A DNA stretch of 64,000 bases from Pirellulales bacterium (GTDB lineage: Bacteria; Planctomycetota; Planctomycetia; Pirellulales; Thermoguttaceae). The stretch is from contig JAFGDS010000134.1 of assembly GCA_016931995.1 (NCBI GenBank), positions 1 to 64,000 on the forward strand. The letters run 5' to 3'. The translations under genes were made by a program, and so were the position numbers. Within the stretch, counting starts at the first letter, position 1. Each line of letters begins with the position of its first letter. Below the pieces are notes generated by a model. It saw only the letters and a list, made by a program, of their open reading frames with translations. It had not been told where the DNA came from and searched no databases. This document shows positions 1 through 64,000 of this stretch, piece after piece.

Positions 1-105
1 CTGGCCCCAACGGGGCCTCTTACAACACAATCCGCCCCGCCTTGCGGGGCAAGCCAAACCCACGCCCTACGGGCGTGGTCGATTAGATCGGGTTGAGAGA
101 AAAAA

Positions 106-299
106 CGACCAATGACCAAGTCTCCATGACCAAGGGAATGCCCAATGACCGCGCACCAATGACCAAGGATGATGGTCTCATGCGCGCTCGCCCACATGCG
201 TCTGACAGGCGTGCATCGCCCGTCATTCGAGTTTCGTTCCTCGTGCTTCCTTGGTCATTGGTGCTTGGCTACTCCCTGGTCATTGGCACTTGGTCATTG
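106..299. repeat. Dispersed repeat built on CAATGACCAA
   Basis: The left half carries several copies of CAATGACCAA or CATGACCAAG and the right half carries the inverse TTGGTCATTG three times, so the element is a large imperfect inverted repeat. A related copy lies at 33380-33509. It fills most of the first 300 bases, where I see no gene. It ends just before the stop codon of the minus-strand gene at 308. Confidence 0.6.
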
Positions 300-307
300 A
301 ACCTTCT

Positions 308-817
308 CTACTCCACTCCCTTCAACATATCGGTCCGATGGTTCAATTGGGCCTCGATGTCGTCAATCCGATTGAGCACGTCGGGAAGGACGTCGGCGAT
401 CGGGTCCTTCTTGGACGGCAGCGACTCGATCAGCTCGGCGAGGTTTTCGACGTCGGCGAAAAGGGCGACGTCGTGGGCGTACACGCGTTCCAACAACGCC
501 TCGTCGACGCGCACGAGATCGAAGAACCCGCTGTAGCCCTGCATCGCGCTGCGGAGCTGCCAGATGATTTTGTCCAGCCGTCCGCGGACGCGGTCGATCG
601 CGGGCACGAGGTCGATCTGGCCGGCGTCAAGGAGCGGCCGGGCCGCCTCGTCCAACGCCCGTTTGGCCCGCTGGAGCCGGTCGGCCATCCACATCCGCGC
701 CAACTCGTCGCTCTCGCGGCGGTATTCCTTTTCCAGATAGCCCCGGAAGCCGGGTACGCGCCGCAGAACGTCCTCGACGAGGTTTCGGTCCCGCGCGTGT
801 TCTCGAGGTTCCCGCAT
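308..817 (-). CDS. Conserved hypothetical helical cytoplasmic protein
   Basis: This is a 169-residue, charged and apparently all-helical protein with no signal peptide or membrane segment. I do not recognise a family. The ATG at 817 is chosen over an upstream in-frame start at 961 because GGTGGAGG lies about eight bases before it and because the extra N-terminal residues look like translated intergenic DNA. It diverges from the HEAT lipoprotein gene at 1087. Runs such as RYxxLxxE are lacking and there are no cysteines or clustered histidines, so nothing points to a metal site or a catalytic role. Confidence 0.6.
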   Translation of the reverse strand: MREPREHARDRNLVEDVLRRVPGFRGYLEKEYRRESDELARMWMADRLQRAKRALDEAARPLLDAGQIDLVPAIDRVRGRLDKIIWQLRSAMQGYSGFFDLVRVDEALLERVYAHDVALFADVENLAELIESLPSKKDPIADVLPDVLNRIDDIEAQLNHRTDMLKGVE

Positions 818-1010
818 GGCGTCGCCTCCACCGAATGCGTTGAGACGGAAAGGGCCAATAATCACTTCGCCGTGCGCCGCGAAGGATTGGAGTCTCGATC
901 TGCCGCAAAACGCATCATACCGCACCGGGCGGGCGGGGGAATCCTCCCTGTAATCACCCAAACCCCCAGGAGAGGCATATCGGCGTACTGCACCGACCGG
1001 AGGATTCGTC

Positions 1011-1040
1011 TTGGCACGCGCTGGCCGGTTTTGCTATAGT
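1011..1040 (+). promoter_or_regulatory. Sigma-70-type promoter of the HEAT lipoprotein gene
   Basis: TTGGCA at 1011-1016 and TATAGT at 1035-1040 are separated by 18 bases. Transcription would begin near 1047, which supports the ATG at 1087 over the GTG at 1054 as the translation start. Confidence 0.55.
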
Positions 1041-1086
1041 TCGCCCGCTTATCGTGGGGGATGGTGCAAAACCGGGGACGCGCGGC

Positions 1087-1833
1087 ATGGTTGGTCCAAC
1101 GCATCGACGACGCGATTTCCACAAAGGACCCTCCCTGGGGTGGGTTTATTGGATTCTGCTTGGGGTTGTCGGGCTGGGGCTCTCGGGCTGCGCGAGTGGA
1201 CCGGACGGTACAACGGCCTGGCGGTGGCCTTGGTCGACGGCGCCGGAGCGGATTCCAGGCGTGGTCCCGCCGCACGAGCGGATGGCCCATCTGAAGGAGT
1301 TAGCCAAGAACGCGGCCGGGGCCGGCGTGAAGCGGCAGGGGATTGCCCAGCAGTTGGCCGAGGAGTTCCGCGCCGAGGACGACCCCCTCCTTCGCGCCCA
1401 GCTCGTGCGGACGTTGGCCGCGTATCCCTGCCGTGAGTCGGCCGACGCCCTGCGCGCGGCGCTGGAGGATCCCGTGTCGGACGTGCGGATCGCGGCGTGC
1501 AAGGCGTGGGGCGAGCGGGCCAAACAGGGCGACCCGGAGGCTGCCACCCTGCTCGGTCAGCGGATCGCCTCCGATGCGGATACCGAGGTCCGCCTGGCCG
1601 CCACCCGCGCGCTGGGCCAGACGCGCGACCCGGCCGCGCTGGCCGGACTGGGAATCGCTCTGGACGATCAAGACCCGGCGCTGCAGCGTCGAGCCGTGTT
1701 GGCGCTTCGCGAGACGAGCGGCAACACGGAGTTGGGCTACGACGTGGGCAAATGGCGTCAATACGTCCAGGCCCGCGCGCCGCGCGCCGAAGGAACCGCC
1801 GAGTTGGCCCGACGACCCGAGGGCGCGCTGTAG
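1087..1833 (+). CDS. HEAT-repeat lipoprotein
   Basis: This 248-residue protein begins with basic residues and a hydrophobic stretch (about 19-34) ending in LSGC, a lipobox with the lipidated cysteine at about residue 35. Residues from about 70 onward form repeated helical pairs of HEAT type, such as LLRAQLVRTLAAYP, VRIAACKAWGERA and VRLAATRALGQTRD. Proteins of this kind are anchored on the periplasmic side of a membrane and act as scaffolds; no enzymatic motif is visible. The ATG at 1087 follows GGGGA by about eight bases. A GTG at 1054 would add 11 residues but sits only a few bases after the predicted transcription start. Confidence 0.72.
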   Translation: MVGPTHRRRDFHKGPSLGWVYWILLGVVGLGLSGCASGPDGTTAWRWPWSTAPERIPGVVPPHERMAHLKELAKNAAGAGVKRQGIAQQLAEEFRAEDDPLLRAQLVRTLAAYPCRESADALRAALEDPVSDVRIAACKAWGERAKQGDPEAATLLGQRIASDADTEVRLAATRALGQTRDPAALAGLGIALDDQDPALQRRAVLALRETSGNTELGYDVGKWRQYVQARAPRAEGTAELARRPEGAL

Positions 1834-2026
1834 GGCCCATCTCACGTCCCCCCGCTCCCGCGAAGCGAGTCGTCCGCGACGTCTCGGGGCGTGCTCGGGA
1901 CGACGTCCGGGAGCCCGCGCGGCGCCACGCCCCTTTGGAAGCCCATTTGCCGTTGCGGCGGGGCGGAAAAAGTCTTACGATGGCGCAAGATGCAACGGTG
2001 CCCGCCCCCTAGCGCGCCAGCCGCGA

Positions 2027-2962
2027 ATGAAGCCGCTCCGACTCACCGAACAGTTCAAGACGCTGCTGCAGACGGCCATTGGCCTTGCCGGATCGGTCGG
2101 GGCCCACACGGTGCTTCTATTGGCCGAAGGGCCGGCCGATTGGGCCCGCGTGGCCAAGCTGGTCGGGGGAACGGGGCTTCTCGTGGCGGGCGACTCCAGG
2201 CACTACCTGGAAGGCGCCAAGGAAGCAGGCCTCGCGACCGTCCTCCTGGACATGCCCGAAAGCCCCGTTCACGAACAGCTCACCCAGGCGCTGCTCGAGG
2301 CCGTCGCCGACGACCTTCTGGCCCCCGGCGCCACGGTCGTTGCGCTCTATAGCGGCATTGAGGCCGGGCTGATCGACTCGATGAGCGTGATCAACCTGGG
2401 CGAGCACCTCGATCGGCTCACGGGCCAGGACCTTCGCCAGCTCGAGACGCGGGTCCCCTTGGACACGCTCAAGATCGTCGTGGATCTGGCGGTCGAGATC
2501 GGCCGCGACGGCCGCGAGGGCCATGCCGTGGGCACCATGTTCGTCGTCGGCGACGCGCGGAAGGTCCTCTCCTGCAGCCGCCCCGCCGGCTTCGATCCCG
2601 TCAAGGGCTACAGCCGCAAGGAACGCAATCTCGACGATCCGCGGGTCCGCGAGGGCATCAAGGAGATTGCCCAAATGGACGGGGCGATCGTCGTCTCGGC
2701 CGAAAATATCGTCGAGGCCACCTGCCGGTACATCGACTCGCCCGCCACGAACCTCACGCTCTCCAAGGGACTCGGCGCCCGGCACTGGGCGGCGGCCGCG
2801 ATCAGCCGGGCGACCAAGGCCGTGGCCGTGACCGTCAGCCAATCGACCGGCACGGTCCGCATCTTCCAGAACGGCGAGGTCATGCTCCGCATCGAACCCA
2901 TCCACCGGCGACCCATGGTCTGGAAGGAGTTCGAGTACGAGCCGCCCAGCAGCGAAGGCTGA
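2027..2962 (+). CDS. Diadenylate cyclase (DisA_N/DAC domain), c-di-AMP synthase
   Basis: The 311-residue protein has a C-terminal DAC domain (about 165-295) that should condense two ATP into cyclic di-AMP. The two hallmark motifs are present: DGA at 218-220 and GARHWAA at 250-256, the counterpart of the family's RHR motif, with tryptophan in the last position. An SQSTGTV stretch follows, matching the usual SEETG region. There is no membrane anchor as in CdaA and no DNA-binding tail as in DisA. The N-terminal 160 residues look like an alpha/beta domain, which recalls archaeal DacZ-type cyclases; that comparison is inference. The long upstream reading frame in the same phase is antisense or shadow sequence, and similarity starts only at this ATG. 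It is convergent with a degenerate GGDEF gene. Confidence 0.8.
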   Translation: MKPLRLTEQFKTLLQTAIGLAGSVGAHTVLLLAEGPADWARVAKLVGGTGLLVAGDSRHYLEGAKEAGLATVLLDMPESPVHEQLTQALLEAVADDLLAPGATVVALYSGIEAGLIDSMSVINLGEHLDRLTGQDLRQLETRVPLDTLKIVVDLAVEIGRDGREGHAVGTMFVVGDARKVLSCSRPAGFDPVKGYSRKERNLDDPRVREGIKEIAQMDGAIVVSAENIVEATCRYIDSPATNLTLSKGLGARHWAAAAISRATKAVAVTVSQSTGTVRIFQNGEVMLRIEPIHRRPMVWKEFEYEPPSSEG

Positions 2963-2988
2963 GCGCACTCGACCGGCCCGTTCATCAT

Positions 2989-4263
2989 TCACGACTCGTT
3001 CAGATCGATGGTTCGCGGCGACGTGGCCACGTTCGGCGGCACCACGGGCGTCGGCTTCGCGCCGTCGTGAAGGAACGTGCGATTGCGGCCGGTCCGCTTC
3101 GCCGCGCGGACGGCCTCGTCCAACCGCCCCAGCAACGTCTCGCACGTGTCCTCGGGCACGGCGTCCGTCACGGCGCAACTGGCCGTCGCGTTGGCCTTCT
3201 CGCCGCCGTGAACCACTTCGGCCGAGTCGAGCGTCTGGCGGATCTTCTCGACCAACGGGCCGACCCTGTCGGCGTCCTCGTCCATTCCGCAAAGAACGAG
3301 CCGTGTGCCACCCACGCGACAGACGGAAGCGCGTTCGGCCGCTTCTTCCAGGATGAGCCCCGCCAGCCGGCTCAGGAAGCAGTCGCCCGCCTCGCAGCCA
3401 AATCGCCGGTTGAGCTTCCCCAGTTCGTCCACGTCGACGGCCCCCAGCGTGAGCCGGCGGACCCGTTGCGGATCCTTCTTCCACCAGTCGCGAAGGCGCA
3501 TCGCCAGGGCCAGGCCCGTGGGCAAGCCCGTGGTCGGGTCCTCGCCATGGTCCACGGCCATCGCCTCGAAGGTACCCTCCACCTCGGCCAGCGCGACGGC
3601 GACCTCGGCGAGCCGGTCGCGGATGCCGTCCGACGCCGCCAGCAGGTCGTCGAACTTGGCCGCCGACTCCTGAATCGACAGGTCCAACCGTTGGGGATCG
3701 AAGGCCGCGAACGTGACCACGGCGTCCTTGACCACCTTGGACTGCCGGTCGATCGCATGGGCAATCCGTTTGTAGGGCGATTGGAGCGCCTCGTCGTCGA
3801 GCAGGGCGGGCTCGAACGTTGCCAGCGCCGCGGCAAAGCCGTCCGCCACCTGCCGAACCTCGTCGATCATCGCCGCCAGACACACCTCGATCAGGCCCGC
3901 GTCGTGGCCCTCGACCGCCGCCAAAAACCGCTTATGGGCCGCGTGAAGTTGCCATCGGCCTTCGTCAACGGTGTGAACGAACTCTTCCAGTGCCGCGTGG
4001 CTGGGAGTCCTGTTCACCTCAGGCGCCGAAGGCTTTGCCGCGGCCTGGGACTGCTCGATCCCGCCCGCCCCCGAACGCGATCCGGCGCCGGACTGCCCCG
4101 GCCCGCGCGAGTCCGCGTATTTCGCGAGCGAATCAAGCACGTCCTCGTCCGGCAGCATCGTCATCGTGGGCGCCTGGGACACCCGGAAGCCGCGACCCAG
4201 ATAGCAGCCCAGGGCGAATCCCCCCAACAGGTTCGCCACGACGATTATGAAGAAGTACCACAT
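2989..4263 (-). CDS. Membrane-anchored protein with degenerate GGDEF domain
   Basis: The 424-residue protein has one N-terminal membrane helix (about 3-21), a disordered Gly/Ser/Pro segment, a helical region (about 85-235) and a GGDEF-fold domain (about 243-397) starting with the typical DPxTGLPTG. The signature loop reads GGTRL at 318-322 instead of GGDEF, so the catalytic acidic residues are gone and diguanylate cyclase activity is unlikely. Such domains usually serve as GTP or c-di-GMP sensors or as protein-interaction modules, which is inference here. It converges on the diadenylate cyclase gene with 26 bases between stops. Confidence 0.72.
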   Translation of the reverse strand: MWYFFIIVVANLLGGFALGCYLGRGFRVSQAPTMTMLPDEDVLDSLAKYADSRGPGQSGAGSRSGAGGIEQSQAAAKPSAPEVNRTPSHAALEEFVHTVDEGRWQLHAAHKRFLAAVEGHDAGLIEVCLAAMIDEVRQVADGFAAALATFEPALLDDEALQSPYKRIAHAIDRQSKVVKDAVVTFAAFDPQRLDLSIQESAAKFDDLLAASDGIRDRLAEVAVALAEVEGTFEAMAVDHGEDPTTGLPTGLALAMRLRDWWKKDPQRVRRLTLGAVDVDELGKLNRRFGCEAGDCFLSRLAGLILEEAAERASVCRVGGTRLVLCGMDEDADRVGPLVEKIRQTLDSAEVVHGGEKANATASCAVTDAVPEDTCETLLGRLDEAVRAAKRTGRNRTFLHDGAKPTPVVPPNVATSPRTIDLNES

Positions 4264-4326
4264 CGGCCAAAGCTACCCTCCCCAACACTCTACGCCATGG
4301 GCGGAGCCTCGGGGAACGAGACTTCA

Positions 4327-4456
4327 AGCCTATCCCAAACCCCCATCCCTGCTCGCGCGTCATCCTGAGCGTAGCGAAGGATCTCGTTGGCGATAAAAGA
4401 GTTCAGATGCTTCGCTTCGCTCAGCATGACGGTGTTGTCCGGGTTCTGGGATAGGC
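4327..4456. repeat. Composite repeat: outer inverted repeat around a CATCCTGAGCG element
   Basis: An outer inverted pair, AGCCTATCCCA...ACCC at 4327 and GGGT..TGGGATAGGCT at 4441-4456, encloses a CGTCATCCTGAGCG...AGCATGACGG element at 4358-4432. Related inner elements recur at 17364-17481, 44156-44230, 48442-48526 and 62170-62197. It fills the gap between two minus-strand genes. Confidence 0.65.
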
Positions 4457-4504
4457 TCTTGGACCCCATGCATGGGGGGGCAATTGGCGGCAGCACGCCC
4501 CGGC

Positions 4505-6415
4505 TCACCAATTCAGCTCCGTGGCCTCCTCCCAGTGGGCATAGAGCGCGGCCAGTTCCGCTTGCGTCGCCTCGATACGGGCGTTGATCTGGCGGACGCG
4601 GTCGCCGTCGCGGTGGGTGTCGGGCAGGGCTAGCGCGGCGTGCAGCTCGGCCAGATCCCCCTCGTGCCGGAAGATGTCCGCCTCGATCTCGTCCACTTTG
4701 CGGTACGGAAATCGCCGTTTCGGACGCTCGGACGCCGGCGCGTCCGCCCCCGGCGGCACGCGGGCTTCGGATGGAGGCATTTCTCGCGAAGGCGCCGGCT
4801 CGACCGGTCCGCCCAAACCCTCGCGGACCAGATGCGCGTACGTGTCGTAGTTGCCTTCGATCGCGCGGAACCGGCCGGGCTCGACGACCAACAGGTGATT
4901 GGCCAGCCGGTTGACGAAGTAGCGGTCGTGGCTGACGAAAACCACCGTGCCGTCGAACCGCGCCAGCGCCCGCTCCAGGGCATCGCGCGCCCAAAGGTCC
5001 AGGTGGTTGGTCGGCTCGTCGAGCACGAGGACGTTGGCCTCCAGCGCGGCCAACCGGGCCAGGGCCGCGCGGCAGCGCTCGCCTCCGCTCAAGCGGCCCA
5101 CCGGCTGCGAGGCCACGTCGCCCGTCAGGCCGAACCGGGCCAATAGATCGCGCCGCTTTTGTTCCTCGACGAGCCGGCCCTCGGGACGGATCGCCTCGAC
5201 GACCGGCTGGGCGTCGTCCAGCGCGGCCAGTTGCTGGTCGAAATAGGCGATATCGACGCCCTGCCCCAGCGTGACGCGTCCCGCGTCCGGCGGCGTCCGA
5301 CCCAGCAGGCATCGCAAGAGCGTCGTCTTGCCCGAGCCATTGGGGCCCAGAATACCCCAGCGGTCGCCGCGGATCAGCTCGAAATCCAGCCCGGCAAAGA
5401 GCGGCCGGTCGAACGCCTTGGCCAACCCGACGGCGCGGAGCACGATGTCGCCGCTGCGCTGGGCGGCGGGAAAGGCCATGGGCGGGCCGACGATCTCCCG
5501 CGGCGGCGGCACGCGCTCGATCCGTGAGAGCTTCTTGCGACGGTCCTCGGCCTGCGCGTGTTTCTGACCGTAGGCGTTGCGGCGGATGAAGTCCTCGGTT
5601 TTGGCAATCTCCTCCTGCTGCCTTTCGTACGTGCGGCGTTGCACCAGCAGGCGATCGTCTTTCTGCCGCCAGTAGGCGGAGAAGTTGCCCCGGTAGCTTT
5701 CCACCGTGCCGCGAAATAGCTCGATCGTGCGGTTGGTCACTTTGTCCAAAAAGTAGCGGTCGTGGCTCACCACGATCACCGCGGCCTCGCCCGCGGCGAG
5801 GTAATCCTCGAGCCAGGCGGTGGCCTCGATGTCCAGATGGTTGGACGGCTCGTCGAGCAGCATCAGATCCGGCTCGGCCAGGAGGAGCTTGGCCAGCATG
5901 AGGCGGTTCTGCTCGCCGCCGCTGAGCGAGGCCACCGGCTGGGCGAAGCTTGCGCGCGAGAACTCCAGCCCATCGAGCACCCGCTCGATCTTGTGATCGA
6001 GATTGTACGCGTCGTGGCGGTGCAGCTCCTGTTGGAGCCGGTCGTATCGGGCAGCCAGCCGGTCGTGCTCGGGGCCTTCCGGCTGGCGGGCAAGGGCCTC
6101 GGCCACCTCGACGGCCTCGCGGCCCAGGGCCACCAGCGGCGCCAGGGCGTGCCGGGCTTCGTCCCAAAGCGTCCGGTCCGGCTCGAAAACCGGTTGCTGC
6201 TCGAGATAGCCGATCCGCACGGCGGGGTGCCGCTCGCAGCGGCCGGAGTCGGCCTCCTCGCGGCCGGCCAGGATCCGCAGCAGGGTCGTCTTGCCGCTGC
6301 CGTTGGGCCCGACCAGCCCGATCCGCTCGCCCGGGCGGACGTCGAACGTCACGCCGTCCAGCACCGGCTCCGGCCCGAAGTGTTTTCGAACGTCCTCGAC
6401 CGAAACCAGCAACAC
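4505..6415 (-). CDS. ABC-F family ATPase (Uup/EttA-like)
   Basis: This 636-residue soluble protein has two ABC ATPase domains in tandem. Each has a Walker A (LVGPNGSGKTT near residue 35 and LGPNGSGKTT in the second half), a signature (LSGGEQ, LSGGER) and a Walker B with the ABC-F hallmark NHLD (LLDEPSNHLD, LVLDEPTNHLD). A charged linker separates the domains and a coiled-coil-like tail follows (last 80 residues), as in Uup. ABC-F proteins act on the ribosome rather than in membrane transport. The GTG at 6415 opens directly into VSVEDVRKHFG, the normal N-terminus; upstream in-frame codons run through a palindromic repeat and are excluded. Confidence 0.85.
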   Translation of the reverse strand: MLLVSVEDVRKHFGPEPVLDGVTFDVRPGERIGLVGPNGSGKTTLLRILAGREEADSGRCERHPAVRIGYLEQQPVFEPDRTLWDEARHALAPLVALGREAVEVAEALARQPEGPEHDRLAARYDRLQQELHRHDAYNLDHKIERVLDGLEFSRASFAQPVASLSGGEQNRLMLAKLLLAEPDLMLLDEPSNHLDIEATAWLEDYLAAGEAAVIVVSHDRYFLDKVTNRTIELFRGTVESYRGNFSAYWRQKDDRLLVQRRTYERQQEEIAKTEDFIRRNAYGQKHAQAEDRRKKLSRIERVPPPREIVGPPMAFPAAQRSGDIVLRAVGLAKAFDRPLFAGLDFELIRGDRWGILGPNGSGKTTLLRCLLGRTPPDAGRVTLGQGVDIAYFDQQLAALDDAQPVVEAIRPEGRLVEEQKRRDLLARFGLTGDVASQPVGRLSGGERCRAALARLAALEANVLVLDEPTNHLDLWARDALERALARFDGTVVFVSHDRYFVNRLANHLLVVEPGRFRAIEGNYDTYAHLVREGLGGPVEPAPSREMPPSEARVPPGADAPASERPKRRFPYRKVDEIEADIFRHEGDLAELHAALALPDTHRDGDRVRQINARIEATQAELAALYAHWEEATELNW

Positions 6416-6568
6416 GGCGGCGGAATCCCAAAGACAACCCGAGGCCAGCCCACCCTCAAACCCGGCCCGAGCACGGCCCACATGATTCGCAAATAAGCCC
6501 CAAACCTCACATTGTAGACAACCCTGGCGAGGGAGGAAACCCGCTAGGTCAGACTGTGCCCGGCCTCC

Positions 6569-6602
6569 TTTGGAGTGCGGCGACTTGTCGCCGCACTCCA
6601 AA
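6569..6602. repeat. Palindromic repeat GGAGTGCGGCGAC/GTCGCCGCACTCC
   Basis: Two 16-base arms (6569-6584 and 6587-6602) are perfectly complementary around a TT centre. A copy of the core lies at 11001-11025 before the GH106 gene. Confidence 0.7.
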
Positions 6603-6759
6603 TCGCCAAGGCGGCATCAGGAACCGTCCCAAGCGGGCGCAAGACCTCCGGCTCTCGGGGATGGGCTCTCGGGCCACGGCCAGGTAGAATGACGCGCCTT
6701 GGCAGCGGTACCCGTCAGCTTGGTCCGTCCAACGATCCATGTCACGCGACGTTGACTCA

Positions 6760-6791
<32 letters not shown>

Positions 6792-6850
6792 ACCACCTGA
6801 TATCGATCGCCAGACGGACCGCTACGCGCTCAACAGCAAGGGCCCATCCC

Positions 6851-7771
6851 ATGGCACCGCCCCGCATTTTCGTCGTCGGCAGCGTGAACACGGACATGGT
6901 CGTGGTCGGGCAGCGGATTCCGGCCCCGGGGGAGACGGTGACCGGAGGGCGATTCGTGTTGGCCGCCGGGGGCAAGGGGGCCAATCAGGCCGTGGCCGCC
7001 GCACGGCTCGGGGCCCGCGTCACCCTCGTGGCCAAGGTGGGCAACGATCTGTTCGGCCGCGAATCCATCGACCGGTTCGCCCAGGAAGGCATCCGCACCG
7101 AGCATGTCCTTCGCGACTCCGCGCAGGCCACGGGCGTGGCCTTGATCCTCGTCGACGCGGCCGGCGAGAACGCGATCTCTGTTGCCCCGGGGGCGAATTT
7201 CGCGCTAGCGCCCGAAGACGTGGAGCCGGCCTTGGCCGAACTTGGCCCGGGCGACGTGGTGCTCTTGCAGCTTGAGATTCCGCTGCCGACCGTGGCCCAC
7301 GCCGCGCGGCTGGCCTCGGCGGCGGGCGCCCGAGTGATCCTCGACCCGGCCCCCGCCGCGCCGCTGGACGACGCGATCCTCCGCCACGTGGACTGTCTCA
7401 CGCCCAACGAAACCGAGGCGTCGCGATTGACGGGCATCGAGGTCCGCGACGTGGCCTCGGCCCGGGCCGCCGCCGAAAGGCTCCTGGCCGACGGCGCGAA
7501 GAGCGTGATCGTCACGCTCGGCGGCGCCGGTTCGCTGGTGTGCCAGGGCGACCGATGCGACCACGTGCCCTGTCCCCGCGTCGACGCGATCGACACAACC
7601 GCGGCGGGCGACGCCTTCAACGGCGGACTGGCTTTCGCCTGGTCGTCGGGCAAGTCGCTGGCCGACGCCGCGGCATTCGCCACCCGCGTCGGCGCCTTGG
7701 CCGTCACCAAACTCGGCGCCCAGCCCTCGCTGCCCACCGCCGAGGACGTCTCGCGATTCGCTCCGGCCTAG
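6851..7771 (+). CDS. rbsK: Ribokinase (PfkB family)
   Basis: The 306-residue protein is a complete PfkB-family sugar kinase of normal ribokinase length, phosphorylating D-ribose at O5 with ATP. The N-terminus IFVVGSVNTDMVV and the sugar-binding AAGGKGANQAVAAARLGA motif (near residue 45) are typical. The C-terminal signature reads DTTAAGDAFNGGLA, with the catalytic Asp retained and the usual first Gly of GAGD replaced by Ala. NETEA near residue 190 is the family's usual motif. The ATG at 6851 begins the conserved sequence; a longer frame upstream runs through repeats. No rbs transport genes are nearby, so a related sugar cannot be excluded. Confidence 0.85.
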   Translation: MAPPRIFVVGSVNTDMVVVGQRIPAPGETVTGGRFVLAAGGKGANQAVAAARLGARVTLVAKVGNDLFGRESIDRFAQEGIRTEHVLRDSAQATGVALILVDAAGENAISVAPGANFALAPEDVEPALAELGPGDVVLLQLEIPLPTVAHAARLASAAGARVILDPAPAAPLDDAILRHVDCLTPNETEASRLTGIEVRDVASARAAAERLLADGAKSVIVTLGGAGSLVCQGDRCDHVPCPRVDAIDTTAAGDAFNGGLAFAWSSGKSLADAAAFATRVGALAVTKLGAQPSLPTAEDVSRFAPA

Positions 7772-7782
7772 AGCGGCTCGCC

Positions 7783-7869
7783 TTGGGCGCCACGCCCACG
7801 CTCGCCGTGGGCATGTTTTCCCGAGGAATACCATGCATGGCCACGCGAGCATGGCCCTGGCGCCCGCCA
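7783..7869. repeat. Dispersed repeat GGCGCCACGCCCACG...CATGCATGGCCACG
   Basis: An imperfect inverted element bounded by GGGCGCC and GGCGCCC, with an internal CATGCATGG. Related copies are at 49329-49424, in the opposite orientation, and at 55927-56025. Confidence 0.6.
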
Positions 7870-7908
7870 CGATTTCGCGAAATGCGGTCTAGAGCGGCGG
7901 CCGCGCAC

Positions 7909-7957
7909 GAAAACGGGGCGCGCGGTCAACCGGCAAACCGGCTCGACCGCGCGCCCC
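7909..7957 (-). terminator. Rho-independent terminator of the DUF3467 gene
   Basis: Thirteen-base arms (7915-7927 and 7945-7957, GGGGCGCGCGGTC and its complement) form a strong GC-rich hairpin, followed on the minus strand by CGTTTTC. It lies 79 bases beyond the stop codon of the DUF3467 gene and could also halt transcription from rbsK. Confidence 0.5.
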
Positions 7958-8035
7958 AAAAATCCACTCAACGCGACGTGCCGCCCGTACGAACACTGGC
8001 GAAGCCCGTGGCACACGGCGGCGGTGCGCCGGGGG

Positions 8036-8428
8036 TTAGCGCTGCTGGCGCTGCATGACGCCCGGCATGACGCGCTTTTGCACGTCCGTCTCCAGCACGC
8101 CAAAGGTGGCCTCGTGGCGCTGGACGGTCAGGGTCAACGCGTGCAACATCCGCTTGGCGGTGTAGAAATTGGTGATCAACCGTTGGGTGATCGGGATCGG
8201 CTGGGTCGGAATGCCGAACGGCTGCGGGTTGAGCCCGAAGTCGATAATCAGCTCTTCCGGCGTGCCCGTCACGCGGCAGAAATTCGCATAGCTGGCGATC
8301 GCGTGCGTATCGTCAATCTCGACCTGCTGGCGTTGCGGCGGGCCTTGGGGGGCCGGCGCGGAGGCGGCCGTGGGCTCGGGGCCGGTCTCGGGGGTCATGT
8401 CCTGGTCCTTCTTTTCTTCTTTGGCCAC
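8036..8428 (-). CDS. DUF3467 domain protein
   Basis: The 130-residue cytoplasmic protein has a charged, Pro/Ala-rich N-terminus and a DUF3467-like core (about 38-120) with the typical YANFCRVTGTPEELIIDFGLNP. The family is small, widespread and without assigned function. The GTG at 8428 is selected because AAGGAG sits six bases upstream, a strong site; an in-frame ATG lies 11 residues further in. A strong hairpin terminator follows the gene, which suggests a monocistronic transcript. Confidence 0.75.
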   Translation of the reverse strand: MAKEEKKDQDMTPETGPEPTAASAPAPQGPPQRQQVEIDDTHAIASYANFCRVTGTPEELIIDFGLNPQPFGIPTQPIPITQRLITNFYTAKRMLHALTLTVQRHEATFGVLETDVQKRVMPGVMQRQQR

Positions 8429-8666
8429 GAATAGCTCCTTTTCTCTGGGACTCGACAAAAGTGTATCCAACGAACCCCATCCGGCGACCGGCGCCGGCGG
8501 GCGGACGCGCAACCTAAAAGGGAATAGTGTATCCTACCCCAAAACTCGGGATTGGACAGCGGGAGGGGCGGAAAACCGTCCGGATGGGACGCCCCCCCGT
8601 GGAATCGATTCGACCCGCAAATCCGAAACCAACCCAATTCGTCCCCCTCGTCCACGATCGCCGCAT

Positions 8667-9077
8667 CTACCGCGAGCTTTCGCCCATCGACGCGGGATAG
8701 ACCGTTTGCACGGAACCGCGGATCTGGGTATTCGGCGCGGGCTCCTGCCCGCCCGCCGGCTGCTCGACAAAGGGATTGCGGATCCGCAACGGCCGGACCG
8801 GGCTCGCCTGGAGCCGCGGGCTGCCGGCCCGGGGAGCCGAAAACTCGGCAACCGGCGGCCAGGGGAAGGGGCTCCAGCCGTAGGGCCGGGCGATCGGCCG
8901 GCTGTAGTAGACCGGCGGATGCACGGCGAAGTACGGCGGGCTTTCCCCAACACAGCCCGAACGGGACCAGACGCCACCCCATGCCCAATCCCAATAAGCC
9001 CCACCGCCAAACGCCGGGACGCCCGTGCTGAAAGCCGCCACCACCAACGCAAGTCCGAACGAGACACGAATCCTCAT
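8667..9077 (-). CDS. Small exported hypothetical protein
   Basis: The 136-residue protein starts with a clear signal peptide (MRIRVSFGLALVVAAFS, cleavage probably after residue 20-24). The mature part is rich in Trp, Tyr, Pro and Gly, such as YWDWAWGGVW and PPVYYSRP, and looks low-complexity and secreted. I recognise no family. The ATG at 9077 has GAGGTGG about seven bases before it, whereas the longer frame upstream has no such site. It lies on the same strand as the DUF3467 gene, 238 bases ahead of it. Confidence 0.62.
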   Translation of the reverse strand: MRIRVSFGLALVVAAFSTGVPAFGGGAYWDWAWGGVWSRSGCVGESPPYFAVHPPVYYSRPIARPYGWSPFPWPPVAEFSAPRAGSPRLQASPVRPLRIRNPFVEQPAGGQEPAPNTQIRGSVQTVYPASMGESSR

Positions 9078-9224
9078 CGAAGCCACCTCATGTTGCGCCC
9101 ATCGGGAAACCTCCGACCAAACCGCGACCCATCCTACTCCGCATGGATGCCCAAACAACCCTCCCCGCATGGGGGAGCGGGGGGGCTAGTGTAGTGATTC
9201 ACGCTGTTGGGGTCTTATTCAGTG

Positions 9225-9301
9225 AGTGCCACTGGCTCTGCCGGTGCGGGATTCCACGCGATTCCCCGCGACGGCTCGCACTGGCAGAGCCAGTGGCACT
9301 C
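9225..9301. repeat. Inverted repeat GAGTGCCACTGGCTCTGCC
   Basis: Two perfect 19-base arms (9225-9243 and 9283-9301) surround a 39-base loop. Related elements are at 14521-14585 and 28512-28583, always between genes. Confidence 0.75.
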
Positions 9302-9312
9302 GCCCCACGCCA

Positions 9313-9621
9313 TCACGCCGGCGGCACGTCCCGAGGCACGGAACCCGCGTTGGGCGGTTCGCTCGGCTCGTCCGCGTCCTGGGCGTCTGGGGAAACGGCG
9401 TCCGGCACGCCGCTGTTGGGCAAGTCGGCGGGAGCGTTCTTGCCGGGCGGCGCCGGCGAAGCGGACTCCAGTTCGGGCATGGTATAGGGCAGGTTGGAGC
9501 CGGGTACCTTGGGGATCTCGAAGACGACCGTGCCCAGATCGTCGGCCGATTCCCGGCGACCGCACCCGCCCAGCGCGCCCCAGCACCCAACCAACGCCAA
9601 CAACCACCCGAGGCGGACCAT
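9313..9621 (-). CDS. Small lipoprotein
   Basis: This 102-residue protein has a short hydrophobic signal ending in the lipobox LGGC, giving a lipidated cysteine at residue 20. The remainder is rich in Pro, Asp, Glu and Ala and probably disordered. No family is recognised. It lies between two palindromic repeats (9225-9301 and 9669-9730) and shows ordinary GC-rich codon use. The start at 9621 is the only one that gives a complete signal peptide. Confidence 0.58.
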   Translation of the reverse strand: MVRLGWLLALVGCWGALGGCGRRESADDLGTVVFEIPKVPGSNLPYTMPELESASPAPPGKNAPADLPNSGVPDAVSPDAQDADEPSEPPNAGSVPRDVPPA

Positions 9622-9668
9622 GCCTTGTCACTCCCCGTCAAGTCGCCCGTGATACAATGCGGTTCCCC

Positions 9669-9730
9669 CGTGGCACGGCCGCCCTCGGCCGTGCATATTG
9701 CTCGGCACGGCCGAGGGCGGCCGTGCCACG
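9669..9730. repeat. Perfect 26-base inverted repeat
   Basis: Arms at 9669-9694 and 9705-9730, starting CGTGGCACGGCCGCCCTCGG, are exact complements with a 10-base loop. It lies between the divergent small lipoprotein and queG genes and has no adjacent T-run, so it is more like a mobile palindrome than a terminator. Confidence 0.7.
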
Positions 9731-9816
9731 GGACAAAATTCGCATGACGATGTCGTCCAGGTTCCAGGATAGGTTCTCATTCTACCCATCTCGCGGCCTT
9801 CGCGCCACCCCGTTCC

Positions 9817-10878
9817 ATGGATTCCGCCGAACTAACCGACGCGCTGAAAACCGAGGCGCGGCGGCTGGGCTTCGCCCTGGCCGGCGTCGCCCCGGCGATT
9901 GCGCCGCCGGAGCACGGGCGGTTGCGGGCGTGGGTGGCCGCGGGGTGCGCCGGCGAGATGGGGTTCTTCGCGTCGAGGGCGGAAGCCTACACGCACCCGC
10001 GGCACGTGCTGCCGGGCGCGCGGAGCCTCCTGATGTTGGGGCTGCCCTATGACGCCGTTGAGCCGTGTCCCGCTGGCCCAGGACAGGGGCGGATCGCCCG
10101 ATACGCCTGGGGAGCGGACTATCACGGGCTGATCCGCGCCCGACTCGACGAGCTGGCCCGGTTCCTTCGCCGGCTCGCGCCCGACGCGCGGACCCGCGGC
10201 GCGGTCGACACCGCGCCGCTGCTGGAGCGCGAATTCGGCCAGATGGCCGGACTGGGTTGGATCGGCCGCAACACGTTGTTGATCAACCCGGAGCTCGGAA
10301 GCTGGTTCTTCCTGGCCGCGCTTCTGACGACCGCCGCGCTTGTGCCCGACGGACCGTGTTCGCCATCGCGAGAGGACGGCTGCGGCCCATGCCGCGCGTG
10401 CGTCGAAGCCTGTCCGACCGGAGCGCTCTCGCCCGACGGCCAGGTGGATGCGCGCCGCTGCGTGAGCTACCTGACGATGATACACGCCGGACCGCTCCCG
10501 CCCGAGCTGCGCGCGAAACTGGGCGATCGCCTGTTTGGCTGCGACGCCTGCCAAGAGGTCTGTCCCTGGAATCGGGCGCAATCGACGCCGGCGCCGTCGG
10601 TGGACGCGGCGTTGTCCCCCATGGACGGCGCTAACCCAGTCGATCTTGTCGAGCTGTTGGGTCTCGACGACGCGGCCTTTCGCGCGCGGTTTGGCCCAAC
10701 GCCGTTGGGCTGGGCCGGGCGAGCCCGCGTGGTCCGCAACGCGTGCGCGATTCTGGCCCATCGACCGACCCCCGCGGCCAGGCCCGCGCTGGCGGCCCGC
10801 CTGGCCGTCGAGACCGATCCGGAGGTCCGCCGCGAACTCGAAGCGGCGCTGGCGGCGACGACCTCGCCGCGATTGTAG
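9817..10878 (+). CDS. queG: Epoxyqueuosine reductase QueG
   Basis: The 353-residue protein reduces epoxyqueuosine to queuosine in tRNA, using cobalamin and two [4Fe-4S] clusters. The clusters are visible as CGPCRACVEACP (about residue 189-200) and CDACQEVCP (about 244-252). The N-terminal half matches the cobalamin-binding QueG fold, with GLGWIGRNTLLINPELGSWFF, and the C-terminus has a short HEAT-like helical tail. Length is normal. The catalytic Asp region, RGAVDTAPLLERE, is intact. No other queuosine genes are in the window. Confidence 0.88.
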   Translation: MDSAELTDALKTEARRLGFALAGVAPAIAPPEHGRLRAWVAAGCAGEMGFFASRAEAYTHPRHVLPGARSLLMLGLPYDAVEPCPAGPGQGRIARYAWGADYHGLIRARLDELARFLRRLAPDARTRGAVDTAPLLEREFGQMAGLGWIGRNTLLINPELGSWFFLAALLTTAALVPDGPCSPSREDGCGPCRACVEACPTGALSPDGQVDARRCVSYLTMIHAGPLPPELRAKLGDRLFGCDACQEVCPWNRAQSTPAPSVDAALSPMDGANPVDLVELLGLDDAAFRARFGPTPLGWAGRARVVRNACAILAHRPTPAARPALAARLAVETDPEVRRELEAALAATTSPRL

Positions 10879-10962
10879 GAGGCGACTCCCGTCGCCGATG
10901 GCCTGGGATCGAGATTCCATCGGCGACAGGAGTCGCCTCCCACAGATAGAGTCGCCTCCTAC
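10875..10962. repeat. Repeat containing GTAGGAGGCGACTCC units
   Basis: AGGAGGCGACTCC...GGAGTCGCCTCC forms an inverted repeat, followed by a third partial copy, GAGTCGCCTCCTAC. It overlaps the stop codon of queG. Together with the palindrome at 11001-11025 it occupies most of the 317-base gap to the next gene. Confidence 0.6.
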
Positions 10963-11000
10963 AGTTGCCGTCGGGTTTTGTCGGGCTTATCGACGGAAAG

Positions 11001-11025
11001 CGGCGACAAGTCGCCGCACTCCAAG
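11001..11025. repeat. Second copy of the GCGGCGAC/GTCGCCGC palindrome
   Basis: Matches the core of the element at 6569-6602. It lies upstream of the predicted promoter of the GH106 gene. Confidence 0.6.
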
Positions 11026-11035
11026 GGGCCGATTG

Positions 11036-11063
11036 TTGCTTTGCGCGGCCCAGTCTGTATGAT
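11036..11063 (+). promoter_or_regulatory. Possible promoter of the GH106 gene
   Basis: TTGCTT at 11036-11041 and TATGAT at 11058-11063 are 16 bases apart, giving a leader of about 125 bases before the ATG at 11196. Confidence 0.35.
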
Positions 11064-11195
11064 GGGACTGACCGTGTGAACCGAGCGCCCAGCCGCTTGC
11101 GGCTTCGCAACGCGGAGGCGCGGTCCGTGGCTCTCGTCGGAGGTGCAACCCGTGCGAGTGACAATGACGTGGACAACGAACCGCGAGGTAAGCAC

Positions 11196-14100
11196 ATGAG
11201 CACTCTGACAAGAAGACGGGGGCGATTCGTTCTAGCGGCGATCCTCGTAGCCCTGGGCGCGCCGCGCTGCGCGCTCTCGGAAACGACGTGGACGGAAGCC
11301 TTCCGCGCTCCGCCGGCCGAGGCCAGGCCGTGGACGTACTGGTGGTGGCTCAACAGCAACGTCACCCGCGAGGGAATCACCCGCGACCTCGAGGCCATGA
11401 AGCGCCAGGGCATCCAGGGCGTGATGGTCTTCAACGCCGGCGGGGGCGACACGCCCAGCGGGCCGAAGTTCCTCAGCCCCGAGTGGAAGGAACTCTTCGC
11501 CTTCGCATTGAGCGAGTTGGACCGGCTCGGCATGGAGGCCAGCGTCAACCTCTGCGACGGCTGGTGCGCCGGCGGACCGTGGATCCCCGCCGAGGCGGCC
11601 AACAAGAAGCTCGTGTGGTCCGAGCTACAGACGGACGGGTCCCAACGGCTCTCGAAGATCCTGCCCGCGCCCAGCGCGTTTGACGGCTTCTATCGCGACG
11701 TGGCCGTGCTGGCCTATCGCGAGAAGACGCCCCGGCCTGTGCAACCGGCGGCGGTCCGCACGAATTCGCCGTACCATGGCCCCGATTATGAATATGCGTG
11801 GCTGCCCGACGACGCGGCGGACGGCGACCCGAACACGATGTGGCGGCCCCGCGTCGCGCCCACGGCCGAAGCGCCCGTATTGCTCGATTTCGAATACTCC
11901 GAACCCTTGACCGCTTCAAGCCTTTATCTGGCAGGTGACGCCAAAGGCGGCCCGCGAGCGTGCGAGCTTCAGGCGTCGCCGGACGGCAAGACGTTCAAGA
12001 CCGTGCTTTCGTTCGACGCGCCCGCCGGAAAGCCGCAAACGCTGGGTTTCCCCGAGACGACGGCCAAGGTGTTCCGCCTGGTGATCCGCTCGGTCCACGG
12101 GCCCGACGCCCGCGTGGCCGAAATGTGGCTCTTGCGCGCCGACGACGAGCCGTACTTGCGCCCCGGGATCAAGTGGTGGCTCTTCAAGTCCGGCAACCGG
12201 AGCTTCTGGCACCAACCGCGGCAAGGGCCGGCCGTCATGCGGGAGGAATACCCGCCGGACGGCGCGGTCGATTGCCAGAGCGCCGAGGTGGTCGATCTCA
12301 CGTCGAAAATGGACGCCCAGGGCAAGCTCGAATGGGACGTGCCCGAGGGACGTTGGACAATCCTGCGTTTCGGCTACACGCTCGAGGGCCAGCGGACCCG
12401 CTGCTCCTCGACGGTGATCGGCTACGAGGCCGACATGCTCGATCCGCTGGGCATCGAGACGCACTTCAAGCATTGCGCCGAGCCCATTCTTGAGGCGGCC
12501 GGCGCCCACGTCGGCAAGACGCTCAAGTTTTTTCACGTGGACAGCTACGAGATCGGGGCGGACGTGCAGGGCCAGCAACCCACGTGGTCGGCGGCGTTCG
12601 TCGAGGAATTCCGCGCGCGGCGCGGCTACGACCCGCTGCCCTATCTGCCAGCCATGGCCCGGCGGATCGTGGATGATCGGACCAAGACCGCGCGGTTCCT
12701 CTGGGACGTGCGGATGACGATCAGCGACCTGATGATCGAGCGGTTCTTCGGACGACTGTCCGAGCTGGCCCACGCCCGGGGCGTCGGGACGCACTGCGAG
12801 ACGGGCTACGGGACGTATCCGCATCCGCAGTTCGACGGCCTTCGCGCCGCGGGGCAGAACGACGTCACGATGGGCGAATTCTGGTGGGGCACCGACGTGA
12901 TGACGCTGTCGGATCACTACGCCAACGCCATCCGGTCGGTCGCCTCGCCCGCGCACGTCTACGGCCGGCGGATCGTCCAGGCCGAATCGTTCACCTCGTG
13001 GGTCCATTTCCAGGAATACCCCGCCACGCTCAAACCGGTTGGCGATCGGGCCTTCTGCGACGGGCTCAACCGCGTCATGTTCCACCAATACACGCACCAG
13101 CCGAACGAAGACCGGCCGGGCTACCAGTACTTCGCCGGCACGCACATCGACCGGCACGTCACCTGGTGGCCCATGGCCAAGCCGTTCCTCGACTATCTGG
13201 CCCGATGCCAGGTGTTCCTGCAAAACGGCCGGTTCCACGCCGACGTGTGCTACTTTTACGGCGAAGGCTCGGCGAAGTACGTGCCTTCAAAGCAGTTTCT
13301 TCTGCCGCCGCTTCCGCCGGGCTACAACTTCGATTGCGTCAACGCCGACGTGCTTCTGAATCGGACGACTGTCCGCAATGGGCGGATCGTCGTCGCGGAC
13401 GGGCCGAGCTACCGCCTGCTCGTCCTGCCGACCGAGCGGACCATGTCGCCCGCCGTGCTGGGCCGGATTGGCGAACTGCTCGAAGCGGGGGCCGTCGTGC
13501 TGGGCGACCGACCGCTGCGGGCGCCGGGTCTGACCAACTGGCCCGCGTGCGACGAAGAGCTTGCGACCCTGGCCGGCGCCCTTTGGGGCGAAAACCCGGG
13601 CCCAAGCGGCCGGCGCACCGTGGGCAAGGGGCTCTTGGTGTGGGGCCAGACGCCCGGCGAAGTGCTCGCCGAAATCGGCGTCCCGCGGGATTTCGAGGCC
13701 GGCCCCGGCAACGAGGGGTTTGACTTCATCCACCGCACGATCGACGGGGCCGACGTCTATTTCGTCGCGCATCAGGCCGACGCCACGAAGGCGGTCGAGT
13801 GCGTCTTCCGCGCAAGCGGGCGTCAGCCGGAGCTTTGGGACCCGGTGAGCGGCGACTCGCGCGATCTGGCCGAGTTCTCGATGAGCGACGACGGCCGCAT
13901 CGGCGTGCCCATGACGTTCGCGCCGTATCAAAGCTTCTTTGTCGTCTTCCGCAAGGAGCCCGCGGCCGTGCTGGACGGCTGGCGGTTCTCCCCGCTCATC
14001 AAGCCAGTGGCCGAGATCGCCGGGCCGTGGACCGTGGCCTTTGATCCGGCCTGGGGCGGGCCGGAGCAGGTGGTCTTCGAGAAGCTCGACGATTGGACCG

Positions 14101-14486
14101 CGCGGCCCGAGGAGGGCATCAAGTTCTACAGCGGAACGGCCACGTATCGCAACGCGTTCGACCTGCCGGACCCGCCGGCCGGGGCGGGCCCGCGCCGATT
14201 CCTCGACCTGGGCAAGGTGAACCACGTCGCCCGGGTGCGACTCAACGGCAAGGACCTCGGCGTCCTCTGGACCGCGCCGTGGCGGGTGGACGTGACCGAC
14301 GCGATCAAGGCGAAGGGCAACCGGCTCGAGATCGAAGTGGTCAACACCTGGCTCAACCGCCTGGTGGGCGACGCCCATCTGCCGCCCGAGAAGCGACTGG
14401 CCAAGACCAACGCCCGGTACCCCGTCGGTCAACCCCTGCTGCCTTCCGGCTTGCTTGGCCCGGTGACGTTGCAGGTTGGGGATTAG
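11196..14486 (+). CDS. GH106-like glycoside hydrolase, exported
   Basis: The 1096-residue protein carries a signal peptide (about 1-27, RRGRFVLAAILVALGA) and so acts outside the cytoplasm. The catalytic part begins with WTYWWWLNSNVTREGITRDL, the characteristic opening of the GH106 alpha-L-rhamnosidase family, which removes rhamnose from plant or algal polysaccharides. An inserted discoidin-like segment lies near residues 215-310 and a beta-sandwich lies at the C-terminus (about 985-1095, with YRNAFDLP and VARVRLNGKDLGVLW). The start is supported by GAGGT seven bases upstream and by the signal peptide. Rhamnosidase specificity is inferred from the family; related members may act on other sugars. 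Confidence 0.78.
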   Translation: MSTLTRRRGRFVLAAILVALGAPRCALSETTWTEAFRAPPAEARPWTYWWWLNSNVTREGITRDLEAMKRQGIQGVMVFNAGGGDTPSGPKFLSPEWKELFAFALSELDRLGMEASVNLCDGWCAGGPWIPAEAANKKLVWSELQTDGSQRLSKILPAPSAFDGFYRDVAVLAYREKTPRPVQPAAVRTNSPYHGPDYEYAWLPDDAADGDPNTMWRPRVAPTAEAPVLLDFEYSEPLTASSLYLAGDAKGGPRACELQASPDGKTFKTVLSFDAPAGKPQTLGFPETTAKVFRLVIRSVHGPDARVAEMWLLRADDEPYLRPGIKWWLFKSGNRSFWHQPRQGPAVMREEYPPDGAVDCQSAEVVDLTSKMDAQGKLEWDVPEGRWTILRFGYTLEGQRTRCSSTVIGYEADMLDPLGIETHFKHCAEPILEAAGAHVGKTLKFFHVDSYEIGADVQGQQPTWSAAFVEEFRARRGYDPLPYLPAMARRIVDDRTKTARFLWDVRMTISDLMIERFFGRLSELAHARGVGTHCETGYGTYPHPQFDGLRAAGQNDVTMGEFWWGTDVMTLSDHYANAIRSVASPAHVYGRRIVQAESFTSWVHFQEYPATLKPVGDRAFCDGLNRVMFHQYTHQPNEDRPGYQYFAGTHIDRHVTWWPMAKPFLDYLARCQVFLQNGRFHADVCYFYGEGSAKYVPSKQFLLPPLPPGYNFDCVNADVLLNRTTVRNGRIVVADGPSYRLLVLPTERTMSPAVLGRIGELLEAGAVVLGDRPLRAPGLTNWPACDEELATLAGALWGENPGPSGRRTVGKGLLVWGQTPGEVLAEIGVPRDFEAGPGNEGFDFIHRTIDGADVYFVAHQADATKAVECVFRASGRQPELWDPVSGDSRDLAEFSMSDDGRIGVPMTFAPYQSFFVVFRKEPAAVLDGWRFSPLIKPVAEIAGPWTVAFDPAWGGPEQVVFEKLDDWTARPEEGIKFYSGTATYRNAFDLPDPPAGAGPRRFLDLGKVNHVARVRLNGKDLGVLWTAPWRVDVTDAIKAKGNRLEIEVVNTWLNRLVGDAHLPPEKRLAKTNARYPVGQPLLPSGLLGPVTLQVGD

Positions 14487-14520
14487 CGCGTGTTCCGCAT
14501 AATCCTCGCGGGCACGTAGG

Positions 14521-14585
14521 GTGCCACTGGTTTTGCCAGTGTATCAACAGTCTCGCCGGACAAGCACTGGCAGAGCCAGTGGCAC
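14521..14585. repeat. Inverted repeat GTGCCACTGG...CCAGTGGCAC
   Basis: Related to 9225-9301 and 28512-28583. It lies between the convergent GH106 and tatC genes and could form a stem bidirectionally. Confidence 0.6.
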
Positions 14586-14672
14586 ACGGCGAGCGTGAGG
14601 GTGTCCAGGAATTCCGGACTCCGAAAATGGCGAAACGCGCTCTCTTCGCGCGAAGGTCGCTCCGGGCCGTCC

Positions 14673-15875
14673 TCACGCCGCCGCGTGGGGGCCGCGGCGG
14701 CGGGGCATGAGCTTGCACAGGAGAATGCCGCCGAAGTAGAGAAACGTCAACGGCACGGCCATCAGCAACATGCTGTACGGATCGGCCGGCGTGAGAAACA
14801 TCGAAATGATGAAGATCACCAAGATGGCGATGCGGAGCTTCGACCGATACGCCTCGACGCTGAAGATTCCGATCCGCTCCAGAAACAGCATCACCAGCGG
14901 CAATTGGAAGCTGATGCCGAAACCGATCGGCAGCACGAGCACGAAACCGAGCCATTCGCTGATCCGCGGGTCGAGATCGATGCCCAGGCCGCGGTTGAAG
15001 CTGAACAGAAACGCCAGCACCGGCTCGAAGACGAAGAAAAACGCCGTCGCCGCGCCCAACAGGAACAACCCGAGGCTAAACGGCAAAAAAACGTGGACGT
15101 ATTTTTTCTCGTGCGGATACAGCCCGGCCGCCACGAAGGACCAGATTTGGTAAAAGATGTACGGGCTGGCCAGGAGCGTGCCGACCAGAAGCGACGCCTT
15201 GACGTAGATCGAAAACGCCTCGTGGACGCTCAAGCCCTTCGCGCGGATCCGCGAATCCTCCTCCGTCGGATGCCAGAGGAATATCCGGATGAGCCCCTGG
15301 CGGGTGTAGAGGGGCTCGACGTCCTCATCCGCTTGCCCCGTGGAGCCGCCGTTCGACGCAACGCCGTTGGCGGCCGCGTCGGCGCCGTCCGGCGCGACGG
15401 GTCCTGCCGCCGGGGGCGAGCCGGCCGGCGGCAGCTCGATCTCGCCGAACCGCTCCGGGTAAACCCGCTGCAACTCGGAAAGCACCATCCGCGGATCGAC
15501 CAGGGCCTCGGTGGGCAGAAGGTGCTCCTCGGCCACCATCGAGGCGATCCGCTCCGGCGAGGCCGGCAAGGGCTCGCCCGACGCCTCCATGGCCGCCAGC
15601 GCCTTCCGGGTGTCCTCAGTGGCCTGGTTTTCGTAGTAGCTCGTCAGGGCGTTCTCCAACGGCGATTGGATGAAATCGACGACCGAACCGCCGATGAACA
15701 ACCCCAAGACGCACCCGGCCACCAGCGCCAACACCGACTTGAACAGGCACCCGCGAAGCTCCTCGAGGTGCTCCCCGAAGGTCATCGTGCTGCCGGCAAA
15801 CAGGTCTTCGTCGGAGGGACGTTGTCGCATGGGCCGCGGCGCGCGGGACGAGAGGATGGGCGCGGGGGGCTTCAT
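14673..15875 (-). CDS. tatC: Twin-arginine translocase subunit TatC with large insertion
   Basis: This 400-residue membrane protein is the receptor subunit of the Tat system, which exports folded proteins. The N-terminus has the TatC motif MTFGEHLEELRGCLFKSVL, and several membrane helices follow, with the conserved FYQIWSFVAAGLYPHEK and FGISFQLPLVMLFL. Standard TatC is about 240-260 residues. The extra length is an insertion between the first and second helices (about residues 60-200), acidic and rich in Pro, Gly and Ala, which would be periplasmic. Start choice is uncertain: a second ATG 15 codons in is possible. No tatA or tatB is nearby. It diverges from manA. Confidence 0.85.
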   Translation of the reverse strand: MKPPAPILSSRAPRPMRQRPSDEDLFAGSTMTFGEHLEELRGCLFKSVLALVAGCVLGLFIGGSVVDFIQSPLENALTSYYENQATEDTRKALAAMEASGEPLPASPERIASMVAEEHLLPTEALVDPRMVLSELQRVYPERFGEIELPPAGSPPAAGPVAPDGADAAANGVASNGGSTGQADEDVEPLYTRQGLIRIFLWHPTEEDSRIRAKGLSVHEAFSIYVKASLLVGTLLASPYIFYQIWSFVAAGLYPHEKKYVHVFLPFSLGLFLLGAATAFFFVFEPVLAFLFSFNRGLGIDLDPRISEWLGFVLVLPIGFGISFQLPLVMLFLERIGIFSVEAYRSKLRIAILVIFIISMFLTPADPYSMLLMAVPLTFLYFGGILLCKLMPRRRGPHAAA

Positions 15876-15964
15876 GCCCTGGCCGCCGTGCCCTATAGTA
15901 AGCCCTGTATCATAGCACTGCGGGGGCCGTGCGGCAACAAACGGGCGGGGAGGAGACTCACGCG

Positions 15965-16957
15965 ATGATCCCCTGGCATCCCCTTCGCTTCCGACCACTC
16001 TACAAACAATACCTGTGGGGGGGGCAAAAACTGCGAACTGTCCTCGACCGCCCGCTCGATCCGAACGGCGTCTTCGCCGAGTCCTGGGAAGTCTGCGATC
16101 ACGGGGCGGATCAAAGCGTGGTCTTGGCCGGCCCTCTGACCGGTCGGACATTGCGCGAGCTGGTCGTCGAACACGGCCGCGAACTCCTGGGCGACGCGGG
16201 CTGGCGAGCGCGGCAGGCTTTGCCTTCGCGACGTTTTCCACTGCTGCTGAAGTATCTCGACGCCCGTCAGGATCTCTCGCTGCAGGTGCATCCCAACGAC
16301 GCGATGGCCGCCCGGCTCGATCCGCCCGACCTGGGCAAGACCGAGGCCTGGGTGGTGCTCGAGTCGGAGCCGGGAAGCGTGATCTACGCCGGCTTGAAGC
16401 CCGGCGTGGACCGGCCCGCGCTGGCCAAGGCGATCGACGAGGGAACGTGCGCCGACTGCCTGCACCAGTTCGAGGCCCAGCCGGGCGATTGCCTTCTGAT
16501 TCCCGCCGGAATGGTCCACAGCCTGGGCCGAGGCAACCTCGTGGTCGAGATCCAGCAGTCCAGCGACACGACCTTCCGTCTGTTCGATTGGAACCGCCTG
16601 GGACCCGACGGCAAGCCCCGCGCCCTGCACGTGCAACAAGGACTCGATGCCGTCGATTTCCGGCTTGGGCCCGGCGCTGCGCGGCGGGGGCTTGTGCAAC
16701 CGGAGAACGGACCGGCCGAGCTGGCTCGCTGCCACGCGTTCGTGCTCCACCGCCACGCGTTGACCGTGCCGCGGGTACTGGGCGGCGACGACCGATTCCG
16801 GATGTTGACCGTTCTGGAAGGCGCTTTGACGCTCGACGGTGACCCGCTGGACGAACCCCTCGCGCGCGGCGGCTCCGCCCTGCTGCCGGCGGCCGCGGGA
16901 CCCGTCCGCGCCCTCCCGCGCGGCCGGGCCGTTTTTTTGGAGACCCATTTGCCGTGA
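15965..16957 (+). CDS. manA: Mannose-6-phosphate isomerase, class I
   Basis: The 330-residue cytoplasmic enzyme interconverts fructose 6-phosphate and mannose 6-phosphate with one zinc ion. Visible family motifs are YLWGGQKL near the N-terminus, LQVHPND with the zinc-binding Gln and His, KTEAWVVLE with the Glu ligand, and the later HSLGRGNLVVEIQQSSDTTFRLFDWNR. The length fits the short bacterial (Bacillus-type) form. The ATG at 15965 has GGAGGAG about ten bases upstream. A short lipoprotein gene follows on the same strand. Confidence 0.85.
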   Translation: MIPWHPLRFRPLYKQYLWGGQKLRTVLDRPLDPNGVFAESWEVCDHGADQSVVLAGPLTGRTLRELVVEHGRELLGDAGWRARQALPSRRFPLLLKYLDARQDLSLQVHPNDAMAARLDPPDLGKTEAWVVLESEPGSVIYAGLKPGVDRPALAKAIDEGTCADCLHQFEAQPGDCLLIPAGMVHSLGRGNLVVEIQQSSDTTFRLFDWNRLGPDGKPRALHVQQGLDAVDFRLGPGAARRGLVQPENGPAELARCHAFVLHRHALTVPRVLGGDDRFRMLTVLEGALTLDGDPLDEPLARGGSALLPAAAGPVRALPRGRAVFLETHLP

Positions 16958-17097
16958 GCGCGGGCCAGCGACGACGGGCGTCGGCCACCGCCCCCTTCCG
17001 GGGGAAATGGGAGGGAAAGCTGCTCTTCCCGTCGCGTCGCGCAGCGTCTACAATCCGGCACGCTCTCCTTCCCCAGCCCGGTCCGGCGGACGCGGCG

Positions 17098-17331
17098 ATG
17101 CTCAGGCGAATCCTTCTTTTGTCGTCGGGGTTTGTGGCCGTGCTGCTTTGTGGATGCCCGACGACGGGCTTGCCGAACCTGTGCCACCCGGGCACGGCCG
17201 CCCAACAGCGGCTCTGGGCGGAGCAGTTCGATCCGTACCCCGCGACGGACGTCGGACCGGACGTAAGCGGCCTCCGCCCCCGCGGATTCGAGCGGTCGCC
17301 CTCCTACCCCCCGCCTCCCGTCGCCCGCTAG
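17098..17331 (+). CDS. Very small lipoprotein
   Basis: The 77-residue product starts with a hydrophobic signal and the lipobox LLCGC, so the cysteine near residue 19 should be lipidated. The mature part is Pro/Arg-rich and ends PPPPVAR. It is not assigned to a family. The frame opens 140 bases upstream, overlapping the end of manA, but the ATG at 17098 gives the complete signal peptide and is preferred. Confidence 0.5.
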   Translation: MLRRILLLSSGFVAVLLCGCPTTGLPNLCHPGTAAQQRLWAEQFDPYPATDVGPDVSGLRPRGFERSPSYPPPPVAR

Positions 17332-17666
17332 TCGCTAGTACCGGGGCCACCGTCGCCGCGATCGGTTATCCCGGGCGGAGCATTGGTCATCCCGGGCGAA
17401 GCGTTGGTCACCCTGGGCGGAGCGAAGGATCTCGTTGGCGCCAAAGCGTTTGAGATGCTCCGCCTTGCTCGGCGCGACGGACGTGCGTCCGGGGGTCCGG
17501 GGCAAACCCGACGCGCCACGGGGCTGTCATCCCTGCCTGGGGTATGGTAGGGTGGGAGTTCCGACGACGAGGACGGCATCGACCTTCCCGCGGCGGTCGT
17601 CCCGGTTTTCGCACGGCGAAAGTGGGATCGTCCCCTTCGATGCGATGCCCTTTACCCTTCACCGCC
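17332..17666. other. Intergenic region filled by repeats
   Basis: This 335-base gap holds three tandem 21-base units and a downstream arm of the CATCCTGAGCG family (17364-17481). I see no supported gene in the remaining bases. Confidence 0.5.
17364..17481. repeat. Three tandem 21-base units plus GAAGGATC element
   Basis: Units at 17364-17384, 17385-17405 and 17406-17426 follow the pattern GGTyAyCCyGGGCGrAGCrww. The third runs into a GCGAAGGATCTCGTTGGCG...GAGATGCTCC element related to the one at 4358-4432. The tandem part appears only here. Confidence 0.65.
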
Positions 17667-18692
17667 ATGGCCACGCCACCTCGCCGACGTCCCATGAAGA
17701 AGGCCGCCCCGCAAGGACGCCCCGGCCCCCGCGCGTCGAAGGGTCGGCCCTCGACGAAATCGCCCCAAGGCCCGCGCCGGCCCGACCGAGCCCAGGCATT
17801 GCCGGGCGAGCGGCTACAAAAAATCCTGGCCGCCGCGGGGGCGGGTAGCCGGCGGCGGTGCGAGGAGTTGATCCGCGCCGGCCGGGTCGAGGTGGACGGC
17901 CGCGTGGTGAGCCAGTTGGGTTGCCGCGTCGATCCGGCCAATCAAGAGGTCCGGCTCGACGGCGTTGCGCTCCGCAGCCCCCGACGCGTGTACCTCGCCG
18001 TCCACAAGCCGGATGGCGTGATCTCGACCAATCGCGACCCTTCGGGCCGGCCCCGCGTGATCGACCTGTTGCCCAACAAGGACGTGCGGTTGTTTCCCGT
18101 CGGTCGGCTGGACCTGCACAGCGAGGGCTTGATCCTGCTGACCAACGACGGCGCGCTGGCCAACCGGCTGACCCATCCGCGTTACGGTGTCGAGAAGACG
18201 TATCGCGTGCTCGTGGCAGGCAACCCCGCGCGGGAAGCCCTGGCCGAGCTTCGCCGCGGCATCCACTTGGCCGAGGGTACGGTTCGCGTCTCGGTCATCC
18301 GCGTCCGGGGAAAATACAAAAAAAGCACCGCGTTGGAGATGGTCCTGCGCGAGGGCCGCAACCGCGAGATCCGCCGCGCCATGGCCAAGCTGGGCCACAA
18401 AGTCCTCCGCCTGATCCGCATCGCCGTTGGCCCCGTCCGTCTGGGCACGCTCGAGCCGGGCGCGTACCGCCGCCTCTCGTCCGCCGAGATCACGGCCCTG
18501 CGCCGCGCGGCCGAGTGCGTCGCGGTGAATAAGCCGAAGGATGAAGGCCAAGTCGCGGCGCCGCGGGCGGGGCAGGCCAAGAAGGCCGACGCCGCCGGCG
18601 AGCGAAAACGTGCAACACGGCCCGGCACGGCGTTGGGCCGCGGCTCGGGTAAGGTGACGAAGAAAGGGCAGGGAAAGACGACACGAAAGTAG
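17667..18692 (+). CDS. Ribosomal large-subunit pseudouridine synthase, RluB/RluE type
   Basis: The 341-residue protein converts specific uridines of 23S rRNA to pseudouridine. An S4 RNA-binding domain (about 45-105, GERLQKILAAAGAGSRRRCEELI) precedes the RsuA/RluB catalytic domain (about 108-275). The catalytic Asp is in GRLDLHSEGLILLTNDG, and EGRNREIRRAMAKLGHKV matches the family. The basic N-terminal extension and the 70-residue Lys/Arg/Ala-rich tail are probably disordered and RNA-binding. Start is either 17667 or the ATG at 17694; neither has a clear ribosome-binding site. Closest functional analogue is RluB, but target specificity is not visible. Confidence 0.82.
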   Translation: MATPPRRRPMKKAAPQGRPGPRASKGRPSTKSPQGPRRPDRAQALPGERLQKILAAAGAGSRRRCEELIRAGRVEVDGRVVSQLGCRVDPANQEVRLDGVALRSPRRVYLAVHKPDGVISTNRDPSGRPRVIDLLPNKDVRLFPVGRLDLHSEGLILLTNDGALANRLTHPRYGVEKTYRVLVAGNPAREALAELRRGIHLAEGTVRVSVIRVRGKYKKSTALEMVLREGRNREIRRAMAKLGHKVLRLIRIAVGPVRLGTLEPGAYRRLSSAEITALRRAAECVAVNKPKDEGQVAAPRAGQAKKADAAGERKRATRPGTALGRGSGKVTKKGQGKTTRK

Positions 18693-18723
18693 GCAGGCGT
18701 CCACAATGAGGTGTCCGGTTGGG

Positions 18724-18753
18724 CGCCACGGTGGCTTGTCCAACAGTGGCACA
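18724..18753. repeat. Copy of the GGCTTGTCCAACAGTGGCAC element
   Basis: Related to 6760-6787 and 43051-43088. It lies just upstream of the promoter of the HEPN gene. Confidence 0.45.
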
Positions 18754-18783
18754 CTACGGCAGGACCAGCACACGATCAGGTGG

Positions 18784-18812
18784 TGGACATCCTCCATCGC
18801 GAACGGTACAAT
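18784..18812 (+). promoter_or_regulatory. Promoter of the HEPN/partner operon
   Basis: TGGACA at 18784-18789 and TACAAT at 18807-18812 are exactly 17 bases apart, and the ATG of the HEPN gene lies 35 bases after the -10 box. Confidence 0.6.
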
Positions 18813-18847
18813 TTGGGGGAGATGCACTCTCCCAAGCGGCGGCCGCC

Positions 18848-19261
18848 ATGAATCGTTCGGACTTCCTGAAGCTCGTCCGGCTCCGCTTGGCCGATGCCCG
18901 GATCCTGCTGAAGAATAGCAAACACGAGGGGGCTTATTATCTGTGCGGCTATGCGGTCGAATGCGCGTTGAAGGCGTGCATCGCAAAGCAGACGAAACGA
19001 TATCAGTTTCCGGACAAGGAAACCGTCAACAAGAGCTACACGCATAATCCGACCAAATTGGTACAAATCGCGGGCCTTAAGCCCGCGTTGGACGCAGAGA
19101 TCAAGAGGGACCGGGACTTTGAGGCGAATTGGTCCGTTGTGAGGGACTGGTCAGAGGAAAGCCGATACGAGTGGCATTCCGCCAAAGAGGCGCGAGATCT
19201 CTACTCCGCGATTACGGGAAGAAAACATGGCATCATGCAATGGCTACGGAAACACTGGTAG
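18848..19261 (+). CDS. HEPN domain protein
   Basis: The 137-residue all-helical protein matches the HEPN fold: an N-terminal MNRSDFLKLVRLRLADARILLKN helix, then YYLCGYAVECALKACIAK, the conserved second helix. HEPN proteins are often RNases in toxin-antitoxin or defence modules, or companions of nucleotidyltransferases. The usual Rx4-6H catalytic motif is not clearly present; the nearest is RYEWH (Rx3H), so nuclease activity is doubtful. Lower GC than its neighbours and a well-formed promoter of its own suggest an acquired module. Its last 22 bases overlap the next gene. Confidence 0.75.
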   Translation: MNRSDFLKLVRLRLADARILLKNSKHEGAYYLCGYAVECALKACIAKQTKRYQFPDKETVNKSYTHNPTKLVQIAGLKPALDAEIKRDRDFEANWSVVRDWSEESRYEWHSAKEARDLYSAITGRKHGIMQWLRKHW

Positions 19262-19626
19262 GCGCTGACATCGAGTTGGGCGCCGAATTAATCCGACGCT
19301 TGGACCGCGCCGATTTCGGCGTGCATGCCGCGCTTTGGCTCTTCCGAACCGAGGAGGAGCAGTGGCGGCTGATGATTGCCACGCCGCGGTTTGACGAAGA
19401 AGGTCCGAAAAGGGCCTATCGGCGCTTGCAGCGAGTCCTGCGAACGAGCAAGCCGTCTCTGGAGTTATCGTTGCTTCAGATCGGCTTGGTCAGTCCGGAG
19501 GATCCGTTGATCAAGACGCTCGGTCTGGCCGTCAAGACGGGAGACGGCATCTCACAGATCCGTTTTTCGCGGAACACCATCAACGGCGTTTATATTCCGG
19601 ACGCGTTGATCTACCGCGTCAAGTAA
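19240..19626 (+). CDS. Unrecognised partner of the HEPN protein
   Basis: The 128-residue protein is not a family I recognise. It lacks the GSxxx(9-12)DxD motif of MNT nucleotidyltransferases, the usual HEPN companion. It has an alpha/beta character (AALWLFRTEEEQWRLMIATP, ISQIRFSRNTINGVYIPDALIYRVK) and no signal or membrane segment. The ATG at 19240 lies inside the HEPN gene and overlaps its end by 22 bases in another frame, so the two are co-translated and probably form one functional unit. A longer upstream start would overlap far more. Confidence 0.6.
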   Translation: MATETLVGADIELGAELIRRLDRADFGVHAALWLFRTEEEQWRLMIATPRFDEEGPKRAYRRLQRVLRTSKPSLELSLLQIGLVSPEDPLIKTLGLAVKTGDGISQIRFSRNTINGVYIPDALIYRVK

Positions 19627-19670
19627 ACCCGTGCCCGCGTTTCCCACTCCCTTCTCTCGTCTTCAACGCC

Positions 19671-20546
19671 ATGTTGGATCACAACCTCATTCCCCACTAC
19701 GCCGACCGCGTCTGGCAGGGCACGGTGGCGGTTGAAGAAAACGCCTCGCTCGCCCGCGACACGTACCGCGTGCGGATTCGATGTCCCGAGTTGGCTCGAG
19801 CGATCGTGCCGGGGCAGTTCATCATGTTGCGGTTGCCCGGGGCAAGCGATCCGCTCTTGGGCCGGCCGCTGGCCTTGTACGACGTGGTCCGCGACGCGGC
19901 GGGCGAGCCTGCCGGGTTGGACATCGTCTACCTCGTGGTCGGCAAGATGACCGGGCAGCTCTGCCGGCTGGCGGCCGGGGCGATTCTCGAGGCGTGGGGC
20001 CCCTTGGGCAACGGATTCGCGCCCGCGGCGGCGGACCATCTGATCATGGTGGCCGGCGGGATCGGGCAGACGCCGTTTCTGGCGTTGGCCCGCGAGGTGC
20101 TGGGGCAATGTCACTACGGCGACCCGCCGCGCGACGCCCCGCGGATCGCGAAGGTGACACTGTGCTACGGCGCTCGATCGGCCGATCGGCTGGCCGGCGT
20201 CGAGGGCTTCCGGCGCGCAGGCGTCGACGTCGCGCTGGCCACGGACGACGGCACGGCGGGCCACCACGGCCTGGTGACCGACCTCATCCGGCCGGCGGTC
20301 AAGGCTACCGAAGGGGCCTGCCGCCTGGTCTGCTGCGGACCGGAGCCGATGCTCGAAGCGGCCGCCCGCATTGCCCAGGAATTGGACGTGCCCGCCCAGG
20401 TGTCCCTCGAATCGCCCATGGCCTGCGGCATTGGCATATGCTTCAGTTGCGTGGCGAAGATCCGCGACGCATCGGGCAAGTGGGACTATCGCCGCACGTG
20501 CGTCGAGGGCCCCGTTTTCGACGCCCGCGACGTGGAATTTCACTGA
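19671..20546 (+). CDS. pyrK: Dihydroorotate dehydrogenase electron transfer subunit-like (PyrK family)
   Basis: The 291-residue protein resembles PyrK, the FAD/[2Fe-2S] subunit that passes electrons from NADH to dihydroorotate dehydrogenase PyrDB. An FAD-binding beta-barrel (about 15-105, PGQFIMLRLPG and GRPLALYD) is followed by the NAD domain (MVAGGIGQTPFLALARE), and a C-terminal cluster reads MACGIGICFSC with a further Cys in RRTCVEGP. PyrDB is not adjacent, so the partner may be elsewhere. It starts 44 bases after the HEPN partner gene, with an HDAC-like gene following. Confidence 0.75.
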   Translation: MLDHNLIPHYADRVWQGTVAVEENASLARDTYRVRIRCPELARAIVPGQFIMLRLPGASDPLLGRPLALYDVVRDAAGEPAGLDIVYLVVGKMTGQLCRLAAGAILEAWGPLGNGFAPAAADHLIMVAGGIGQTPFLALAREVLGQCHYGDPPRDAPRIAKVTLCYGARSADRLAGVEGFRRAGVDVALATDDGTAGHHGLVTDLIRPAVKATEGACRLVCCGPEPMLEAAARIAQELDVPAQVSLESPMACGIGICFSCVAKIRDASGKWDYRRTCVEGPVFDARDVEFH

Positions 20547-20648
20547 CGAACGTGTGCTATTCCTTCCGACTGATTGGTTTGCGAAGCCCCACCAAGTATT
20601 CACGCAACCTCGACCCACCCTACGGCGACGGGCCACGGGTTTACGACG

Positions 20649-21587
20649 ATGACTTTGCTGTACAGCGAATCCTGCTTCTTGCAGCACGAGACGGGCAACC
20701 ACCCGGAGCGGGCCGCGCGGATCCGGCTGATCCCCGAGCGACTGGAGTCGGCCGGTCTGCTCGCGCGCTGCAAGCGCCCCACCTGGGAGCCGGTCGCCCG
20801 GCATCGCCTGACCGCCGTGCACGCGCCGCGGTACGTCGACGAGGTCTGGTCGCTGGCCAAGTCGGGCGGAGGCGAGCTGGACGCCGAGACGATCGTCAGC
20901 CCATGCTCTTACGACGTGGCCTTGCTGGCCGCGGGCTGCGTGTGCGACGCGGTCGAGCGCGTGGTCCGGGGCGAGGGCCCCCGCGCGCTGTGCCTGGTCC
21001 GCCCGCCGGGACACCACGCCCTGATGAATCGCGGCATGGGATTCTGCCTCTTCAACAACGTGGCCATTGCCGCGCGGATGGCCACCAGCGAGTTGAACCT
21101 TGATCGCGTGCTCATCGTCGATTGGGACGTACACCACGGCAACGGCACCCAATTCACGTTTTGGGAAGACCCCCGCGTCGGGTTTCTCTCGATCCACCGT
21201 TGGCCCTTCTTCCCCGGCACCGGCAGCGAGGACGAAACCGGCGGCGGGGCCGGATTGGGCACGATCCGCAACCTGCCGGTCCCTTTCGGCATCCAACGGG
21301 ACGAATACCTCGACCGCCTAACCGATGCCCTGGAGGACTTCGCCGCCCAAATCAAGCCGCAGTTGGTCCTTCTTAGCGCGGGCTTCGACACGCATCGGCG
21401 CGACCCGATCGGCTCCCTCGGGCTGGAAACCGAGGACTTCAGCCCGCTGACGCGGCTCGTGCTCGACGTAGCCGACACGTTCGCCCAGGGACGCCTCGTC
21501 AGCGTGCTCGAGGGCGGTTACCACCCCGAGGCGATGGCCGACAGCGTCGAGATCCACCTCGCGGAGATGCTCGGCCGCGACGGCTGA
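20649..21587 (+). CDS. Histone-deacetylase-family (acetylpolyamine/AcuC-like) amidohydrolase
   Basis: The 312-residue zinc enzyme belongs to the arginase/deacetylase superfamily. Diagnostic motifs are RPPGHHA (about residue 120) with the tandem catalytic histidines, DWDVHHGNGTQ with the zinc-binding Asp and His, SAGFDTHRRDP with the second zinc Asp, and LEGGYHPEA at the end. Bacterial members deacetylate acetylpolyamines, acetoin-related or protein substrates; the substrate here is unknown. The ATG at 20649 opens directly into the conserved N-terminus. It is about 100 bases downstream of the pyrK-like gene. Confidence 0.85.
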   Translation: MTLLYSESCFLQHETGNHPERAARIRLIPERLESAGLLARCKRPTWEPVARHRLTAVHAPRYVDEVWSLAKSGGGELDAETIVSPCSYDVALLAAGCVCDAVERVVRGEGPRALCLVRPPGHHALMNRGMGFCLFNNVAIAARMATSELNLDRVLIVDWDVHHGNGTQFTFWEDPRVGFLSIHRWPFFPGTGSEDETGGGAGLGTIRNLPVPFGIQRDEYLDRLTDALEDFAAQIKPQLVLLSAGFDTHRRDPIGSLGLETEDFSPLTRLVLDVADTFAQGRLVSVLEGGYHPEAMADSVEIHLAEMLGRDG

Positions 21588-21745
21588 CTCGCGCCCCACG
21601 GGGGCCGGACCGTCGGCCCACGATTCGCCCGAGATCCTCGCGCCTCGGCCCGCGGACCGTCATGGAACGCGCGTCCGGCGCGTGGTAGGATGGAAGGCAA
21701 GCGAGGTAGTCCTCGGGCGGCGGCGTCAGACGGAGGGTCACGGGT

Positions 21746-22693
21746 ATGTTGGCCGGAGTCGGAGTGATCTGCTTCACCGGCAGCTACGCGGTCGCGCTCG
21801 CCTTGGAGCTCTCCCGGCTCGTTTTTCGCAGCGGGATCCGCGGGGCATTCCTGCTGGGTTGGGCCGCGGCGGGGCTCGTCGCCCACTCCGCCTATCTGTA
21901 TCACGAGGCCCTTCGGGTGCCGGGCTCGCCCCTGTCCAGCACGCGCGATTGGTATCTCGTGGCCTCGTGGCTGCTCGTGGTCGTCTATCTGTATCTGACG
22001 TGGTGTCGGCCGCGGGTCCCCTTCGGGTTGTTCGTGCTGCCGCTGGTATTGGGGCTCATTGGCGTGGCGGTGTTTCTGGCCGACGCGTCGCCCAACCCGC
22101 GCGGGCCGGCTTCGACCGCGTGGGGTGTGATCCACGGCGTGTCGATCCTGCTGGCCACCGTGGCCGTGCTGGTGGGCTTTGTCGCCGGACTTATGTACAT
22201 GGAGCAGGCCCGGCGGCTCAAACGGAAGCCCGCGACGCCGAGACGGCTCCGGCTGCCGAGTCTCGAATGGCTCGGCCGGTTGAACTACCGGGCGATCGTC
22301 CTGGCGGCCGCGGCTCTGGGCGTGGGCGTGGCCTCCGGCATGGTCCTGGTGGTGCGAAGCCGGGAGGGCCGCGTCCCGTGGTCCGACCCGACGATCGTCA
22401 GCACCTGGGTGGCTCTCGTTTGGCTCGTGGCGGCGGCGCTGGTGGCCGCGGCCTATCCGCCCGCCCGAACCGGACGCCGCGTCGCCCACCTGACCGTGGC
22501 CAGCTTTGTCGTGCTCGTGGCCGCGCTGGGGGTCGGGCTGCTTTGGAAGACCCAGCACGGAGGACGGCACGTGCCCTTCGTGCCGCCCCCGGCCGACTGT
22601 CCCGATGTTCGCGCCAGCGAAAAGGGGACTGTCCCCCTCGCCGCCGTCGGGAAAGTCCCCGCCCACGGACCCGCTCACGGAGGCCCGCCATGA
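21746..22693 (+). CDS. CcsA/HemX-like cytochrome c assembly membrane protein
   Basis: The 315-residue polytopic protein has about eight membrane helices and a HemX/CcsA-like core. WGVIHGVSILLATVAVLVGF carries the conserved histidine, but a full WWD haem-handling motif is not seen, which favours a HemX-like role over cytochrome c synthase. It overlaps hemA by four bases (ATGA), so the two are translationally coupled. HemX in Bacillus modulates HemA level. Odd: the last 25-30 residues (from EKGTVPLAAV) are translated from an AAAAGGGGACTGTCCCC repeat, so the natural C-terminus was probably shorter. Confidence 0.75.
   Translation: MLAGVGVICFTGSYAVALALELSRLVFRSGIRGAFLLGWAAAGLVAHSAYLYHEALRVPGSPLSSTRDWYLVASWLLVVVYLYLTWCRPRVPFGLFVLPLVLGLIGVAVFLADASPNPRGPASTAWGVIHGVSILLATVAVLVGFVAGLMYMEQARRLKRKPATPRRLRLPSLEWLGRLNYRAIVLAAAALGVGVASGMVLVVRSREGRVPWSDPTIVSTWVALVWLVAAALVAAAYPPARTGRRVAHLTVASFVVLVAALGVGLLWKTQHGGRHVPFVPPPADCPDVRASEKGTVPLAAVGKVPAHGPAHGGPP
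22617..22660. repeat. AAAAGGGGACTGTCCCC repeat inside the ccsA/hemX-like reading frame
   Basis: AAAAGGGGACTGTCCCCCTC, followed by GGGAAAGTCCCC, lies within the last 80 bases of the gene at 21746. A related AGAGACAGTCCCCTTTTCG is at 35770-35815, immediately upstream of the HEAT/receiver gene start. Confidence 0.5.
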
Positions 22694-23961
22694 GCGTGCG
22701 GATGATCGGGTGCAGCCATCGCGACGCGCCAATCGAGGTCCGCGAGCGCGTGGCGCTGGGACACTGTCAATTGACGCCCGCCCTGGCCGCGTGGCAGGAG
22801 CGTTTTGCCGCCGTCGAGGCGGTGGTTTTGTCGACCTGCAATCGCGTCGAGTTCTACCTGGCCGCCGACGATGCGGCCCTGCCCGAGACCGACGCCGTGG
22901 CGGCGTTTCTGGCCGCCTTCCATGGCCTTGCGCCGGAAGAGGTCCTTCCGCATCTGCGACGGAAGGACGGTCGCGAGGCCGTGTCGCATCTTTTCCGCGT
23001 CGCGGCGAGTCTGGATAGCATGGTGCTCGGCGAGGCCCAAATCCTGGGCCAGGTGAAGGACGCCTACGAGCGGGCGCGCCAGCAAGACGCGGTGGGCCCA
23101 ACGCTGCACGGGTTGTTTCAAGCGGCGCTGCGCGTCGCGCGATGCGTGGCCAGTCAGACCGAGCTACACCAACACCGCGTGAGCGTTCCCAGCGTCGCCG
23201 TGGGCGAATTCGCCCGGCAAATCTTCGATCGCTTCGACGACAAGAACGCCCTGGTGATCGGCGCCGGGGAGATGGCCGAGGAGACCGTCCGCTACCTGCG
23301 CGAGGAGGGTATCCGCGACCTCGTGGTGGCCAATCGCAGCGCCCAGCGGGCCGAGACTCTCGCGGAGCACTGGAACGCGCGCGCCGCGCCCTGGAATGAA
23401 CTGGCCCGCGCGCTTGCCGAGGCCGATCTGGTCGTCAGCGCCACCGGCGCCGGCAGGCCGATCGTCAGCGCGGCGGAGTTTTCGGCCGTCGAGGCGGCGC
23501 GGGCGGGCCGGCCGCTGTTCATTCTCGATCTGGCCGTGCCGCGCGATTTCGAGCCGACCATCGCCCAGCGGCCCGACGTGTATCTGTACTCGATCGACGA
23601 CCTCCAGTCCACCTGCCAAACCAACCGCCGTCATCGCGACAAGGAGCTGCCCAAGGCGGACCGCATCGTCGACGCGGAGGTGGATCGCTATCTGGAAGAG
23701 TCGCGCCACCAGACGGGCGGGCCGATCATCCGCCGGCTCCGCGAGGTGTGGCAGCAGCCCAAGGAAGAAGAGCTCGAGCGGCTCTTCCGAAAGCTCGCGG
23801 ATTTGCCCGAGCCGGCTCGGGCGGAGATCCGCCGATCGTTCGACCGCCTGATCAACAAACTCTTGCACCCGCCGTTGGAGTCGCTTCGCAACGAGTCGCG
23901 CCGCGGCACGTCCTCGGCCCTGCTGGAAGCCCTGGCCAAGCTGTTTCAGTTGAAGGATTGA
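22690..23961 (+). CDS. hemA: Glutamyl-tRNA reductase
   Basis: The 423-residue enzyme makes glutamate-1-semialdehyde from glutamyl-tRNA with NADPH, the first step of C5-pathway tetrapyrrole synthesis. Visible are the catalytic cysteine in LSTCNRVEFY (about residue 50), the signature SLDSMVLGEAQILGQVK (about 107-123), the NADPH site VIGAGEMAEETVRYL and the helical dimerisation tail (about 320-423). The length is normal. The ATG overlaps the stop of the preceding membrane-protein gene. No hemL, hemB or hemC is in the window. Confidence 0.93.
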   Translation: MSVRMIGCSHRDAPIEVRERVALGHCQLTPALAAWQERFAAVEAVVLSTCNRVEFYLAADDAALPETDAVAAFLAAFHGLAPEEVLPHLRRKDGREAVSHLFRVAASLDSMVLGEAQILGQVKDAYERARQQDAVGPTLHGLFQAALRVARCVASQTELHQHRVSVPSVAVGEFARQIFDRFDDKNALVIGAGEMAEETVRYLREEGIRDLVVANRSAQRAETLAEHWNARAAPWNELARALAEADLVVSATGAGRPIVSAAEFSAVEAARAGRPLFILDLAVPRDFEPTIAQRPDVYLYSIDDLQSTCQTNRRHRDKELPKADRIVDAEVDRYLEESRHQTGGPIIRRLREVWQQPKEEELERLFRKLADLPEPARAEIRRSFDRLINKLLHPPLESLRNESRRGTSSALLEALAKLFQLKD

Positions 23962-24094
23962 GCGGCCGCCCTGAAATCCACCGTATTATCCGCACGCGAA
24001 ACAGCCGCCCTTGGCCGTCCCGACCTAGGCCGCACAATCGACGGCGGCTGCGCTGCGCGTTGGGCGGGACGCCGCGAAGGACGCGGTTCGCGGC

Positions 24095-24625
24095 TCACTC
24101 CTTGTCGCCATCCTCCTCCTCGTCCTCCTCCCAGTCCTCATCGTCGTCTTCCCAATCTTCTTCTTCTTCTTCTTCTTCTTCCTCCTCCTCCCACTCTTCG
24201 TCATCGTCTCCCCACTCTTCATCCTCTTCGTCGCCTTCCTCCTCCTCTTCTTCCTCCTCCTCTTCCTCCTCTTCGTCGTCTACTTCTTCCCACTCATCCT
24301 CTTCAAAGCCGTCGTCGTCACCTTCTTCCTCTTCTTCCTCTTCTTCCTCATCATCTTCATCCTCTTCCTCGTCTTCGTCCTCGTCTTCGTCCTCGTATTC
24401 CTCTTCGTCTTCGTATTCGTCGTCGTCTTCGTACTCCTCCTCTTCCTCGTCCTCGTATTCCTCATCGTCGTCGACGAGTCCTTCTTCCACCTCGTCTTCA
24501 AACTCGAGCGAATCGTCCTTTTCGTTGTCCGGCCAAAGGTCGGCGTGGGGCACGACGACCGCGGTGGCCGAGACGCCGACGGGGGGATTCTTCGAGAAGA
24601 AACGGTGACAGGCTGATCGCTTCAT
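24095..24625 (-). CDS. Extremely acidic low-complexity protein
   Basis: The 176-residue protein has an ordinary N-terminus (about 1-35, with a basic start and a hydrophobic VSATAVVVPHADLWP) and then about 140 residues that are almost only Asp and Glu, broken by Trp, Tyr and Gly. Its ATG lies two bases after the scpB stop, so it is the second gene of that operon and its strand is not in doubt. The reverse strand reads as a poly-serine frame, which is an artefact. Function unknown; a net charge this negative recalls histone-binding chaperones or DNA mimics, which is inference. Confidence 0.65.
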   Translation of the reverse strand: MKRSACHRFFSKNPPVGVSATAVVVPHADLWPDNEKDDSLEFEDEVEEGLVDDDEEYEDEEEEEYEDDDEYEDEEEYEDEDEDEDEEEDEDDEEEEEEEEEGDDDGFEEDEWEEVDDEEEEEEEEEEEEEGDEEDEEWGDDDEEWEEEEEEEEEEEDWEDDDEDWEEDEEEDGDKE

Positions 24626-24627
24626 TA

Positions 24628-25455
24628 CTAGTCCTCGTCCGTTTGATAAAAACCTTTAGGGGGCTCAGTGGTCGGATCGTTAGAACCGTTCGAAGGTGGA
24701 TCGCGTGGTGTTGTTTCGGGATCGGACGCGGCGTCGGCGCCTAAGCCATTGTTCCACGCGCTGCCGCGGGCGGCGGCGAACCAGTTCCTTTTTGGTAGCT
24801 CGTCGAGATTGCGAAGTCCGAAGACTTGAAGAAAGTATCTTGTCGTTCCATAAAGGAACGGCCGTCCCAATTCCTCGGAGCGACCGACGATCCGCACTAG
24901 GTCGCGTTCCATGAGTTGGCGGAGGATCTCGCCGCATTGGACGCCGCGGATCGCTTCTATTGTCACACGGAGCACGGGCTGCCGATAGGCCACCACGGCC
25001 AGCGTCTCCATGGCCGGTCCCGACAATCGTACCTCGACCGACGCGGAGTGCAAGCGTCTTAGCCAGGGCGCCAGTCGGGGACGCGTCAGCAACTGGAAAC
25101 CGCCGGCCACTTCGGCCGCACGCAGGGCACTTCCCTCCTCATCATAAAATCGGTTCAGCGCACGAACCAGTGTACGCGCTTCGGTGCCGTCCGCCAAGTC
25201 GGCCAGTTGGGCCAGCTTCCGACTACCCAGCGGCTCCCGGGCCAAAAAAAGGACCGCCTCGAGCCTGGCCAACGCCGCGGAGCGAGCCCCCACGCCGGCA
25301 AGACTCTCTTCCCGGCGGCGGGGCCCAATCAGCCAAGTATAGCGAGGCGGACGGCGGCCGCCAGAGCCGCACGCCAGGGGGTGCCGATAACGGTCGGCAG
25401 TGCTTCCCAACGTTGCCGCCACGCAGCCCGACGATGGCGTTCGAACCGCACCCAA
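24628..25455 (-). CDS. scpB: Segregation and condensation protein ScpB
   Basis: ScpB forms a dimeric winged-helix subunit of the SMC-ScpAB condensin complex. The core (about 58-215) has LEAVLFLAREPL, FQLLTRPRLAPWLRRL and the family signature LSGPAMETLAVVAYRQPVLRVTIEAIRGV, with GRPFLYGTTRYFLQVFGL in the second wing. The C-terminal 50 residues are disordered. The start is uncertain: the TTG at 25455 follows a strong GAGGGGGTG, but the first 55 residues have no family similarity. The GTG at 25293 would give about 221 residues, nearer the usual size. It follows the exported-protein gene without a gap and precedes the acidic-protein gene by two bases. Confidence 0.82.
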   Translation of the reverse strand: MGAVRTPSSGCVAATLGSTADRYRHPLACGSGGRRPPRYTWLIGPRRREESLAGVGARSAALARLEAVLFLAREPLGSRKLAQLADLADGTEARTLVRALNRFYDEEGSALRAAEVAGGFQLLTRPRLAPWLRRLHSASVEVRLSGPAMETLAVVAYRQPVLRVTIEAIRGVQCGEILRQLMERDLVRIVGRSEELGRPFLYGTTRYFLQVFGLRNLDELPKRNWFAAARGSAWNNGLGADAASDPETTPRDPPSNGSNDPTTEPPKGFYQTDED

Positions 25456-26343
25456 TCACCCACCCCCTCGAATGACTGGTGCGCTGCCGGTTCGCCAGGC
25501 CTCCACGTCGAGCAGCACCCGGGTCATGGCCCCGATCGGATCGCGGTCGGTGGCCTCGAACTGCCGCGACAGGTTGGGACCGGCCCCAAGCGAGACGCGG
25601 CAATGAAACCGGAACAGGGCCTGTTCTGTTCCCCACGATTCCAGACGGTGGTAGTCGGCCCCCAATTGTCGCAGACGCGCGTGGATCTGCGTGAAGCGGT
25701 CCACCTGTTGGGTTGAACCCCATGGCTGCGCCGGATTGCCCGACGCGTCGGCCGCGGCGCCGATCGGCCCCAAACCGGCAGGCCCTTGCTCCGGCGGGGC
25801 AATCGGCACGAGGTCGCGCCCGTTGCCCGTCGAGTCGTGACCGATCCCGCTGGCCAGTGGACGATAGGGCTCCGCCAGCGATGAGGCGGGCGCGGCGGCC
25901 GGAGGGGTAACGGGGGCGTTCCGGTAGGGTGGATTCGAGGGGACGGGGGCGTCGTAGCCAGCGGTCATCGGGCCCGGCGGCAATGCGCCGGCTGCCTCCG
26001 TCGGGTGCAGCATGCCGCCACCGGCCGCGACCACGGGATCGCGGATGACCGCGGCGGGATGGACGCCGCCCGTCGCTGGCATTAGACCGCTTGGCGCGGC
26101 TGCGGGGTTGGGCATGTCGATCCGCGGAGGGTCAAACTCCCCGGCCAACGAGGTCCCGCCCGCTTGGAAGAGCGGCGCATCGCCAAACGACTCGTTGGCC
26201 GCCGGCGAAGCCCCCTGCCATCGGTCGACGAGCGAGGTCACCATCGTCGGAAACGAGGTTCCAAACACCGCAACCAGAGGAATAACGATAAGGCACGAGA
26301 GCATCACAACGGCTCGACATGCCACCGTGGCGGAACTCGGCAT
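25456..26343 (-). CDS. Membrane-anchored proline-rich hypothetical protein
   Basis: The 295-residue protein has a membrane helix near its N-terminus (about 8-27, VACRAVVMLSCLIVIPLVAV) and a long Pro/Ala/Gly-rich, probably disordered periplasmic segment. A more ordered C-terminal block follows (about 205-290, QVDRFTQIHARLRQLGADYHRLESW and FRFHCRVSLGAGPNLSRQFEATD). It is not a family I can name. The stop at 25456 abuts the scpB start, so the gene heads an operon with scpB and the acidic gene. The upstream in-frame ATG at 26424 is possible, but the chosen start fits better with the membrane helix. Confidence 0.55.
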   Translation of the reverse strand: MPSSATVACRAVVMLSCLIVIPLVAVFGTSFPTMVTSLVDRWQGASPAANESFGDAPLFQAGGTSLAGEFDPPRIDMPNPAAAPSGLMPATGGVHPAAVIRDPVVAAGGGMLHPTEAAGALPPGPMTAGYDAPVPSNPPYRNAPVTPPAAAPASSLAEPYRPLASGIGHDSTGNGRDLVPIAPPEQGPAGLGPIGAAADASGNPAQPWGSTQQVDRFTQIHARLRQLGADYHRLESWGTEQALFRFHCRVSLGAGPNLSRQFEATDRDPIGAMTRVLLDVEAWRTGSAPVIRGGG

Positions 26344-26509
26344 CCGTGTCTTCCCATCCTTGCGAAAGCGGCCACGTGGTGGGGCGTCTCGACGCGACTC
26401 GGGACCCTGCCCAAACAACATCCTCCCCGTTGACCCCAGGGGGGGTACATCATACCGGTCACCGCCGCCCGTGGGCAATGCCAATCTAGGCCATGGCGAG
26501 GCGGGCGGG

Positions 26510-27757
26510 CTAACCCGGCCAGAAGGCCAGCAGCAGCGCGCCGCCAAGCATCGGGAGGGAGAAGAGCAGGAGGATTCGGCCAAGGAGACGGCGGTGCGCC
26601 GCCACCCCCACGACGGCGGCCTTGAACGTCAGATTGGCCATGCCCGCAATGACGATCAGCCGCCATCCGTCGGCGGCATGGACGTCTCCCGCGCCGACCA
26701 TTCTGGCCGCGGATAACGTGATCGCGTCCATGTCGGTCAGGCCCGACAACGCCGCCACGGCGTAGAGCCCCTGTTGGCCCACGAATCGCTCCGCGGCGGC
26801 CAAGGCGAACAGAACCAAGGCGTACATGGCGGCGAAAAAGACGGCCGACTTGAGTTGGGTGGGGTTGTCCTGCTCGGGCATGACCGGGGCGGGTTCTCTC
26901 CGGACGTGATACCACACGACCAAGGAGGGCAGGGCGGTCAACGCGAGCATGATGAGCACGGGCCCCGCCGCCGCCGCGAGAAACGGCGGCGAAACCACGG
27001 CGATTTCGACGAGCACCCGGCCAAAAACCACGGTCGAGGCGATGAGAATGACGATGGCCGCGCCGGCGGAGGTGATCTGCCCGGCCCTGGCCTGACGGGA
27101 ATAGCTCACGGTTGTCGCCGTGCTGGAGATTGCCCCGCCGAGCAGACCGCCCAACAGGATGCCCGCGTTGTGACCGAAAAACTTGTAGACAATGTACCCT
27201 CCGAGACTCATGCCCACGATCAAGACGACCATGAGCCACGTCTGGAAGGGGTTGAAGACGTCCAGTGGACCGAACGTCCGGTGGGGCAATACCGGCAGGA
27301 TGATGCACGTGATCAAGACAAACTGCATGATCGCCTTGAGATCCCGATCGCCAAGCGTTCGCGCCGCGCGATGCAGCTCGGGCTTGAACTGGAGCAGCAC
27401 GGCCACGCCGCCCCCGACCGCAATGCCCACCGACAAGGGCGCAACGACCAACAGCGCGCCCACGGCGTACATCAAGAGCACGGCCGCATCGGTTGTCGTG
27501 CCGGGCAGCTCGTCGTCGCGTCGGAGCCGGGTGGACCTGGCCGCCACCAGAACGACCCCAATCCCAAGCATCCCCGCCGCGACGACCCAGCCCCCGAAGG
27601 CCCCGCCCAGCATGGCCGAGACCGTCCCCAGCACCGTGATGAGCGGAAACGTCCGCAGCCCCACGGCCGCCGCCGCGTGTTCCCGCTGAAGGCCAACCAG
27701 GAGCCCCAATAGTAGGGATATGCCCAACTGGCCGAAGGATTCCGCTGTCGGGGGCAT
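26510..27757 (-). CDS. MgtC/SapB family membrane protein with DUF4010
   Basis: The 415-residue protein has about 12 hydrophobic segments. The N-terminal part (about 1-140) matches MgtC, with GLLVGLQREHAAAAVGLRTFPLITVLGT, and the remainder is the DUF4010 domain, with GGAISSTATTVSYSRQAR and ALSGLTDMDAITLSAARMV. These proteins are linked to magnesium limitation or ion transport, but the activity of this fused form is not settled. The ATG at 27757 begins the conserved core; a run-up from 28060 passes through repeats. It is monocistronic as far as visible. Confidence 0.8.
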   Translation of the reverse strand: MPPTAESFGQLGISLLLGLLVGLQREHAAAAVGLRTFPLITVLGTVSAMLGGAFGGWVVAAGMLGIGVVLVAARSTRLRRDDELPGTTTDAAVLLMYAVGALLVVAPLSVGIAVGGGVAVLLQFKPELHRAARTLGDRDLKAIMQFVLITCIILPVLPHRTFGPLDVFNPFQTWLMVVLIVGMSLGGYIVYKFFGHNAGILLGGLLGGAISSTATTVSYSRQARAGQITSAGAAIVILIASTVVFGRVLVEIAVVSPPFLAAAAGPVLIMLALTALPSLVVWYHVRREPAPVMPEQDNPTQLKSAVFFAAMYALVLFALAAAERFVGQQGLYAVAALSGLTDMDAITLSAARMVGAGDVHAADGWRLIVIAGMANLTFKAAVVGVAAHRRLLGRILLLFSLPMLGGALLLAFWPG

Positions 27758-28214
27758 GGCATTGATCGGCGAAGGGACGCCGCGGCGGGGATAGGGTTTG
27801 CGCGGAGGTACGTCAGTACAAGTGTAGTGCATCCGGCAGGCGAAGGCGCCGCCGGGATAGACCCCGCGGGCGAGGGAAATGCAACGCTCCTCCCCTCGCC
27901 CGCTTGCGGGGCTCGGGATTCGGGACTGGGGACTGGGGAATCGAACGGTTCCTCCGCTTTCCGTCTTCCGTTTTCCGACCCTTCCCCCGCAAGCGGCTGG
28001 AAAGGACGGAAGTCGGGAAACCACTTGGTTTTGCCGCCTCCTCGTCCCCGGCGGCGGCACCTGTTACCTGGGACTATTGGCTTGTTTCGCGGCCGCTGGA
28101 CGGATAGCATGGTGTGTGCCCTGGCGGTCGCCCGTCGGCCGGGGTGGTCAACGGTTATCGCTTTTCCTTGTGTCGATTCCCGATGTTTGCTCGCAACGAA
28201 AGGAGAGTGGAACC
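27758..28214. other. Intergenic region, no gene seen
   Basis: This 457-base gap between divergent genes holds CCCTCGCCCGCTTGCGGGGC, a GGGATTCGGGACTGGGGACTGGG stretch that resembles the inverted AATCCCCAATCCCGAA run at 37350-37375, and CCTTCCCCCGCAAGCGGCTG. Frames here have no start/site combination or composition that I trust. Confidence 0.45.
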
Positions 28215-28496
28215 ATGAAAGCGGTGTTGTACGTCATTGCCCTGGTTGTTGTGTTGACGGTGCTGGTCGCGTGTGAACCGGCCGTGGCCGGTCAGGCGCG
28301 CGCCGTGGGATGGTCCCGCCCGGCGGCGCGGTGCGAGAGGTGTTGCTATTGTGACTGGTCCGCGTGGGAGGAGCGCTGCTACCCGTACCATCGCGACCCC
28401 TTCGGTCTGCGTCAGTTCGACCGCACGGTTCCGTTGCTTCCGACGTACGAGTTCGAGCCGAACATCCACGATTGGCGTCCTTGGCTGGCGCATTAG
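28215..28496 (+). CDS. Small exported cysteine-rich protein
   Basis: The 93-residue protein begins with a signal peptide (MKAVLYVIALVVVLTVLVAC, cleavage probably after AVAG near residue 26, or lipid attachment at Cys20). The mature part contains a CERCCYCDW cluster and a further Cys, then an aromatic-rich tail ending WRPWLAH. AAAGGAG lies nine bases before the ATG, a good site. No family is recognised. The cysteines could bind metal or form disulphides. Confidence 0.6.
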   Translation: MKAVLYVIALVVVLTVLVACEPAVAGQARAVGWSRPAARCERCCYCDWSAWEERCYPYHRDPFGLRQFDRTVPLLPTYEFEPNIHDWRPWLAH

Positions 28497-28511
28497 CCGT
28501 CGTAGCGGCCC

Positions 28512-28583
28512 GAGTGCCACGGGCTTTGCCCGTGCCGTCCTCGGGTAGTCAACAATGGGCACTGGCGGAGCCGGTGGCGCGCC
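28512..28583. repeat. Inverted repeat GAGTGCCACGGGC...GGCACTGGCGG
   Basis: A diverged relative of 9225-9301 and 14521-14585, placed between the convergent small exported protein gene and the UroD-like gene. Confidence 0.5.
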
Positions 28584-28617
28584 GGCGGGTGGCCGAAACG
28601 CATTTCCAAACACGTTC

Positions 28618-29799
28618 TTAGCCGGCGTAGGCGGCCACCTCGGCCAGCGCGTCGTACATGGCCAGGACGTTTTCGGCGGGCACTTCGGCCTGGACGTTGT
28701 GGACGGTGTTGAAGACGAACCCTCCGCCGGGCATGAGGGCCTCGACGTTGCGGCGGACGTCGGCGCGGACGTCCTCGGGCGTGCCCTGGGGCAGGACGGT
28801 CTGCGTGTCCACGCCGCCGCCCCAGAAGACGATGTGCCGTCCGAAATCGCGCTTGAGCGCCCCCGGATCCATGCCCGACGCGCGCGTGTGGACGGGGTTG
28901 AGGACGTCGATGCCCATGTCGATAAAGCTGGGTAGATACGGCCGGACGTTGCCGCAGGAATGGAAGAAGAAGTAGCCCGGCTCGCCGGGCCCGCGGCGCG
29001 CGGCGTGTTTCCGCTTGACGAAGCCGACCAGCTCGCGCAGCCGCGGCTCGAGGAGCGTGCGGTACGTTTCCAGCGAGATCAACTGGCTCTGCTGCGTGCC
29101 GTAGTCGTCGGTCTCCACCACAACGTCAACAAGGTCGCCCACGGCGTCCAAGACGAGCGTCCAATATCGCTTTTTGAGTTCCAGAATGGCGTCGAGAATC
29201 GCCTCGGCGGCGGGCGTGTCGGCCAACAAATCGCAGAGGAAATTGGCCATGCCGCGGATCCGCTGGCCCATCTCGAACATGCCGGCGCAAAGGCTCTTGC
29301 ACAAAACCACCTTGTTTTGCCGGCGGTAGCCTTCGGCGCGGGCGCGAAGGCCCTCGATCCGCCGCGGGTCGTCGGCCGCGGGCCAGCGGTAATCGGCCAG
29401 CGCCGCGGGATCGGCCAGCGCCCCATCCAGCGGAAAACCGACCTGCGACCACCAGAATCCGCCCTCCTTGATCTTCTCCTGCGTGAAGCCCCACTCGTCG
29501 ACGTGGACCAGCCGATCGCCGCGATCCTCGACGCGTTCGAAGCCCTCGTTGTGGCTCGTGAGGGGGAACAGCCCGCGGGTGTCCACGTCGAGTCGCTCAA
29601 GCAGCGCTTCGCCGGGGAGAACGACTTGTTGCACAACGTCGGCCAATTCGACCGGTTCGGGGTCGATCGCAAGCCGCCGGCAGAGATTGCGGTAGGCCAC
29701 GACGTGGATGGACGTGACGTGCGACCCGCCCAGGTCCAAGGGCACGCGGTCCGGCTCTTGATGAGCCAGGGCGGCAAGCAGACGTTCTCGGGAGTTCAT
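28618..29799 (-). CDS. Uroporphyrinogen decarboxylase-like methyltransferase
   Basis: The 393-residue protein is a UroD-superfamily member of the MtaA/CmuA type. MNSRERLLAALAHQEPDRVPLDLGG is the standard opening, and the C-terminal FFHSCGNVRPYLPSFIDMGIDVLNP contains the HxCG metal site that distinguishes corrinoid-linked methyltransferases from true HemE. Such enzymes move a methyl group between a corrinoid protein and a thiol such as homocysteine or coenzyme M. The start overlaps the stop of the homocysteine methyltransferase gene by four bases (ATGA), so the two are coupled. No corrinoid protein gene is adjacent. Not a haem biosynthesis gene. Confidence 0.8.
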   Translation of the reverse strand: MNSRERLLAALAHQEPDRVPLDLGGSHVTSIHVVAYRNLCRRLAIDPEPVELADVVQQVVLPGEALLERLDVDTRGLFPLTSHNEGFERVEDRGDRLVHVDEWGFTQEKIKEGGFWWSQVGFPLDGALADPAALADYRWPAADDPRRIEGLRARAEGYRRQNKVVLCKSLCAGMFEMGQRIRGMANFLCDLLADTPAAEAILDAILELKKRYWTLVLDAVGDLVDVVVETDDYGTQQSQLISLETYRTLLEPRLRELVGFVKRKHAARRGPGEPGYFFFHSCGNVRPYLPSFIDMGIDVLNPVHTRASGMDPGALKRDFGRHIVFWGGGVDTQTVLPQGTPEDVRADVRRNVEALMPGGGFVFNTVHNVQAEVPAENVLAMYDALAEVAAYAG

Positions 29800-30668
29800 C
29801 GGGCGATGCGCTGCGCGACGGCACGAAGGAACTCGGGCGTGGTGCCGCAGCAGCCGCCGACGAAGGCCGCGCCGGCGCCGACCAGCTCGGGCACGAACGC
29901 GGCGAACTGCTCGGGCGTTTGGCGGTAGGTGGCCTTGCCGTCGACCATCTCGGGCAGCCCGGCGTTGGCCTTGATCCAGATGGGCCGGCTGGTGGCGGCG
30001 CGCAATCGCGCGCAGATTTTGACGAATCCCTCGATACCCTGTCCGCAATTCGACCCGATGACGTCGGCCCCGGCGCTCTCCAGCGCGCGGGCGGCGTCCT
30101 CGGGGGTTGTGCCCATCATTGTCCGGTCGCGCTGGGCGCCGGAGTCGAAGATCATGCAGCCGACCACGGGCAGACCCGTCCGCTTGGCGGCGGCCACGGC
30201 CAGACGGGCCTCGGCCGGATCGGACATGGTCTCGATCACCAGGGCGTCGGCCCCGGCGCGGGCGAGCGTCTGGGCCTGCTCGTCGAAGGCCGCCTCGACC
30301 TGTTCCGGCGGGACGTCGCCCATCATGAGCATGACGCCGGTGGGCCCCATCGAGGCGAACACGAGGGCGCGGCCGTCGGCGGCCTCGCGCGAGACGGCCA
30401 CGCCGGCGGCGTTGATCTCGGCGGTTTTGTCGGCCAGTCCGTGCCGGTCGAGGATGAAGCGGTTCGCGCCGAAGGTGTTGGTCAGGATCACCCGGCTTCC
30501 CGCCTCGACGTACGCCGCGGCGACCTCGCGGACCTTGGCCGGCTCTTCGAGGTTCCACGCGTCCGGACACGCGCCGACCGGCAGCCCCCGCGCCTGCAAT
30601 TGCGTCCCCCACGCCCCATCCGTGACCACCGTTCCCTCGGCGAGCAGCCTCTCGATCGTGTCGTGCAT
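29796..30668 (-). CDS. Homocysteine S-methyltransferase domain protein
   Basis: The 290-residue protein corresponds to the first domain of MetH, the zinc-dependent homocysteine S-methyltransferase. DGAWGTQLQARGL opens the domain, and the zinc cysteines appear as GSNCGQG (about residue 208) and GGCCGTTPE (near the end). It lacks the folate-binding, cobalamin and reactivation domains of MetH. The ATG at 30668 is chosen because GGAG lies six bases before it, inside a short in-frame extension beginning at 30680. It is the first gene of a coupled pair with the UroD-like methyltransferase. Confidence 0.8.
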   Translation of the reverse strand: MHDTIERLLAEGTVVTDGAWGTQLQARGLPVGACPDAWNLEEPAKVREVAAAYVEAGSRVILTNTFGANRFILDRHGLADKTAEINAAGVAVSREAADGRALVFASMGPTGVMLMMGDVPPEQVEAAFDEQAQTLARAGADALVIETMSDPAEARLAVAAAKRTGLPVVGCMIFDSGAQRDRTMMGTTPEDAARALESAGADVIGSNCGQGIEGFVKICARLRAATSRPIWIKANAGLPEMVDGKATYRQTPEQFAAFVPELVGAGAAFVGGCCGTTPEFLRAVAQRIAR

Positions 30669-30681
30669 CGGCGTCTCCATT

Positions 30682-30710
30682 AAAAAAAGGGGATAAGTCC
30701 CATTATTAAG
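30682..30710. repeat. GGGGATAAGTCC repeat
   Basis: TAAAAAAAGGGGATAAGTCCCATTATTAAG. Inverse copies are at 31635-31659 and 32252-32277. It lies just upstream of the homocysteine methyltransferase gene. Confidence 0.55.
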
Positions 30711-30856
30711 TGGAAGGTGGATTGCCGCCTGCGGCGGCCCAGGATTGAAGGATACCTGGCGAGGGAGGGAGCCGGACTGCGGCGGCACTCTCTCCCATTG
30801 TCGCATGCGCGGCGCCGATTGACAAGTAGTTCGTGCCGCCCGGATCATGGAGGTTG

Positions 30857-31402
30857 CTAGAAGTTGAACCAATAGTGAACGAAGATGGTGTTTTGTTTCT
30901 TGTCCAAGGCCACTTGAAAACGATTATCTTTCTCTCCAGCGAGCGTTTGGGGACAGGCGAAGAAAGTAGTATCGTCATCGTCTCTGGGCGACCACCACGG
31001 AGGAGTCTCCACGCCCGAAAGGCGACTACGTCCTTTCAGCACCGGCCAATTGGGGTTGCTTATCCGCGTGAGCTTCCATCGGTCCTTGAGGTGCTCGAAC
31101 AAGCCTGGCGTCGCGTCCATCCGCCACACGAACTCGGGGTCCCACCCTTGGCACAGACAGTGGACCTGGATTGTGGACGGGGCTATCGTGACTCCATTGG
31201 GTTCATCAACCAGCGACTTCAGTGGGTCTGGCCAATCGTCACGTGACGGCACGGGACCCGTGTTGCCCACGAGCATGGCGCGAAAGAAGCTCGTCATGGC
31301 ACGATCGTATACGACGTATCCCGCCAGAAGAACGGCCGCGACCGCGGTGACAACGAAGAGTGTGCGAAGGCGAAACTGGAATCTCGGTCGTGCGCGGGTC
31401 AT
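30857..31402 (-). CDS. Membrane-anchored hypothetical protein with FRLRTL motif
   Basis: The 181-residue protein starts RPRFQFRLRTLFVVTAVAAVLLAGYVVY: a basic stretch and a membrane helix (about 10-33). This FRLRTL opening is common on planctomycete membrane proteins of unknown role. The rest is soluble, presumably periplasmic, with many aromatic residues and three cysteines. GC content is lower than in the surrounding genes. The ATG at 31402 is the natural start of the motif; AAGGA lies upstream at a longer than usual spacing. Confidence 0.6.
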   Translation of the reverse strand: MTRARPRFQFRLRTLFVVTAVAAVLLAGYVVYDRAMTSFFRAMLVGNTGPVPSRDDWPDPLKSLVDEPNGVTIAPSTIQVHCLCQGWDPEFVWRMDATPGLFEHLKDRWKLTRISNPNWPVLKGRSRLSGVETPPWWSPRDDDDTTFFACPQTLAGEKDNRFQVALDKKQNTIFVHYWFNF

Positions 31403-31514
31403 TGCTGGCGATGATTCCTTGAGGACGAAGCTCCGCGAACAACGGCGATGAGCGGGAACAGGGAAAGGGAAGATTTTCAACACGCGGGTTCAAGGAGACC
31501 GCTGCGCGGGTACG

Positions 31515-31722
31515 CCGATTGCCTGTCAATCGGCGCAGCACGAGCGGCAAGAGGGGCCGTGGCAGAAGCAAACTCTTCCTGGGCTTACGGCCCCCGATAG
31601 CAAAACCATCGCGGCCACCCGCGCATCGGATGTCGATAATTGGACTTATCCCCTTTTTCTCTCAACAAGCTCCTCCTGGGCCCAGGGCCCCCCCAATAGC
31701 AAAACAATCGGGGCCACCCGCG
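31515..31722. repeat. Composite repeats in the gap before the small membrane protein gene
   Basis: The 342-base gap 31403-31744 contains CCGATTGCCTGTCAATCG at 31515-31532, two direct copies of TCCTGGGC...GCCCCC..ATAGCAAAACnATCG (31578-31626 and 31674-31722), and between them a GGACTTATCCCC element (31635-31659). A second CCGATTGCCnnTCAATCG plus GGACTTATCCCC pair lies at 32188-32277, so the intervening gene is bracketed by the same pieces. I see no gene in the gap. Confidence 0.6.
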
Positions 31723-31744
31723 ACCCCTTTATCGCCTTATTTCC

Positions 31745-32107
31745 CTATTCGGGAAGCGCGGGCATGAAAACATACACGGCCAGGATCATAATGCATGCGA
31801 CAATGAAAGCCGTCAAATAGCTGACTTCCATTTGCCAACCAAGGCGAGCTGCCGTTGTTTTTGCCAGAATCGGCATGCATGCGATGCAACCACACAAGAA
31901 TGGCTCATACACGGCATTGCCCAGACTCTTCCCCGTGTTGTGGACGATGACAAGGCCAGTCCAAAGAAAGAACGGCACAACGAGGAGAACGAACTCCCAC
32001 CATCTCCATGCAATTTGACGACTGCACAACGCAACGATGGCGCAGACAACGGCGACTGGAAGAGAATAGAGGGAAAACAGGAATACGATCAACGGAACAA
32101 GAGTCAT
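31745..32107 (-). CDS. Small polytopic membrane protein
   Basis: The 120-residue protein is almost entirely hydrophobic, with about four membrane helices (LIVFLFSLYSLPVAVVCAIVAL, FVLLVVPFFLWTGLVIVH and two more). Two cysteine-containing turns (FLCGCIACMP) lie between helices two and four. No family is recognised. GC content is near 48 percent in the lines sampled, well below that of the surrounding genes, and the gene sits between similar repeat pairs, which suggests recent acquisition. Start at 32107, with GAGA shortly upstream. Confidence 0.5.
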   Translation of the reverse strand: MTLVPLIVFLFSLYSLPVAVVCAIVALCSRQIAWRWWEFVLLVVPFFLWTGLVIVHNTGKSLGNAVYEPFLCGCIACMPILAKTTAARLGWQMEVSYLTAFIVACIMILAVYVFMPALPE

Positions 32108-32187
32108 TTCGGTCTCTCATCTCGGTAAACACTTGGTGCGCGGACAATCCGTGGGGGAACGGCGGCCTCGAAACAAGGCGAGTACCA

Positions 32188-32277
32188 CCGATTGCCCATC
32201 AATCGATGCAACCCGGGAATTGCCTCACGCGTCCTCACTCGCTTGGCCGTCAATAATTGGACTTATCCCCTTTTTCC
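32188..32277. repeat. CCGATTGCCCATCAATCG plus GGACTTATCCCC repeats
   Basis: Matches the pair at 31515-31659. The right part supplies the last codons and the stop codon of the sigma-54 activator gene (TGA at 32250-32252 on the minus strand). Confidence 0.55.
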
Positions 32278-33326
32278 GCGTCCGGCAGCTCGTATTGGTC
32301 GAGCTTCTTATGGAGCGTGTTGCGGTTGATGCCCAGGCGGGCGGCGGCTTTGACTTGGACGGCGGAGCATTGGGCCATCACTTGGGCGATCAACTCGCGC
32401 TCCACGCGGTTGACGATCCGCGCGTGCAGGTTGTCCGGCTCGGGGCCGGCCGCGGCGATGCCTTGCTCCACCAGGGCGGCGGTGAGGGTGTCCATGTCCA
32501 CGGCGCGGCCGATCCGCTGGCGGCGACGGCCGAGGACCGTCTCGGGCAGAAGATCGCGCGAGAGCTCGTCGCCGGGGGCCAGAACGATCGCCCGCTCGAT
32601 GTAGTTTTGCAGCTCGCGGACGTTGCCGGGCCAGTCGTAGTCCTGCAGGGCCTTCATCGCGTCCGGGGCGATATGGGGTACGTGACGGTCGTTCGCGTCG
32701 TTGTATAGCCGCATGAAGTGGCTCACCAGCGCCGGGACGTCCTCGCGGCGCTCGCGCAGGGGCGGCACGACGATGAGCACGACGTTGAGCCGATAGTACA
32801 GGTCCTCGCGGAACCGCCCGGCCTCGACCTCCTCGTGCAGATCGCGGTTGCTCGCGGCGATTACCCGGGTGTCCACGCGGATCGTCTGCGTGTCGCCCAC
32901 CCGCTCGAACTCGTGCTCTTGGAGCACGCGCAGCAGCTTCACCTGGAGCTTGGCGGTGGTGGAGTTCACCTCGTCGAGGAAGATGGTGCCGGTGTGCGCG
33001 GCCTCGAAGCGCCCGATGCGGTTGTCGATCGCGCCGGTGAACGCGCCGCGGACGTGGCCAAAAAGCTCGCTTTCGAGCAGGTTTTCGGCCAGGGCGCCGC
33101 AGTTGACGCGGACGAACGGGCCGCTTCCGCGCGGGCTCAGGCGGTGCAGGGCGTTGGCAATCAGCTCCTTGCCCGTGCCGGTTTCGCCCAACAGGAGCAC
33201 CGACGCGTTGGACGCGGCGACCTGGCGCGTGAGGCGGTAGACCTCCCGCATGGCCGGGCTCGCGCCGATCAGCTCCGGCGTGGGCGGCGTGGCCGTCGAT
33301 TCGGCGTATCGCGGGGCGGAGGGCAT
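32250..33326 (-). CDS. Sigma-54-dependent transcriptional activator without receiver domain
   Basis: The 358-residue protein is an AAA+ enhancer-binding protein. The central domain (about 18-250) has Walker [11 protein letters not shown], the sigma-54-contacting GAFTGA loop within [12 protein letters not shown], the Walker B region [10 protein letters not shown] and the R-finger region. A Fis-type helix-turn-helix lies near the C-terminus (about 310-350, [23 protein letters not shown]). There is no N-terminal receiver, GAF or PAS domain, only about 20 residues, so regulation must come from another protein or from expression level, as in PspF. The last residues (EKGDKSNY) are encoded by a dispersed repeat, so the original tail was probably different. 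Confidence 0.85.
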
Positions 33327-33379
33327 GGCGATGCTTCGATCGATCTGGGAGAAACGAGCGACGGCAGAATGCGCAAGTC

Positions 33380-33509
33380 ACAATGACCAAGCGTCAATGA
33401 CCAAAGAAGCACCAAGTCCGAAACCTCAAGGATGAGATGCTGCGTTGGTCTCCAGGGATTCTTCGGCCATTGATCTTCTCTTGGTCATTGTGATTTGGTC
33501 ATTGGTCAT
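33380..33509. repeat. CAATGACCAA repeat, second copy
   Basis: Inverted copies of CAATGACCAA and TTGGTCATTG bracket a short spacer, as at 106-299. The right end overlaps the C-terminus (SENDQ) and stop codon of the minus-strand gene ending at 33499. Confidence 0.55.
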
Positions 33510-35745
33510 TCTCGCTCTTCGCCCTGCTGGGCGCCTCGATCGCGTCGAGGATGCCGCCGAGCACGGCCTGGGTGTCCGCGTCGGCCTGGGCGCTTTGGTT
33601 GTAGCGGGCGTATTGCAGCAGGATCTCGTCGGTGGTAAGGAGGATACCGTGCTTGTCGGTGCTGGCCAGGAAGGCAGCCAGAGCGGCTTGGCGCAGGGCC
33701 AAGGGCTGCGTCCGCCGGCTGGCCAGATCAACCAGGGCCTTTTGGCCGCGGGGCGTGCCCATCTGGGCAAGGGCCGCGACCGCTTTCTCGCCTAACTGCG
33801 GCGCATGGAGCGCGGATAAGACCGACGCCTCCGCGCGGCGGACGTCGTAGACCGGACCGGCTTCGCCGCCCAACTCGGCCAGCCAACCGAGCGCTTCGGC
33901 CGCCTGGGCAAGACGGACATCCGGCGCGACGGCCGCGTCGCGCGCAAGGGTCTGCAATCGGTCCACTTGCCACCGCGCGGCCTCGCCGTCGTGCGGCCGG
34001 GGGAAAACCTCGGCCAAGGGGTCGCCCTGCGCGGCCCGGCGGGCGCGATTCCGCCGATCTTCGGTAGCAAGGATGCCCACCGGCAGGCAAGCCGTGCGGC
34101 AATCGTGTCGAAGCTGTTGCACCAGGAGGTGGATCGGCGGCTGGTCGATCCGCGCGTCGACCAGCACGAGTTCGTAGTCGGCCGAGGCGAGCAGCTTTTC
34201 GAGCATCTCCCGCCCGGTCACGGCGGTGTCCACCTCAAAGCCTTGTTCCACGAGAAACCCGCCAATCGCGCGGGAGTCCTCGGTGCTGGGGCCGGCGACC
34301 ATCGCCCGCCGCGCGCCGGTCGAGGTGGCCAGAAAGGCCAGTGCCTCGGGCAGGTAGCTCGATCCGGCGAAGGAGCGGACCGGCTGGAGGTTCATGATCG
34401 CTCGCGCGGCGGCCAGCCGCACGCGCCGGTCGGGCGACCGCAGCGCGCGGGCCAAGGGGCCGGGCCGCGGACCGCCGCCGAGGGCCATTTCGGCCGTGCC
34501 CACGCGACCTAAAATCCGCGCCGCGGCGGCGGCCGCGGGAGCGTGATGGTCCGCAAGCGCGCTGGCCAGCGCCGTTTCGATCGCCTCGGGGCCGAATTCG
34601 GCCAGCGGCGCCGACGCCGTGCCGGGACCCAACGGCAGCGGAGAGTCCAAACCCGTGGTGTAGGCCAGCTTCTCCAGATTTGTCAGCAAATAAAGCTGTC
34701 GGACGTCCGCGTTGCCCGGCTCGATGGCCAACGCGTCGCCGGCCAACTGGGCGGCGAGCACGGCGCCGGCCACGGCGGGCGGCAACCGCCGCGCGACGCC
34801 GCGGCCCGCGGCCGCGTCCCACTGCCAGAGCGTGGCCAAGCCGTCGCCGTCGGCGCGGACCTTTCGCCGCCGGTCGTAGTAGTCGCGGGCGCGCTCGGCC
34901 AGAATCGCCGCGGCTTCGGCCGGCGTGGGCAAGGGCCCCACCAGCCGCAACAGCGCCCCCGCGGCCGCCGCGCGGACCTCTTCGTCGCTCTCGGGCGACG
35001 CGAATGGGGCCAACAGGTGGATGCTCACTTCGCTCGATCCCGCGTCGGCCAACACGCGGATCACCTGCACCACCAGATCGCTGTCCGGCGCGGCGAGGTA
35101 TCCGGCCAGCGGCAGCGCGGCGTCCTCGCCCAACGAGCCCAGCGCCCCGCGGACGGCCGCGTGCTCGGCCTTGCGAGCGGGATCGGCCAGCACGGCGACC
35201 AGCGGCGCGACGGCGGCCGCCCCCGCCTGACGAAGGCCCGCCACCGCGCGGGCACGGACATCGGCGGCCGGGTTTTTCAAGTCGTCGATGAACTGCGTGA
35301 TCCGCTCGGGGGCTTCATGTTTGGCACGCGCGGCGGCGAGCACGGCCTCGCCCAGCGTCTTGGCCTCGGGCGCAAGCTCCGACCGCGTGGCCAGCTCGGC
35401 GAACAGGGCCGGACCCAATCGGTCGGCCAGGCCGGCCAGTTGCTCGGCGTCGAGATTCGCGTCGAGCACCTTCTTGAGCTGCTCCTTGGCCAGATCGGGC
35501 CGGCCCAGATCGGCGAGGATCTTCGCCGCGCGGGCGCACTCGGCCGGCTCCTCGGGCCGCGTGGCCAGAATCGCCTCGACCGCCGGGTCCTTCGGGGCGA
35601 ATCGATCCGCGGCGGGCGACGGGGCCGGCCGCTCGGCAGGCGGCGCCGGTTGTTCCGCCGGCTGCTGCGCGACGACGATCGGTCCCGTCGCGATCAGCCA
35701 CGCCAGCGCGGCAAAAAACACGATGCCGAAACGCAAACGAATCAT
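33499..35745 (-). CDS. Exported HEAT-repeat protein with receiver-like domain
   Basis: The 748-residue protein has a signal peptide (MIRLRFGIVFFAALAWLIATG, cleavage near residue 26) followed by a Pro-rich segment. Helical repeats of HEAT type cover about 50-470, such as VRARAVAGLRQAGAAAVAPLVAVLAD and VRLAAARAIMNLQP. Residues 479-590 read like a response-regulator receiver: AMVAGPSTEDSRAIGGFLVEQGFEVDTA, then VLVDAR with Asp530 in the phosphoacceptor position, then LPVGILAT. More helical repeats follow. A receiver fold in an exported protein is unusual, since phosphotransfer is cytoplasmic; it may be a structural relic. ATG at 35745. Confidence 0.68.
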   Translation of the reverse strand: MIRLRFGIVFFAALAWLIATGPIVVAQQPAEQPAPPAERPAPSPAADRFAPKDPAVEAILATRPEEPAECARAAKILADLGRPDLAKEQLKKVLDANLDAEQLAGLADRLGPALFAELATRSELAPEAKTLGEAVLAAARAKHEAPERITQFIDDLKNPAADVRARAVAGLRQAGAAAVAPLVAVLADPARKAEHAAVRGALGSLGEDAALPLAGYLAAPDSDLVVQVIRVLADAGSSEVSIHLLAPFASPESDEEVRAAAAGALLRLVGPLPTPAEAAAILAERARDYYDRRRKVRADGDGLATLWQWDAAAGRGVARRLPPAVAGAVLAAQLAGDALAIEPGNADVRQLYLLTNLEKLAYTTGLDSPLPLGPGTASAPLAEFGPEAIETALASALADHHAPAAAAAARILGRVGTAEMALGGGPRPGPLARALRSPDRRVRLAAARAIMNLQPVRSFAGSSYLPEALAFLATSTGARRAMVAGPSTEDSRAIGGFLVEQGFEVDTAVTGREMLEKLLASADYELVLVDARIDQPPIHLLVQQLRHDCRTACLPVGILATEDRRNRARRAAQGDPLAEVFPRPHDGEAARWQVDRLQTLARDAAVAPDVRLAQAAEALGWLAELGGEAGPVYDVRRAEASVLSALHAPQLGEKAVAALAQMGTPRGQKALVDLASRRTQPLALRQAALAAFLASTDKHGILLTTDEILLQYARYNQSAQADADTQAVLGGILDAIEAPSRAKSENDQ

Positions 35746-35819
35746 GGTCGATCTCAATGTCGTGCGCCGAAAGAGACAGTCCCCTTTTCGTTGACACGAA
35801 AATCGGGTCAGTCCCCGAT

Positions 35820-37214
35820 TCATCCACTTCCCGCGTTCATACCCAGCCGCTTTTTCCACGTCGCCACCTGGGCGGCGACCTGCTCGGGTCCGGTCGAGCC
35901 GTAGCTCGTCATCGCCCGCACGGCCCGCTCGGCGCCCAGCGCGTCGAACGCGCTTTGATCCAACTCGGCATGCGCCGCCTGGAATTCGGCCGGCGACAGC
36001 CCGCTCAAGGGCACGCCCTTCTTCCGCGCCAAACGCACCAACTGGCCAACCAGCCCATGGGCGGTTCGCTGCGGGACGCCGCGCCGGATGAGATGCTCCA
36101 TCAGCGTCGTGGCGTCGAGGTAGCCCTGCTCCAGCCTGGCGGCAATCGCCTCGCGATCTAGTTCCGCGCGCGACACGAGCGGCGCGGCGATGCCTAGGCA
36201 CGCCTCGACCGTGTCCGCCGCGTCGAACACCGGCGGCTTGTCTTCCTGAAGATCGCGGTTGTACGCCAGCGGCAGGCCCTTCACCAGCACCAGAAGCGTC
36301 TGCAAGGCGCCGATCACCCGGGCGGTCTTGCCGCGGATCAACTCCAGGCAATCCGGGTTGATCTTCTGCGGCATGATGGACGAGCCGGTGCAAAACGCCT
36401 GCGGGAGGCGCAGAAAGCCGAACTCCGCCGTGGACCAGAGGATCCACTCCTCGGCCCAGGTGCTCAGATGTTCGGCCACCACGGCCAACGCGAAGACGAA
36501 CTCGAGCAGGAAGTCGCGGTCGCTGGCGCTATCGAGGCTGTTGGCCGTGACGCCGTCGAACCCGAGCCGCCGGGCGACGTCCGCGCGGTCGATTGGCAGG
36601 CTCGTGCCGGCCAGCGCGGCCGTGCCCAGGCTCAACACATTCACGCGCCGCCGCGCGTCGGCCAGTCGATCGCGGTCGCGCTGGAACTTATCGCAGTAGG
36701 CCAGCCAATAGTGCGGCGCCAGGACGGGTTGGGCCCCTTGCAGGTGGGTGTAGCCGGGCAGAATCACGCCGGCGTCCGCCGCGCAGCGACCGACCCAGGC
36801 TTGTTGGAGCGTGGCCAGCCGGTCGTCGATCCGGTCAATCGCGTCGCGGACCCAGAGCCGCATATCGGTCGCGACCTGGTCGTTTCGGCTGCGGCCGGTG
36901 TGCAGCTTGCGGCCGACGTCGCCCAGCCGCTCGACCAGAACCGCCTCGATATGCATGTGGATGTCTTCCCGTTCGATGGAAAAGGGGAAGCGATCCTGCT
37001 CGATCTCTTGGCGGATCTGGGCCAGGGCCTGCTCAATTTGTTGGCATTCCGCCGCGGTGATGAGGCCCACCTTGGCCAGCATTTGGGCATGGGCGATCGA
37101 CGCGGCGATATCGTGCGCGTAGAGTCGGCGGTCGAAGCTCACGCTTTCGGTGAACCGCTCGACGCGTCGGTCCGTGGCCTCGTCAAACGCCCCGCCCCAA
37201 GCCTTGCCCGTCAC
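35820..37214 (-). CDS. argH: Argininosuccinate lyase
   Basis: The 464-residue enzyme splits argininosuccinate into arginine and fumarate, the last step of arginine synthesis. The fumarase-superfamily signature [12 protein letters not shown] is intact (about residue 280), and [16 protein letters not shown] and [13 protein letters not shown] match the family. The GTG at 37214 gives the usual start, [11 protein letters not shown]; the frame is open for another 81 codons upstream with no homology. The length is normal. No other arginine genes are nearby. Confidence 0.92.
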
Positions 37215-37394
37215 AGTCGGCCCACTCCAAAACGGTTCCCGGTTGGAAAAGAGTTCCAAGCCATTCACTCTAAACGGGTTACGTGCTCCTGTCAACGCGG
37301 GCGTCGCCGGCGCTCTCCCACAACAACCCTGGTTCCCACTCCCGCCCCCCAATCCCCAATCCCGAACCCCGAGTTCCGAGTTCCGCGATCCCGC

Positions 37395-37423
37395 TTGACG
37401 CCCTGCCGGGCGATTGCTAGGGT
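37395..37423 (+). promoter_or_regulatory. Promoter of the tRNA-Ala gene
   Basis: TTGACG at 37395-37400 and TAGGGT at 37418-37423 are 17 bases apart, leaving a leader of about 32 bases before the tRNA. Confidence 0.5.
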
Positions 37424-37461
37424 GAATGGTCTTCACTGGACGCACTGCGTTCCACACTCTT

Positions 37462-37534
37462 GGGGGATTAGCTCAGTTGGGAGAGCGTCTGGCTGGCAGC
37501 CAGAAGGTCATCGGTTCAAGTCCGTTATCCTCCA
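37462..37534 (+). tRNA. tRNA-Ala (anticodon GGC)
   Basis: A 73-base cloverleaf can be drawn: acceptor GGGGGAT with ATCCTCC (one G-U pair), D-arm GCTCAGTTGGGAGAGC, anticodon stem TCTGG/CCAGA with loop CTGGCAG giving anticodon GGC, and T-loop TTCAAGT. Discriminator base is A. The CCA end is not encoded. It is preceded by a promoter and followed by a strong terminator, so it is a single-gene transcript. Confidence 0.95.
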
Positions 37535-37542
37535 CTCCTAAG

Positions 37543-37577
37543 CCCCGACGTGACAACGAGTTACGTCGGGGTTTTTT
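37543..37577 (+). terminator. Rho-independent terminator of the tRNA-Ala gene
   Basis: CCCCGACGT at 37543-37551 pairs with ACGTCGGGG at 37563-37571 and is followed by six T residues (37572-37577). Confidence 0.9.
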
Positions 37578-37746
37578 CTACCACTTGGGCGGGTGGTGGT
37601 CGTGGTGCTACGCTCGCAAGAAAAGAAAATCCGGCCGCATGACGCCGACCGGGCGCGGTTTCCCGAAGAGCTGCGCGTGCTTCGCCGCTCCGACGGGGAT
37701 GGTAAACGTCAACCGTCGTGGCTCGGTGTGCCGTGCCTCGCGGCGG

Positions 37747-40209
37747 TCATTCCACCGGCAATCGCCTCCACTCCTCGATATTCCGCCTCTCCACCTCCTC
37801 CATCCCCTTCCGCTTGGCCAGGAAGTGCTCGTACTTCTTGCGATCTTCGTCCGACCAGGCATTGGCCTCGACGTAGTCGCCGCAGAAGGGAACCAGAAGG
37901 TCGATCCAGCAGGCCAGCTTGTCCGTCTCCTCGCGCGAGAGCCGCGCGTCGCCGTGGCCTTCGTTCACGAGGGTCATCAGGCGGCTCCTCGCCGCGCCGG
38001 CCGCGTAGGGCGGCAGCATGGGCGGGGCCGATTGGGCACTGATCCAGTTGACGATCGGGCCGTCCGGGTCGCCTTGGTAATAAGGAATCGGCTGGTCCAT
38101 GCCGGTCGTCGTCCGGCTGGCCGTCAGGACAAGATACGCCCGGTTCCACCGGCGCTTCGCCGCCCGATCGAGCACCTCGGCGCCCAGCAGGCTGAAGGCA
38201 GCGTCGCCCGGCTTGTCGGACAAAGCCTCTGTATCAGAAAGCAGTGGAAGCGCCGACGCCGCCGAGGGCTCGACGTTGTGGCAACGCGTGCAATGGCGGT
38301 CCAGGATCGGCTGGATCTCGCGGCGGAAGCTGAAACCGCGGGCCGGCCCATAGAAACCGGCAAGTTGTTCCGCGCCCGCCGCGAGCGCCAATGAAGATGA
38401 AACCATCGCCGGCGGGGCCGCGTTCTTGTCTTCGTGACAGCCCACGCACGAGGCCGTTTCGCCCGGCTGAAGCGTCGTCCAGCTCCGCATCGTCTGGATG
38501 GCGTAGCCCCGCTCGTCGATCACCTGGAAATAAACGGGCGTGCGGGCCGGGACGGCGAAATACACGGACCCGTCGTCGCGGATCGTCGCCTCGCCCAGCA
38601 CGGTCTTCGGGTCCCATGCGCCGTTGCCGATGGCGATGGGCGTCGAGATCATCGCCTCGCCGCCGGGACCGCGATTCTCGTTGCTGCCGACGCCCGCCGG
38701 GCGATACTCGATCGCCACGACGCGAAGCTGCCTGGCCGTCCCGCGCGGCACGCCGGCCAGCCCCGGACCTTCGTACACGTCCTGCACGTAGCAGAGGCCT
38801 TGCGTCTGGCGATAATCGACGACGCTGGCTCGCACGGGCGGTTCCGACCGGGGCGCGAGCGGGACGGGCTGGTTGCACGAGATCCGCTCGTCGCTGGCCA
38901 AGAGTTCCCGCCGGCCGTCCCGGTCCATCCAATAGATGGCAAACGGCCCGGTGGCCCCGTCCGGCTTGAAGGCCACGAGGAACTCCGTCTCGCTCAGCGG
39001 ATACGGATACTGGAACTGGTCGCCCGATTGGGCGTAGAAGTCCACGCGCACGGCCTCGGGCTGGCGCGGCGGGGCGATCAACTGGACGCCTTCGTTCTCC
39101 TGCCGGCCGCGCGAGGGATCGACGAGGCCCAGCCAGCCCTTTTGCAGTGTGTGGTGGCCCGTCAAGATCGCGACGACCTTGCCCGTGCCGGGGATCGCCC
39201 GCGCGTGCACGAGCGACGTGGGAAACCACGAGTTGTTGCCGTAAAGCTCCGTCTGCCGCGTGCCGTCGGGGTTCATCTCGAACAGGCCCTGCACGTACAT
39301 CTGGCCGCGGTCGCTGTATTCCCAGCGGGTGTAAAGGACGCGTCCGTCGGGTGTCACCGTGGGATAGTTCGTGTGCACCTGGTCGAACCCGAGCCGGCGG
39401 AGGTAGCGGCCGTCCGCGTCGCAGGTGTACAGATTGCTCACCTCGGTCCACCAGCAATCGACCGTCTGCACGCACCGGGTCGAGCTGAAGATGATCTGCC
39501 CGCCGGGGGCGTACGCGCCTTCGTAGTCGGCAAAGCCCAGGCCCGAGGTCAACTGCCGCACGCGGCCGGTCGCCACGTCGTAGTCGTAAAGATGAAAATC
39601 GTCCTCGTCGAGCGATTTCTTCCAGGCAAAGAGGATGCGGCCGCCGTCGTACGACACGTCCGGATCGCGCAGCACGCCGCCGGGATCGTCCAGAAGCGCG
39701 CGGACCTCGGCGAAGAGGCCGTTCATCGTCAACAGGCACAGACTCCCGCCGGGCACGAATGTCCGCTCGTGTTGCGCGTCGGACTGGCCCTCGGTATAGG
39801 CGTAGTGCGACCCGCCCAGGTCGTAATGCTTGGTGAAGACGATCCGCGGCGTCTTTTCCTGGACCGTACGCAGCCGGGCCGCGCGGCGCTTGATACAGGC
39901 GTCGCGATAGAGCCGCTCCCATCGCGGGTCGTCCGGGCCGACGTTGTCCAGTTCGACGAGCCTCGCCCGCAGGTCGTCCCCGCCGGTGGCCAGTTCCTCG
40001 ACAATCGCCCCGATCGCTTCCCGATAGGACGTTCCCCGCTCGACGCCGTCCTGCGCCCGCCAATCGGCCAGGACTTCGCCGGGCAGGTCGGCGACCGCTG
40101 CTTCGACCGGTCCGTGTTCCGGATCGTGGCTCGTCGTCTCGCCCCGCGCGCCCGCGACGAGGCCCAGCGCAACCAGCACGCCCCAACCGATCGCATGTCG
40201 CACGGGCAT
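37747..40209 (-). CDS. Exported PD40-propeller/cytochrome protein, hydrazine-synthase-alpha-like
   Basis: The 820-residue protein has a signal peptide (MPVRHAIGWGVLVALGLVAGARG) and repeated PD40/TolB-like propeller blades (about 180-480), such as PDVSYDGGRILFAWKK, YPTVTPDGRVLYTRWEY and EGAYAPGGQIIFSS. Two c-type haem sites follow, CVGCHE (about residue 613) and CTRCHN (about 660). This order matches the hydrazine synthase alpha-like proteins found widely in planctomycetes, most of which are not anammox bacteria. The role is probably periplasmic redox chemistry, but the substrate is unknown. GGAGTGGAGA precedes the ATG at 40209. Confidence 0.75.
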   Translation of the reverse strand: MPVRHAIGWGVLVALGLVAGARGETTSHDPEHGPVEAAVADLPGEVLADWRAQDGVERGTSYREAIGAIVEELATGGDDLRARLVELDNVGPDDPRWERLYRDACIKRRAARLRTVQEKTPRIVFTKHYDLGGSHYAYTEGQSDAQHERTFVPGGSLCLLTMNGLFAEVRALLDDPGGVLRDPDVSYDGGRILFAWKKSLDEDDFHLYDYDVATGRVRQLTSGLGFADYEGAYAPGGQIIFSSTRCVQTVDCWWTEVSNLYTCDADGRYLRRLGFDQVHTNYPTVTPDGRVLYTRWEYSDRGQMYVQGLFEMNPDGTRQTELYGNNSWFPTSLVHARAIPGTGKVVAILTGHHTLQKGWLGLVDPSRGRQENEGVQLIAPPRQPEAVRVDFYAQSGDQFQYPYPLSETEFLVAFKPDGATGPFAIYWMDRDGRRELLASDERISCNQPVPLAPRSEPPVRASVVDYRQTQGLCYVQDVYEGPGLAGVPRGTARQLRVVAIEYRPAGVGSNENRGPGGEAMISTPIAIGNGAWDPKTVLGEATIRDDGSVYFAVPARTPVYFQVIDERGYAIQTMRSWTTLQPGETASCVGCHEDKNAAPPAMVSSSLALAAGAEQLAGFYGPARGFSFRREIQPILDRHCTRCHNVEPSAASALPLLSDTEALSDKPGDAAFSLLGAEVLDRAAKRRWNRAYLVLTASRTTTGMDQPIPYYQGDPDGPIVNWISAQSAPPMLPPYAAGAARSRLMTLVNEGHGDARLSREETDKLACWIDLLVPFCGDYVEANAWSDEDRKKYEHFLAKRKGMEEVERRNIEEWRRLPVE

Positions 40210-40410
40210 TCTCCACTCCGCGATGTCAGTGCAAAACAAGAGGGAAGACGTGCCGGCCGCGTCCCGATTCGCCTGGGCGAGGGCCGAAGATCATCCCCTC
40301 TCCCCTCGGGAGAGGACTAGCGTGAGGGCACACTACGCCTCCATGGTAGCAGAAGGCGGCGGGGGCGTTCAACATGCCCGGGTCGAGACCGTGGAGCGGC
40401 GTTCCGTGGT

Positions 40411-42861
40411 CTAACCGACACAAGACTCTTTCTCGTACCAAGGAAGGTCCATTTGCCACAACTCCGAATGTATCCGTGAGATATCTGCTGCGGCAATCGC
40501 GGAGATGCGCAAGTCGAGACGACTATCACTCGGACACTCTTCAGAGCCCACGCGTATCATCCGATCCTCCCAGTATGATACGGTAGCTTCCTCGCCACAA
40601 GATCCGCGCAATGCAGCGCGAACATTCCTTCCGTCCGCCCGTTCGACGTTTCGGCCTGCAGTAGAGCCTTTGACACGGAGAAGATTGTGCATCCCGCGCT
40701 CACCACAAAATGTCATAGTCGCGAGTCTCACCGATGTATCATCGTTTCGGCCAAGGAGCCAACAATGAAAGTTGATGAGGTAGGGGTTTCGCGGCAGTAT
40801 TTCCTTGTCCCAGCCGTGAGGTAGGTTGCCGGCGGCTGCCCTGCCAAAAGTCGTCATGAATGAACTCTCGTCACTTGCTTGGACTCCCGTCTCCGGGAAC
40901 GCTGCCGGGTCATTGGCGAATCGTCTTCCATACTGAGACGCGACATAGTCACTTGCCAATAGGCTCATCAATTCAGCAAACTGGTAGAGGAATAGGGGAT
41001 CGTGCGTAACGAAAACAACATCAGTGCCCTCGATAATTGCGTAGATCATTCCGTTCACCAAGAGTTTATCGCCGGCAAAGAGCAATGGATCGTGCTCATT
41101 CACCTCACCGTGCTCCGCCAAACGTCTTGCACGAATACCTCCATAGTGACAGGCAATCACCTCCATTTCTCCGGGGCCACATTCGCGACCGTGATCTTCA
41201 CGCACGCGGTTTCGAATTACCTTTCCGAATTGCCTTCTCAAGGCGACAAGCGCGAGGTAGTATCCGAATCCGTATTGATACGGGACATCACCCCAGGAAT
41301 CGAAGACCAACATCTTCTCCAATGCCGTTCGTTCGCCGCACGTCAGACCCTGTAACACCTCTGCGTCGAGGGTCGACTCACGAATTGAAGTAGACGAAAT
41401 AAACCGTCTCGAAATCAGCTCCCTTCTGACGCCCTCCGGAAGCCCAAGAACTACGCCTCCGTCAACAACAAACGGAGCAGCATTGTCAAAGAAGCGAATT
41501 GCCCTCGCAAACTCCGTCCAGTCGATGCTTTTCCACTGCGGCTCGGCTGCAAAGCTGAGTCGCATTGGGAGGTAGAAATCGGCCAGTTGCATTCCAGGCG
41601 TTCCAGCAACGTCTTTGCAGAGCGATACGTCGATGCCTACTGCCCGAAACCTTTGGACTTCCTGCAAGGCGTACTCTAGATCGACGGACGGGCCCGCAAA
41701 GGGCCCTAACGCAACGTGCCGGTCGTACCCCACCAGTGCGCGGCCGCACATCTCGTGAGCAAAAGGCGGAGAGATTGCCAAGTGGCAGTTCCGGCCGTCG
41801 AGAAAATCGCAATTGCAGCCGCCAGTTTTGCCTTTGACCTCAAGAAGTCGTCGCATTTCTCGCGCCACGCGGAAGTCAAGACGCGCGAACTTCATTCTTG
41901 CGTCATCACCCGCAAGTCGGTGACAGGCGATTGTCACTGGGCTGGAGTGTTCGCGAAGAAGCCATTCGGCAAATCGTCGAGGCAAGTTAAGAACTGACCT
42001 CCTGCTGCCTTCGAAGCAGTCGTTTGCGATCTCCTTTTCAACATTCGACGTGTACTCAATTAGGTTCTCCGGAGTGTCGGCATAAGCCTCAGCAATTAGC
42101 AGGCATCTGAAGTGCGTGTCGAGAAGGTAAATGAACTTGCGGAATTGTTCCAGAGGGTCACGGTCACGGGTCAAGATTATGGTTTCACTGCCAGTCAGAA
42201 CTGCATGAGTCACCGCCGTCACGACCAAGTCTTCATCGGCCGCGAAATTGGGCTTCATGTGATCCGCGAGCCCCTTCTTGGCCAGCACGGCCCCTCGATC
42301 GCCCAAACGGCTCTGGAGAATGGACGTCAACGTCTTGTCCGACGACTCGCGGTTGTCTTGCTCAGTGCGTCGGACCTTGAGGTGAATTCCAACACACTTT
42401 CGGGCCGACAGAAGTGAAACGTAATAGCGTACCGCACTGTGGATGTCATCCGGCCAGCTGTCTTGATTGAGGAACACAATAGACGAATTGCCACGTTCCT
42501 TTGCAGTAACGAGGACATCTCGGAAATGCGCATTTGCAAAAGGAGCAGCAATCCAATCGCGAAGTTCTCCCCAAACGAGCGGAGTGATGACGATCGTCCT
42601 TGTCAGAAGCGAGTCGAACACCTCCAATGGAATTTCGTGACGATGAAGAAAAGACGCGTCGAGGAAGAAGGTGGCATTGTCTGAGGTGGACTGAACGACC
42701 TCTGTCGAGAACTTCTTCCACGAGGTTGGGCCCTCTTGACTGTTCCAGCAGAGCGCACCGATCATCAGCCGATTGGGTGCTGCGGGAACAACCGGCATCA
42801 CAATTTCAGTCGCGTCGGGGCGACGTTGATCGAAGAAACTGAGTGTACTGTCTCTGCGCAT
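40411..42861 (-). CDS. Duplicated PIN-like nuclease protein, unrecognised architecture
   Basis: The 816-residue protein contains two copies of one unit. Each has a PIN-like domain (62-260 and 462-645) with acidic residues in the expected places: D68, E99, D209/D211, D233 in the first, D467, E495, D598, D621 in the second. Each is followed by a domain of unknown type (about 291-405 and 678-800) that shares LLxVKGxT and DGRN with identical internal spacing. Matching residues in the two halves are 388-399 residues apart. PIN domains are metal-dependent RNases. GC content here is much lower than around it (about 48 percent in a sampled line), suggesting horizontal transfer. ATG at 42861; a GTG 21 codons upstream is possible. 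Confidence 0.68.
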   Translation of the reverse strand: MRRDSTLSFFDQRRPDATEIVMPVVPAAPNRLMIGALCWNSQEGPTSWKKFSTEVVQSTSDNATFFLDASFLHRHEIPLEVFDSLLTRTIVITPLVWGELRDWIAAPFANAHFRDVLVTAKERGNSSIVFLNQDSWPDDIHSAVRYYVSLLSARKCVGIHLKVRRTEQDNRESSDKTLTSILQSRLGDRGAVLAKKGLADHMKPNFAADEDLVVTAVTHAVLTGSETIILTRDRDPLEQFRKFIYLLDTHFRCLLIAEAYADTPENLIEYTSNVEKEIANDCFEGSRRSVLNLPRRFAEWLLREHSSPVTIACHRLAGDDARMKFARLDFRVAREMRRLLEVKGKTGGCNCDFLDGRNCHLAISPPFAHEMCGRALVGYDRHVALGPFAGPSVDLEYALQEVQRFRAVGIDVSLCKDVAGTPGMQLADFYLPMRLSFAAEPQWKSIDWTEFARAIRFFDNAAPFVVDGGVVLGLPEGVRRELISRRFISSTSIRESTLDAEVLQGLTCGERTALEKMLVFDSWGDVPYQYGFGYYLALVALRRQFGKVIRNRVREDHGRECGPGEMEVIACHYGGIRARRLAEHGEVNEHDPLLFAGDKLLVNGMIYAIIEGTDVVFVTHDPLFLYQFAELMSLLASDYVASQYGRRFANDPAAFPETGVQASDESSFMTTFGRAAAGNLPHGWDKEILPRNPYLINFHCWLLGRNDDTSVRLATMTFCGERGMHNLLRVKGSTAGRNVERADGRNVRAALRGSCGEEATVSYWEDRMIRVGSEECPSDSRLDLRISAIAAADISRIHSELWQMDLPWYEKESCVG

Positions 42862-43050
42862 GGCTCTACCAAGAAGACGTGATATTGTTGTCTCCGGTTC
42901 GCGCGCCTGCGACGAGCGGGGCACGTCTTTTCAGGTCCCCCTCAGGCTGCGTCAAACAGTCTACCTGACCGCCAGTGTTGCTCCAAGTCTTTGCCCCGAG
43001 GGGGCACCCTATGTTGGCCTAGGGCAACGCGGGGAAAAAAGCAGATTCCG

Positions 43051-43088
43051 GGGGCGCCACTGCTGGACCGGCCAGTAGTGGCACCCCC
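43051..43088. repeat. Inverted repeat GGGGGCGCCACTGCTGG/CCAGTAGTGGCACCCCC
   Basis: Near-perfect arms around a short centre. Related to 6760-6787 and 18724-18753. It lies between the low-GC PIN-like gene and miaA, in a gap where no gene is seen. Confidence 0.65.
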
Positions 43089-43143
43089 ATTTCCGCCGTA
43101 ACGCATTCCCGAACACGTTCCAACGTGTTTCCCGCGGGGGCAG

Positions 43144-44082
43144 TCATGCCGTGCCACCGGAGGGCGCCTCGGCGATTCGTCGGGCAACCTCGGCCGGCTC
43201 GAATGGTTCTTCCACGCGCACGAGGCGGCACTCTGGCAGGCTGCGAAACCAGGTGAGTTGACGCTTGGCGAAACGGCGGGTGTTGCGTTTCACGAGTTCG
43301 ACGGTGGCGGCCAGGTCCCGCTCGCCGCGGAGGTGTTCGACGGTCTCGCGGTAGCCGACCGCCTGCAGGGCCGTCTTGCCGGGCGGGCGCTGCAGGGTCA
43401 ACAGGCGGCCGACCTCCTCGACCAGCCCGGCGGCAAACATCGCGTCTACGCGGCGGTCGATCCGCCCGTACAGCGCTGGGCGCGGCCAATCGAGCACGAA
43501 CGCCCGGCAATTCTCGGGGGAAATCGCGCGGTCGAACTGGCGCTGCCATTGGCTGATGGGCACGCCGGTTTTCTCGAAGACTTCGATCGCCCGGATGATC
43601 CGCCGCGTGTCGTTGGGGTGCAGCCGCGCGGCGGTGGCGGGGTCGACGCGGGCGAGCCGGGCGTGCAGCAGGGCCGAGCCCTCGCGCCGGGCTTCCTCCG
43701 CGAGCTTCGCCCGGAGGGCCGGATCCGCGGCCGGTCCATCAAAAACTCCCCGCAAAAGCCCCTTCAGGTAAAGCGGTGTTCCGCCGACGAAGAGCGCCTC
43801 GCGCCCGCACCGGCGAATATCCTCGACGCACTTCTGGGCGGCGGCCACGTATTGGGCCAGGCTAAACTCCTCGTGCGGATCGACCACGTCGATCAGGTGA
43901 TGCGGGACGTCGCGGCGCTCGAGGGCCGTGGGCTTGGCCGTGCCGACGTCCATGCCCCGGTACAGGGCCATGGAGTCCATCGAGACGATCTCCGCCCCGA
44001 TCCGCCGGGCCAGTTCCACGGCGACGGCCGTTTTGCCCGACGCCGTCGGGCCGCTGAGAAACCAGCAATCCAGAAAATCCAC
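43144..44082 (-). CDS. miaA: tRNA dimethylallyltransferase
   Basis: The 312-residue enzyme adds a dimethylallyl group to A37 of tRNAs that read UNN codons. The P-loop LSGPTASGKTAVAVELA near the N-terminus, the MDSMALYRGMDVGTAKP motif, PHHLIDVVDP and the GGTPLYLKGLLRG motif are all present, with the helical insertion and the C-terminal RFAKRQLTWFR. GTG at 44082 follows GAGGG by five bases and is preferred; the open frame extends further to 44145 without similarity. No hfq follows. Confidence 0.9.
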   Translation of the reverse strand: MDFLDCWFLSGPTASGKTAVAVELARRIGAEIVSMDSMALYRGMDVGTAKPTALERRDVPHHLIDVVDPHEEFSLAQYVAAAQKCVEDIRRCGREALFVGGTPLYLKGLLRGVFDGPAADPALRAKLAEEARREGSALLHARLARVDPATAARLHPNDTRRIIRAIEVFEKTGVPISQWQRQFDRAISPENCRAFVLDWPRPALYGRIDRRVDAMFAAGLVEEVGRLLTLQRPPGKTALQAVGYRETVEHLRGERDLAATVELVKRNTRRFAKRQLTWFRSLPECRLVRVEEPFEPAEVARRIAEAPSGGTA

Positions 44083-44155
44083 GGCGCCCTCGGCGGAGAT
44101 CCCAAAAAGAGACACTGTACTTGGAATCAACCCCGGGAGCAACACCGCGTCGACG

Positions 44156-44230
44156 CGTCATCCTGAGCGCGGCGAAGGATCCCGTTGACGCTGCCCGCGT
44201 TGAGATGCTTCGCTTCGCTCGGCATGACGG
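44156..44230. repeat. CATCCTGAGCG element
   Basis: CGTCATCCTGAGCGCGGCGA...GAGATGCTTCGCTTCGCTCGGCATGACGG, the same family as at 4358-4432, 48442-48526 and 62170-62197. It lies between miaA and the transporter gene. Confidence 0.65.
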
Positions 44231-44254
44231 GGCCCCGGGCTTTGAAACGGGCTC

Positions 44255-45595
44255 TCACACATCCCGTTTATGGCTGAAATCCCAAATGGCCGGGACGGCG
44301 AAGATGGAGGCGGCGAGGATGCCGGAGAGGATGACGCCGAAGAAGGACAACCGCCAGCCGAACTGGTGGGCCATGGCGCCCATGCCGATGCCCGAGGCGA
44401 ACGTGCCCATGTAGCTGAAGAGCCCGACGAATCCGTTGGCCGACGCGGCGGCCTTCTTCGTGGCCATATTGGCCGAGATGGGACCCAACAGACATTGCGG
44501 GCCGTACACCACGAAGCCCATGCCGCAAAGCAACACGGTGTACACGGCAGCCGATTCGATGGGCAGCATCCAGAACAGCAGGGCGAGCACGGCGTAGGCC
44601 AGCATGAAAAGGACGCAGACGAGCGAGCCATTTCCCTTGAACACGCGGTCCATGAGCCAACCGGCGGCGAGCATGCCGCCCACGCCGGCTGTTTCGTGCG
44701 CCGCCACCAAAACGCCGCTCTGGGCAAGCGTCACGCCCTTCATCTCGGGCAGAAACGTCGGCCCCCAGTAAAGGACTGTATATCGGCCAACGTACACAAA
44801 GAAACTGGCAATGCCGACCAACCACACGCCCGGGTTTCCAAATACTCTTTTCGCCAAGAGCGCTCTGAATCGGGCGTTCGAGATCTCATCGTCCGTGCCG
44901 TGGTCGATCTCCGGCCTTTGTCCGTAGATCTCCTCGACGGGCGGCAGGCCCAACGACTCGGGCGTGTCGCGCATACGATTCAAGAGAAACAGCACGCCGG
45001 CGAACCCGATCGCGGCGGGAAAGAAGAAGAACATGCGCCAGTTGTGCCAGGGGAATACGGCCAACGCGCTCGCCAAAAGGAATACGAATGCCGAACCGAT
45101 ATTGTGCGAGGTATTCCAGATCGAAAACCTGAATCCACGTTGGGAGGGTGGGTACCAGTTGCTCAGACTCTTGATACAGGGGCCACAGCCCATTCCCTGA
45201 AACCAGCCGTTGGCAAGCCAGATAACACCGAAAACGACGGCGGTGCTGGTCATGCCGAAAAGCAGGCTCGCAAGCGAGCAAAACCACAACCCAATCGACA
45301 TGAATATGCGAGGATCGGCCCGATCGCCCCAGACGCCGTTAAGAAACTTCGAGACGCCGTAGAGAACGCCGTGCAAGGTGAGGAACAGCCCAAGCGTGAG
45401 CTTGGTCACGCCGAGGTCGGCCTCCATGCCGGGCAGGGCCATGGAAAGGTTCGTCCGCACGATGTAATACATCGCGTACCCGGCGATGCTGGCGTACAGG
45501 ATGCGGAAACGCCAGTAGCGGTAAGCTGCGAAGACCTCGGGCGAGACCGCCACGCGGTCGGTCGAAACGTCCCGTGCCGAACCGGTTGCGTTCAA
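44255..45595 (-). CDS. MFS transporter, organophosphate:phosphate antiporter type
   Basis: The 446-residue inner-membrane protein has about 12 helices and the layout of the OPA subfamily (GlpT, UhpT, UhpC). Typical sequence includes YYIVRTNLSMALPGM in helix one-two, KFLNGVWGDRADPR between helices two and three, WLANGWFQGMGCGPCIKSLSNWYPPSQRG, and ANGFVGLFSYMGTFASGIGMG late. Such proteins exchange a sugar phosphate or glycerol 3-phosphate for phosphate, or act as a sensor. The start is uncertain: TTG at 45595 has AAAGG in place, but GTG at 45553 is also possible. The next gene upstream on this strand is sialidase-like. Confidence 0.8.
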   Translation of the reverse strand: MNATGSARDVSTDRVAVSPEVFAAYRYWRFRILYASIAGYAMYYIVRTNLSMALPGMEADLGVTKLTLGLFLTLHGVLYGVSKFLNGVWGDRADPRIFMSIGLWFCSLASLLFGMTSTAVVFGVIWLANGWFQGMGCGPCIKSLSNWYPPSQRGFRFSIWNTSHNIGSAFVFLLASALAVFPWHNWRMFFFFPAAIGFAGVLFLLNRMRDTPESLGLPPVEEIYGQRPEIDHGTDDEISNARFRALLAKRVFGNPGVWLVGIASFFVYVGRYTVLYWGPTFLPEMKGVTLAQSGVLVAAHETAGVGGMLAAGWLMDRVFKGNGSLVCVLFMLAYAVLALLFWMLPIESAAVYTVLLCGMGFVVYGPQCLLGPISANMATKKAAASANGFVGLFSYMGTFASGIGMGAMAHQFGWRLSFFGVILSGILAASIFAVPAIWDFSHKRDV

Positions 45596-45735
45596 TGCGC
45601 GGCCTTTCGCTTGAATAGATATGCAACGGCATCGCGTCGTTGCGCGATTCAAAGAGCGAGTATAGCCGCGCGCGTCGATTCAATCAAACGCGCCGGGTGC
45701 GTGAATGAATATACTCAACGCCGGGCACCGCGGCT

Positions 45736-46992
45736 TCATCCGCCGGACGAGAATTCCCGGTTCGGACTCGACCACCGAATCCGGGCGACAATCACCCGGG
45801 GCGGAGGGCCTTGTTTGAATCGCGGGCTGCCCTCGATGACGTTCTCGCCGACGACGACCCACGTCTCTCGCGGGCCGACGTCGGTCACGCCGAAGTTGCC
45901 CAGGCAGGCGCCCTCCTCGGGAATCAACACGCGCTCCGACGCGCGGACCACGCAGAGCCGCTCGGGATCGACCCTGGCAATGAAGAGCGGCGCGCGATGA
46001 CGCATGATGTGGTCGTTGTTGGCGCCCTTGCGGGTGTGGACCAGGAACAGGCCGTCGCCGTGGGCGACCCAGTGCTGCTGCGTGTTGTAGCTGCCCAGCG
46101 GCTTGCCGTCGTCGAACGTCCAGGGGCGGATGGGGTCGAAATGGATGCCATCGGTCCCGCGGGCAACCCAGCCGCCGTCGTCGTTGCGGAGCGTCAGGAA
46201 GTATCGCCCTCCAAACCGCGCGATCGACGGCTCGACGAGTCCGCGATTCTTGTCAAGGCTCAGCTCCGTGCCGTGCTCCTTGTAGCGGAGCGTCCGGCCG
46301 TCATACGCGCACAAAGCGACGATGCTCGTGAAGGCGGTCTTATCCTCGGCGCGTCGGTAGCGCAGCGGCAGAAGCACGTCGCCGTCGGCCTTTTCGCACC
46401 ATTGGCAGCAGCCGGACCCCGGCTCCTTGATGGATGAGCCCGCGTGATCGCGCTCGGGCAGGTCCAGGAAATTCAGCCCGTTCCACTCGTTCCGCTTCGG
46501 ATCGTAAACGGAATAGGCCACGCGGACCCGCGGTCGGTACTGTGTTTTGCCGTTGGCGAAGTCGAACGTGAGGCCGGTCCCCAGCACGGTTTGGGTCTTG
46601 GCGTGCCACTGCGGCGTGAAATCGCCGATGACGATCTCGAAGCCGTCGGCGGCCCGCGCGCGCCGCAACGGCTCGATCCGGACGGGCTGGCTCCACGTTT
46701 CGCCCAGGTCGCGCGTCTCGATCTGGAACTGGTCGCGGTAGTCGTGGGTCGTGGTGCGGAAGGTCTGCTGCGCCGTGATGAGCACGCGGGGCGGGTTGCC
46801 CGGCACGGCCGCGCCGCGGCACTGCATGAAGCACCAGTCGCGCGTGCCCTCGGCGGGGAAGACCCGCGTGATTGTATAGTCGAGGTCGTCAGCCGTGGCG
46901 CCGCTGGCAGCGGCGAGCACGACGAGCGCCAGCGCCGCGAGCAAGTGCCGCGCGAAGCGACACGTCCAGGTCACTGGATCAAAAGCGTGCAT
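45736..46992 (-). CDS. Exported sialidase-like (BNR/beta-propeller) protein
   Basis: The 418-residue protein has a signal peptide (about 12-33, FARHLLAALALVVLAAASG) and a six-bladed propeller-like sequence typical of the sialidase superfamily, such as TRDLGETWSQPVRIEPL, an Asp-box-like turn, and GRYFLTLRNDDGGWVARGTDGIHF. The three-arginine catalytic site of sialidases is not demonstrable by eye, so it may act on another substrate. GTGGAGA lies eight bases before the ATG at 46992. It diverges from the transglutaminase gene and heads toward the OPA-type transporter gene. Confidence 0.65.
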   Translation of the reverse strand: MHAFDPVTWTCRFARHLLAALALVVLAAASGATADDLDYTITRVFPAEGTRDWCFMQCRGAAVPGNPPRVLITAQQTFRTTTHDYRDQFQIETRDLGETWSQPVRIEPLRRARAADGFEIVIGDFTPQWHAKTQTVLGTGLTFDFANGKTQYRPRVRVAYSVYDPKRNEWNGLNFLDLPERDHAGSSIKEPGSGCCQWCEKADGDVLLPLRYRRAEDKTAFTSIVALCAYDGRTLRYKEHGTELSLDKNRGLVEPSIARFGGRYFLTLRNDDGGWVARGTDGIHFDPIRPWTFDDGKPLGSYNTQQHWVAHGDGLFLVHTRKGANNDHIMRHRAPLFIARVDPERLCVVRASERVLIPEEGACLGNFGVTDVGPRETWVVVGENVIEGSPRFKQGPPPRVIVARIRWSSPNREFSSGG

Positions 46993-47276
46993 TGGGTTGT
47001 CTCCACGGAAGCCCACTTTCCTTGCTGGAGAAATCAGCGTCGCGGCGCGTCGGAACACGCCTTGAGGCATGCGGGTATTATAACCCCTTTGCCCCGGTGG
47101 CAGGATGCCTGGCAACTGCCGCCAACCTCCGCGGCCGCGCCAAACCGGACAACCCAAACAACCGGGAATCCTTCGCCATTTTGCCGGCGCGTTGCTTTTT
47201 TGCATCGTACATTTGTGGTGATTGGTCATCGTGTTCTTTGTTTGCCCCTCGAAAACTCCGCCCGGCCAACCTCCCC

Positions 47277-48389
47277 ATGCCGACCGCTTCGTGGACAAGA
47301 CGTTTGGTCGTGGCCGCGGTGCTGGCCGCGTGTCCGACCCAGGGGCCCATGGCTCTGGCATTGGACACGAGACGCCCCGTGGGCTGGCCGCCGCCCGTGG
47401 GGCCCGTGGCGCCGCGCGGGGGCGAGCCGTCGCCCGCGGCGGTTTTTGGCCCGCTTCTGGGCGCGGAGGCGACGCCCGGACGGCTCGAGGCGGCCCTGCT
47501 GGCCGACGCGGCGGATGGACGCCTGGACCGCTTCTCGCTCCTGGCGGCGGCGCTGGTGGCCGGCGGGGTAACCGATCCGGGCACCCTGCGCCGCTACGAA
47601 AATCGCGTTGCCGGATACGTCGACGAGTTCCGCCGCTCGCCCGCGGCTGCCGCGCCGCCGTGGCATCGCGCGCGGGCGCTGTTTGAGTTCATGCACGGGC
47701 GGATCCTGCACGCCGGCTACGGCACGGATTGCACCGATCTGGCGATGACGTTGGAGACGGGCCGATACAACTGCGTGAGCGGATCGGTGCTGTTTTGTCA
47801 CATGGCCGGCGAGGTGGGCCTCGTGGCGCGGGGCGTGGAACTGCCCGGCCACGTGATGGCCCGCCTCGTCGCGCCCGCGGGCGCCGTCAACGTCGAGACG
47901 ACCTGTCCCCGCTGGTTCACCCTGATGGAAGACGCGCCGCCGCGGGAAATCCTAGGCGTTTCGTCGAGCGCCGCGTCCGCTGGACCCGCGGGCGGTCGCG
48001 AGATCTCGGGCGTGGCCCTCGTGGCAACGGTCTACTACAACCGCGGCGTCGATCTCTTGGCGCGCGGCGAGTATGCCCGGGCGGTGACGGCCAATCTCCG
48101 GGCCGTCCAGCTCGATCCGTCCAACCGCACCGCGCGGGGGAATCTGCTGGCCTCCGTGAACAACTGGGCCATCCACGAGGGCTCGCAGGGTCGGTTTGCC
48201 CAGGCGGCTCGTTTGTTGCAGGCGGGTTTGGCCTCGCAGCCCGACTTCGAGACCTTCGCCGCGAACTACGTGCACGTCCATCGGCAATGGGCCTCGACGC
48301 TTCGGGCGTCGGGCCGTTGGACCGAGGCCGCCCATCTGGTCCGCCGCGCCGCCGCCGACCCCCTCCTGGCTGGCAAAATCGGCCCGTAA
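47277..48389 (+). CDS. Exported transglutaminase-like/TPR protein
   Basis: The 370-residue protein has a signal peptide (RLVVAAVLAACPTQGPMALA), then a SirB1/transglutaminase-like region (about 100-235), with the Cys-containing TGRYNCVSGSVLFCHMAGEVGL and ELPGHVMARL (a Cys-His pair), and TPR-like helices in the last 120 residues (TVYYNRGVDLLARGEYARAVTANLRAVQLDPSNRTA). The Cys-His arrangement suggests a papain-like fold, but activity is unproven. ATG at 47277 follows the divergent sialidase-like gene by 284 bases. Confidence 0.65.
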   Translation: MPTASWTRRLVVAAVLAACPTQGPMALALDTRRPVGWPPPVGPVAPRGGEPSPAAVFGPLLGAEATPGRLEAALLADAADGRLDRFSLLAAALVAGGVTDPGTLRRYENRVAGYVDEFRRSPAAAAPPWHRARALFEFMHGRILHAGYGTDCTDLAMTLETGRYNCVSGSVLFCHMAGEVGLVARGVELPGHVMARLVAPAGAVNVETTCPRWFTLMEDAPPREILGVSSSAASAGPAGGREISGVALVATVYYNRGVDLLARGEYARAVTANLRAVQLDPSNRTARGNLLASVNNWAIHEGSQGRFAQAARLLQAGLASQPDFETFAANYVHVHRQWASTLRASGRWTEAAHLVRRAAADPLLAGKIGP

Positions 48390-48839
48390 GGGCCGATTCC
48401 AGGTCCCTCGTCGCACTTCTACACGTTATCCTGTTTCCACGCGTCATCCTGAGCGCGGCGAAGGATCTCGTCGGCATCGCAATTCCTTCCGCGACAACGA
48501 GATCCTTCGCCGCGCTCAGGATGACGTGATAGGGCGACGATGCATCGACGCAACGCGGCGTCGCTGCCCGGCGGTAACCCCTATCGCGGCCGCCATTTGA
48601 CAACCCGCCATTCGCAACGTAGGTTTTCGTTGGTCGGCTCGTCATCCGATCTTGGTGGGCAAACGACTCGTCTTCCGTGGATCTCTTCGCGCACCGCTTG
48701 CGCCCAGGGCGCAGGACCATAGGATCTCTCCGCACGGCGGGCGGACGACCCGCCGTCGGTCGATCGATCCGGGAACTGTGCCGGCTCGGCCCCAACACGG
48801 CCTCACCCGGGCGGAACCACGGTGGAGAAAGGAGCGCCG
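48390..48839. other. Intergenic region with one perfect palindrome
   Basis: This 450-base gap holds the 85-base inverted repeat at 48442-48526. The remaining 310 bases before the PilZ-like gene show no supported gene; a short frame at 48540-48722 has no ribosome-binding site. Confidence 0.45.
48442..48526. repeat. Perfect 30-base inverted repeat, CATCCTGAGCG family
   Basis: Arms 48442-48471 and 48497-48526 are exact complements with a 25-base loop. The arm begins CGTCATCCTGAGCGCGGCGA. This is the most symmetrical copy of the family. Confidence 0.75.
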
Positions 48840-49286
48840 ATGAACGCACTGGTCACCGACATACAACACGATCTGGGCCGCGACCAGGCGGATCTCCCGC
48901 TTCCGGAAGACGACGTGCGGCTCACGGTGTCCGGCCTGCTTGCGACGCTCTATCCGCGCGTCGACCAACCCGAACGCCGCGCCGAACAACGATTTCCCTT
49001 TCCGTACCTCGTTCACCTGACTCCGGTGGGCGAGGACGACCTGGCGCCAGTCGGCGAGACCGTCGTGGTGGTCGGCAAACACCTGTCGGAACGCGGGCTG
49101 GGGTTCTACCATCCCAAGCCGCTGTCGTTCCGGCGGATGATCGTCTCGATCGAGACCGGCAATGGCGGCTGGATCGGCCTGCTGATCGATCTGACCTGGT
49201 GCCGCTTCACCCGCCAAGGCTGGTACGAAAGCGGCGGCCGCTTCCTCCGCGGCGTCCCCTCGCCAATGAGCAGGCGGGGGCGGTGA
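48840..49286 (+). CDS. PilZ-like domain protein
   Basis: The 148-residue cytoplasmic protein has an RRAEQR motif (about residue 48) and, later, GKHLSERGLGF, which together match the RxxxR and (D/N)xSxxG c-di-GMP-binding signature of PilZ with one substitution. GAAAGGAG lies just before the ATG at 48840, a strong site, so the start 18 bases earlier is rejected. It would respond to c-di-GMP or act as a scaffold. It is 140 bases from the convergent ftsH gene, with repeats between. Confidence 0.6.
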   Translation: MNALVTDIQHDLGRDQADLPLPEDDVRLTVSGLLATLYPRVDQPERRAEQRFPFPYLVHLTPVGEDDLAPVGETVVVVGKHLSERGLGFYHPKPLSFRRMIVSIETGNGGWIGLLIDLTWCRFTRQGWYESGGRFLRGVPSPMSRRGR

Positions 49287-49328
49287 CGCCCCGTGGCTCT
49301 TCCCTCTCCCGCCCTCGTGGGAGAGGGT

Positions 49329-49424
49329 TGGGCGCCATGGCCACGCTTGCGTGGTCATTTCGTTGCTCCCCGCGGGAACACATGCCCACGGCGAGCGTGG
49401 GCATGGCGCCCCGTTTCGCGACGG
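49329..49424. repeat. GGCGCCATGGCCACG...CCCACGGCGAGCGTGGGCATGGCGCC repeat
   Basis: Inverse relative of 7783-7869 and 55927-56025, just preceded by a CTCTCCC...GGGAGAGG hairpin at 49302-49327. It occupies most of the space between the PilZ-like gene and ftsH. Confidence 0.6.
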
Positions 49425-49429
49425 AGGAC

Positions 49430-51376
49430 TTACGCCTCCGACCGCGACGTGCGCTGGTAGGCGGGTGGGCCGATGAGCGCCTCGATCTCGTCCTCTTCGA
49501 GAGTCTCTTCCTTCTCCAGGGCGGCGGCCAGCGCGTCGAGTTTGTCGCGCTGGGCGCGGAGGGTTTGCTCCGCGCGTTGGTCGGCCTCGCGGAGGATCCG
49601 CACCACCTCCTCGTCGATGAGTTGGGCCGTGTGCTCGCTGAAGTGGCGCGGCTCGGCCATTTCCTTGCCCAGGAAGGGGTTCTCCTCGCCCATGTGGAAC
49701 GCCACGGGACCGAGCCGCTCGCTCATGCCCCAATGGGCGACCATCCGGCGGGCAAGCTCGGTGGCTTGGCGCAGGTCGTTTTCCGCGCCGGCGCTGTATT
49801 CGTCGAAGACGAGCTTCTCGGCCGCGCGGCCGGCCATGATGAAGTCCAGCCGTGCGTGGAGTTCGCTCTGGCTGATATTGACGCGGTCCTCCTCGGGCAG
49901 AAGCTGGGTGACGCCCAGCGCGCGGCCGCGGGGAATGATCGTCACCTTGTGCACGCGATCGGTGCCCTGGGCAAGCCAGCCCAACAAGGCATGACCCGAC
50001 TCGTGGTAGGCCGTCATCGACTTTTCGCGTCCCGCGAGCACCTCCTCGCGTTTGGCGCCCATGAGGACCTTGTCGCGGGCGTGCTCGAAGTCGTCCATAT
50101 CCACGGCGTCCTTGCCTTGGCGAGTGGCCCAGAGGGCGGCCTCGTTGACGAGATTGCGGATATCGGCCCCGGTCAGTCCCACGGAGCCGGCGGCCAGCCG
50201 CTCGAAATCGACGTCGTCGCTCAAGGGGACGTTGCGGGAATGGACTTTGAAGATGGCCAGGCGGCCCTTGTAGTTCGGCCGATCCACCGTGATGTGGCGA
50301 TCGAACCGGCCGGGCCGCAAGAGCGCGGGGTCGAGCACGTCCGGACGGTTCGTGGCGGCCATGACGATGACCGACTCGTTTTGCGTGAAGCCGTCCATTT
50401 CGCTGAGGATCTGATTGAGCGTTTGCTCCCGCTCGTCGTGCCCTCCGCCCAGGCCCGTGCCACGGTGCCGTCCCACGGCGTCGATCTCGTCGATGAAAAG
50501 GATGGCCGGCGCGTTGGCCTTGGCGTTGGCGAACATGTCGCGGACGCGGCTGGCGCCCACGCCGACGAACATCTGGATGAACTCGGAGCCGCTGATCGAG
50601 AAGAAGGGCACGCCCGCCTCGCCGGCCACCGCCCGGCCCAGCAGCGTCTTGCCCGTCCCCGGAGGACCCATCAGGAGCACGCCCTTGGGCACGCGCCCGC
50701 CGAGTCGTTGAAACCGCTCGGGATTTTTAAGAAACTCGACGACCTCCTCGAGTTCACGCTTGACCCCTTGCAGGCCGGCCACGTCGTCGAAGGTGACCGC
50801 CTGATGGCCCGACTCGTACCGCTTGGCCGGGCTCTTGCTGAAGCCGGCCAGCACCCCCCCGCCGAGGATCTGCTCCCGGGTGCGCCGGAACATGAACCAC
50901 ACGGCCGCGATCAGCCCAAGCATCAGAAGGAAGTAGATGAGCAACACCCAGCCCGTGTTGTCCGACGGCTTGGCCGCCGAGTACTTCTCACCCAACTTCG
51001 CGCGCAACAGCGCGTCAAACTGCGGATCCTCCAGCACCAGCGGCGGCAGGATCGCGACGAATTCCTCCTCGAAATGGGGCTGCTTGCCGTCCTTGTCGGG
51101 CTTGGCCTCCGGATCGACCGGCGGCTCGCGGAACGTGCCGTGGGCCTCCATTCCCTGGATCGTCACCTCCGTGACGTTTCCGGTCTCGAGCTCCTTGTGG
51201 AACAGCCCGTAGGGCACGGTCGACCGATCCGTCGGCCCATGGTTGACCCACAACATCAACCCCACGAGCCCCACCACCAGCAGGATCCAGAACGTCGTGC
51301 TGTTGCCGCCGACGGGGCGCGGACGGGGTGGGCCACTCTCGGGAGCCTGTTGTGATTCTTTTTTCGGGTCTTCCAT
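49430..51376 (-). CDS. ftsH: ATP-dependent zinc metalloprotease FtsH
   Basis: The 648-residue membrane protease has a membrane helix near residue 28-45, a periplasmic segment, a second helix (about 148-168), an AAA domain with [19 protein letters not shown] and the [10 protein letters not shown] Walker B, the second region of homology GRFDRHI, and the zinc site HESGH. It degrades misfolded membrane proteins and regulators. AAGGA lies five bases before the ATG at 51376. The length is normal for the family. Confidence 0.94.
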
Positions 51377-51560
51377 GGATTTCCTTTTGTCCGATTCTTA
51401 CCGACACACGCCGTCGCCCCGCCCTCCCGCCGGAGAGGGGCGGTTCGCGAGGGGATCTTCCGCTCCGATCGAGGACGACCCGTACCCAGTGCCCTTCCGC
51501 GCAAACCCGGACATGGTGCCCAAGTTGGGGGCAACAGGGAATTGTACGCCATCGGCCGAT

Positions 51561-54380
51561 TCATTTCGACCGACACCGCAGGTAAAGGAGTACCTCTTTT
51601 CTACTGATTCCGTCGGGCAGTCCGTCCCGCGTCGCCAGGTCTGGCTCTTCCTGGCCGGGCAAAACCACCCGGCGAAGTCGCTCCATGGCCCGCGGATCGA
51701 AACACAACTCGACCGGCACGGGCCGGCCGTCGGCGGCGGCCTGGATCGCGTGATCCACCAACGTCTCCCGCGGCAGGCCGCGGACGCGGACGCATTCGTC
51801 CAAGGAAAAACCCGCCGCGAGCAGCCGCCAGGTCCAATAGGAATCCCCCTGCTCCGCCGGACAAGCCGGCGAGGCTTCCCGCCGCGTCCCCACGTCTGCC
51901 TGCGGCGCCGCATCCCGCGCCGGCGCCGCCTCGGCGGTCGCCCGCGTTTCGGCCGCCTCGCGAAGAAGGGCCAATAGCGCGGGCCCATGCCGCCGGAGCT
52001 TCGCCGGGCCGATGCCCTTGACGGCCAGCAGGGCCTCGGGCGATTGCGGCCGCCGCCGGGCCAACTCGTCCAGCGTGGCATTGCTCAGGACGTAATGCGG
52101 CGGCAAGCCAGTCGACTCGGATGCCTCGCGCCGCCAGGTCTTCAGTCGGGCCAGAACGTCGGGGTCGATGGCCGACGGTATTTCGGTGGAAGGCTCCGAA
52201 AGCGGCTCGGCGGGCGCCTCGCCCTCCCGACCGTCGCTGCCGCCAGACGGCAAACCGGCGCGGCGGGCGCCCGTGAGCTTGTCCAGCAGATCGTCCGGGA
52301 TGGGCAGGCCGGATTCGATGCTGGCCGCGCCCCGCATCACCTCCGCGCCCCGGTCGGTCAGATGCACGACCGGCAGATTCGGCTCGACGTACGTCTGCGC
52401 AAGATGGCCGGTGACGATCAGGGCGTCGACCAGCGCGGCCGCCTCCGGCTGCGTCAGGTGCGCGAGCAATCCGTACGTGCTCAGCCGTTTCATGCCGAGC
52501 TTCTCCATCCGGGCGGAGTTGCTGCCGCGGAGCATTTGGGCAATGAGGTTCTTGCCGCAATCGCAACGCACCTGCTGTTGGACGCGGGCCACGCCGCTGA
52601 GCACGATCCGAACCGTCTTGAGCAGCTCGGAGTCCGTCTCGACGGCCGGCGCGGCGACGGCCGCGGCCCGCGGGCGGACCCGGCAATTGTCACAATGCCC
52701 GCACGCCTCGTCGCCCGGCTCGTCGAAGTACTCGAGAATGGTCCGCTGCCGGCATTGCCGCGTGGTGGCGAAGAAGATCACCTGCCGGAGCTTGTCGTAC
52801 TCGGCCGCCTTGCGGCTCTCGAGCGCCGCGAAGTCGATATCCAATTCTTCGGGCGCGACGTCGCGGCGGATCATCCGGATCGCGCGGCCGCGGAACGGCG
52901 GCACGTAGGTGAAGACGTCCAATTCGTTCAACTGGCGGAGCGTCTGGCCGAGCGCGGCCGGATCGGCGTCCAACTGGCGCGCCAACGCGTGCAGGCGGAA
53001 GGGGACCAACTCATTGCGCCGCGGGCCGACCATCCCCTGGACCGCCTGGAGCACGCGGCGCCGGGTCGTCGCCTGGCGAGGCAGCAGGTCCACCAGGTTG
53101 GGCAGCTCGCTGTCCAGCCGCACGGCGGCCATGTTCTCCGAGGCGACGAGCCGTTCGAGGACGCCGGCCGCTTCAAGCAACTGCTCGCACGCGCCCACGC
53201 CGTCGGCCGCGATGGGCAGACCCAGCGACTCCTTGATTTCCTGCTGCGTCAGCTCGACCGGATCGTTCTTTTGCGCGGCAAGGCATTCGTAAACCCGCTC
53301 GACGTACTCCCGCGCGGGATAGGCGCTTTCGATGAACCACTCCTGGAGATGCCGGTCCGCGGGATGATAGAGCATGACGCAGCGCGAGGGCTTGCCGTCG
53401 CGGCCGGCGCGGCCGGCTTCCTGGTAATAGCCTTCGAGCGTGCCCGGCAGATTGTAGTGAATGACGAAGCGGACGTCGGGCTTGTCGATGCCCATGCCGA
53501 AGGCCGTGGTGGCCACCACGATTTCCGCGCGGCCCTGCATGAAGGCCTCTTGGGCCGCCTTGCGCTGCTGCGGCAGAAGACCGGCGTGGTATGCCTGGGT
53601 GGGCCGCCGCGTCCGGCCCGCGATCAGCTCGGCCACGTCCTCGGTCCGCCGGCGCGTCGAGGCGTAGACAATGCCCGAGCCGGGTGTCTCGGCCAACACG
53701 CGCAGAAGCAGCTCGTCCTTGTCGCGTTCCGTGCGCGGCGCGAGAACCTCGTAATCGAGGTTGGGCCGCGCGAAACCGGTGATGAAGATCTTCGGATCGG
53801 CCAGATCGAGCTGCTCGACGATGTCGCGGCGGACCGCGTCGGTGGCCGTGGCCGTCAGGGCGATGGTGGTGGGCTTGCCGAGCTTGTGGCGGAAGTGCCC
53901 CAGCCGGGCGTAATCCGGTCGGAAATCGTGCCCCCACTGGCTGATGCAGTGCGCCTCGTCCACCGCCAACAGCGCCAGCCGCACGGCGCGGACCGCCTCG
54001 AGAAACCGCTCGCTGCGAAACCGCTCCGGCACGACGTACACGATCCGGTACCGTCCGGCGGCGATCTCGTCCAATCGCTCGTGCTGCTCGGACACGGAGA
54101 GCGTGCTGTTGATGTAAGTGACGGCGACGCCGCGCGATTGAAGCTGATCGACCTGATCCTTCATCAGGGCAATCAGCGGCGAGACCACGAGCGTCAGCCC
54201 GTCCATCGCCACCGCGGGAAGCTGATAGCAGAGGCTCTTTCCGCCGCCGGTGGGCATCACGCACAGGCAGTCCCGCCCGGCCAGCACGGCCGACACGACC
54301 GCCTTCTGGCCCGGGCGAAACGCCGAGAGTCCAAACCGCGGCAAATACGCCTCAGGTTGCGCGAGGTTCGCCTGCTTCAC
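51561..54380 (-). CDS. recQ: ATP-dependent DNA helicase RecQ
   Basis: The 939-residue helicase unwinds recombination intermediates 3' to 5'. The helicase core (about 1-345) has MPTGGGKSLCYQLPA (motif I), VDEAHCISQWGHDFRPDY (motif II), GIDKPDVRFVIHYNLP and QEAGRAGRDG. The RQC region follows with the zinc cysteines (CRQRTILEYF and CGHCDNC), and an HRDC domain (about 735-805) and a C-terminal HTH-like block (about 860-900) complete it. It is longer than E. coli RecQ (about 610 residues) because of the extra C-terminal domains. GTG at 54380 is the likely start. Confidence 0.92.
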   Translation of the reverse strand: MKQANLAQPEAYLPRFGLSAFRPGQKAVVSAVLAGRDCLCVMPTGGGKSLCYQLPAVAMDGLTLVVSPLIALMKDQVDQLQSRGVAVTYINSTLSVSEQHERLDEIAAGRYRIVYVVPERFRSERFLEAVRAVRLALLAVDEAHCISQWGHDFRPDYARLGHFRHKLGKPTTIALTATATDAVRRDIVEQLDLADPKIFITGFARPNLDYEVLAPRTERDKDELLLRVLAETPGSGIVYASTRRRTEDVAELIAGRTRRPTQAYHAGLLPQQRKAAQEAFMQGRAEIVVATTAFGMGIDKPDVRFVIHYNLPGTLEGYYQEAGRAGRDGKPSRCVMLYHPADRHLQEWFIESAYPAREYVERVYECLAAQKNDPVELTQQEIKESLGLPIAADGVGACEQLLEAAGVLERLVASENMAAVRLDSELPNLVDLLPRQATTRRRVLQAVQGMVGPRRNELVPFRLHALARQLDADPAALGQTLRQLNELDVFTYVPPFRGRAIRMIRRDVAPEELDIDFAALESRKAAEYDKLRQVIFFATTRQCRQRTILEYFDEPGDEACGHCDNCRVRPRAAAVAAPAVETDSELLKTVRIVLSGVARVQQQVRCDCGKNLIAQMLRGSNSARMEKLGMKRLSTYGLLAHLTQPEAAALVDALIVTGHLAQTYVEPNLPVVHLTDRGAEVMRGAASIESGLPIPDDLLDKLTGARRAGLPSGGSDGREGEAPAEPLSEPSTEIPSAIDPDVLARLKTWRREASESTGLPPHYVLSNATLDELARRRPQSPEALLAVKGIGPAKLRRHGPALLALLREAAETRATAEAAPARDAAPQADVGTRREASPACPAEQGDSYWTWRLLAAGFSLDECVRVRGLPRETLVDHAIQAAADGRPVPVELCFDPRAMERLRRVVLPGQEEPDLATRDGLPDGISRKEVLLYLRCRSK

Positions 54381-54472
54381 GTCGTGCTCGCCGCGGCAAG
54401 GAGAGGAAGAACGAGACACCGTCCATGGCGGGCATTATCCCACGGGACGCCGCGGGCGACAACGGCCTCCGC

Positions 54473-55738
54473 TCACCGCGTGGCGGGCGACGCGGCGTGG
54501 GAAAGCCAGTGGGGGGCCGGCGGCGGGAGGGGAACGGGCCGTTCGGCGGGCGGCAAGGCCACGTAAAACGTGCTGCCGCGGCCGGGCGCCGACTCCAGCC
54601 AGATGCGGCCGCCCAGCCGCTCGACGATCTTCTTGACGATCGAAAGGCCGGCCCCGGTGCCGTCGTACTTCTTCCGGCTGTGAAGCCGGCGGAAGAGCGC
54701 GAAGATCTCCTCGTGGTGCCGCGGCTCGATCCCAATGCCGTTGTCGCGGACGAAGATCGTGCACGGGTCGCCGAGGCTGGCGCCGATTTCGACGCGCGGC
54801 GCGGCGCTCTCGTTGTACTTCAGCCCGTTGGAAATCAGGTTGGCCAGCACGGTGCCCAACAGCGCCGCGTCGCCCAACACGACCGGCAGCACGCTGACGA
54901 TCTCCACCCGCGCGCGGCGGCGGTCGATCACGGCGCGCATGGCGTCGAGCTGCCCCTGGAGGACCTGCATCAAATCCACCTCGTGACGCGGGTTCTCGGC
55001 GCGGCCGACGCGGCAGTAGGTCAGGACGTGATCGATCTGGTCGGCCAGCCGCTCGCACATGGCCACGATGGCCTCGAGCCGCCGCACGCCCTCCTTGTCG
55101 ATTTGATCCTTGTAGTCCTCCAGGAGGATCTCGCAATACGCTTCGATTCCCTGCAACGGCTCCTTCAGGTCGTGGGACGCGATGTAGGTGAAATCGTCCA
55201 GGTCGCGATGGATGGCGTCGAGCCGCGCGGCTCGGGCGGCCAGCTCGGCGGTTTGCCGCTCGATCCGCGCCCGGGCGGCCTCGACCTCGCGGGAATTCCG
55301 GAGCAGCTCCGTCTCGATTCGCTTGCGTTCGACGGCGTGGCGAATGGTTCGGGCCAAGAGGCGGCCGCCGAGGTCCGCCTTGGGCAGCCAGTCCTGGGCA
55401 CCCTGCTGGATGGCTTCCACGGCCAGGTCCTCGTCGTCGGCGCCGGTCAGCACGATAATGGGCAGCGACGCCGAGACCGCGCGCAGTCGCGCGAGGGCGT
55501 CGAGCCCCGGCGACTCGTCCAGCGGGAGGTCGAGCAGGGCCACGTCGAAACGCTTGCCCTCGCCCAGCAGGTCCACCGCCGATTCCAAACGCAATACGTG
55601 CGTCACCGTGAACCCGCCGCCGTGCGGCTCCATCGCGCCGCCCAACTTGTCCAGTACGAGTGTGAAACGTCGCGCGTCGCGCGGATGAGGCTCGACGAGC
55701 AGCACCCGGGTTTGGGCCTTCCTCGCTCCCTGCCGCAT
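54473..55738 (-). CDS. Receiver-histidine kinase (response regulator fused to a phytochrome-like kinase)
   Basis: The 421-residue cytoplasmic protein starts with a receiver domain (about 10-140, phosphoacceptor in VALLDLPLDESPG), then a coiled coil, a HisKA dimerisation domain with IASHDLKEPLQGIEAY (about 190-205) and a HATPase domain with an N-box (LANLISNGLKYNES), the G1 box DNGIGIEPRHHEEIF and GTGAGLSIVKKIVERLGGRIWLES. Receiver-first kinases of this type often act as light- or phosphorelay-linked sensors without a membrane segment. AGGAG lies about eight bases before ATG 55738. Confidence 0.85.
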   Translation of the reverse strand: MRQGARKAQTRVLLVEPHPRDARRFTLVLDKLGGAMEPHGGGFTVTHVLRLESAVDLLGEGKRFDVALLDLPLDESPGLDALARLRAVSASLPIIVLTGADDEDLAVEAIQQGAQDWLPKADLGGRLLARTIRHAVERKRIETELLRNSREVEAARARIERQTAELAARAARLDAIHRDLDDFTYIASHDLKEPLQGIEAYCEILLEDYKDQIDKEGVRRLEAIVAMCERLADQIDHVLTYCRVGRAENPRHEVDLMQVLQGQLDAMRAVIDRRRARVEIVSVLPVVLGDAALLGTVLANLISNGLKYNESAAPRVEIGASLGDPCTIFVRDNGIGIEPRHHEEIFALFRRLHSRKKYDGTGAGLSIVKKIVERLGGRIWLESAPGRGSTFYVALPPAERPVPLPPPAPHWLSHAASPATR

Positions 55739-55926
55739 GGCCGTTCTCCTCGATGCGGACGCTTCGTACCACCGCTGGGCGTGGCCAACCGGGCGCGTAC
55801 GCCCCGCTTCTTTCTTCGTCCAAGACCGGTGGTCTGGACCAGACTCCCGGCCGTATCCGCCCCATCCGGAACGGTCGCCGCGGACGGACCGGGAAAAGCA
55901 CCCGAACGAGGGGGCGGGAAGATCGG

Positions 55927-56025
55927 CCTGGGCGCCATGCCCACGTTTGTCGCGGGCATGTTTTGCCGAGAAATGCCATGCATGGCCACGCAAACGGCCA
56001 TGGCGCCCGCCACGATTCCGCGAGA
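55927..56025. repeat. GGCGCCATGCCCACG...CATGCATGGCCACG...ATGGCGCC repeat
   Basis: Third copy of the 7783-7869 family, in the 293-base gap between the kinase gene and the sigma factor gene, where no gene is seen. Confidence 0.65.
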
Positions 56026-56031
56026 CTCGCT

Positions 56032-56877
56032 CTACTGCGGCGCGCCTTCGAGGCTCTCGCCCAGCTTGTTGAGGGCTTCGGTTTCGATCTGGCGGACGCG
56101 CTCGCGGGTCAGCCCGAGCGTCTCGCCGATCTCCTTGAGCGTGCGGGGCTCGTTGTCGTCCAGGCCGAATCGCATCTTCAAGACGGTGGCCTCGCGCTGG
56201 TCCATGGTCTCCAGTTGCCGCAGCACGTGCGTGAGGTTGTCGTGATCGACCAGTTCCTCCTCGGGCGTGCGCACGCGCTCGTCCATGACCATCTCGCCCA
56301 GCGACCAGCCGGCTTCGGCCTGGTCCGTCTGCGGAGTCAGGTTGTAGATACGGATGGCCTTCTTGATAATGGGGAGTTTCTTGCGGGGTAGCCCGAGGAT
56401 GCGGGCAACCTCCTCGGGCGTGGGCGTGCGGCCGAGCTCCTCGGCCAGGCGCGTGCTGGCGCGTCGCCACTTCGAGAGCAACTCGACCATGTAGGCCGGA
56501 ATGCGGATCGTCTTGGCCGTGTTGATCAGCGCCCGCTTGATCGACTGCTTGATCCAATAGCTTGCGTAGGTCGAGAATCGGGTACCCATGGCGGGATCGA
56601 ACCCCTCGACCGCGCGGAGCAGGCCCAGATTGCCCTCTTCGATCAGGTCTTGCAGGCCGAGCCCCTTGCCCGTGTATCCCCGGGCGATGTTGACCACCAG
56701 CCGGAGATTGGCGCGGACCATGCGGTCGCGGGCGTGGATGTCGCCGTTGCCGATGGCGATGGCCAATTCCTGCTCGTCGTCGGCCGACAGGAGCTGCGTC
56801 TCGTTGATCTCGCGGAGGTACGTCTCCAGCGGCGACTGGACCGAGGCGAGGGAAGGTTTTCGCTGCGTGGCGGGCAT
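56032..56877 (-). CDS. RNA polymerase sigma factor, RpoD family (group 2-like)
   Basis: The 281-residue sigma-70-family protein has region 1.2 (about 15-45, SPLETYLREINETQLLSADDEQEL), region 2 with GLQDLIEEGNLGLLRAVEGFDPAMGTRFSTYASYWIKQSI, region 3, and region 4 with TLKEIGETLGLTRERVRQIETEAL, so it recognises -10 and -35 elements. It lacks the acidic region 1.1 and is shorter than a primary sigma factor, so it is probably a group 2 or a compact primary form. The only visible start is ATG at 56877. Confidence 0.86.
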   Translation of the reverse strand: MPATQRKPSLASVQSPLETYLREINETQLLSADDEQELAIAIGNGDIHARDRMVRANLRLVVNIARGYTGKGLGLQDLIEEGNLGLLRAVEGFDPAMGTRFSTYASYWIKQSIKRALINTAKTIRIPAYMVELLSKWRRASTRLAEELGRTPTPEEVARILGLPRKKLPIIKKAIRIYNLTPQTDQAEAGWSLGEMVMDERVRTPEEELVDHDNLTHVLRQLETMDQREATVLKMRFGLDDNEPRTLKEIGETLGLTRERVRQIETEALNKLGESLEGAPQ

Positions 56878-57008
56878 GGTGCGGGCATACCGTGAGTGGA
56901 CAAAGGTAATTCAACCAGACACCACTATCGACGCGCGGGCCCCGTCTTCTGCACTCCGGCGCCGCCGCGGAGAGGTGGGGCGGATGTGCGCGAGGTTCGG
57001 GCAATGCC

Positions 57009-57047
57009 GAAAAGAACGGCCCCGCCGGTGGTAGGCCGGCGGGGCCG
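57009..57047 (-). terminator. Rho-independent terminator downstream of rpsA
   Basis: CGGCCCCGCCGG at 57017-57028 pairs with CCGGCGGGGCCG at 57036-57047. On the minus strand it is followed by TTCTTTTC. It lies about 75 bases beyond the stop of the S1 gene. Confidence 0.6.
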
Positions 57048-57120
57048 TGCAAAGCGATCCAAGCAAACCGCGCTCGCGGCGATCGGAGCGGTTCTCCGGT
57101 CGTCCGCGCGCGGCGGTGGG

Positions 57121-58953
57121 TTACGACGATTCTGCCGATTCTGCCTCGTCCGAGCCTTGCGACGCGGAGCGAGGCTTGATCAGCGGTCCGCTGCTGTCGC
57201 CAACGCCGCCCTTGAGCGTGGCGGGATCGACGCCGGGCGACGCCGCCTCGGCGTGGCCCTCGGCTTTCTTCTTGGCCTCCTCGGCCTCGGCCTCTTCGGC
57301 CCATTCCACGCGTTTGCGCGACAAGCCGATCTTCCGCTCGTCCGGATCCACGCGGAGAACCTTGACCTCGATCTCCTCGCCCACCTTGACGATATCCTCG
57401 GGGTCCTCGACCTTGTGGTCGGCCAGCTCGGAGATGTGCAGCAGGCCCTCCAGGCCGTCCTCCAGCCCGACGAACACGCCGAAGTTCGTGATCTTCGTCA
57501 CCGTCCCCTTGACGATTTGCCCAAGCTCGTACTTGCTCGGGATGTCCTTGTCCCACGGATCCTCCCCAAGCTGCTTCAGTCCCAGGGCGATCCGCCGGCG
57601 CTGCTGGTCGACCGAGAGGACCTTGCACTCGAGCGTCTGGCCCTTTTCGACCACCTCGCTGGGATGGCTGATCTTGCGGGTCCACGACATGTCGCTGACG
57701 TGCAAGAGGCCGTCGATCCCCTCCTCGATCTCGATGAACGCGCCGTAGTTGGTCAGGTTGCGGACGATGCCGCTCACGAGGCTGTCCGGCGGGTAGCGAT
57801 GGGAGACCTCGTCCCAGGGGTTCTGCTGGGTCTGTTTCATGCCCAGGGAGATCTCTTGCTTTTCCTTGTTGATGCCCAGCACGACCACCTCGATTTCGTC
57901 GTCGATCTGCACGAGGTCGCTGGGATGGCCGATCCGCTTGGTCCACGACATCTCGCTGATGTGGACCAGGCCCTCGATGCCCTCCTCCAGCTTCACGAAG
58001 GCCCCGTAGCTCATCACGTTGACGACCGTGCCGCGGATGCGCGAGCCGACGGGGTACTTGCCTTCGACCTGCTCCCAGGGGCTGGCCGTTTTCTGCTTCA
58101 GGCCCAGGGCGATCTTTTCCTTCTCGCGGTCGATGTGGAGAATCTGAACTTCGAGCTCCTGGTCGATGGCGACCATTTCGGAGGGATGGTTGATGCGGCC
58201 CCAGCTCATGTCCGTGATGTGCAGGAGCCCGTCGATGCCGCCCAGATCGACGAACGCGCCGAATTCGGCGATGTTCTTGACGATGCCCTTGCGTCGCTGG
58301 CCGATCTCCAACTCGTCGAGCAATTGGGCTTTCTTCTCGGCCCGCTCGGCCTCGATCAGCGACCGGCGGCTGACGACGATGTTGCGCCGGGCCTCGTCGA
58401 TCTTCAGCACGATGCACTGGATCGTTCGGCCGATGTAGTCGCCGATGTCGGCCGGGCGGCGGATGTCGACCTGGCTGGCCGGGAGAAACACGTTCACGCC
58501 GATGTCCACGAGGAGACCGCCCTTGATCTTCCGCGTCACCTCGCCGGTCACGACGTCGCCCTCCTGGACGGTCTCCATGACCTTCATCCAGGCTTCGATC
58601 TTCTCGGCCTTCCGCTTGCTGAGGCTGATCATGCCGCGGGCCTCGTCGATGCGGCCCATGACGTCCTCGACGTCCTCGATGAGGACTTTGATCTGTTGGC
58701 CCCGCTCGGGCGGCGGCTCGTCGTCCTCCCATTCATTGCGGAGGATCACGCCTTCGCTCTTGTAGCCGACGTCCACGAGCACGTAGTCGCCGTCCACCCG
58801 GAGCACCTTGCCCTGCACGATCTGGTTGACGGCCACCTCTTGGCTGCCCCAATTCAGATCGTCCGGCATGTTGCCTTCCAGGGCAGCCTCGAGCTCGCGC
58901 TGCCATTCCTCCTCGCTAAGATCCAAGCCTCGAATTAGGTTACGGTTGACCAT
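57121..58953 (-). CDS. rpsA: 30S ribosomal protein S1
   Basis: The 610-residue protein has six S1 RNA-binding domains, each with the VxGxVxxIxxxGAFVxL pattern, such as KGIVKNIAEFGAFVDLGG, RGTVVNVMSYGAFVKLEE, SGIVRNLTNYGAFIEIEE and KGTVTKITNFGVFVGLED, followed by HISEMSW-like segments. The first two are more diverged, as in other S1 proteins that bind the ribosome. It helps the 30S subunit bind structured mRNA. An acidic, disordered tail ends the protein. ATG at 58953 is preferred over the extra N-terminal frame; the leader from the predicted promoter is about 165 bases. Confidence 0.92.
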   Translation of the reverse strand: MVNRNLIRGLDLSEEEWQRELEAALEGNMPDDLNWGSQEVAVNQIVQGKVLRVDGDYVLVDVGYKSEGVILRNEWEDDEPPPERGQQIKVLIEDVEDVMGRIDEARGMISLSKRKAEKIEAWMKVMETVQEGDVVTGEVTRKIKGGLLVDIGVNVFLPASQVDIRRPADIGDYIGRTIQCIVLKIDEARRNIVVSRRSLIEAERAEKKAQLLDELEIGQRRKGIVKNIAEFGAFVDLGGIDGLLHITDMSWGRINHPSEMVAIDQELEVQILHIDREKEKIALGLKQKTASPWEQVEGKYPVGSRIRGTVVNVMSYGAFVKLEEGIEGLVHISEMSWTKRIGHPSDLVQIDDEIEVVVLGINKEKQEISLGMKQTQQNPWDEVSHRYPPDSLVSGIVRNLTNYGAFIEIEEGIDGLLHVSDMSWTRKISHPSEVVEKGQTLECKVLSVDQQRRRIALGLKQLGEDPWDKDIPSKYELGQIVKGTVTKITNFGVFVGLEDGLEGLLHISELADHKVEDPEDIVKVGEEIEVKVLRVDPDERKIGLSRKRVEWAEEAEAEEAKKKAEGHAEAASPGVDPATLKGGVGDSSGPLIKPRSASQGSDEAESAESS

Positions 58954-59123
58954 AGTCTTGTTGGTTGCGACCTCGATGGGTGATGACGCCCGGTCGTTGC
59001 GACCGCCCGCCCGCGACGGCTCGGCGCCGCCGGACGCAACACCCTCTGGGGAACGAAAAAGAATCCGCGTCCGTGCCCGGCCCCCCAACGCGAGGGACAA
59101 CCGCGAGCGTAGACGAATCGGTA

Positions 59124-59152
59124 AATGTAACAGGTCTGGCGGCCTCTGGCAA
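59124..59152 (-). promoter_or_regulatory. Promoter of rpsA
   Basis: On the minus strand TTGCCA (59147-59152) and TACATT (59124-59129) are 17 bases apart. Confidence 0.5.
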
Positions 59153-59345
59153 CGGCACCGCCGCCGGCACCGGGACCCGTGGACCGATTAACGGCGCGAA
59201 GGCTCCGGACGAGGTGACGCGCTACCCTCCGTCAGGCCGCGGAGAACGGCCAGGTCCCCAATCCCGCCTCTCATGCCGTGTGGCGAAGCCGTCTGGCGGC
59301 GTCGGGCCGCCCGTCCCAACAGCCGAATTGGGGTCCTCGGGCTGC

Positions 59346-59374
59346 TTGACACCCTGTCGAGCCGACGTTAGGTT
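59346..59374 (+). promoter_or_regulatory. Promoter upstream of the prenyltransferase/Exb operon
   Basis: TTGACA at 59346-59351 and TAGGTT at 59369-59374 are exactly 17 bases apart, with a consensus -35 box. It is the closest match to a sigma-70 promoter in the window. Confidence 0.6.
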
Positions 59375-59672
59375 AAAAGTCTTCTGGGGGCCCACCTTTG
59401 GTGTGTCCCTGCTGCCTGGGGGGGTGTTCCGCCATGGATGCGCATTTCGTGCGCGGGTGGCGGGATGGGTGTTGTCGCGACCGGCCGTGAAGTGGTGGTC
59501 GCCGATGCGTTGGTGACGAACGCGTCGGCGAGGTTGCGCATGGCGCCGCGAATCTGCAATCGCGGCGCCGGACGGTGGTTTCGCACGGCGGGGGAGGCTC
59601 GTGCGGAATTATCCCGGTCCGTTGGGCATGAGTCCGGAACGCTCGTGCCGAAAGGAACCCGCGAGGGAGAAG

Positions 59673-61319
59673 ATGCCCGTGCAACGCGCTACATCGATAC
59701 GCGGCGGCATCGGCGCGGCGCTGTGCGCGACGGCCATGCTATGCTCCGTCGCGGGGGGCTACACCACGACGAGCCCCGAGGTGGTGGGCATGATCTCGCG
59801 GGCGTTGCCGTACCTCGAGGCCGCCGGCGACAGCCGGCCGGGCGGCATGGCCGTGATCGGGCTGGCCCTGGTCAAGGCCCGGGTCCCGCTGGATCATCCC
59901 AAACTGAAGGAGGTCGTGGAAACGATCCAGGCGGTCGTCGCCGATTCACCCGATCCCACCAAGATGAATCTCGACGTCTACAGCAACGGCCTGTGCATCA
60001 TCTTCCTGGTGGCATACGACCCGGACACGTACGCCAACGAGATCCGGGCGCTTTTGGCCTCGCTCGCCGCCAAACAGAAGCCGCACGGCGGATGGGGATA
60101 TCCCGAGCTGGACACCGGCGACACGTCGATGACCCAATACGGCGCGTTGAGCACCTGGGAGGCGAAGCAGGTCGGTTTCGCCATACCGCAAAAGTCGGTC
60201 GAACGCGTGGCCGACTGGCTCGTTCGCACGCAGGATCCCAGCGGCGCTTGGGGTTACCAGGGCAAGACGTCGCCCAATTACCAACCGGTTGCGCAAGAAG
60301 GGGTGCGGCCGTCCATGACGGCGGCCGGCTTGGGCAGCACGTACATCTGCGCCGACCTCTTGGGATTCATGCCGGAGGCGGTCGATCGCAACAACGCCCC
60401 CGCCTTGGCCCTGCGCGAGGTCTCGCGCAAGGAAGCCTCTCCCATCCAGAGGCGCGAACAGGTCCAGACCGCGTTCAATCCGGAACTCCTTCGCAACGCC
60501 CAAAAGCGCGGCAACAACTGGTTGACCGATCGCCCCCCCGTTGACCAAAGAACGCACGGATACACGCTCTACTACCTTTACGCCCTGGAACGCTGCCAGA
60601 GTTTCCGCGAGTTGGCCGAGGGCAGGGCCGATCGCGATCCCGCCAAGGAGGAAGGGCCCGTTTGGTACAACGACGGCGTCGATTGGCTCCGCGCCAACCA
60701 GCGCCAGGACGGCACTTGGGAGGCCGGGTGCAGCCAACCCATCGACACGTCCTTCGCCGTCCTCTTCCTCCTGCGGTCGATGCACCACAGCATCCAGCGG
60801 GCGCGGGGCTTCGGCGACGGGCTGCTGGTGGGAGGGCGAGGGCTGCCCACCGACGGCAACCTGGTTACGGTCGAAGACGGCAAGGTGGTGAGCAAGCCGA
60901 AGCAAAGCCCCTTCGAGGCCCTTCGGGCGGCGATGGACCGGGACGACTCCGACGCCGAGGCCCTGGCCGCCGCGGCCGCCCGCATCGACCAGATGCCGGC
61001 CAAGGAAAGCCGGCTCCTGGTAAGCGAATTTCGCCGGAAGATCGAGACCCTTCTGGCCAATCCGGACGCGGAGAAGCGCGCGGCGGCCGTGAAGATGCTC
61101 GCCCGCGGCGGCGACGTGGACAATGTCCCGCTGCTGATTCTGGCTCTGGAAGACCCCGATCTCGACGTGGTCCTCACGGCCCGCGACGGCCTGTGCCGGC
61201 TCACCCGCAAGTTCGAGGGCTTCGGGCCGTCCGACAATCCCACCGACCTGGAGCGCGCCCGCGCCGTTGCCAAGTGGAGAGCCTGGTATCTCTCCATCCG
61301 GCCGGACGCGGAGTTTTGA
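59673..61319 (+). CDS. Prenyltransferase/squalene-cyclase-like repeat protein, exported
   Basis: The 548-residue protein has a signal-like N-terminus (about 8-29, SIRGGIGAALCATAMLCSVAGG) and repeated alpha-barrel units with QxxDGxW/G patterns: KPHGGWGYPELDTGDTSMTQYGALS, RTQDPSGAWGYQG and ANQRQDGTWEAGC. These belong to the terpene cyclase/prenyltransferase superfamily, but the acidic DxDD catalytic motif of squalene-hopene cyclase is not visible, so the domain is probably structural or substrate-binding. The last 110 residues are a HEAT-like helical tail. ATG at 59673 follows GGGAG closely. It heads an operon with the membrane linker and Exb proteins. Confidence 0.7.
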   Translation: MPVQRATSIRGGIGAALCATAMLCSVAGGYTTTSPEVVGMISRALPYLEAAGDSRPGGMAVIGLALVKARVPLDHPKLKEVVETIQAVVADSPDPTKMNLDVYSNGLCIIFLVAYDPDTYANEIRALLASLAAKQKPHGGWGYPELDTGDTSMTQYGALSTWEAKQVGFAIPQKSVERVADWLVRTQDPSGAWGYQGKTSPNYQPVAQEGVRPSMTAAGLGSTYICADLLGFMPEAVDRNNAPALALREVSRKEASPIQRREQVQTAFNPELLRNAQKRGNNWLTDRPPVDQRTHGYTLYYLYALERCQSFRELAEGRADRDPAKEEGPVWYNDGVDWLRANQRQDGTWEAGCSQPIDTSFAVLFLLRSMHHSIQRARGFGDGLLVGGRGLPTDGNLVTVEDGKVVSKPKQSPFEALRAAMDRDDSDAEALAAAAARIDQMPAKESRLLVSEFRRKIETLLANPDAEKRAAAVKMLARGGDVDNVPLLILALEDPDLDVVLTARDGLCRLTRKFEGFGPSDNPTDLERARAVAKWRAWYLSIRPDAEF

Positions 61320-61322
61320 GCC

Positions 61323-62168
61323 ATGGCTGACGCCCCGCCTTCCACTCCCGTCGCCCGCGGCCAAGGCAACCGGCTGTACCGGCTCGAGGTCTCCCGCTAC
61401 GAGCAGGTGGCCAGCATGTTGTTGGCCCTGCTGGTGTTCTTCGGCGCGGTGGTGACGATCATGGTCGTCGTATGGCTCACGGGCAAGATCTTCGCCAGCC
61501 ATGCGGCCGTGCCGTTCACCATGGAGGAGATCGGCTCGGACGAGGATCCCATGGGCCCCGGCGACGACATCGAGCCCCCGCCCCCGCAGGAAACCGACCT
61601 GGAGGAAGAGGAGATCGACGAGATCATCGAGGCGGTCGAGGATGTCGTGGCCACGCGGTCGGCGATGCTCGAACGCCGCGTCTCCGGCACGGGCACCGGT
61701 CGGGGCGGCGGCGGCACCGGCACCGGCCGCAAGGGCAAGCCCCGCCGCTGGGAAGTCAGCTTCGCCAAGGGGCTCACGCTCGAGGAGTACGCCAAACAGC
61801 TCGAGTTCTTTGGGATCGAATTGGGCGTAATGATGCCAAACAACCGTGTGGAATACGCCTACAACCTCACACGATCACGCCCCAGCCGACGAAGCGGGAC
61901 GATTGAAGAAGAAAACGCGAGGAAGCGTTTCTACCTCACCTGGCGTCACGGCGAGTTGCAGGAGGCCGACCGGCAGCTTCTGGCCCGGGCGGGAATCCAG
62001 GCCGGCCGGCGGATCATTTTGAAGTTTCTGACCCCCGAGACGGAGCGGAAACTCTACGACCTGGAGAAAACCTACGCCAACGGCCGCGAGGTCCGGCGGA
62101 CGCTCTTCAGCGTTGTGCCCGACGGGGAAGGCTATCAGTTTCAAGTCGTGCGTCAGTGGGAACGTTGA
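61323..62168 (+). CDS. Single-span membrane protein in the Exb operon, TonB-like in layout
   Basis: The 281-residue protein has a cytoplasmic N-terminus, one membrane helix (about 31-54), an acidic/Pro-rich spacer (about 68-110, EDPMGPGDDIEPPPPQETD), a Gly/Thr-rich linker and a C-terminal periplasmic domain (about 140-281). This resembles the layout of energy transducers such as TonB and TolA, though no family similarity is seen by eye. It begins four bases after the preceding stop and 140 bases before exbB. A transducer role is inference. Confidence 0.6.
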   Translation: MADAPPSTPVARGQGNRLYRLEVSRYEQVASMLLALLVFFGAVVTIMVVVWLTGKIFASHAAVPFTMEEIGSDEDPMGPGDDIEPPPPQETDLEEEEIDEIIEAVEDVVATRSAMLERRVSGTGTGRGGGGTGTGRKGKPRRWEVSFAKGLTLEEYAKQLEFFGIELGVMMPNNRVEYAYNLTRSRPSRRSGTIEEENARKRFYLTWRHGELQEADRQLLARAGIQAGRRIILKFLTPETERKLYDLEKTYANGREVRRTLFSVVPDGEGYQFQVVRQWER

Positions 62169-62169
62169 G

Positions 62170-62197
62170 GAGATCCTTCGCCGCGCTCGGGATGACG
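62170..62197. repeat. Half copy of the CATCCTGAGCG element
   Basis: GAGATCCTTCGCCGCGCTCGGGATGACGG, directly after the stop codon of the membrane protein gene. Confidence 0.45.
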
Positions 62198-62308
62198 GAG
62201 ACTTGCCCTGAATAATTTCGATACCCGCCGATCCGCGGGGCCAGTCCCGCCGGATCGCTCGTTTGTTTTTTTTGACCGTTTCGCGACTTAACCCGGACAC
62301 CTCGAACC

Positions 62309-62965
62309 ATGGACTTCTCCGCTGTCACGAATTTCGTCGGCAACATGATTTACGCCGCCTTGGCGGTCGTCGCGTTGTGGGGCGCGTTTTGCGTGATCGT
62401 CGTCTGGCGGCGCGTGGGCCAGACGCGTTTCCGCAACGAAGAGGAGCAAGAGGCATTCCTCGACTCGCTGGACGAGCACCTCACCGCCGGCGACTTCAAG
62501 GCCGCCACGGAGATGTGCGACCAGGACGATCGAGCCATGTCGCAATTGGCCCTGCTGGCCGTCACCAAGAGGAGCCTGGGCTACCGCAAGATCCGAACCC
62601 TCATCACGGACCGCTTCCAGCGCGACGTGCTGTCGGATCTCGAATACCGGCTGAGTTGGGTCTACACGGTAATCAAATCGGCGCCGATGCTCGGGCTGCT
62701 GGGCACGGTGCTGGGCATGATGGGGGCGTTCGGCAACCTGGCCAGCGGTCAGAAGGTGAACACGGTCAAATTGGCCGACGACATCAGCTTCGCCCTGATC
62801 ACCACGGCCCTCGGCTTGACCATCGCCATCCCGCTGGTCATCTCGACCGCCTACATCAACGTGCGGATCCGGAAGCTGGAAGACCTGGTGGGCGTGGGCA
62901 TGACGCGGTTGTTGGAGACGTTCAAGGCCGTGCTGTCGGGCGCGCACGCCGGCGGGGAGAAGTAG
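62309..62965 (+). CDS. exbB: MotA/TolQ/ExbB proton channel protein
   Basis: The 218-residue protein has three membrane helices, the first near residue 12-32 and the others around 128-180. The ExbB/TolQ core reads YTVIKSAPMLGLLGTVLGMMGAFGNL and ISFALITTALGLTIAIPLVIS, with the conserved Gly/Thr residues of the channel. Together with ExbD it forms a proton channel that energises a transducer. It precedes two ExbD genes by 3 bases and about 100 bases respectively. Confidence 0.88.
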   Translation: MDFSAVTNFVGNMIYAALAVVALWGAFCVIVVWRRVGQTRFRNEEEQEAFLDSLDEHLTAGDFKAATEMCDQDDRAMSQLALLAVTKRSLGYRKIRTLITDRFQRDVLSDLEYRLSWVYTVIKSAPMLGLLGTVLGMMGAFGNLASGQKVNTVKLADDISFALITTALGLTIAIPLVISTAYINVRIRKLEDLVGVGMTRLLETFKAVLSGAHAGGEK

Positions 62966-62968
62966 TCC

Positions 62969-63487
62969 ATGCCCGAGCAACCCGCCGCCGTGCCCCCAAC
63001 CGATCCGACCGACGATCTCCCGCTGGACGATGCGCCGCCGCTGCCGCGCAAGCCCTTCAAGGACACGGCCGACCTGGACATCACGCCGATGATCGACGTG
63101 GTCTTCCTGCTGCTGATCTTCTTTCTGGTCAGCTCGACGCCGGATCAGGACACGTCGGTCGAGCTGCCGCCGGCGCAGTACGGCCAGGGCGTCAGCCAGC
63201 AGACGTCGGTGATTTTCACCGTGGCAAAGCGGGAGGGCGACCGGCCGGCCGCCGTCTACTTGGCCGACGGCGCGGTCGGCTCGCCGCTGCCGGACGATCC
63301 CAAGCAGCAAGAGGCGGCGGTCGTCGAGGCGGTCGAAAAGGGCTTCCTCGGCGGCGGTAAAACCAGCGTGTTGATCAAGGCCGCGCGCGACGTGAAGGAG
63401 GCCGCCGTGTACCAGGTGGCCCGGGCCATCGGCAAGGCCGAAATCGAGGACGTCAAACTGCACGTCGCCGTATTCGAGGAAGATTGA
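62969..63487 (+). CDS. exbD: ExbD/TolR family biopolymer transport protein
   Basis: The 172-residue protein has a charged, proline-rich N-terminus and a single membrane helix carrying the key aspartate in LDITPMIDVVFLLLIFFLVSS (about residues 36-56). The rest is a periplasmic domain of the ExbD type. The ATG lies three bases after the exbB stop. It is the first of two ExbD-type genes. Confidence 0.88.
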   Translation: MPEQPAAVPPTDPTDDLPLDDAPPLPRKPFKDTADLDITPMIDVVFLLLIFFLVSSTPDQDTSVELPPAQYGQGVSQQTSVIFTVAKREGDRPAAVYLADGAVGSPLPDDPKQQEAAVVEAVEKGFLGGGKTSVLIKAARDVKEAAVYQVARAIGKAEIEDVKLHVAVFEED

Positions 63488-63496
63488 GACATTTAT

Positions 63497-63530
63497 GTCC
63501 TCCCCTCTCCCGTTTGACGGGAGAGGGGGC
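63497..63530. repeat. CCCTCTCCC hairpin
   Basis: CCTCTCCCGTTTGACGGGAGAGG forms a short hairpin. Similar CTCTCCC/GGGAGAGG hairpins are at 40297-40317 and 49302-49327. It lies between the two ExbD genes without a T-run. Confidence 0.5.
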
Positions 63531-63595
63531 GGGGGTGAGGGGGCAAAAAGCCCCGCAACGCGACCGAGCAACTTTCGAGTGGTAGGAACAAGTTC

Positions 63596-64000
63596 GTGTC
63601 GATACAGTTTTCTTGTTCGCAATGCGGCCAGGCCATGCGGGTGGACGATCGCCACGCGGGGGCGAAGGTCCGCTGCCCTCGCTGCGGCGGTCTGACCGTG
63701 GCGCCGGCGGCGGTCGAGCGCGCCGCGCCGGCGGCCAAGGCGCCTCCGCCGCCCTCGCTGGACCCGGACGACGAGGTCGAGCCGGTCGATTTTCGCAAGA
63801 AGGACCGCGAGGAAGACGAGTTGGACATGACGCCGATGGTCGACGTCACGTTCCTGCTTTTGATCTTCTTCATGGTCACCGCGGCGTTCAGCCTGCAGAA
63901 GTCGCTGGAGATCCCCGCGCCGGACGACGATAAAACGGTCACGCAACAGCGGATCGTGGATCCCGAGGAGGGCAACGTCGTCGTGCGGATCGACAAGGAC
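63596..64000 (+). CDS. Second ExbD/TolR protein with N-terminal zinc ribbon (partial)
   Basis: The frame opens at the GTG (AGGA eight bases before) and continues past the window end, with 135 codons visible. The first 33 residues carry CSQCG (7-11) and CPRCGG (27-32), a zinc-ribbon pair, and the ExbD signature DELDMTPMVDVTFLLLIFFMV follows at about 76-96, with the channel aspartate. A zinc ribbon fused to an ExbD protein is a planctomycete-type variant by my recollection. It completes the Exb operon. Confidence 0.82.
   Translation, partial: MSIQFSCSQCGQAMRVDDRHAGAKVRCPRCGGLTVAPAAVERAAPAAKAPPPPSLDPDDEVEPVDFRKKDREEDELDMTPMVDVTFLLLIFFMVTAAFSLQKSLEIPAPDDDKTVTQQRIVDPEEGNVVVRIDKD

What the first reader, a model, noticed from the sequence alone, without database searches (positions are those of the whole stretch)
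40411..42861. Low-GC 816-residue protein with a duplicated PIN-like nuclease plus unknown domain
Two halves align at a constant period: D68/D467, E99/E495, D209/D598, D233/D621, then LLxVKGxT (339 and 727) and DGRN (355 and 743), all 388-399 residues apart. Each half is a PIN-like fold followed by a domain I cannot name. The gene stands alone between normal-GC genes and has a much lower GC content, so it was probably acquired. Tandem PIN units in one chain with this extra domain may be an undescribed nuclease or defence effector.
Basis: partly seen in the sequence, partly recalled or inferred. Interest (0 to 1): 0.8.

Follow-up and report, generated by a model that had tools for sequence, protein, structure and literature searches.

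The report
Single-chain pair of PIN-like nuclease units
A bacterial gene joins in one chain two copies of an undescribed PIN-like nuclease unit, one with an intact set of catalytic acids and one that has lost part of it; it looks like a built-in nuclease pair carried as a lone, acquired gene, and its biological role is unknown.

Summary
The 816-residue protein at 40411-42861 (-) has two homologous halves (HMM-HMM probability 99.8%, E 2.5e-29). Each half looks like a PIN-like nuclease domain, split by a helical insertion, followed by a conserved domain of unknown fold. The PIN call rests on an acid tetrad D68/E99/D209/D233 intact in 12 of 12 full-length first-type units, and on a profile scan in which 3 of the 4 PIN catalytic columns pick exactly these residues out of 407. 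Structure models were low-confidence and only lean that way. Pfam, NCBIfam, PHROGs, PADLOC and PDB sequence searches gave no credible family. Relatives occur patchily (13 of 396 genomes of the order); the complete ones outside the two-unit form are single units of 403-480 residues. The two-unit form was seen in 4 genomes, one split over two contigs and one decayed. The second unit lacks the catalytic Glu but is as conserved as the first, so I read the protein as a covalent active/degenerate pair, like the SMG5-SMG6 composite PIN. It is solitary and of foreign composition. A defence role is open but unproven.

The parts
40411..42861 (-). Gene for the 816-residue two-unit protein; ATG start at 42861, stop codon at 40411-40413
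   Evidence: start supported by the conserved N terminus in G836
42076..42681 (-). Unit 1, PIN-like domain (residues 61-262): D68, E99, D209, D233
   Evidence: tetrad in 12 of 12 full-length first-type units; in-register match to PF01850 proteins; fold matches of a weak model
42247..42474 (-). Helical insertion inside the unit 1 PIN-like domain (residues about 130-205), with near-invariant Y147, L150, R154, G197
   Evidence: conservation; helices predicted at low confidence
41647..42009 (-). Unit 1, C-terminal domain (residues about 285-405), motif LLEVKGKTGGxNxDxxxGRNxH; fold unknown
   Evidence: conserved in single-unit relatives; no credible library match
40897..41541 (-). Unit 2, PIN-like domain (residues 441-655), partly degenerate: D467 and D621 kept, Glu position lost
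40462..40794 (-). Unit 2, C-terminal domain (residues about 690-800), motif LLRVKGSTAGRNVERADGRN
43020..43110 (-). Strong hairpin between miaA and this gene, with a run of six U nine bases after the stem; a possible miaA terminator, so the gene may have its own transcript
   Evidence: RNA fold -51.3 kcal/mol, z -5.46, 0 of 200 shuffles as good; the consensus terminator scan did not list it
40245..40254 (+). Left arm of a 10-bp exact inverted repeat (AAGACGTGCC) flanking the low-GC segment; meaning unknown
   Evidence: only 2 exact matches in the window, inverted, 0 of 100 shuffles with 2 or more; wider arms 19 nt, 79%
42920..42929 (-). Right arm of the same inverted repeat

Best explanation
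The protein is a metal-dependent nuclease of the PIN-like superfamily, most likely an endoribonuclease, built as a covalent pseudo-dimer. Unit 1 carries the complete acid tetrad and is the catalytic unit. Unit 2 has lost part of the catalytic set but is kept under equal constraint, and acts as a built-in partner that completes the substrate-binding surface or stabilises unit 1. The helical insertion in each PIN domain and the conserved C-terminal domain (KGxTxGRNTDxxGxRNxH) probably hold the two units together and grip nucleic acid. It moves between genomes as a lone gene. Shown here: two homologous units, the conserved tetrad in unit 1, its partial loss in unit 2, constraint on both (one pair of genomes), sporadic occurrence, foreign composition. 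Inferred: catalysis, RNA as substrate, unit-unit pairing, the role of the insertion and C-terminal domain, mobility, and any part in conflict with phages or mobile elements.
For: Homology of the halves. D68, E99, D209 and D233 in 12 of 12 full-length first-type units: 9 single-unit proteins and 3 first units. In an ungapped profile-profile scan of these 12 units against 23 PF01850 PIN proteins, the best unit column for the PIN first Asp, Glu and fourth acid/Asn is residue 68, 99 and 233 respectively, rank 1 of 407 each; the third Asp (residue 209) ranks 17. Predicted order strand-helix-helix-strand-helix-helix-strand-[helices]-helix-strand-helix after a first helix. For the PIN-core model the four best Foldseek rows are HARP RNase P (best E 4.2e-3), and the three best VIA-align rows are the human SMG6/EST1A PIN domain (Z 5.6, 5.5, 5.5; 104-108 residues, rmsd 3.7-3.9). 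Unit 2 is as constrained as unit 1 between the window and G836: 66.6% identity, pN 0.212, pS 0.70 over 308 codons, against 62.4%, pN 0.243, pS 0.745 over 436 codons. D233's counterpart is Asp in 4 of 4 second units, while the Glu column reads S and A in the two second units where it is aligned. Precedent in print: SMG5, an inactive PIN domain, completes the active site of SMG6 (PMC12923823, abstract and passages); Regnase-1 needs head-to-tail PIN pairing (PMC4772114, passages); HARP dimerises through helices inserted in its PIN domain (PMC8266387 passages; PMC10941002 section 15).
Against: The AlphaFold2 models are poor (mean pLDDT 36.9 and 46.1), no Foldseek match reaches E 0.001, and the HARP rows have TM-scores of only 0.18-0.28. 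With the whole-unit model the best VIA rows are adenylosuccinate synthetase and DHFR, and PIN is fifth (Z 5.2 against 5.3); in the core search a DHFR row (Z 5.3) ties with the PIN rows. Gapped HMM-HMM comparison with PF01850 gave probability 1%. Pfam, NCBIfam and PHROGs found no PIN family for the 7 members tried. In the profile scan the highest single window is out of register, and 44 of 500 column shuffles reach the score of the D68 window. No substrate or activity evidence exists.
Confidence: 0.5

Rival explanations
1. Anti-phage or anti-plasmid effector: a lone mobile gene whose nuclease is triggered by infection and cuts tRNA or mRNA of the infected cell or of the invader. (This adds a purpose to the best explanation rather than excluding it.)
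For: Sporadic distribution (13 of 396 genomes of the order, 8 of 397 of the class, window included), foreign composition, mobile-type neighbours in some loci (phage tail, integrase and DUF5906 in G823; RepC in G956; DUF932, DUF6094 and SNF2 helicase in G266). Some neighbours match defence models: the G266 methyltransferase mad2 (2.2e-16), the G599 PLD-like protein DrmC (1.7e-8), the G956 SNF2 helicase DpdE/ZorD/DrmD (to 2.6e-76).
Against: No PADLOC match for the protein. SNF2 helicase models are matched by helicases in general (recalled), and these matches are single genes, not whole systems. No neighbour family recurs beside the unit. The window's own neighbours are ordinary. Mobile cargo can do other things.
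Confidence: 0.33
2. Both units are active nucleases, two independent active sites in one chain.
For: Unit 2 keeps D467, D621 and an acid at 598; in the window and G836 an acid (E495, D) lies one residue from the Glu column.
Against: The Glu column itself is S or A, G266 has no acid next to it, and the D209 column reads G, D or A in the three second units aligned.
Confidence: 0.12
3. A tRNA- or rRNA-processing enzyme working like HARP RNase P, with inserted helices that pair two PIN domains and grip structured RNA.
For: HARP structures are the four best Foldseek rows for the core model. HARP also has helices inserted in the PIN domain and uses basic residues there (PMC8266387 passages); the unit insertion has a near-invariant Arg.
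Against: No Pfam match of any kind for the 7 members tried. HARP's four essential acids are all Asp, D7/D138/D142/D161 in Aq880, whereas these units have a conserved Glu, and the window protein has no acid four residues after D209. A processing enzyme would not be expected in a few percent of genomes.
Confidence: 0.1
4. Not a nuclease: a Rossmann-like fold whose acids do something else, or a decaying orphan.
For: Poor models with DHFR and adenylosuccinate synthetase rows of similar Z; decayed or broken copies exist (G962, G836).
Against: Tetrad in 12 of 12 units with PIN-like register; nonsynonymous change far below synonymous.
Confidence: 0.13

Closest known systems
SMG5-SMG6 composite PIN (eukaryotic NMD endonuclease)
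   Same: An intact PIN paired with a catalytically deficient one; the same acid order D, E, D, D in SMG6 (D1251, E1282, D1353, D1392; PMC12923823 passages); SMG6 PIN is the best VIA row
   Different: There the pair forms between two proteins; here the two units are in one chain, each with an inserted helical part and an extra C-terminal domain. No sequence relation shown.
HARP minimal protein-only RNase P
   Same: PIN domain split by inserted helices; best Foldseek rows
   Different: About 23 kDa single unit forming dodecamers, four Asp and no Glu in the essential set; no Pfam match by the units
VapC toxins (PF01850)
   Same: Conserved D, E, D, D/N (PMC7180214 passages); in-register profile match, rank 1 at three of four positions
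   Different: Small proteins paired with an antitoxin; gapped HMM-HMM probability only 1%; here an 816-residue two-unit protein
Regnase-1 PIN head-to-tail dimer
   Same: Activity requires two PIN domains, one catalytic and one supporting (PMC4772114 passages)
   Different: Homodimer of an identical domain, eukaryotic

Membership tests
PIN-like superfamily | Four conserved acids D, E, D, D/N | tested here: met
   12 of 12 full-length first-type units; definition, given for VapC toxins, from PMC7180214 passages
PIN-like superfamily | Profile similarity to PIN proteins around the acids | tested here: inconclusive
   In register at ranks 1, 1, 17 and 1 of 407 columns, but gapped hhalign probability 1%, no Pfam PIN match, and 44 of 500 column shuffles reach the D68 window score
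PIN-like superfamily | Alpha/beta/alpha fold with parallel sheet and clustered acids | tested here: inconclusive
   Low-confidence models; PIN rows on top for the core model only
PIN-like superfamily | Metal-dependent nuclease activity | not testable with these tools
   Needs purified protein
HARP RNase P | Match to the HARP/PIN_5 family model | tested here: inconclusive
   No Pfam family at E 10 or better for any of 7 unit members; that Pfam holds this family is recalled, and remote members can be missed
HARP RNase P | Essential acids all Asp, two of them four residues apart (D138, D142) | tested here: not met
   Conserved Glu at 99; in the window protein the residue four after D209 is Val; HARP residues from PMC8266387 passages
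HARP RNase P | Helical insertion in the PIN domain | tested here: inconclusive
   Helices predicted between the Glu helix and the D209 helix, at low confidence
VapBC toxin-antitoxin | Small single-domain PIN toxin | tested here: not met
   816 residues here, 403-480 in single-unit relatives; open frames of the 23 PF01850 proteins used are 132-227 residues
VapBC toxin-antitoxin | Adjacent antitoxin gene | tested here: inconclusive
   No neighbour family recurs beside the unit; small frames of up to 81 residues overlap the gaps beside the gene in the window and were not tested
SMG5-SMG6 type composite PIN | One PIN completes the active site of another | not testable with these tools
   Only the sequence asymmetry of the two units was shown
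Known anti-phage systems (PADLOC-DB 2.0.0) | Match of the protein to a listed model | tested here: not met
   0 families at E 10 or better for the window protein; the relatives were not scanned

The most novel reading that the evidence does not exclude
A new bacterial nuclease family in which an active PIN-like unit and a degenerate one are fused in a single chain, so that a composite PIN active site, known in eukaryotic NMD as two separate proteins, exists here as one mobile gene with an undescribed nucleic-acid-binding domain.
Probability: 0.4. Interest if true: 0.68.

Novelty: new variant of a known kind. Interest (0 to 1): 0.5.

Why it matters
If right, it adds a family to the PIN-like superfamily that the libraries searched here miss, and gives a single-chain system in which the contribution of a degenerate PIN partner can be tested by simple mutation, a question just raised for SMG5-SMG6. 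The single-unit relatives supply natural controls. It also points to an uncharacterised lone-gene cargo scattered through this bacterial class.

Tried and rejected
Searches that led nowhere: phage and plasmid records by tblastn, six scans of viral contigs, two of genome contigs, PDB sequences with two profiles (best E 1.8 and 1.1, unrelated proteins), viral structure library (nothing at E 0.001 or better; weak rows include two flap/XPG-type endonucleases). Weak rows from other libraries not taken as relatives: NCBIfam best E 0.011 (a dehydrogenase, 1 of 7 members), PHROGs best E 0.36.

Considered and rejected: Argonaute relation (one Pfam row, Ago_Mid, E 0.17 in the full protein; none in the 7 unit members). 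A conserved operon: no neighbour family recurs beside the unit; a few generic families are shared between pairs of loci, and only in G599 did I note a gene overlapping the unit gene (PLD-like). Empty-site comparison through miaA: none of 29 relatives' miaA loci, which carry at most 1500 bases of flank, held the window's neighbouring genes, so the insertion could not be dated. Recent tandem duplication against fusion of two older paralogues: undecided (p-AU 0.146 for all six tandem units as one clade; second units form one branch at 91/98, not starred). Inverted repeat: I saw no target-site duplication by eye; the exact 10-mer is absent from 13 of 15 related loci, those of G836 and G962 among them, but one copy lies 98 bases upstream of the G433 gene, in the other orientation and inside a neighbouring frame, and one in L016 far from the gene.

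Rows dropped before counts: fragments G878, G762, G647, G794, G952 and G962 were left out of the 12-unit tetrad count and of the tree because they are partial. Of the 30 PIN loci fetched, 23 were used for the PIN profile; 7 (long-frame or partial matches) were left out. The neighbour scans used 93 selected frames (up to four each side, at least 110 residues) of 15 loci; L046, L054 and L055 were not in them, and both tables show 25 families only, of 86 and 83.

Full report
What was checked. The gene at 40411-42861 (-) encodes 816 residues. The halves are homologous: local score 197 against a maximum of 64 in 1000 shuffles; hhalign of 7 first-type units against 2 second-type units 99.8%, E 2.5e-29, 346 columns. 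Composition is foreign: GC 0.541 and GC3 0.583, against GC3 0.79-0.86 for argH, the HZS_alpha-domain gene, miaA and the MFS gene.

Relatives. One copy lies in its own genome. In 392 genomes of the phylum, the 7-row unit profile gave 4 at E 0.01 or better: the window, G266 and two marginal rows. In 397 of the class, a two-row profile gave 8; in 396 of the order, 13 at E 0.001; in family f115, 3 of 95; in family f5, 1 of 45; among relatives of G266, 1 of 99, G266 itself. These sets overlap and include the window's genome where it belongs. Nine full-length single-unit proteins of 403-480 residues show that the unit is a protein in its own right. The two-unit form is seen in the window, in G266 (835 aa, 27% identical), in G836 (62% and 67% identical in units 1 and 2, but split over two contigs with the break inside unit 2) and in G962 (two fragments with an internal loss). 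The phage, plasmid and viral-contig searches found no relative.

Is it PIN-like? For: D68, E99, D209 and D233 are present in 12 of 12 full-length first-type units. Against 23 PF01850 proteins from related genomes (23 of the 30 loci), a profile scan without gaps places the PIN first Asp on residue 68, its Glu on 99 and its fourth position on 233, each rank 1 of 407 columns, and the third Asp on 209 at rank 17. The core model, though weak (pLDDT 46.1, pTM 0.45), has a PIN-like order of elements. Its four best Foldseek rows are HARP RNase P, and its three best VIA-align rows are SMG6/EST1A PIN (Z 5.5-5.6); by description at least 13 of the 50 VIA rows are PIN domains, RNase P, Nmd4, Exo1 or a toxin (that Exo1 and Rv0301 are PIN-like is recalled). 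Against: the gapped HMM-HMM test failed (probability 1%), no library gave a credible match, the whole-unit model puts adenylosuccinate synthetase and DHFR first, with PIN fifth at nearly equal Z, the top single window of the scan is out of register, and 44 of 500 column shuffles reach the D68 window score. I put PIN-like homology at about 0.85.

The second unit. The Glu column reads S in the window and A in G266; the D209 column reads G, D and A in three second units; the E210 column is Asp in 3 of 3; D233's counterpart is Asp in 4 of 4. Yet it is not decaying in this pair: between the window and G836 unit 2 has pN 0.212 and pS 0.70, unit 1 pN 0.243 and pS 0.745 (synonymous sites near saturation). 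Second units form one branch (91/98, not starred), so the two-unit form may have arisen once; whether by duplication or by fusion of older paralogues is undecided.

Mechanism. The most economical reading is a covalent pseudo-dimer: unit 1 cuts and unit 2 supports. PIN domains with this division of labour are known: SMG5 completes SMG6 (PMC12923823, abstract and passages) and Regnase-1 needs a supporting PIN (PMC4772114, passages). HARP pairs its PIN domains through inserted helices (PMC8266387 passages; PMC10941002 section 15), and the units here have predicted helices at a comparable place with a near-invariant Arg. Catalysis, RNA as substrate and pairing are inferences.

Context. The gene stands behind a strong hairpin after miaA, with six U nine bases past the stem (z -5.46); the consensus terminator scan did not list it. 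A 10-bp exact inverted repeat brackets the low-GC segment at 40245 and 42929 (2 matches in the window, 0.11 expected); I saw no target duplication. It is absent beside the two nearest relatives; one single copy lies 98 bases upstream of the G433 gene in the other orientation. In 12 of 14 related loci the gene has lower GC than the rest of its locus (1 equal, 1 higher). No neighbour family recurs beside the unit, though a few generic families are shared between pairs of loci. One relative lies among phage genes (G823: minor tail protein, integrase, DUF5906), and others near RepC (G956) or DUF932, DUF6094 and SNF2 genes (G266).

Defence. PADLOC on 93 neighbours of 15 loci gave 86 families at E 1e-5, 25 of them shown. 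Scanning ten of these neighbours one by one: the G956 SNF2 helicase alone matches 45 families; the G266 methyltransferase matches mad2 (2.2e-16) and the G266 helicase DpdE weakly; the G599 PLD-like protein matches DrmC (1.7e-8); a G779 neighbour matches RT-Protease_XI (1.2e-7); 5 of the ten match nothing. So single defence-type genes occur near some copies, which keeps the defence reading open and made me raise it from 0.30 to 0.33, but I saw no complete system and did no control with random regions.

Literature. A search for tandem, duplicated, double, fused or two PIN domains returned 3 papers: SMG5-SMG6, Regnase-1 and HARP; I read passages of each. A search for 'PIN domains', 'two PIN domains', 'tandem' and 'bacteria' together returned none. 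Of four wider searches I saw the listings only, apart from passages of PMC7180214 and PMC12923823 and passages and one section of PMC10941002. Within these searches I found no description of this family; subscription papers are mostly not held and the 2017 classification of the superfamily could not be read, so prior description there is not excluded.

Verdict. A real two-unit protein of probable PIN-like kind, undescribed as far as these searches reach, with an intact and a degenerate unit. Function unproven.

Noticed in passing
window 40245-40254 (+) and 42920-42929 (-): Exact 10-bp inverted repeat AAGACGTGCC bracketing the low-GC gene; possible ends of a small mobile unit, but no target duplication seen and absent beside the two nearest relatives.
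   Followed up: partly
L018 (G599) 4069-5391 (-): A PLD-like protein (PF13091, E 2.1e-11; PADLOC DrmC 1.7e-8) whose gene overlaps the single-unit gene by 4 bases; possible partner in that genome.
   Followed up: partly
L003 (G266) 10349-17606: The two-unit relative of G266 sits between a DUF932 gene and a DUF6094 methyltransferase (PADLOC mad2, 2.2e-16), with an SNF2 helicase further on.
   Followed up: partly
L050 (G823) 8829-9848 (-): A 339-residue protein with no Pfam or PADLOC match lies 46 bases from a single-unit gene in a phage-like region.
   Followed up: partly
L045 (G836) end and L046 start: The nearest two-unit relative breaks inside unit 2 at the ends of two contigs; a repeat or insertion there, or an assembly break, is possible.
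   Followed up: partly
L052 (G962) 8630-9693 (-): A decayed two-unit copy with an internal loss between the start of unit 1 and the later part of unit 2.
   Followed up: partly
window 37747-40239 (-): Neighbouring 830-residue protein with a hydrazine synthase alpha middle domain (PF18582, E 1.1e-30).
   Followed up: no
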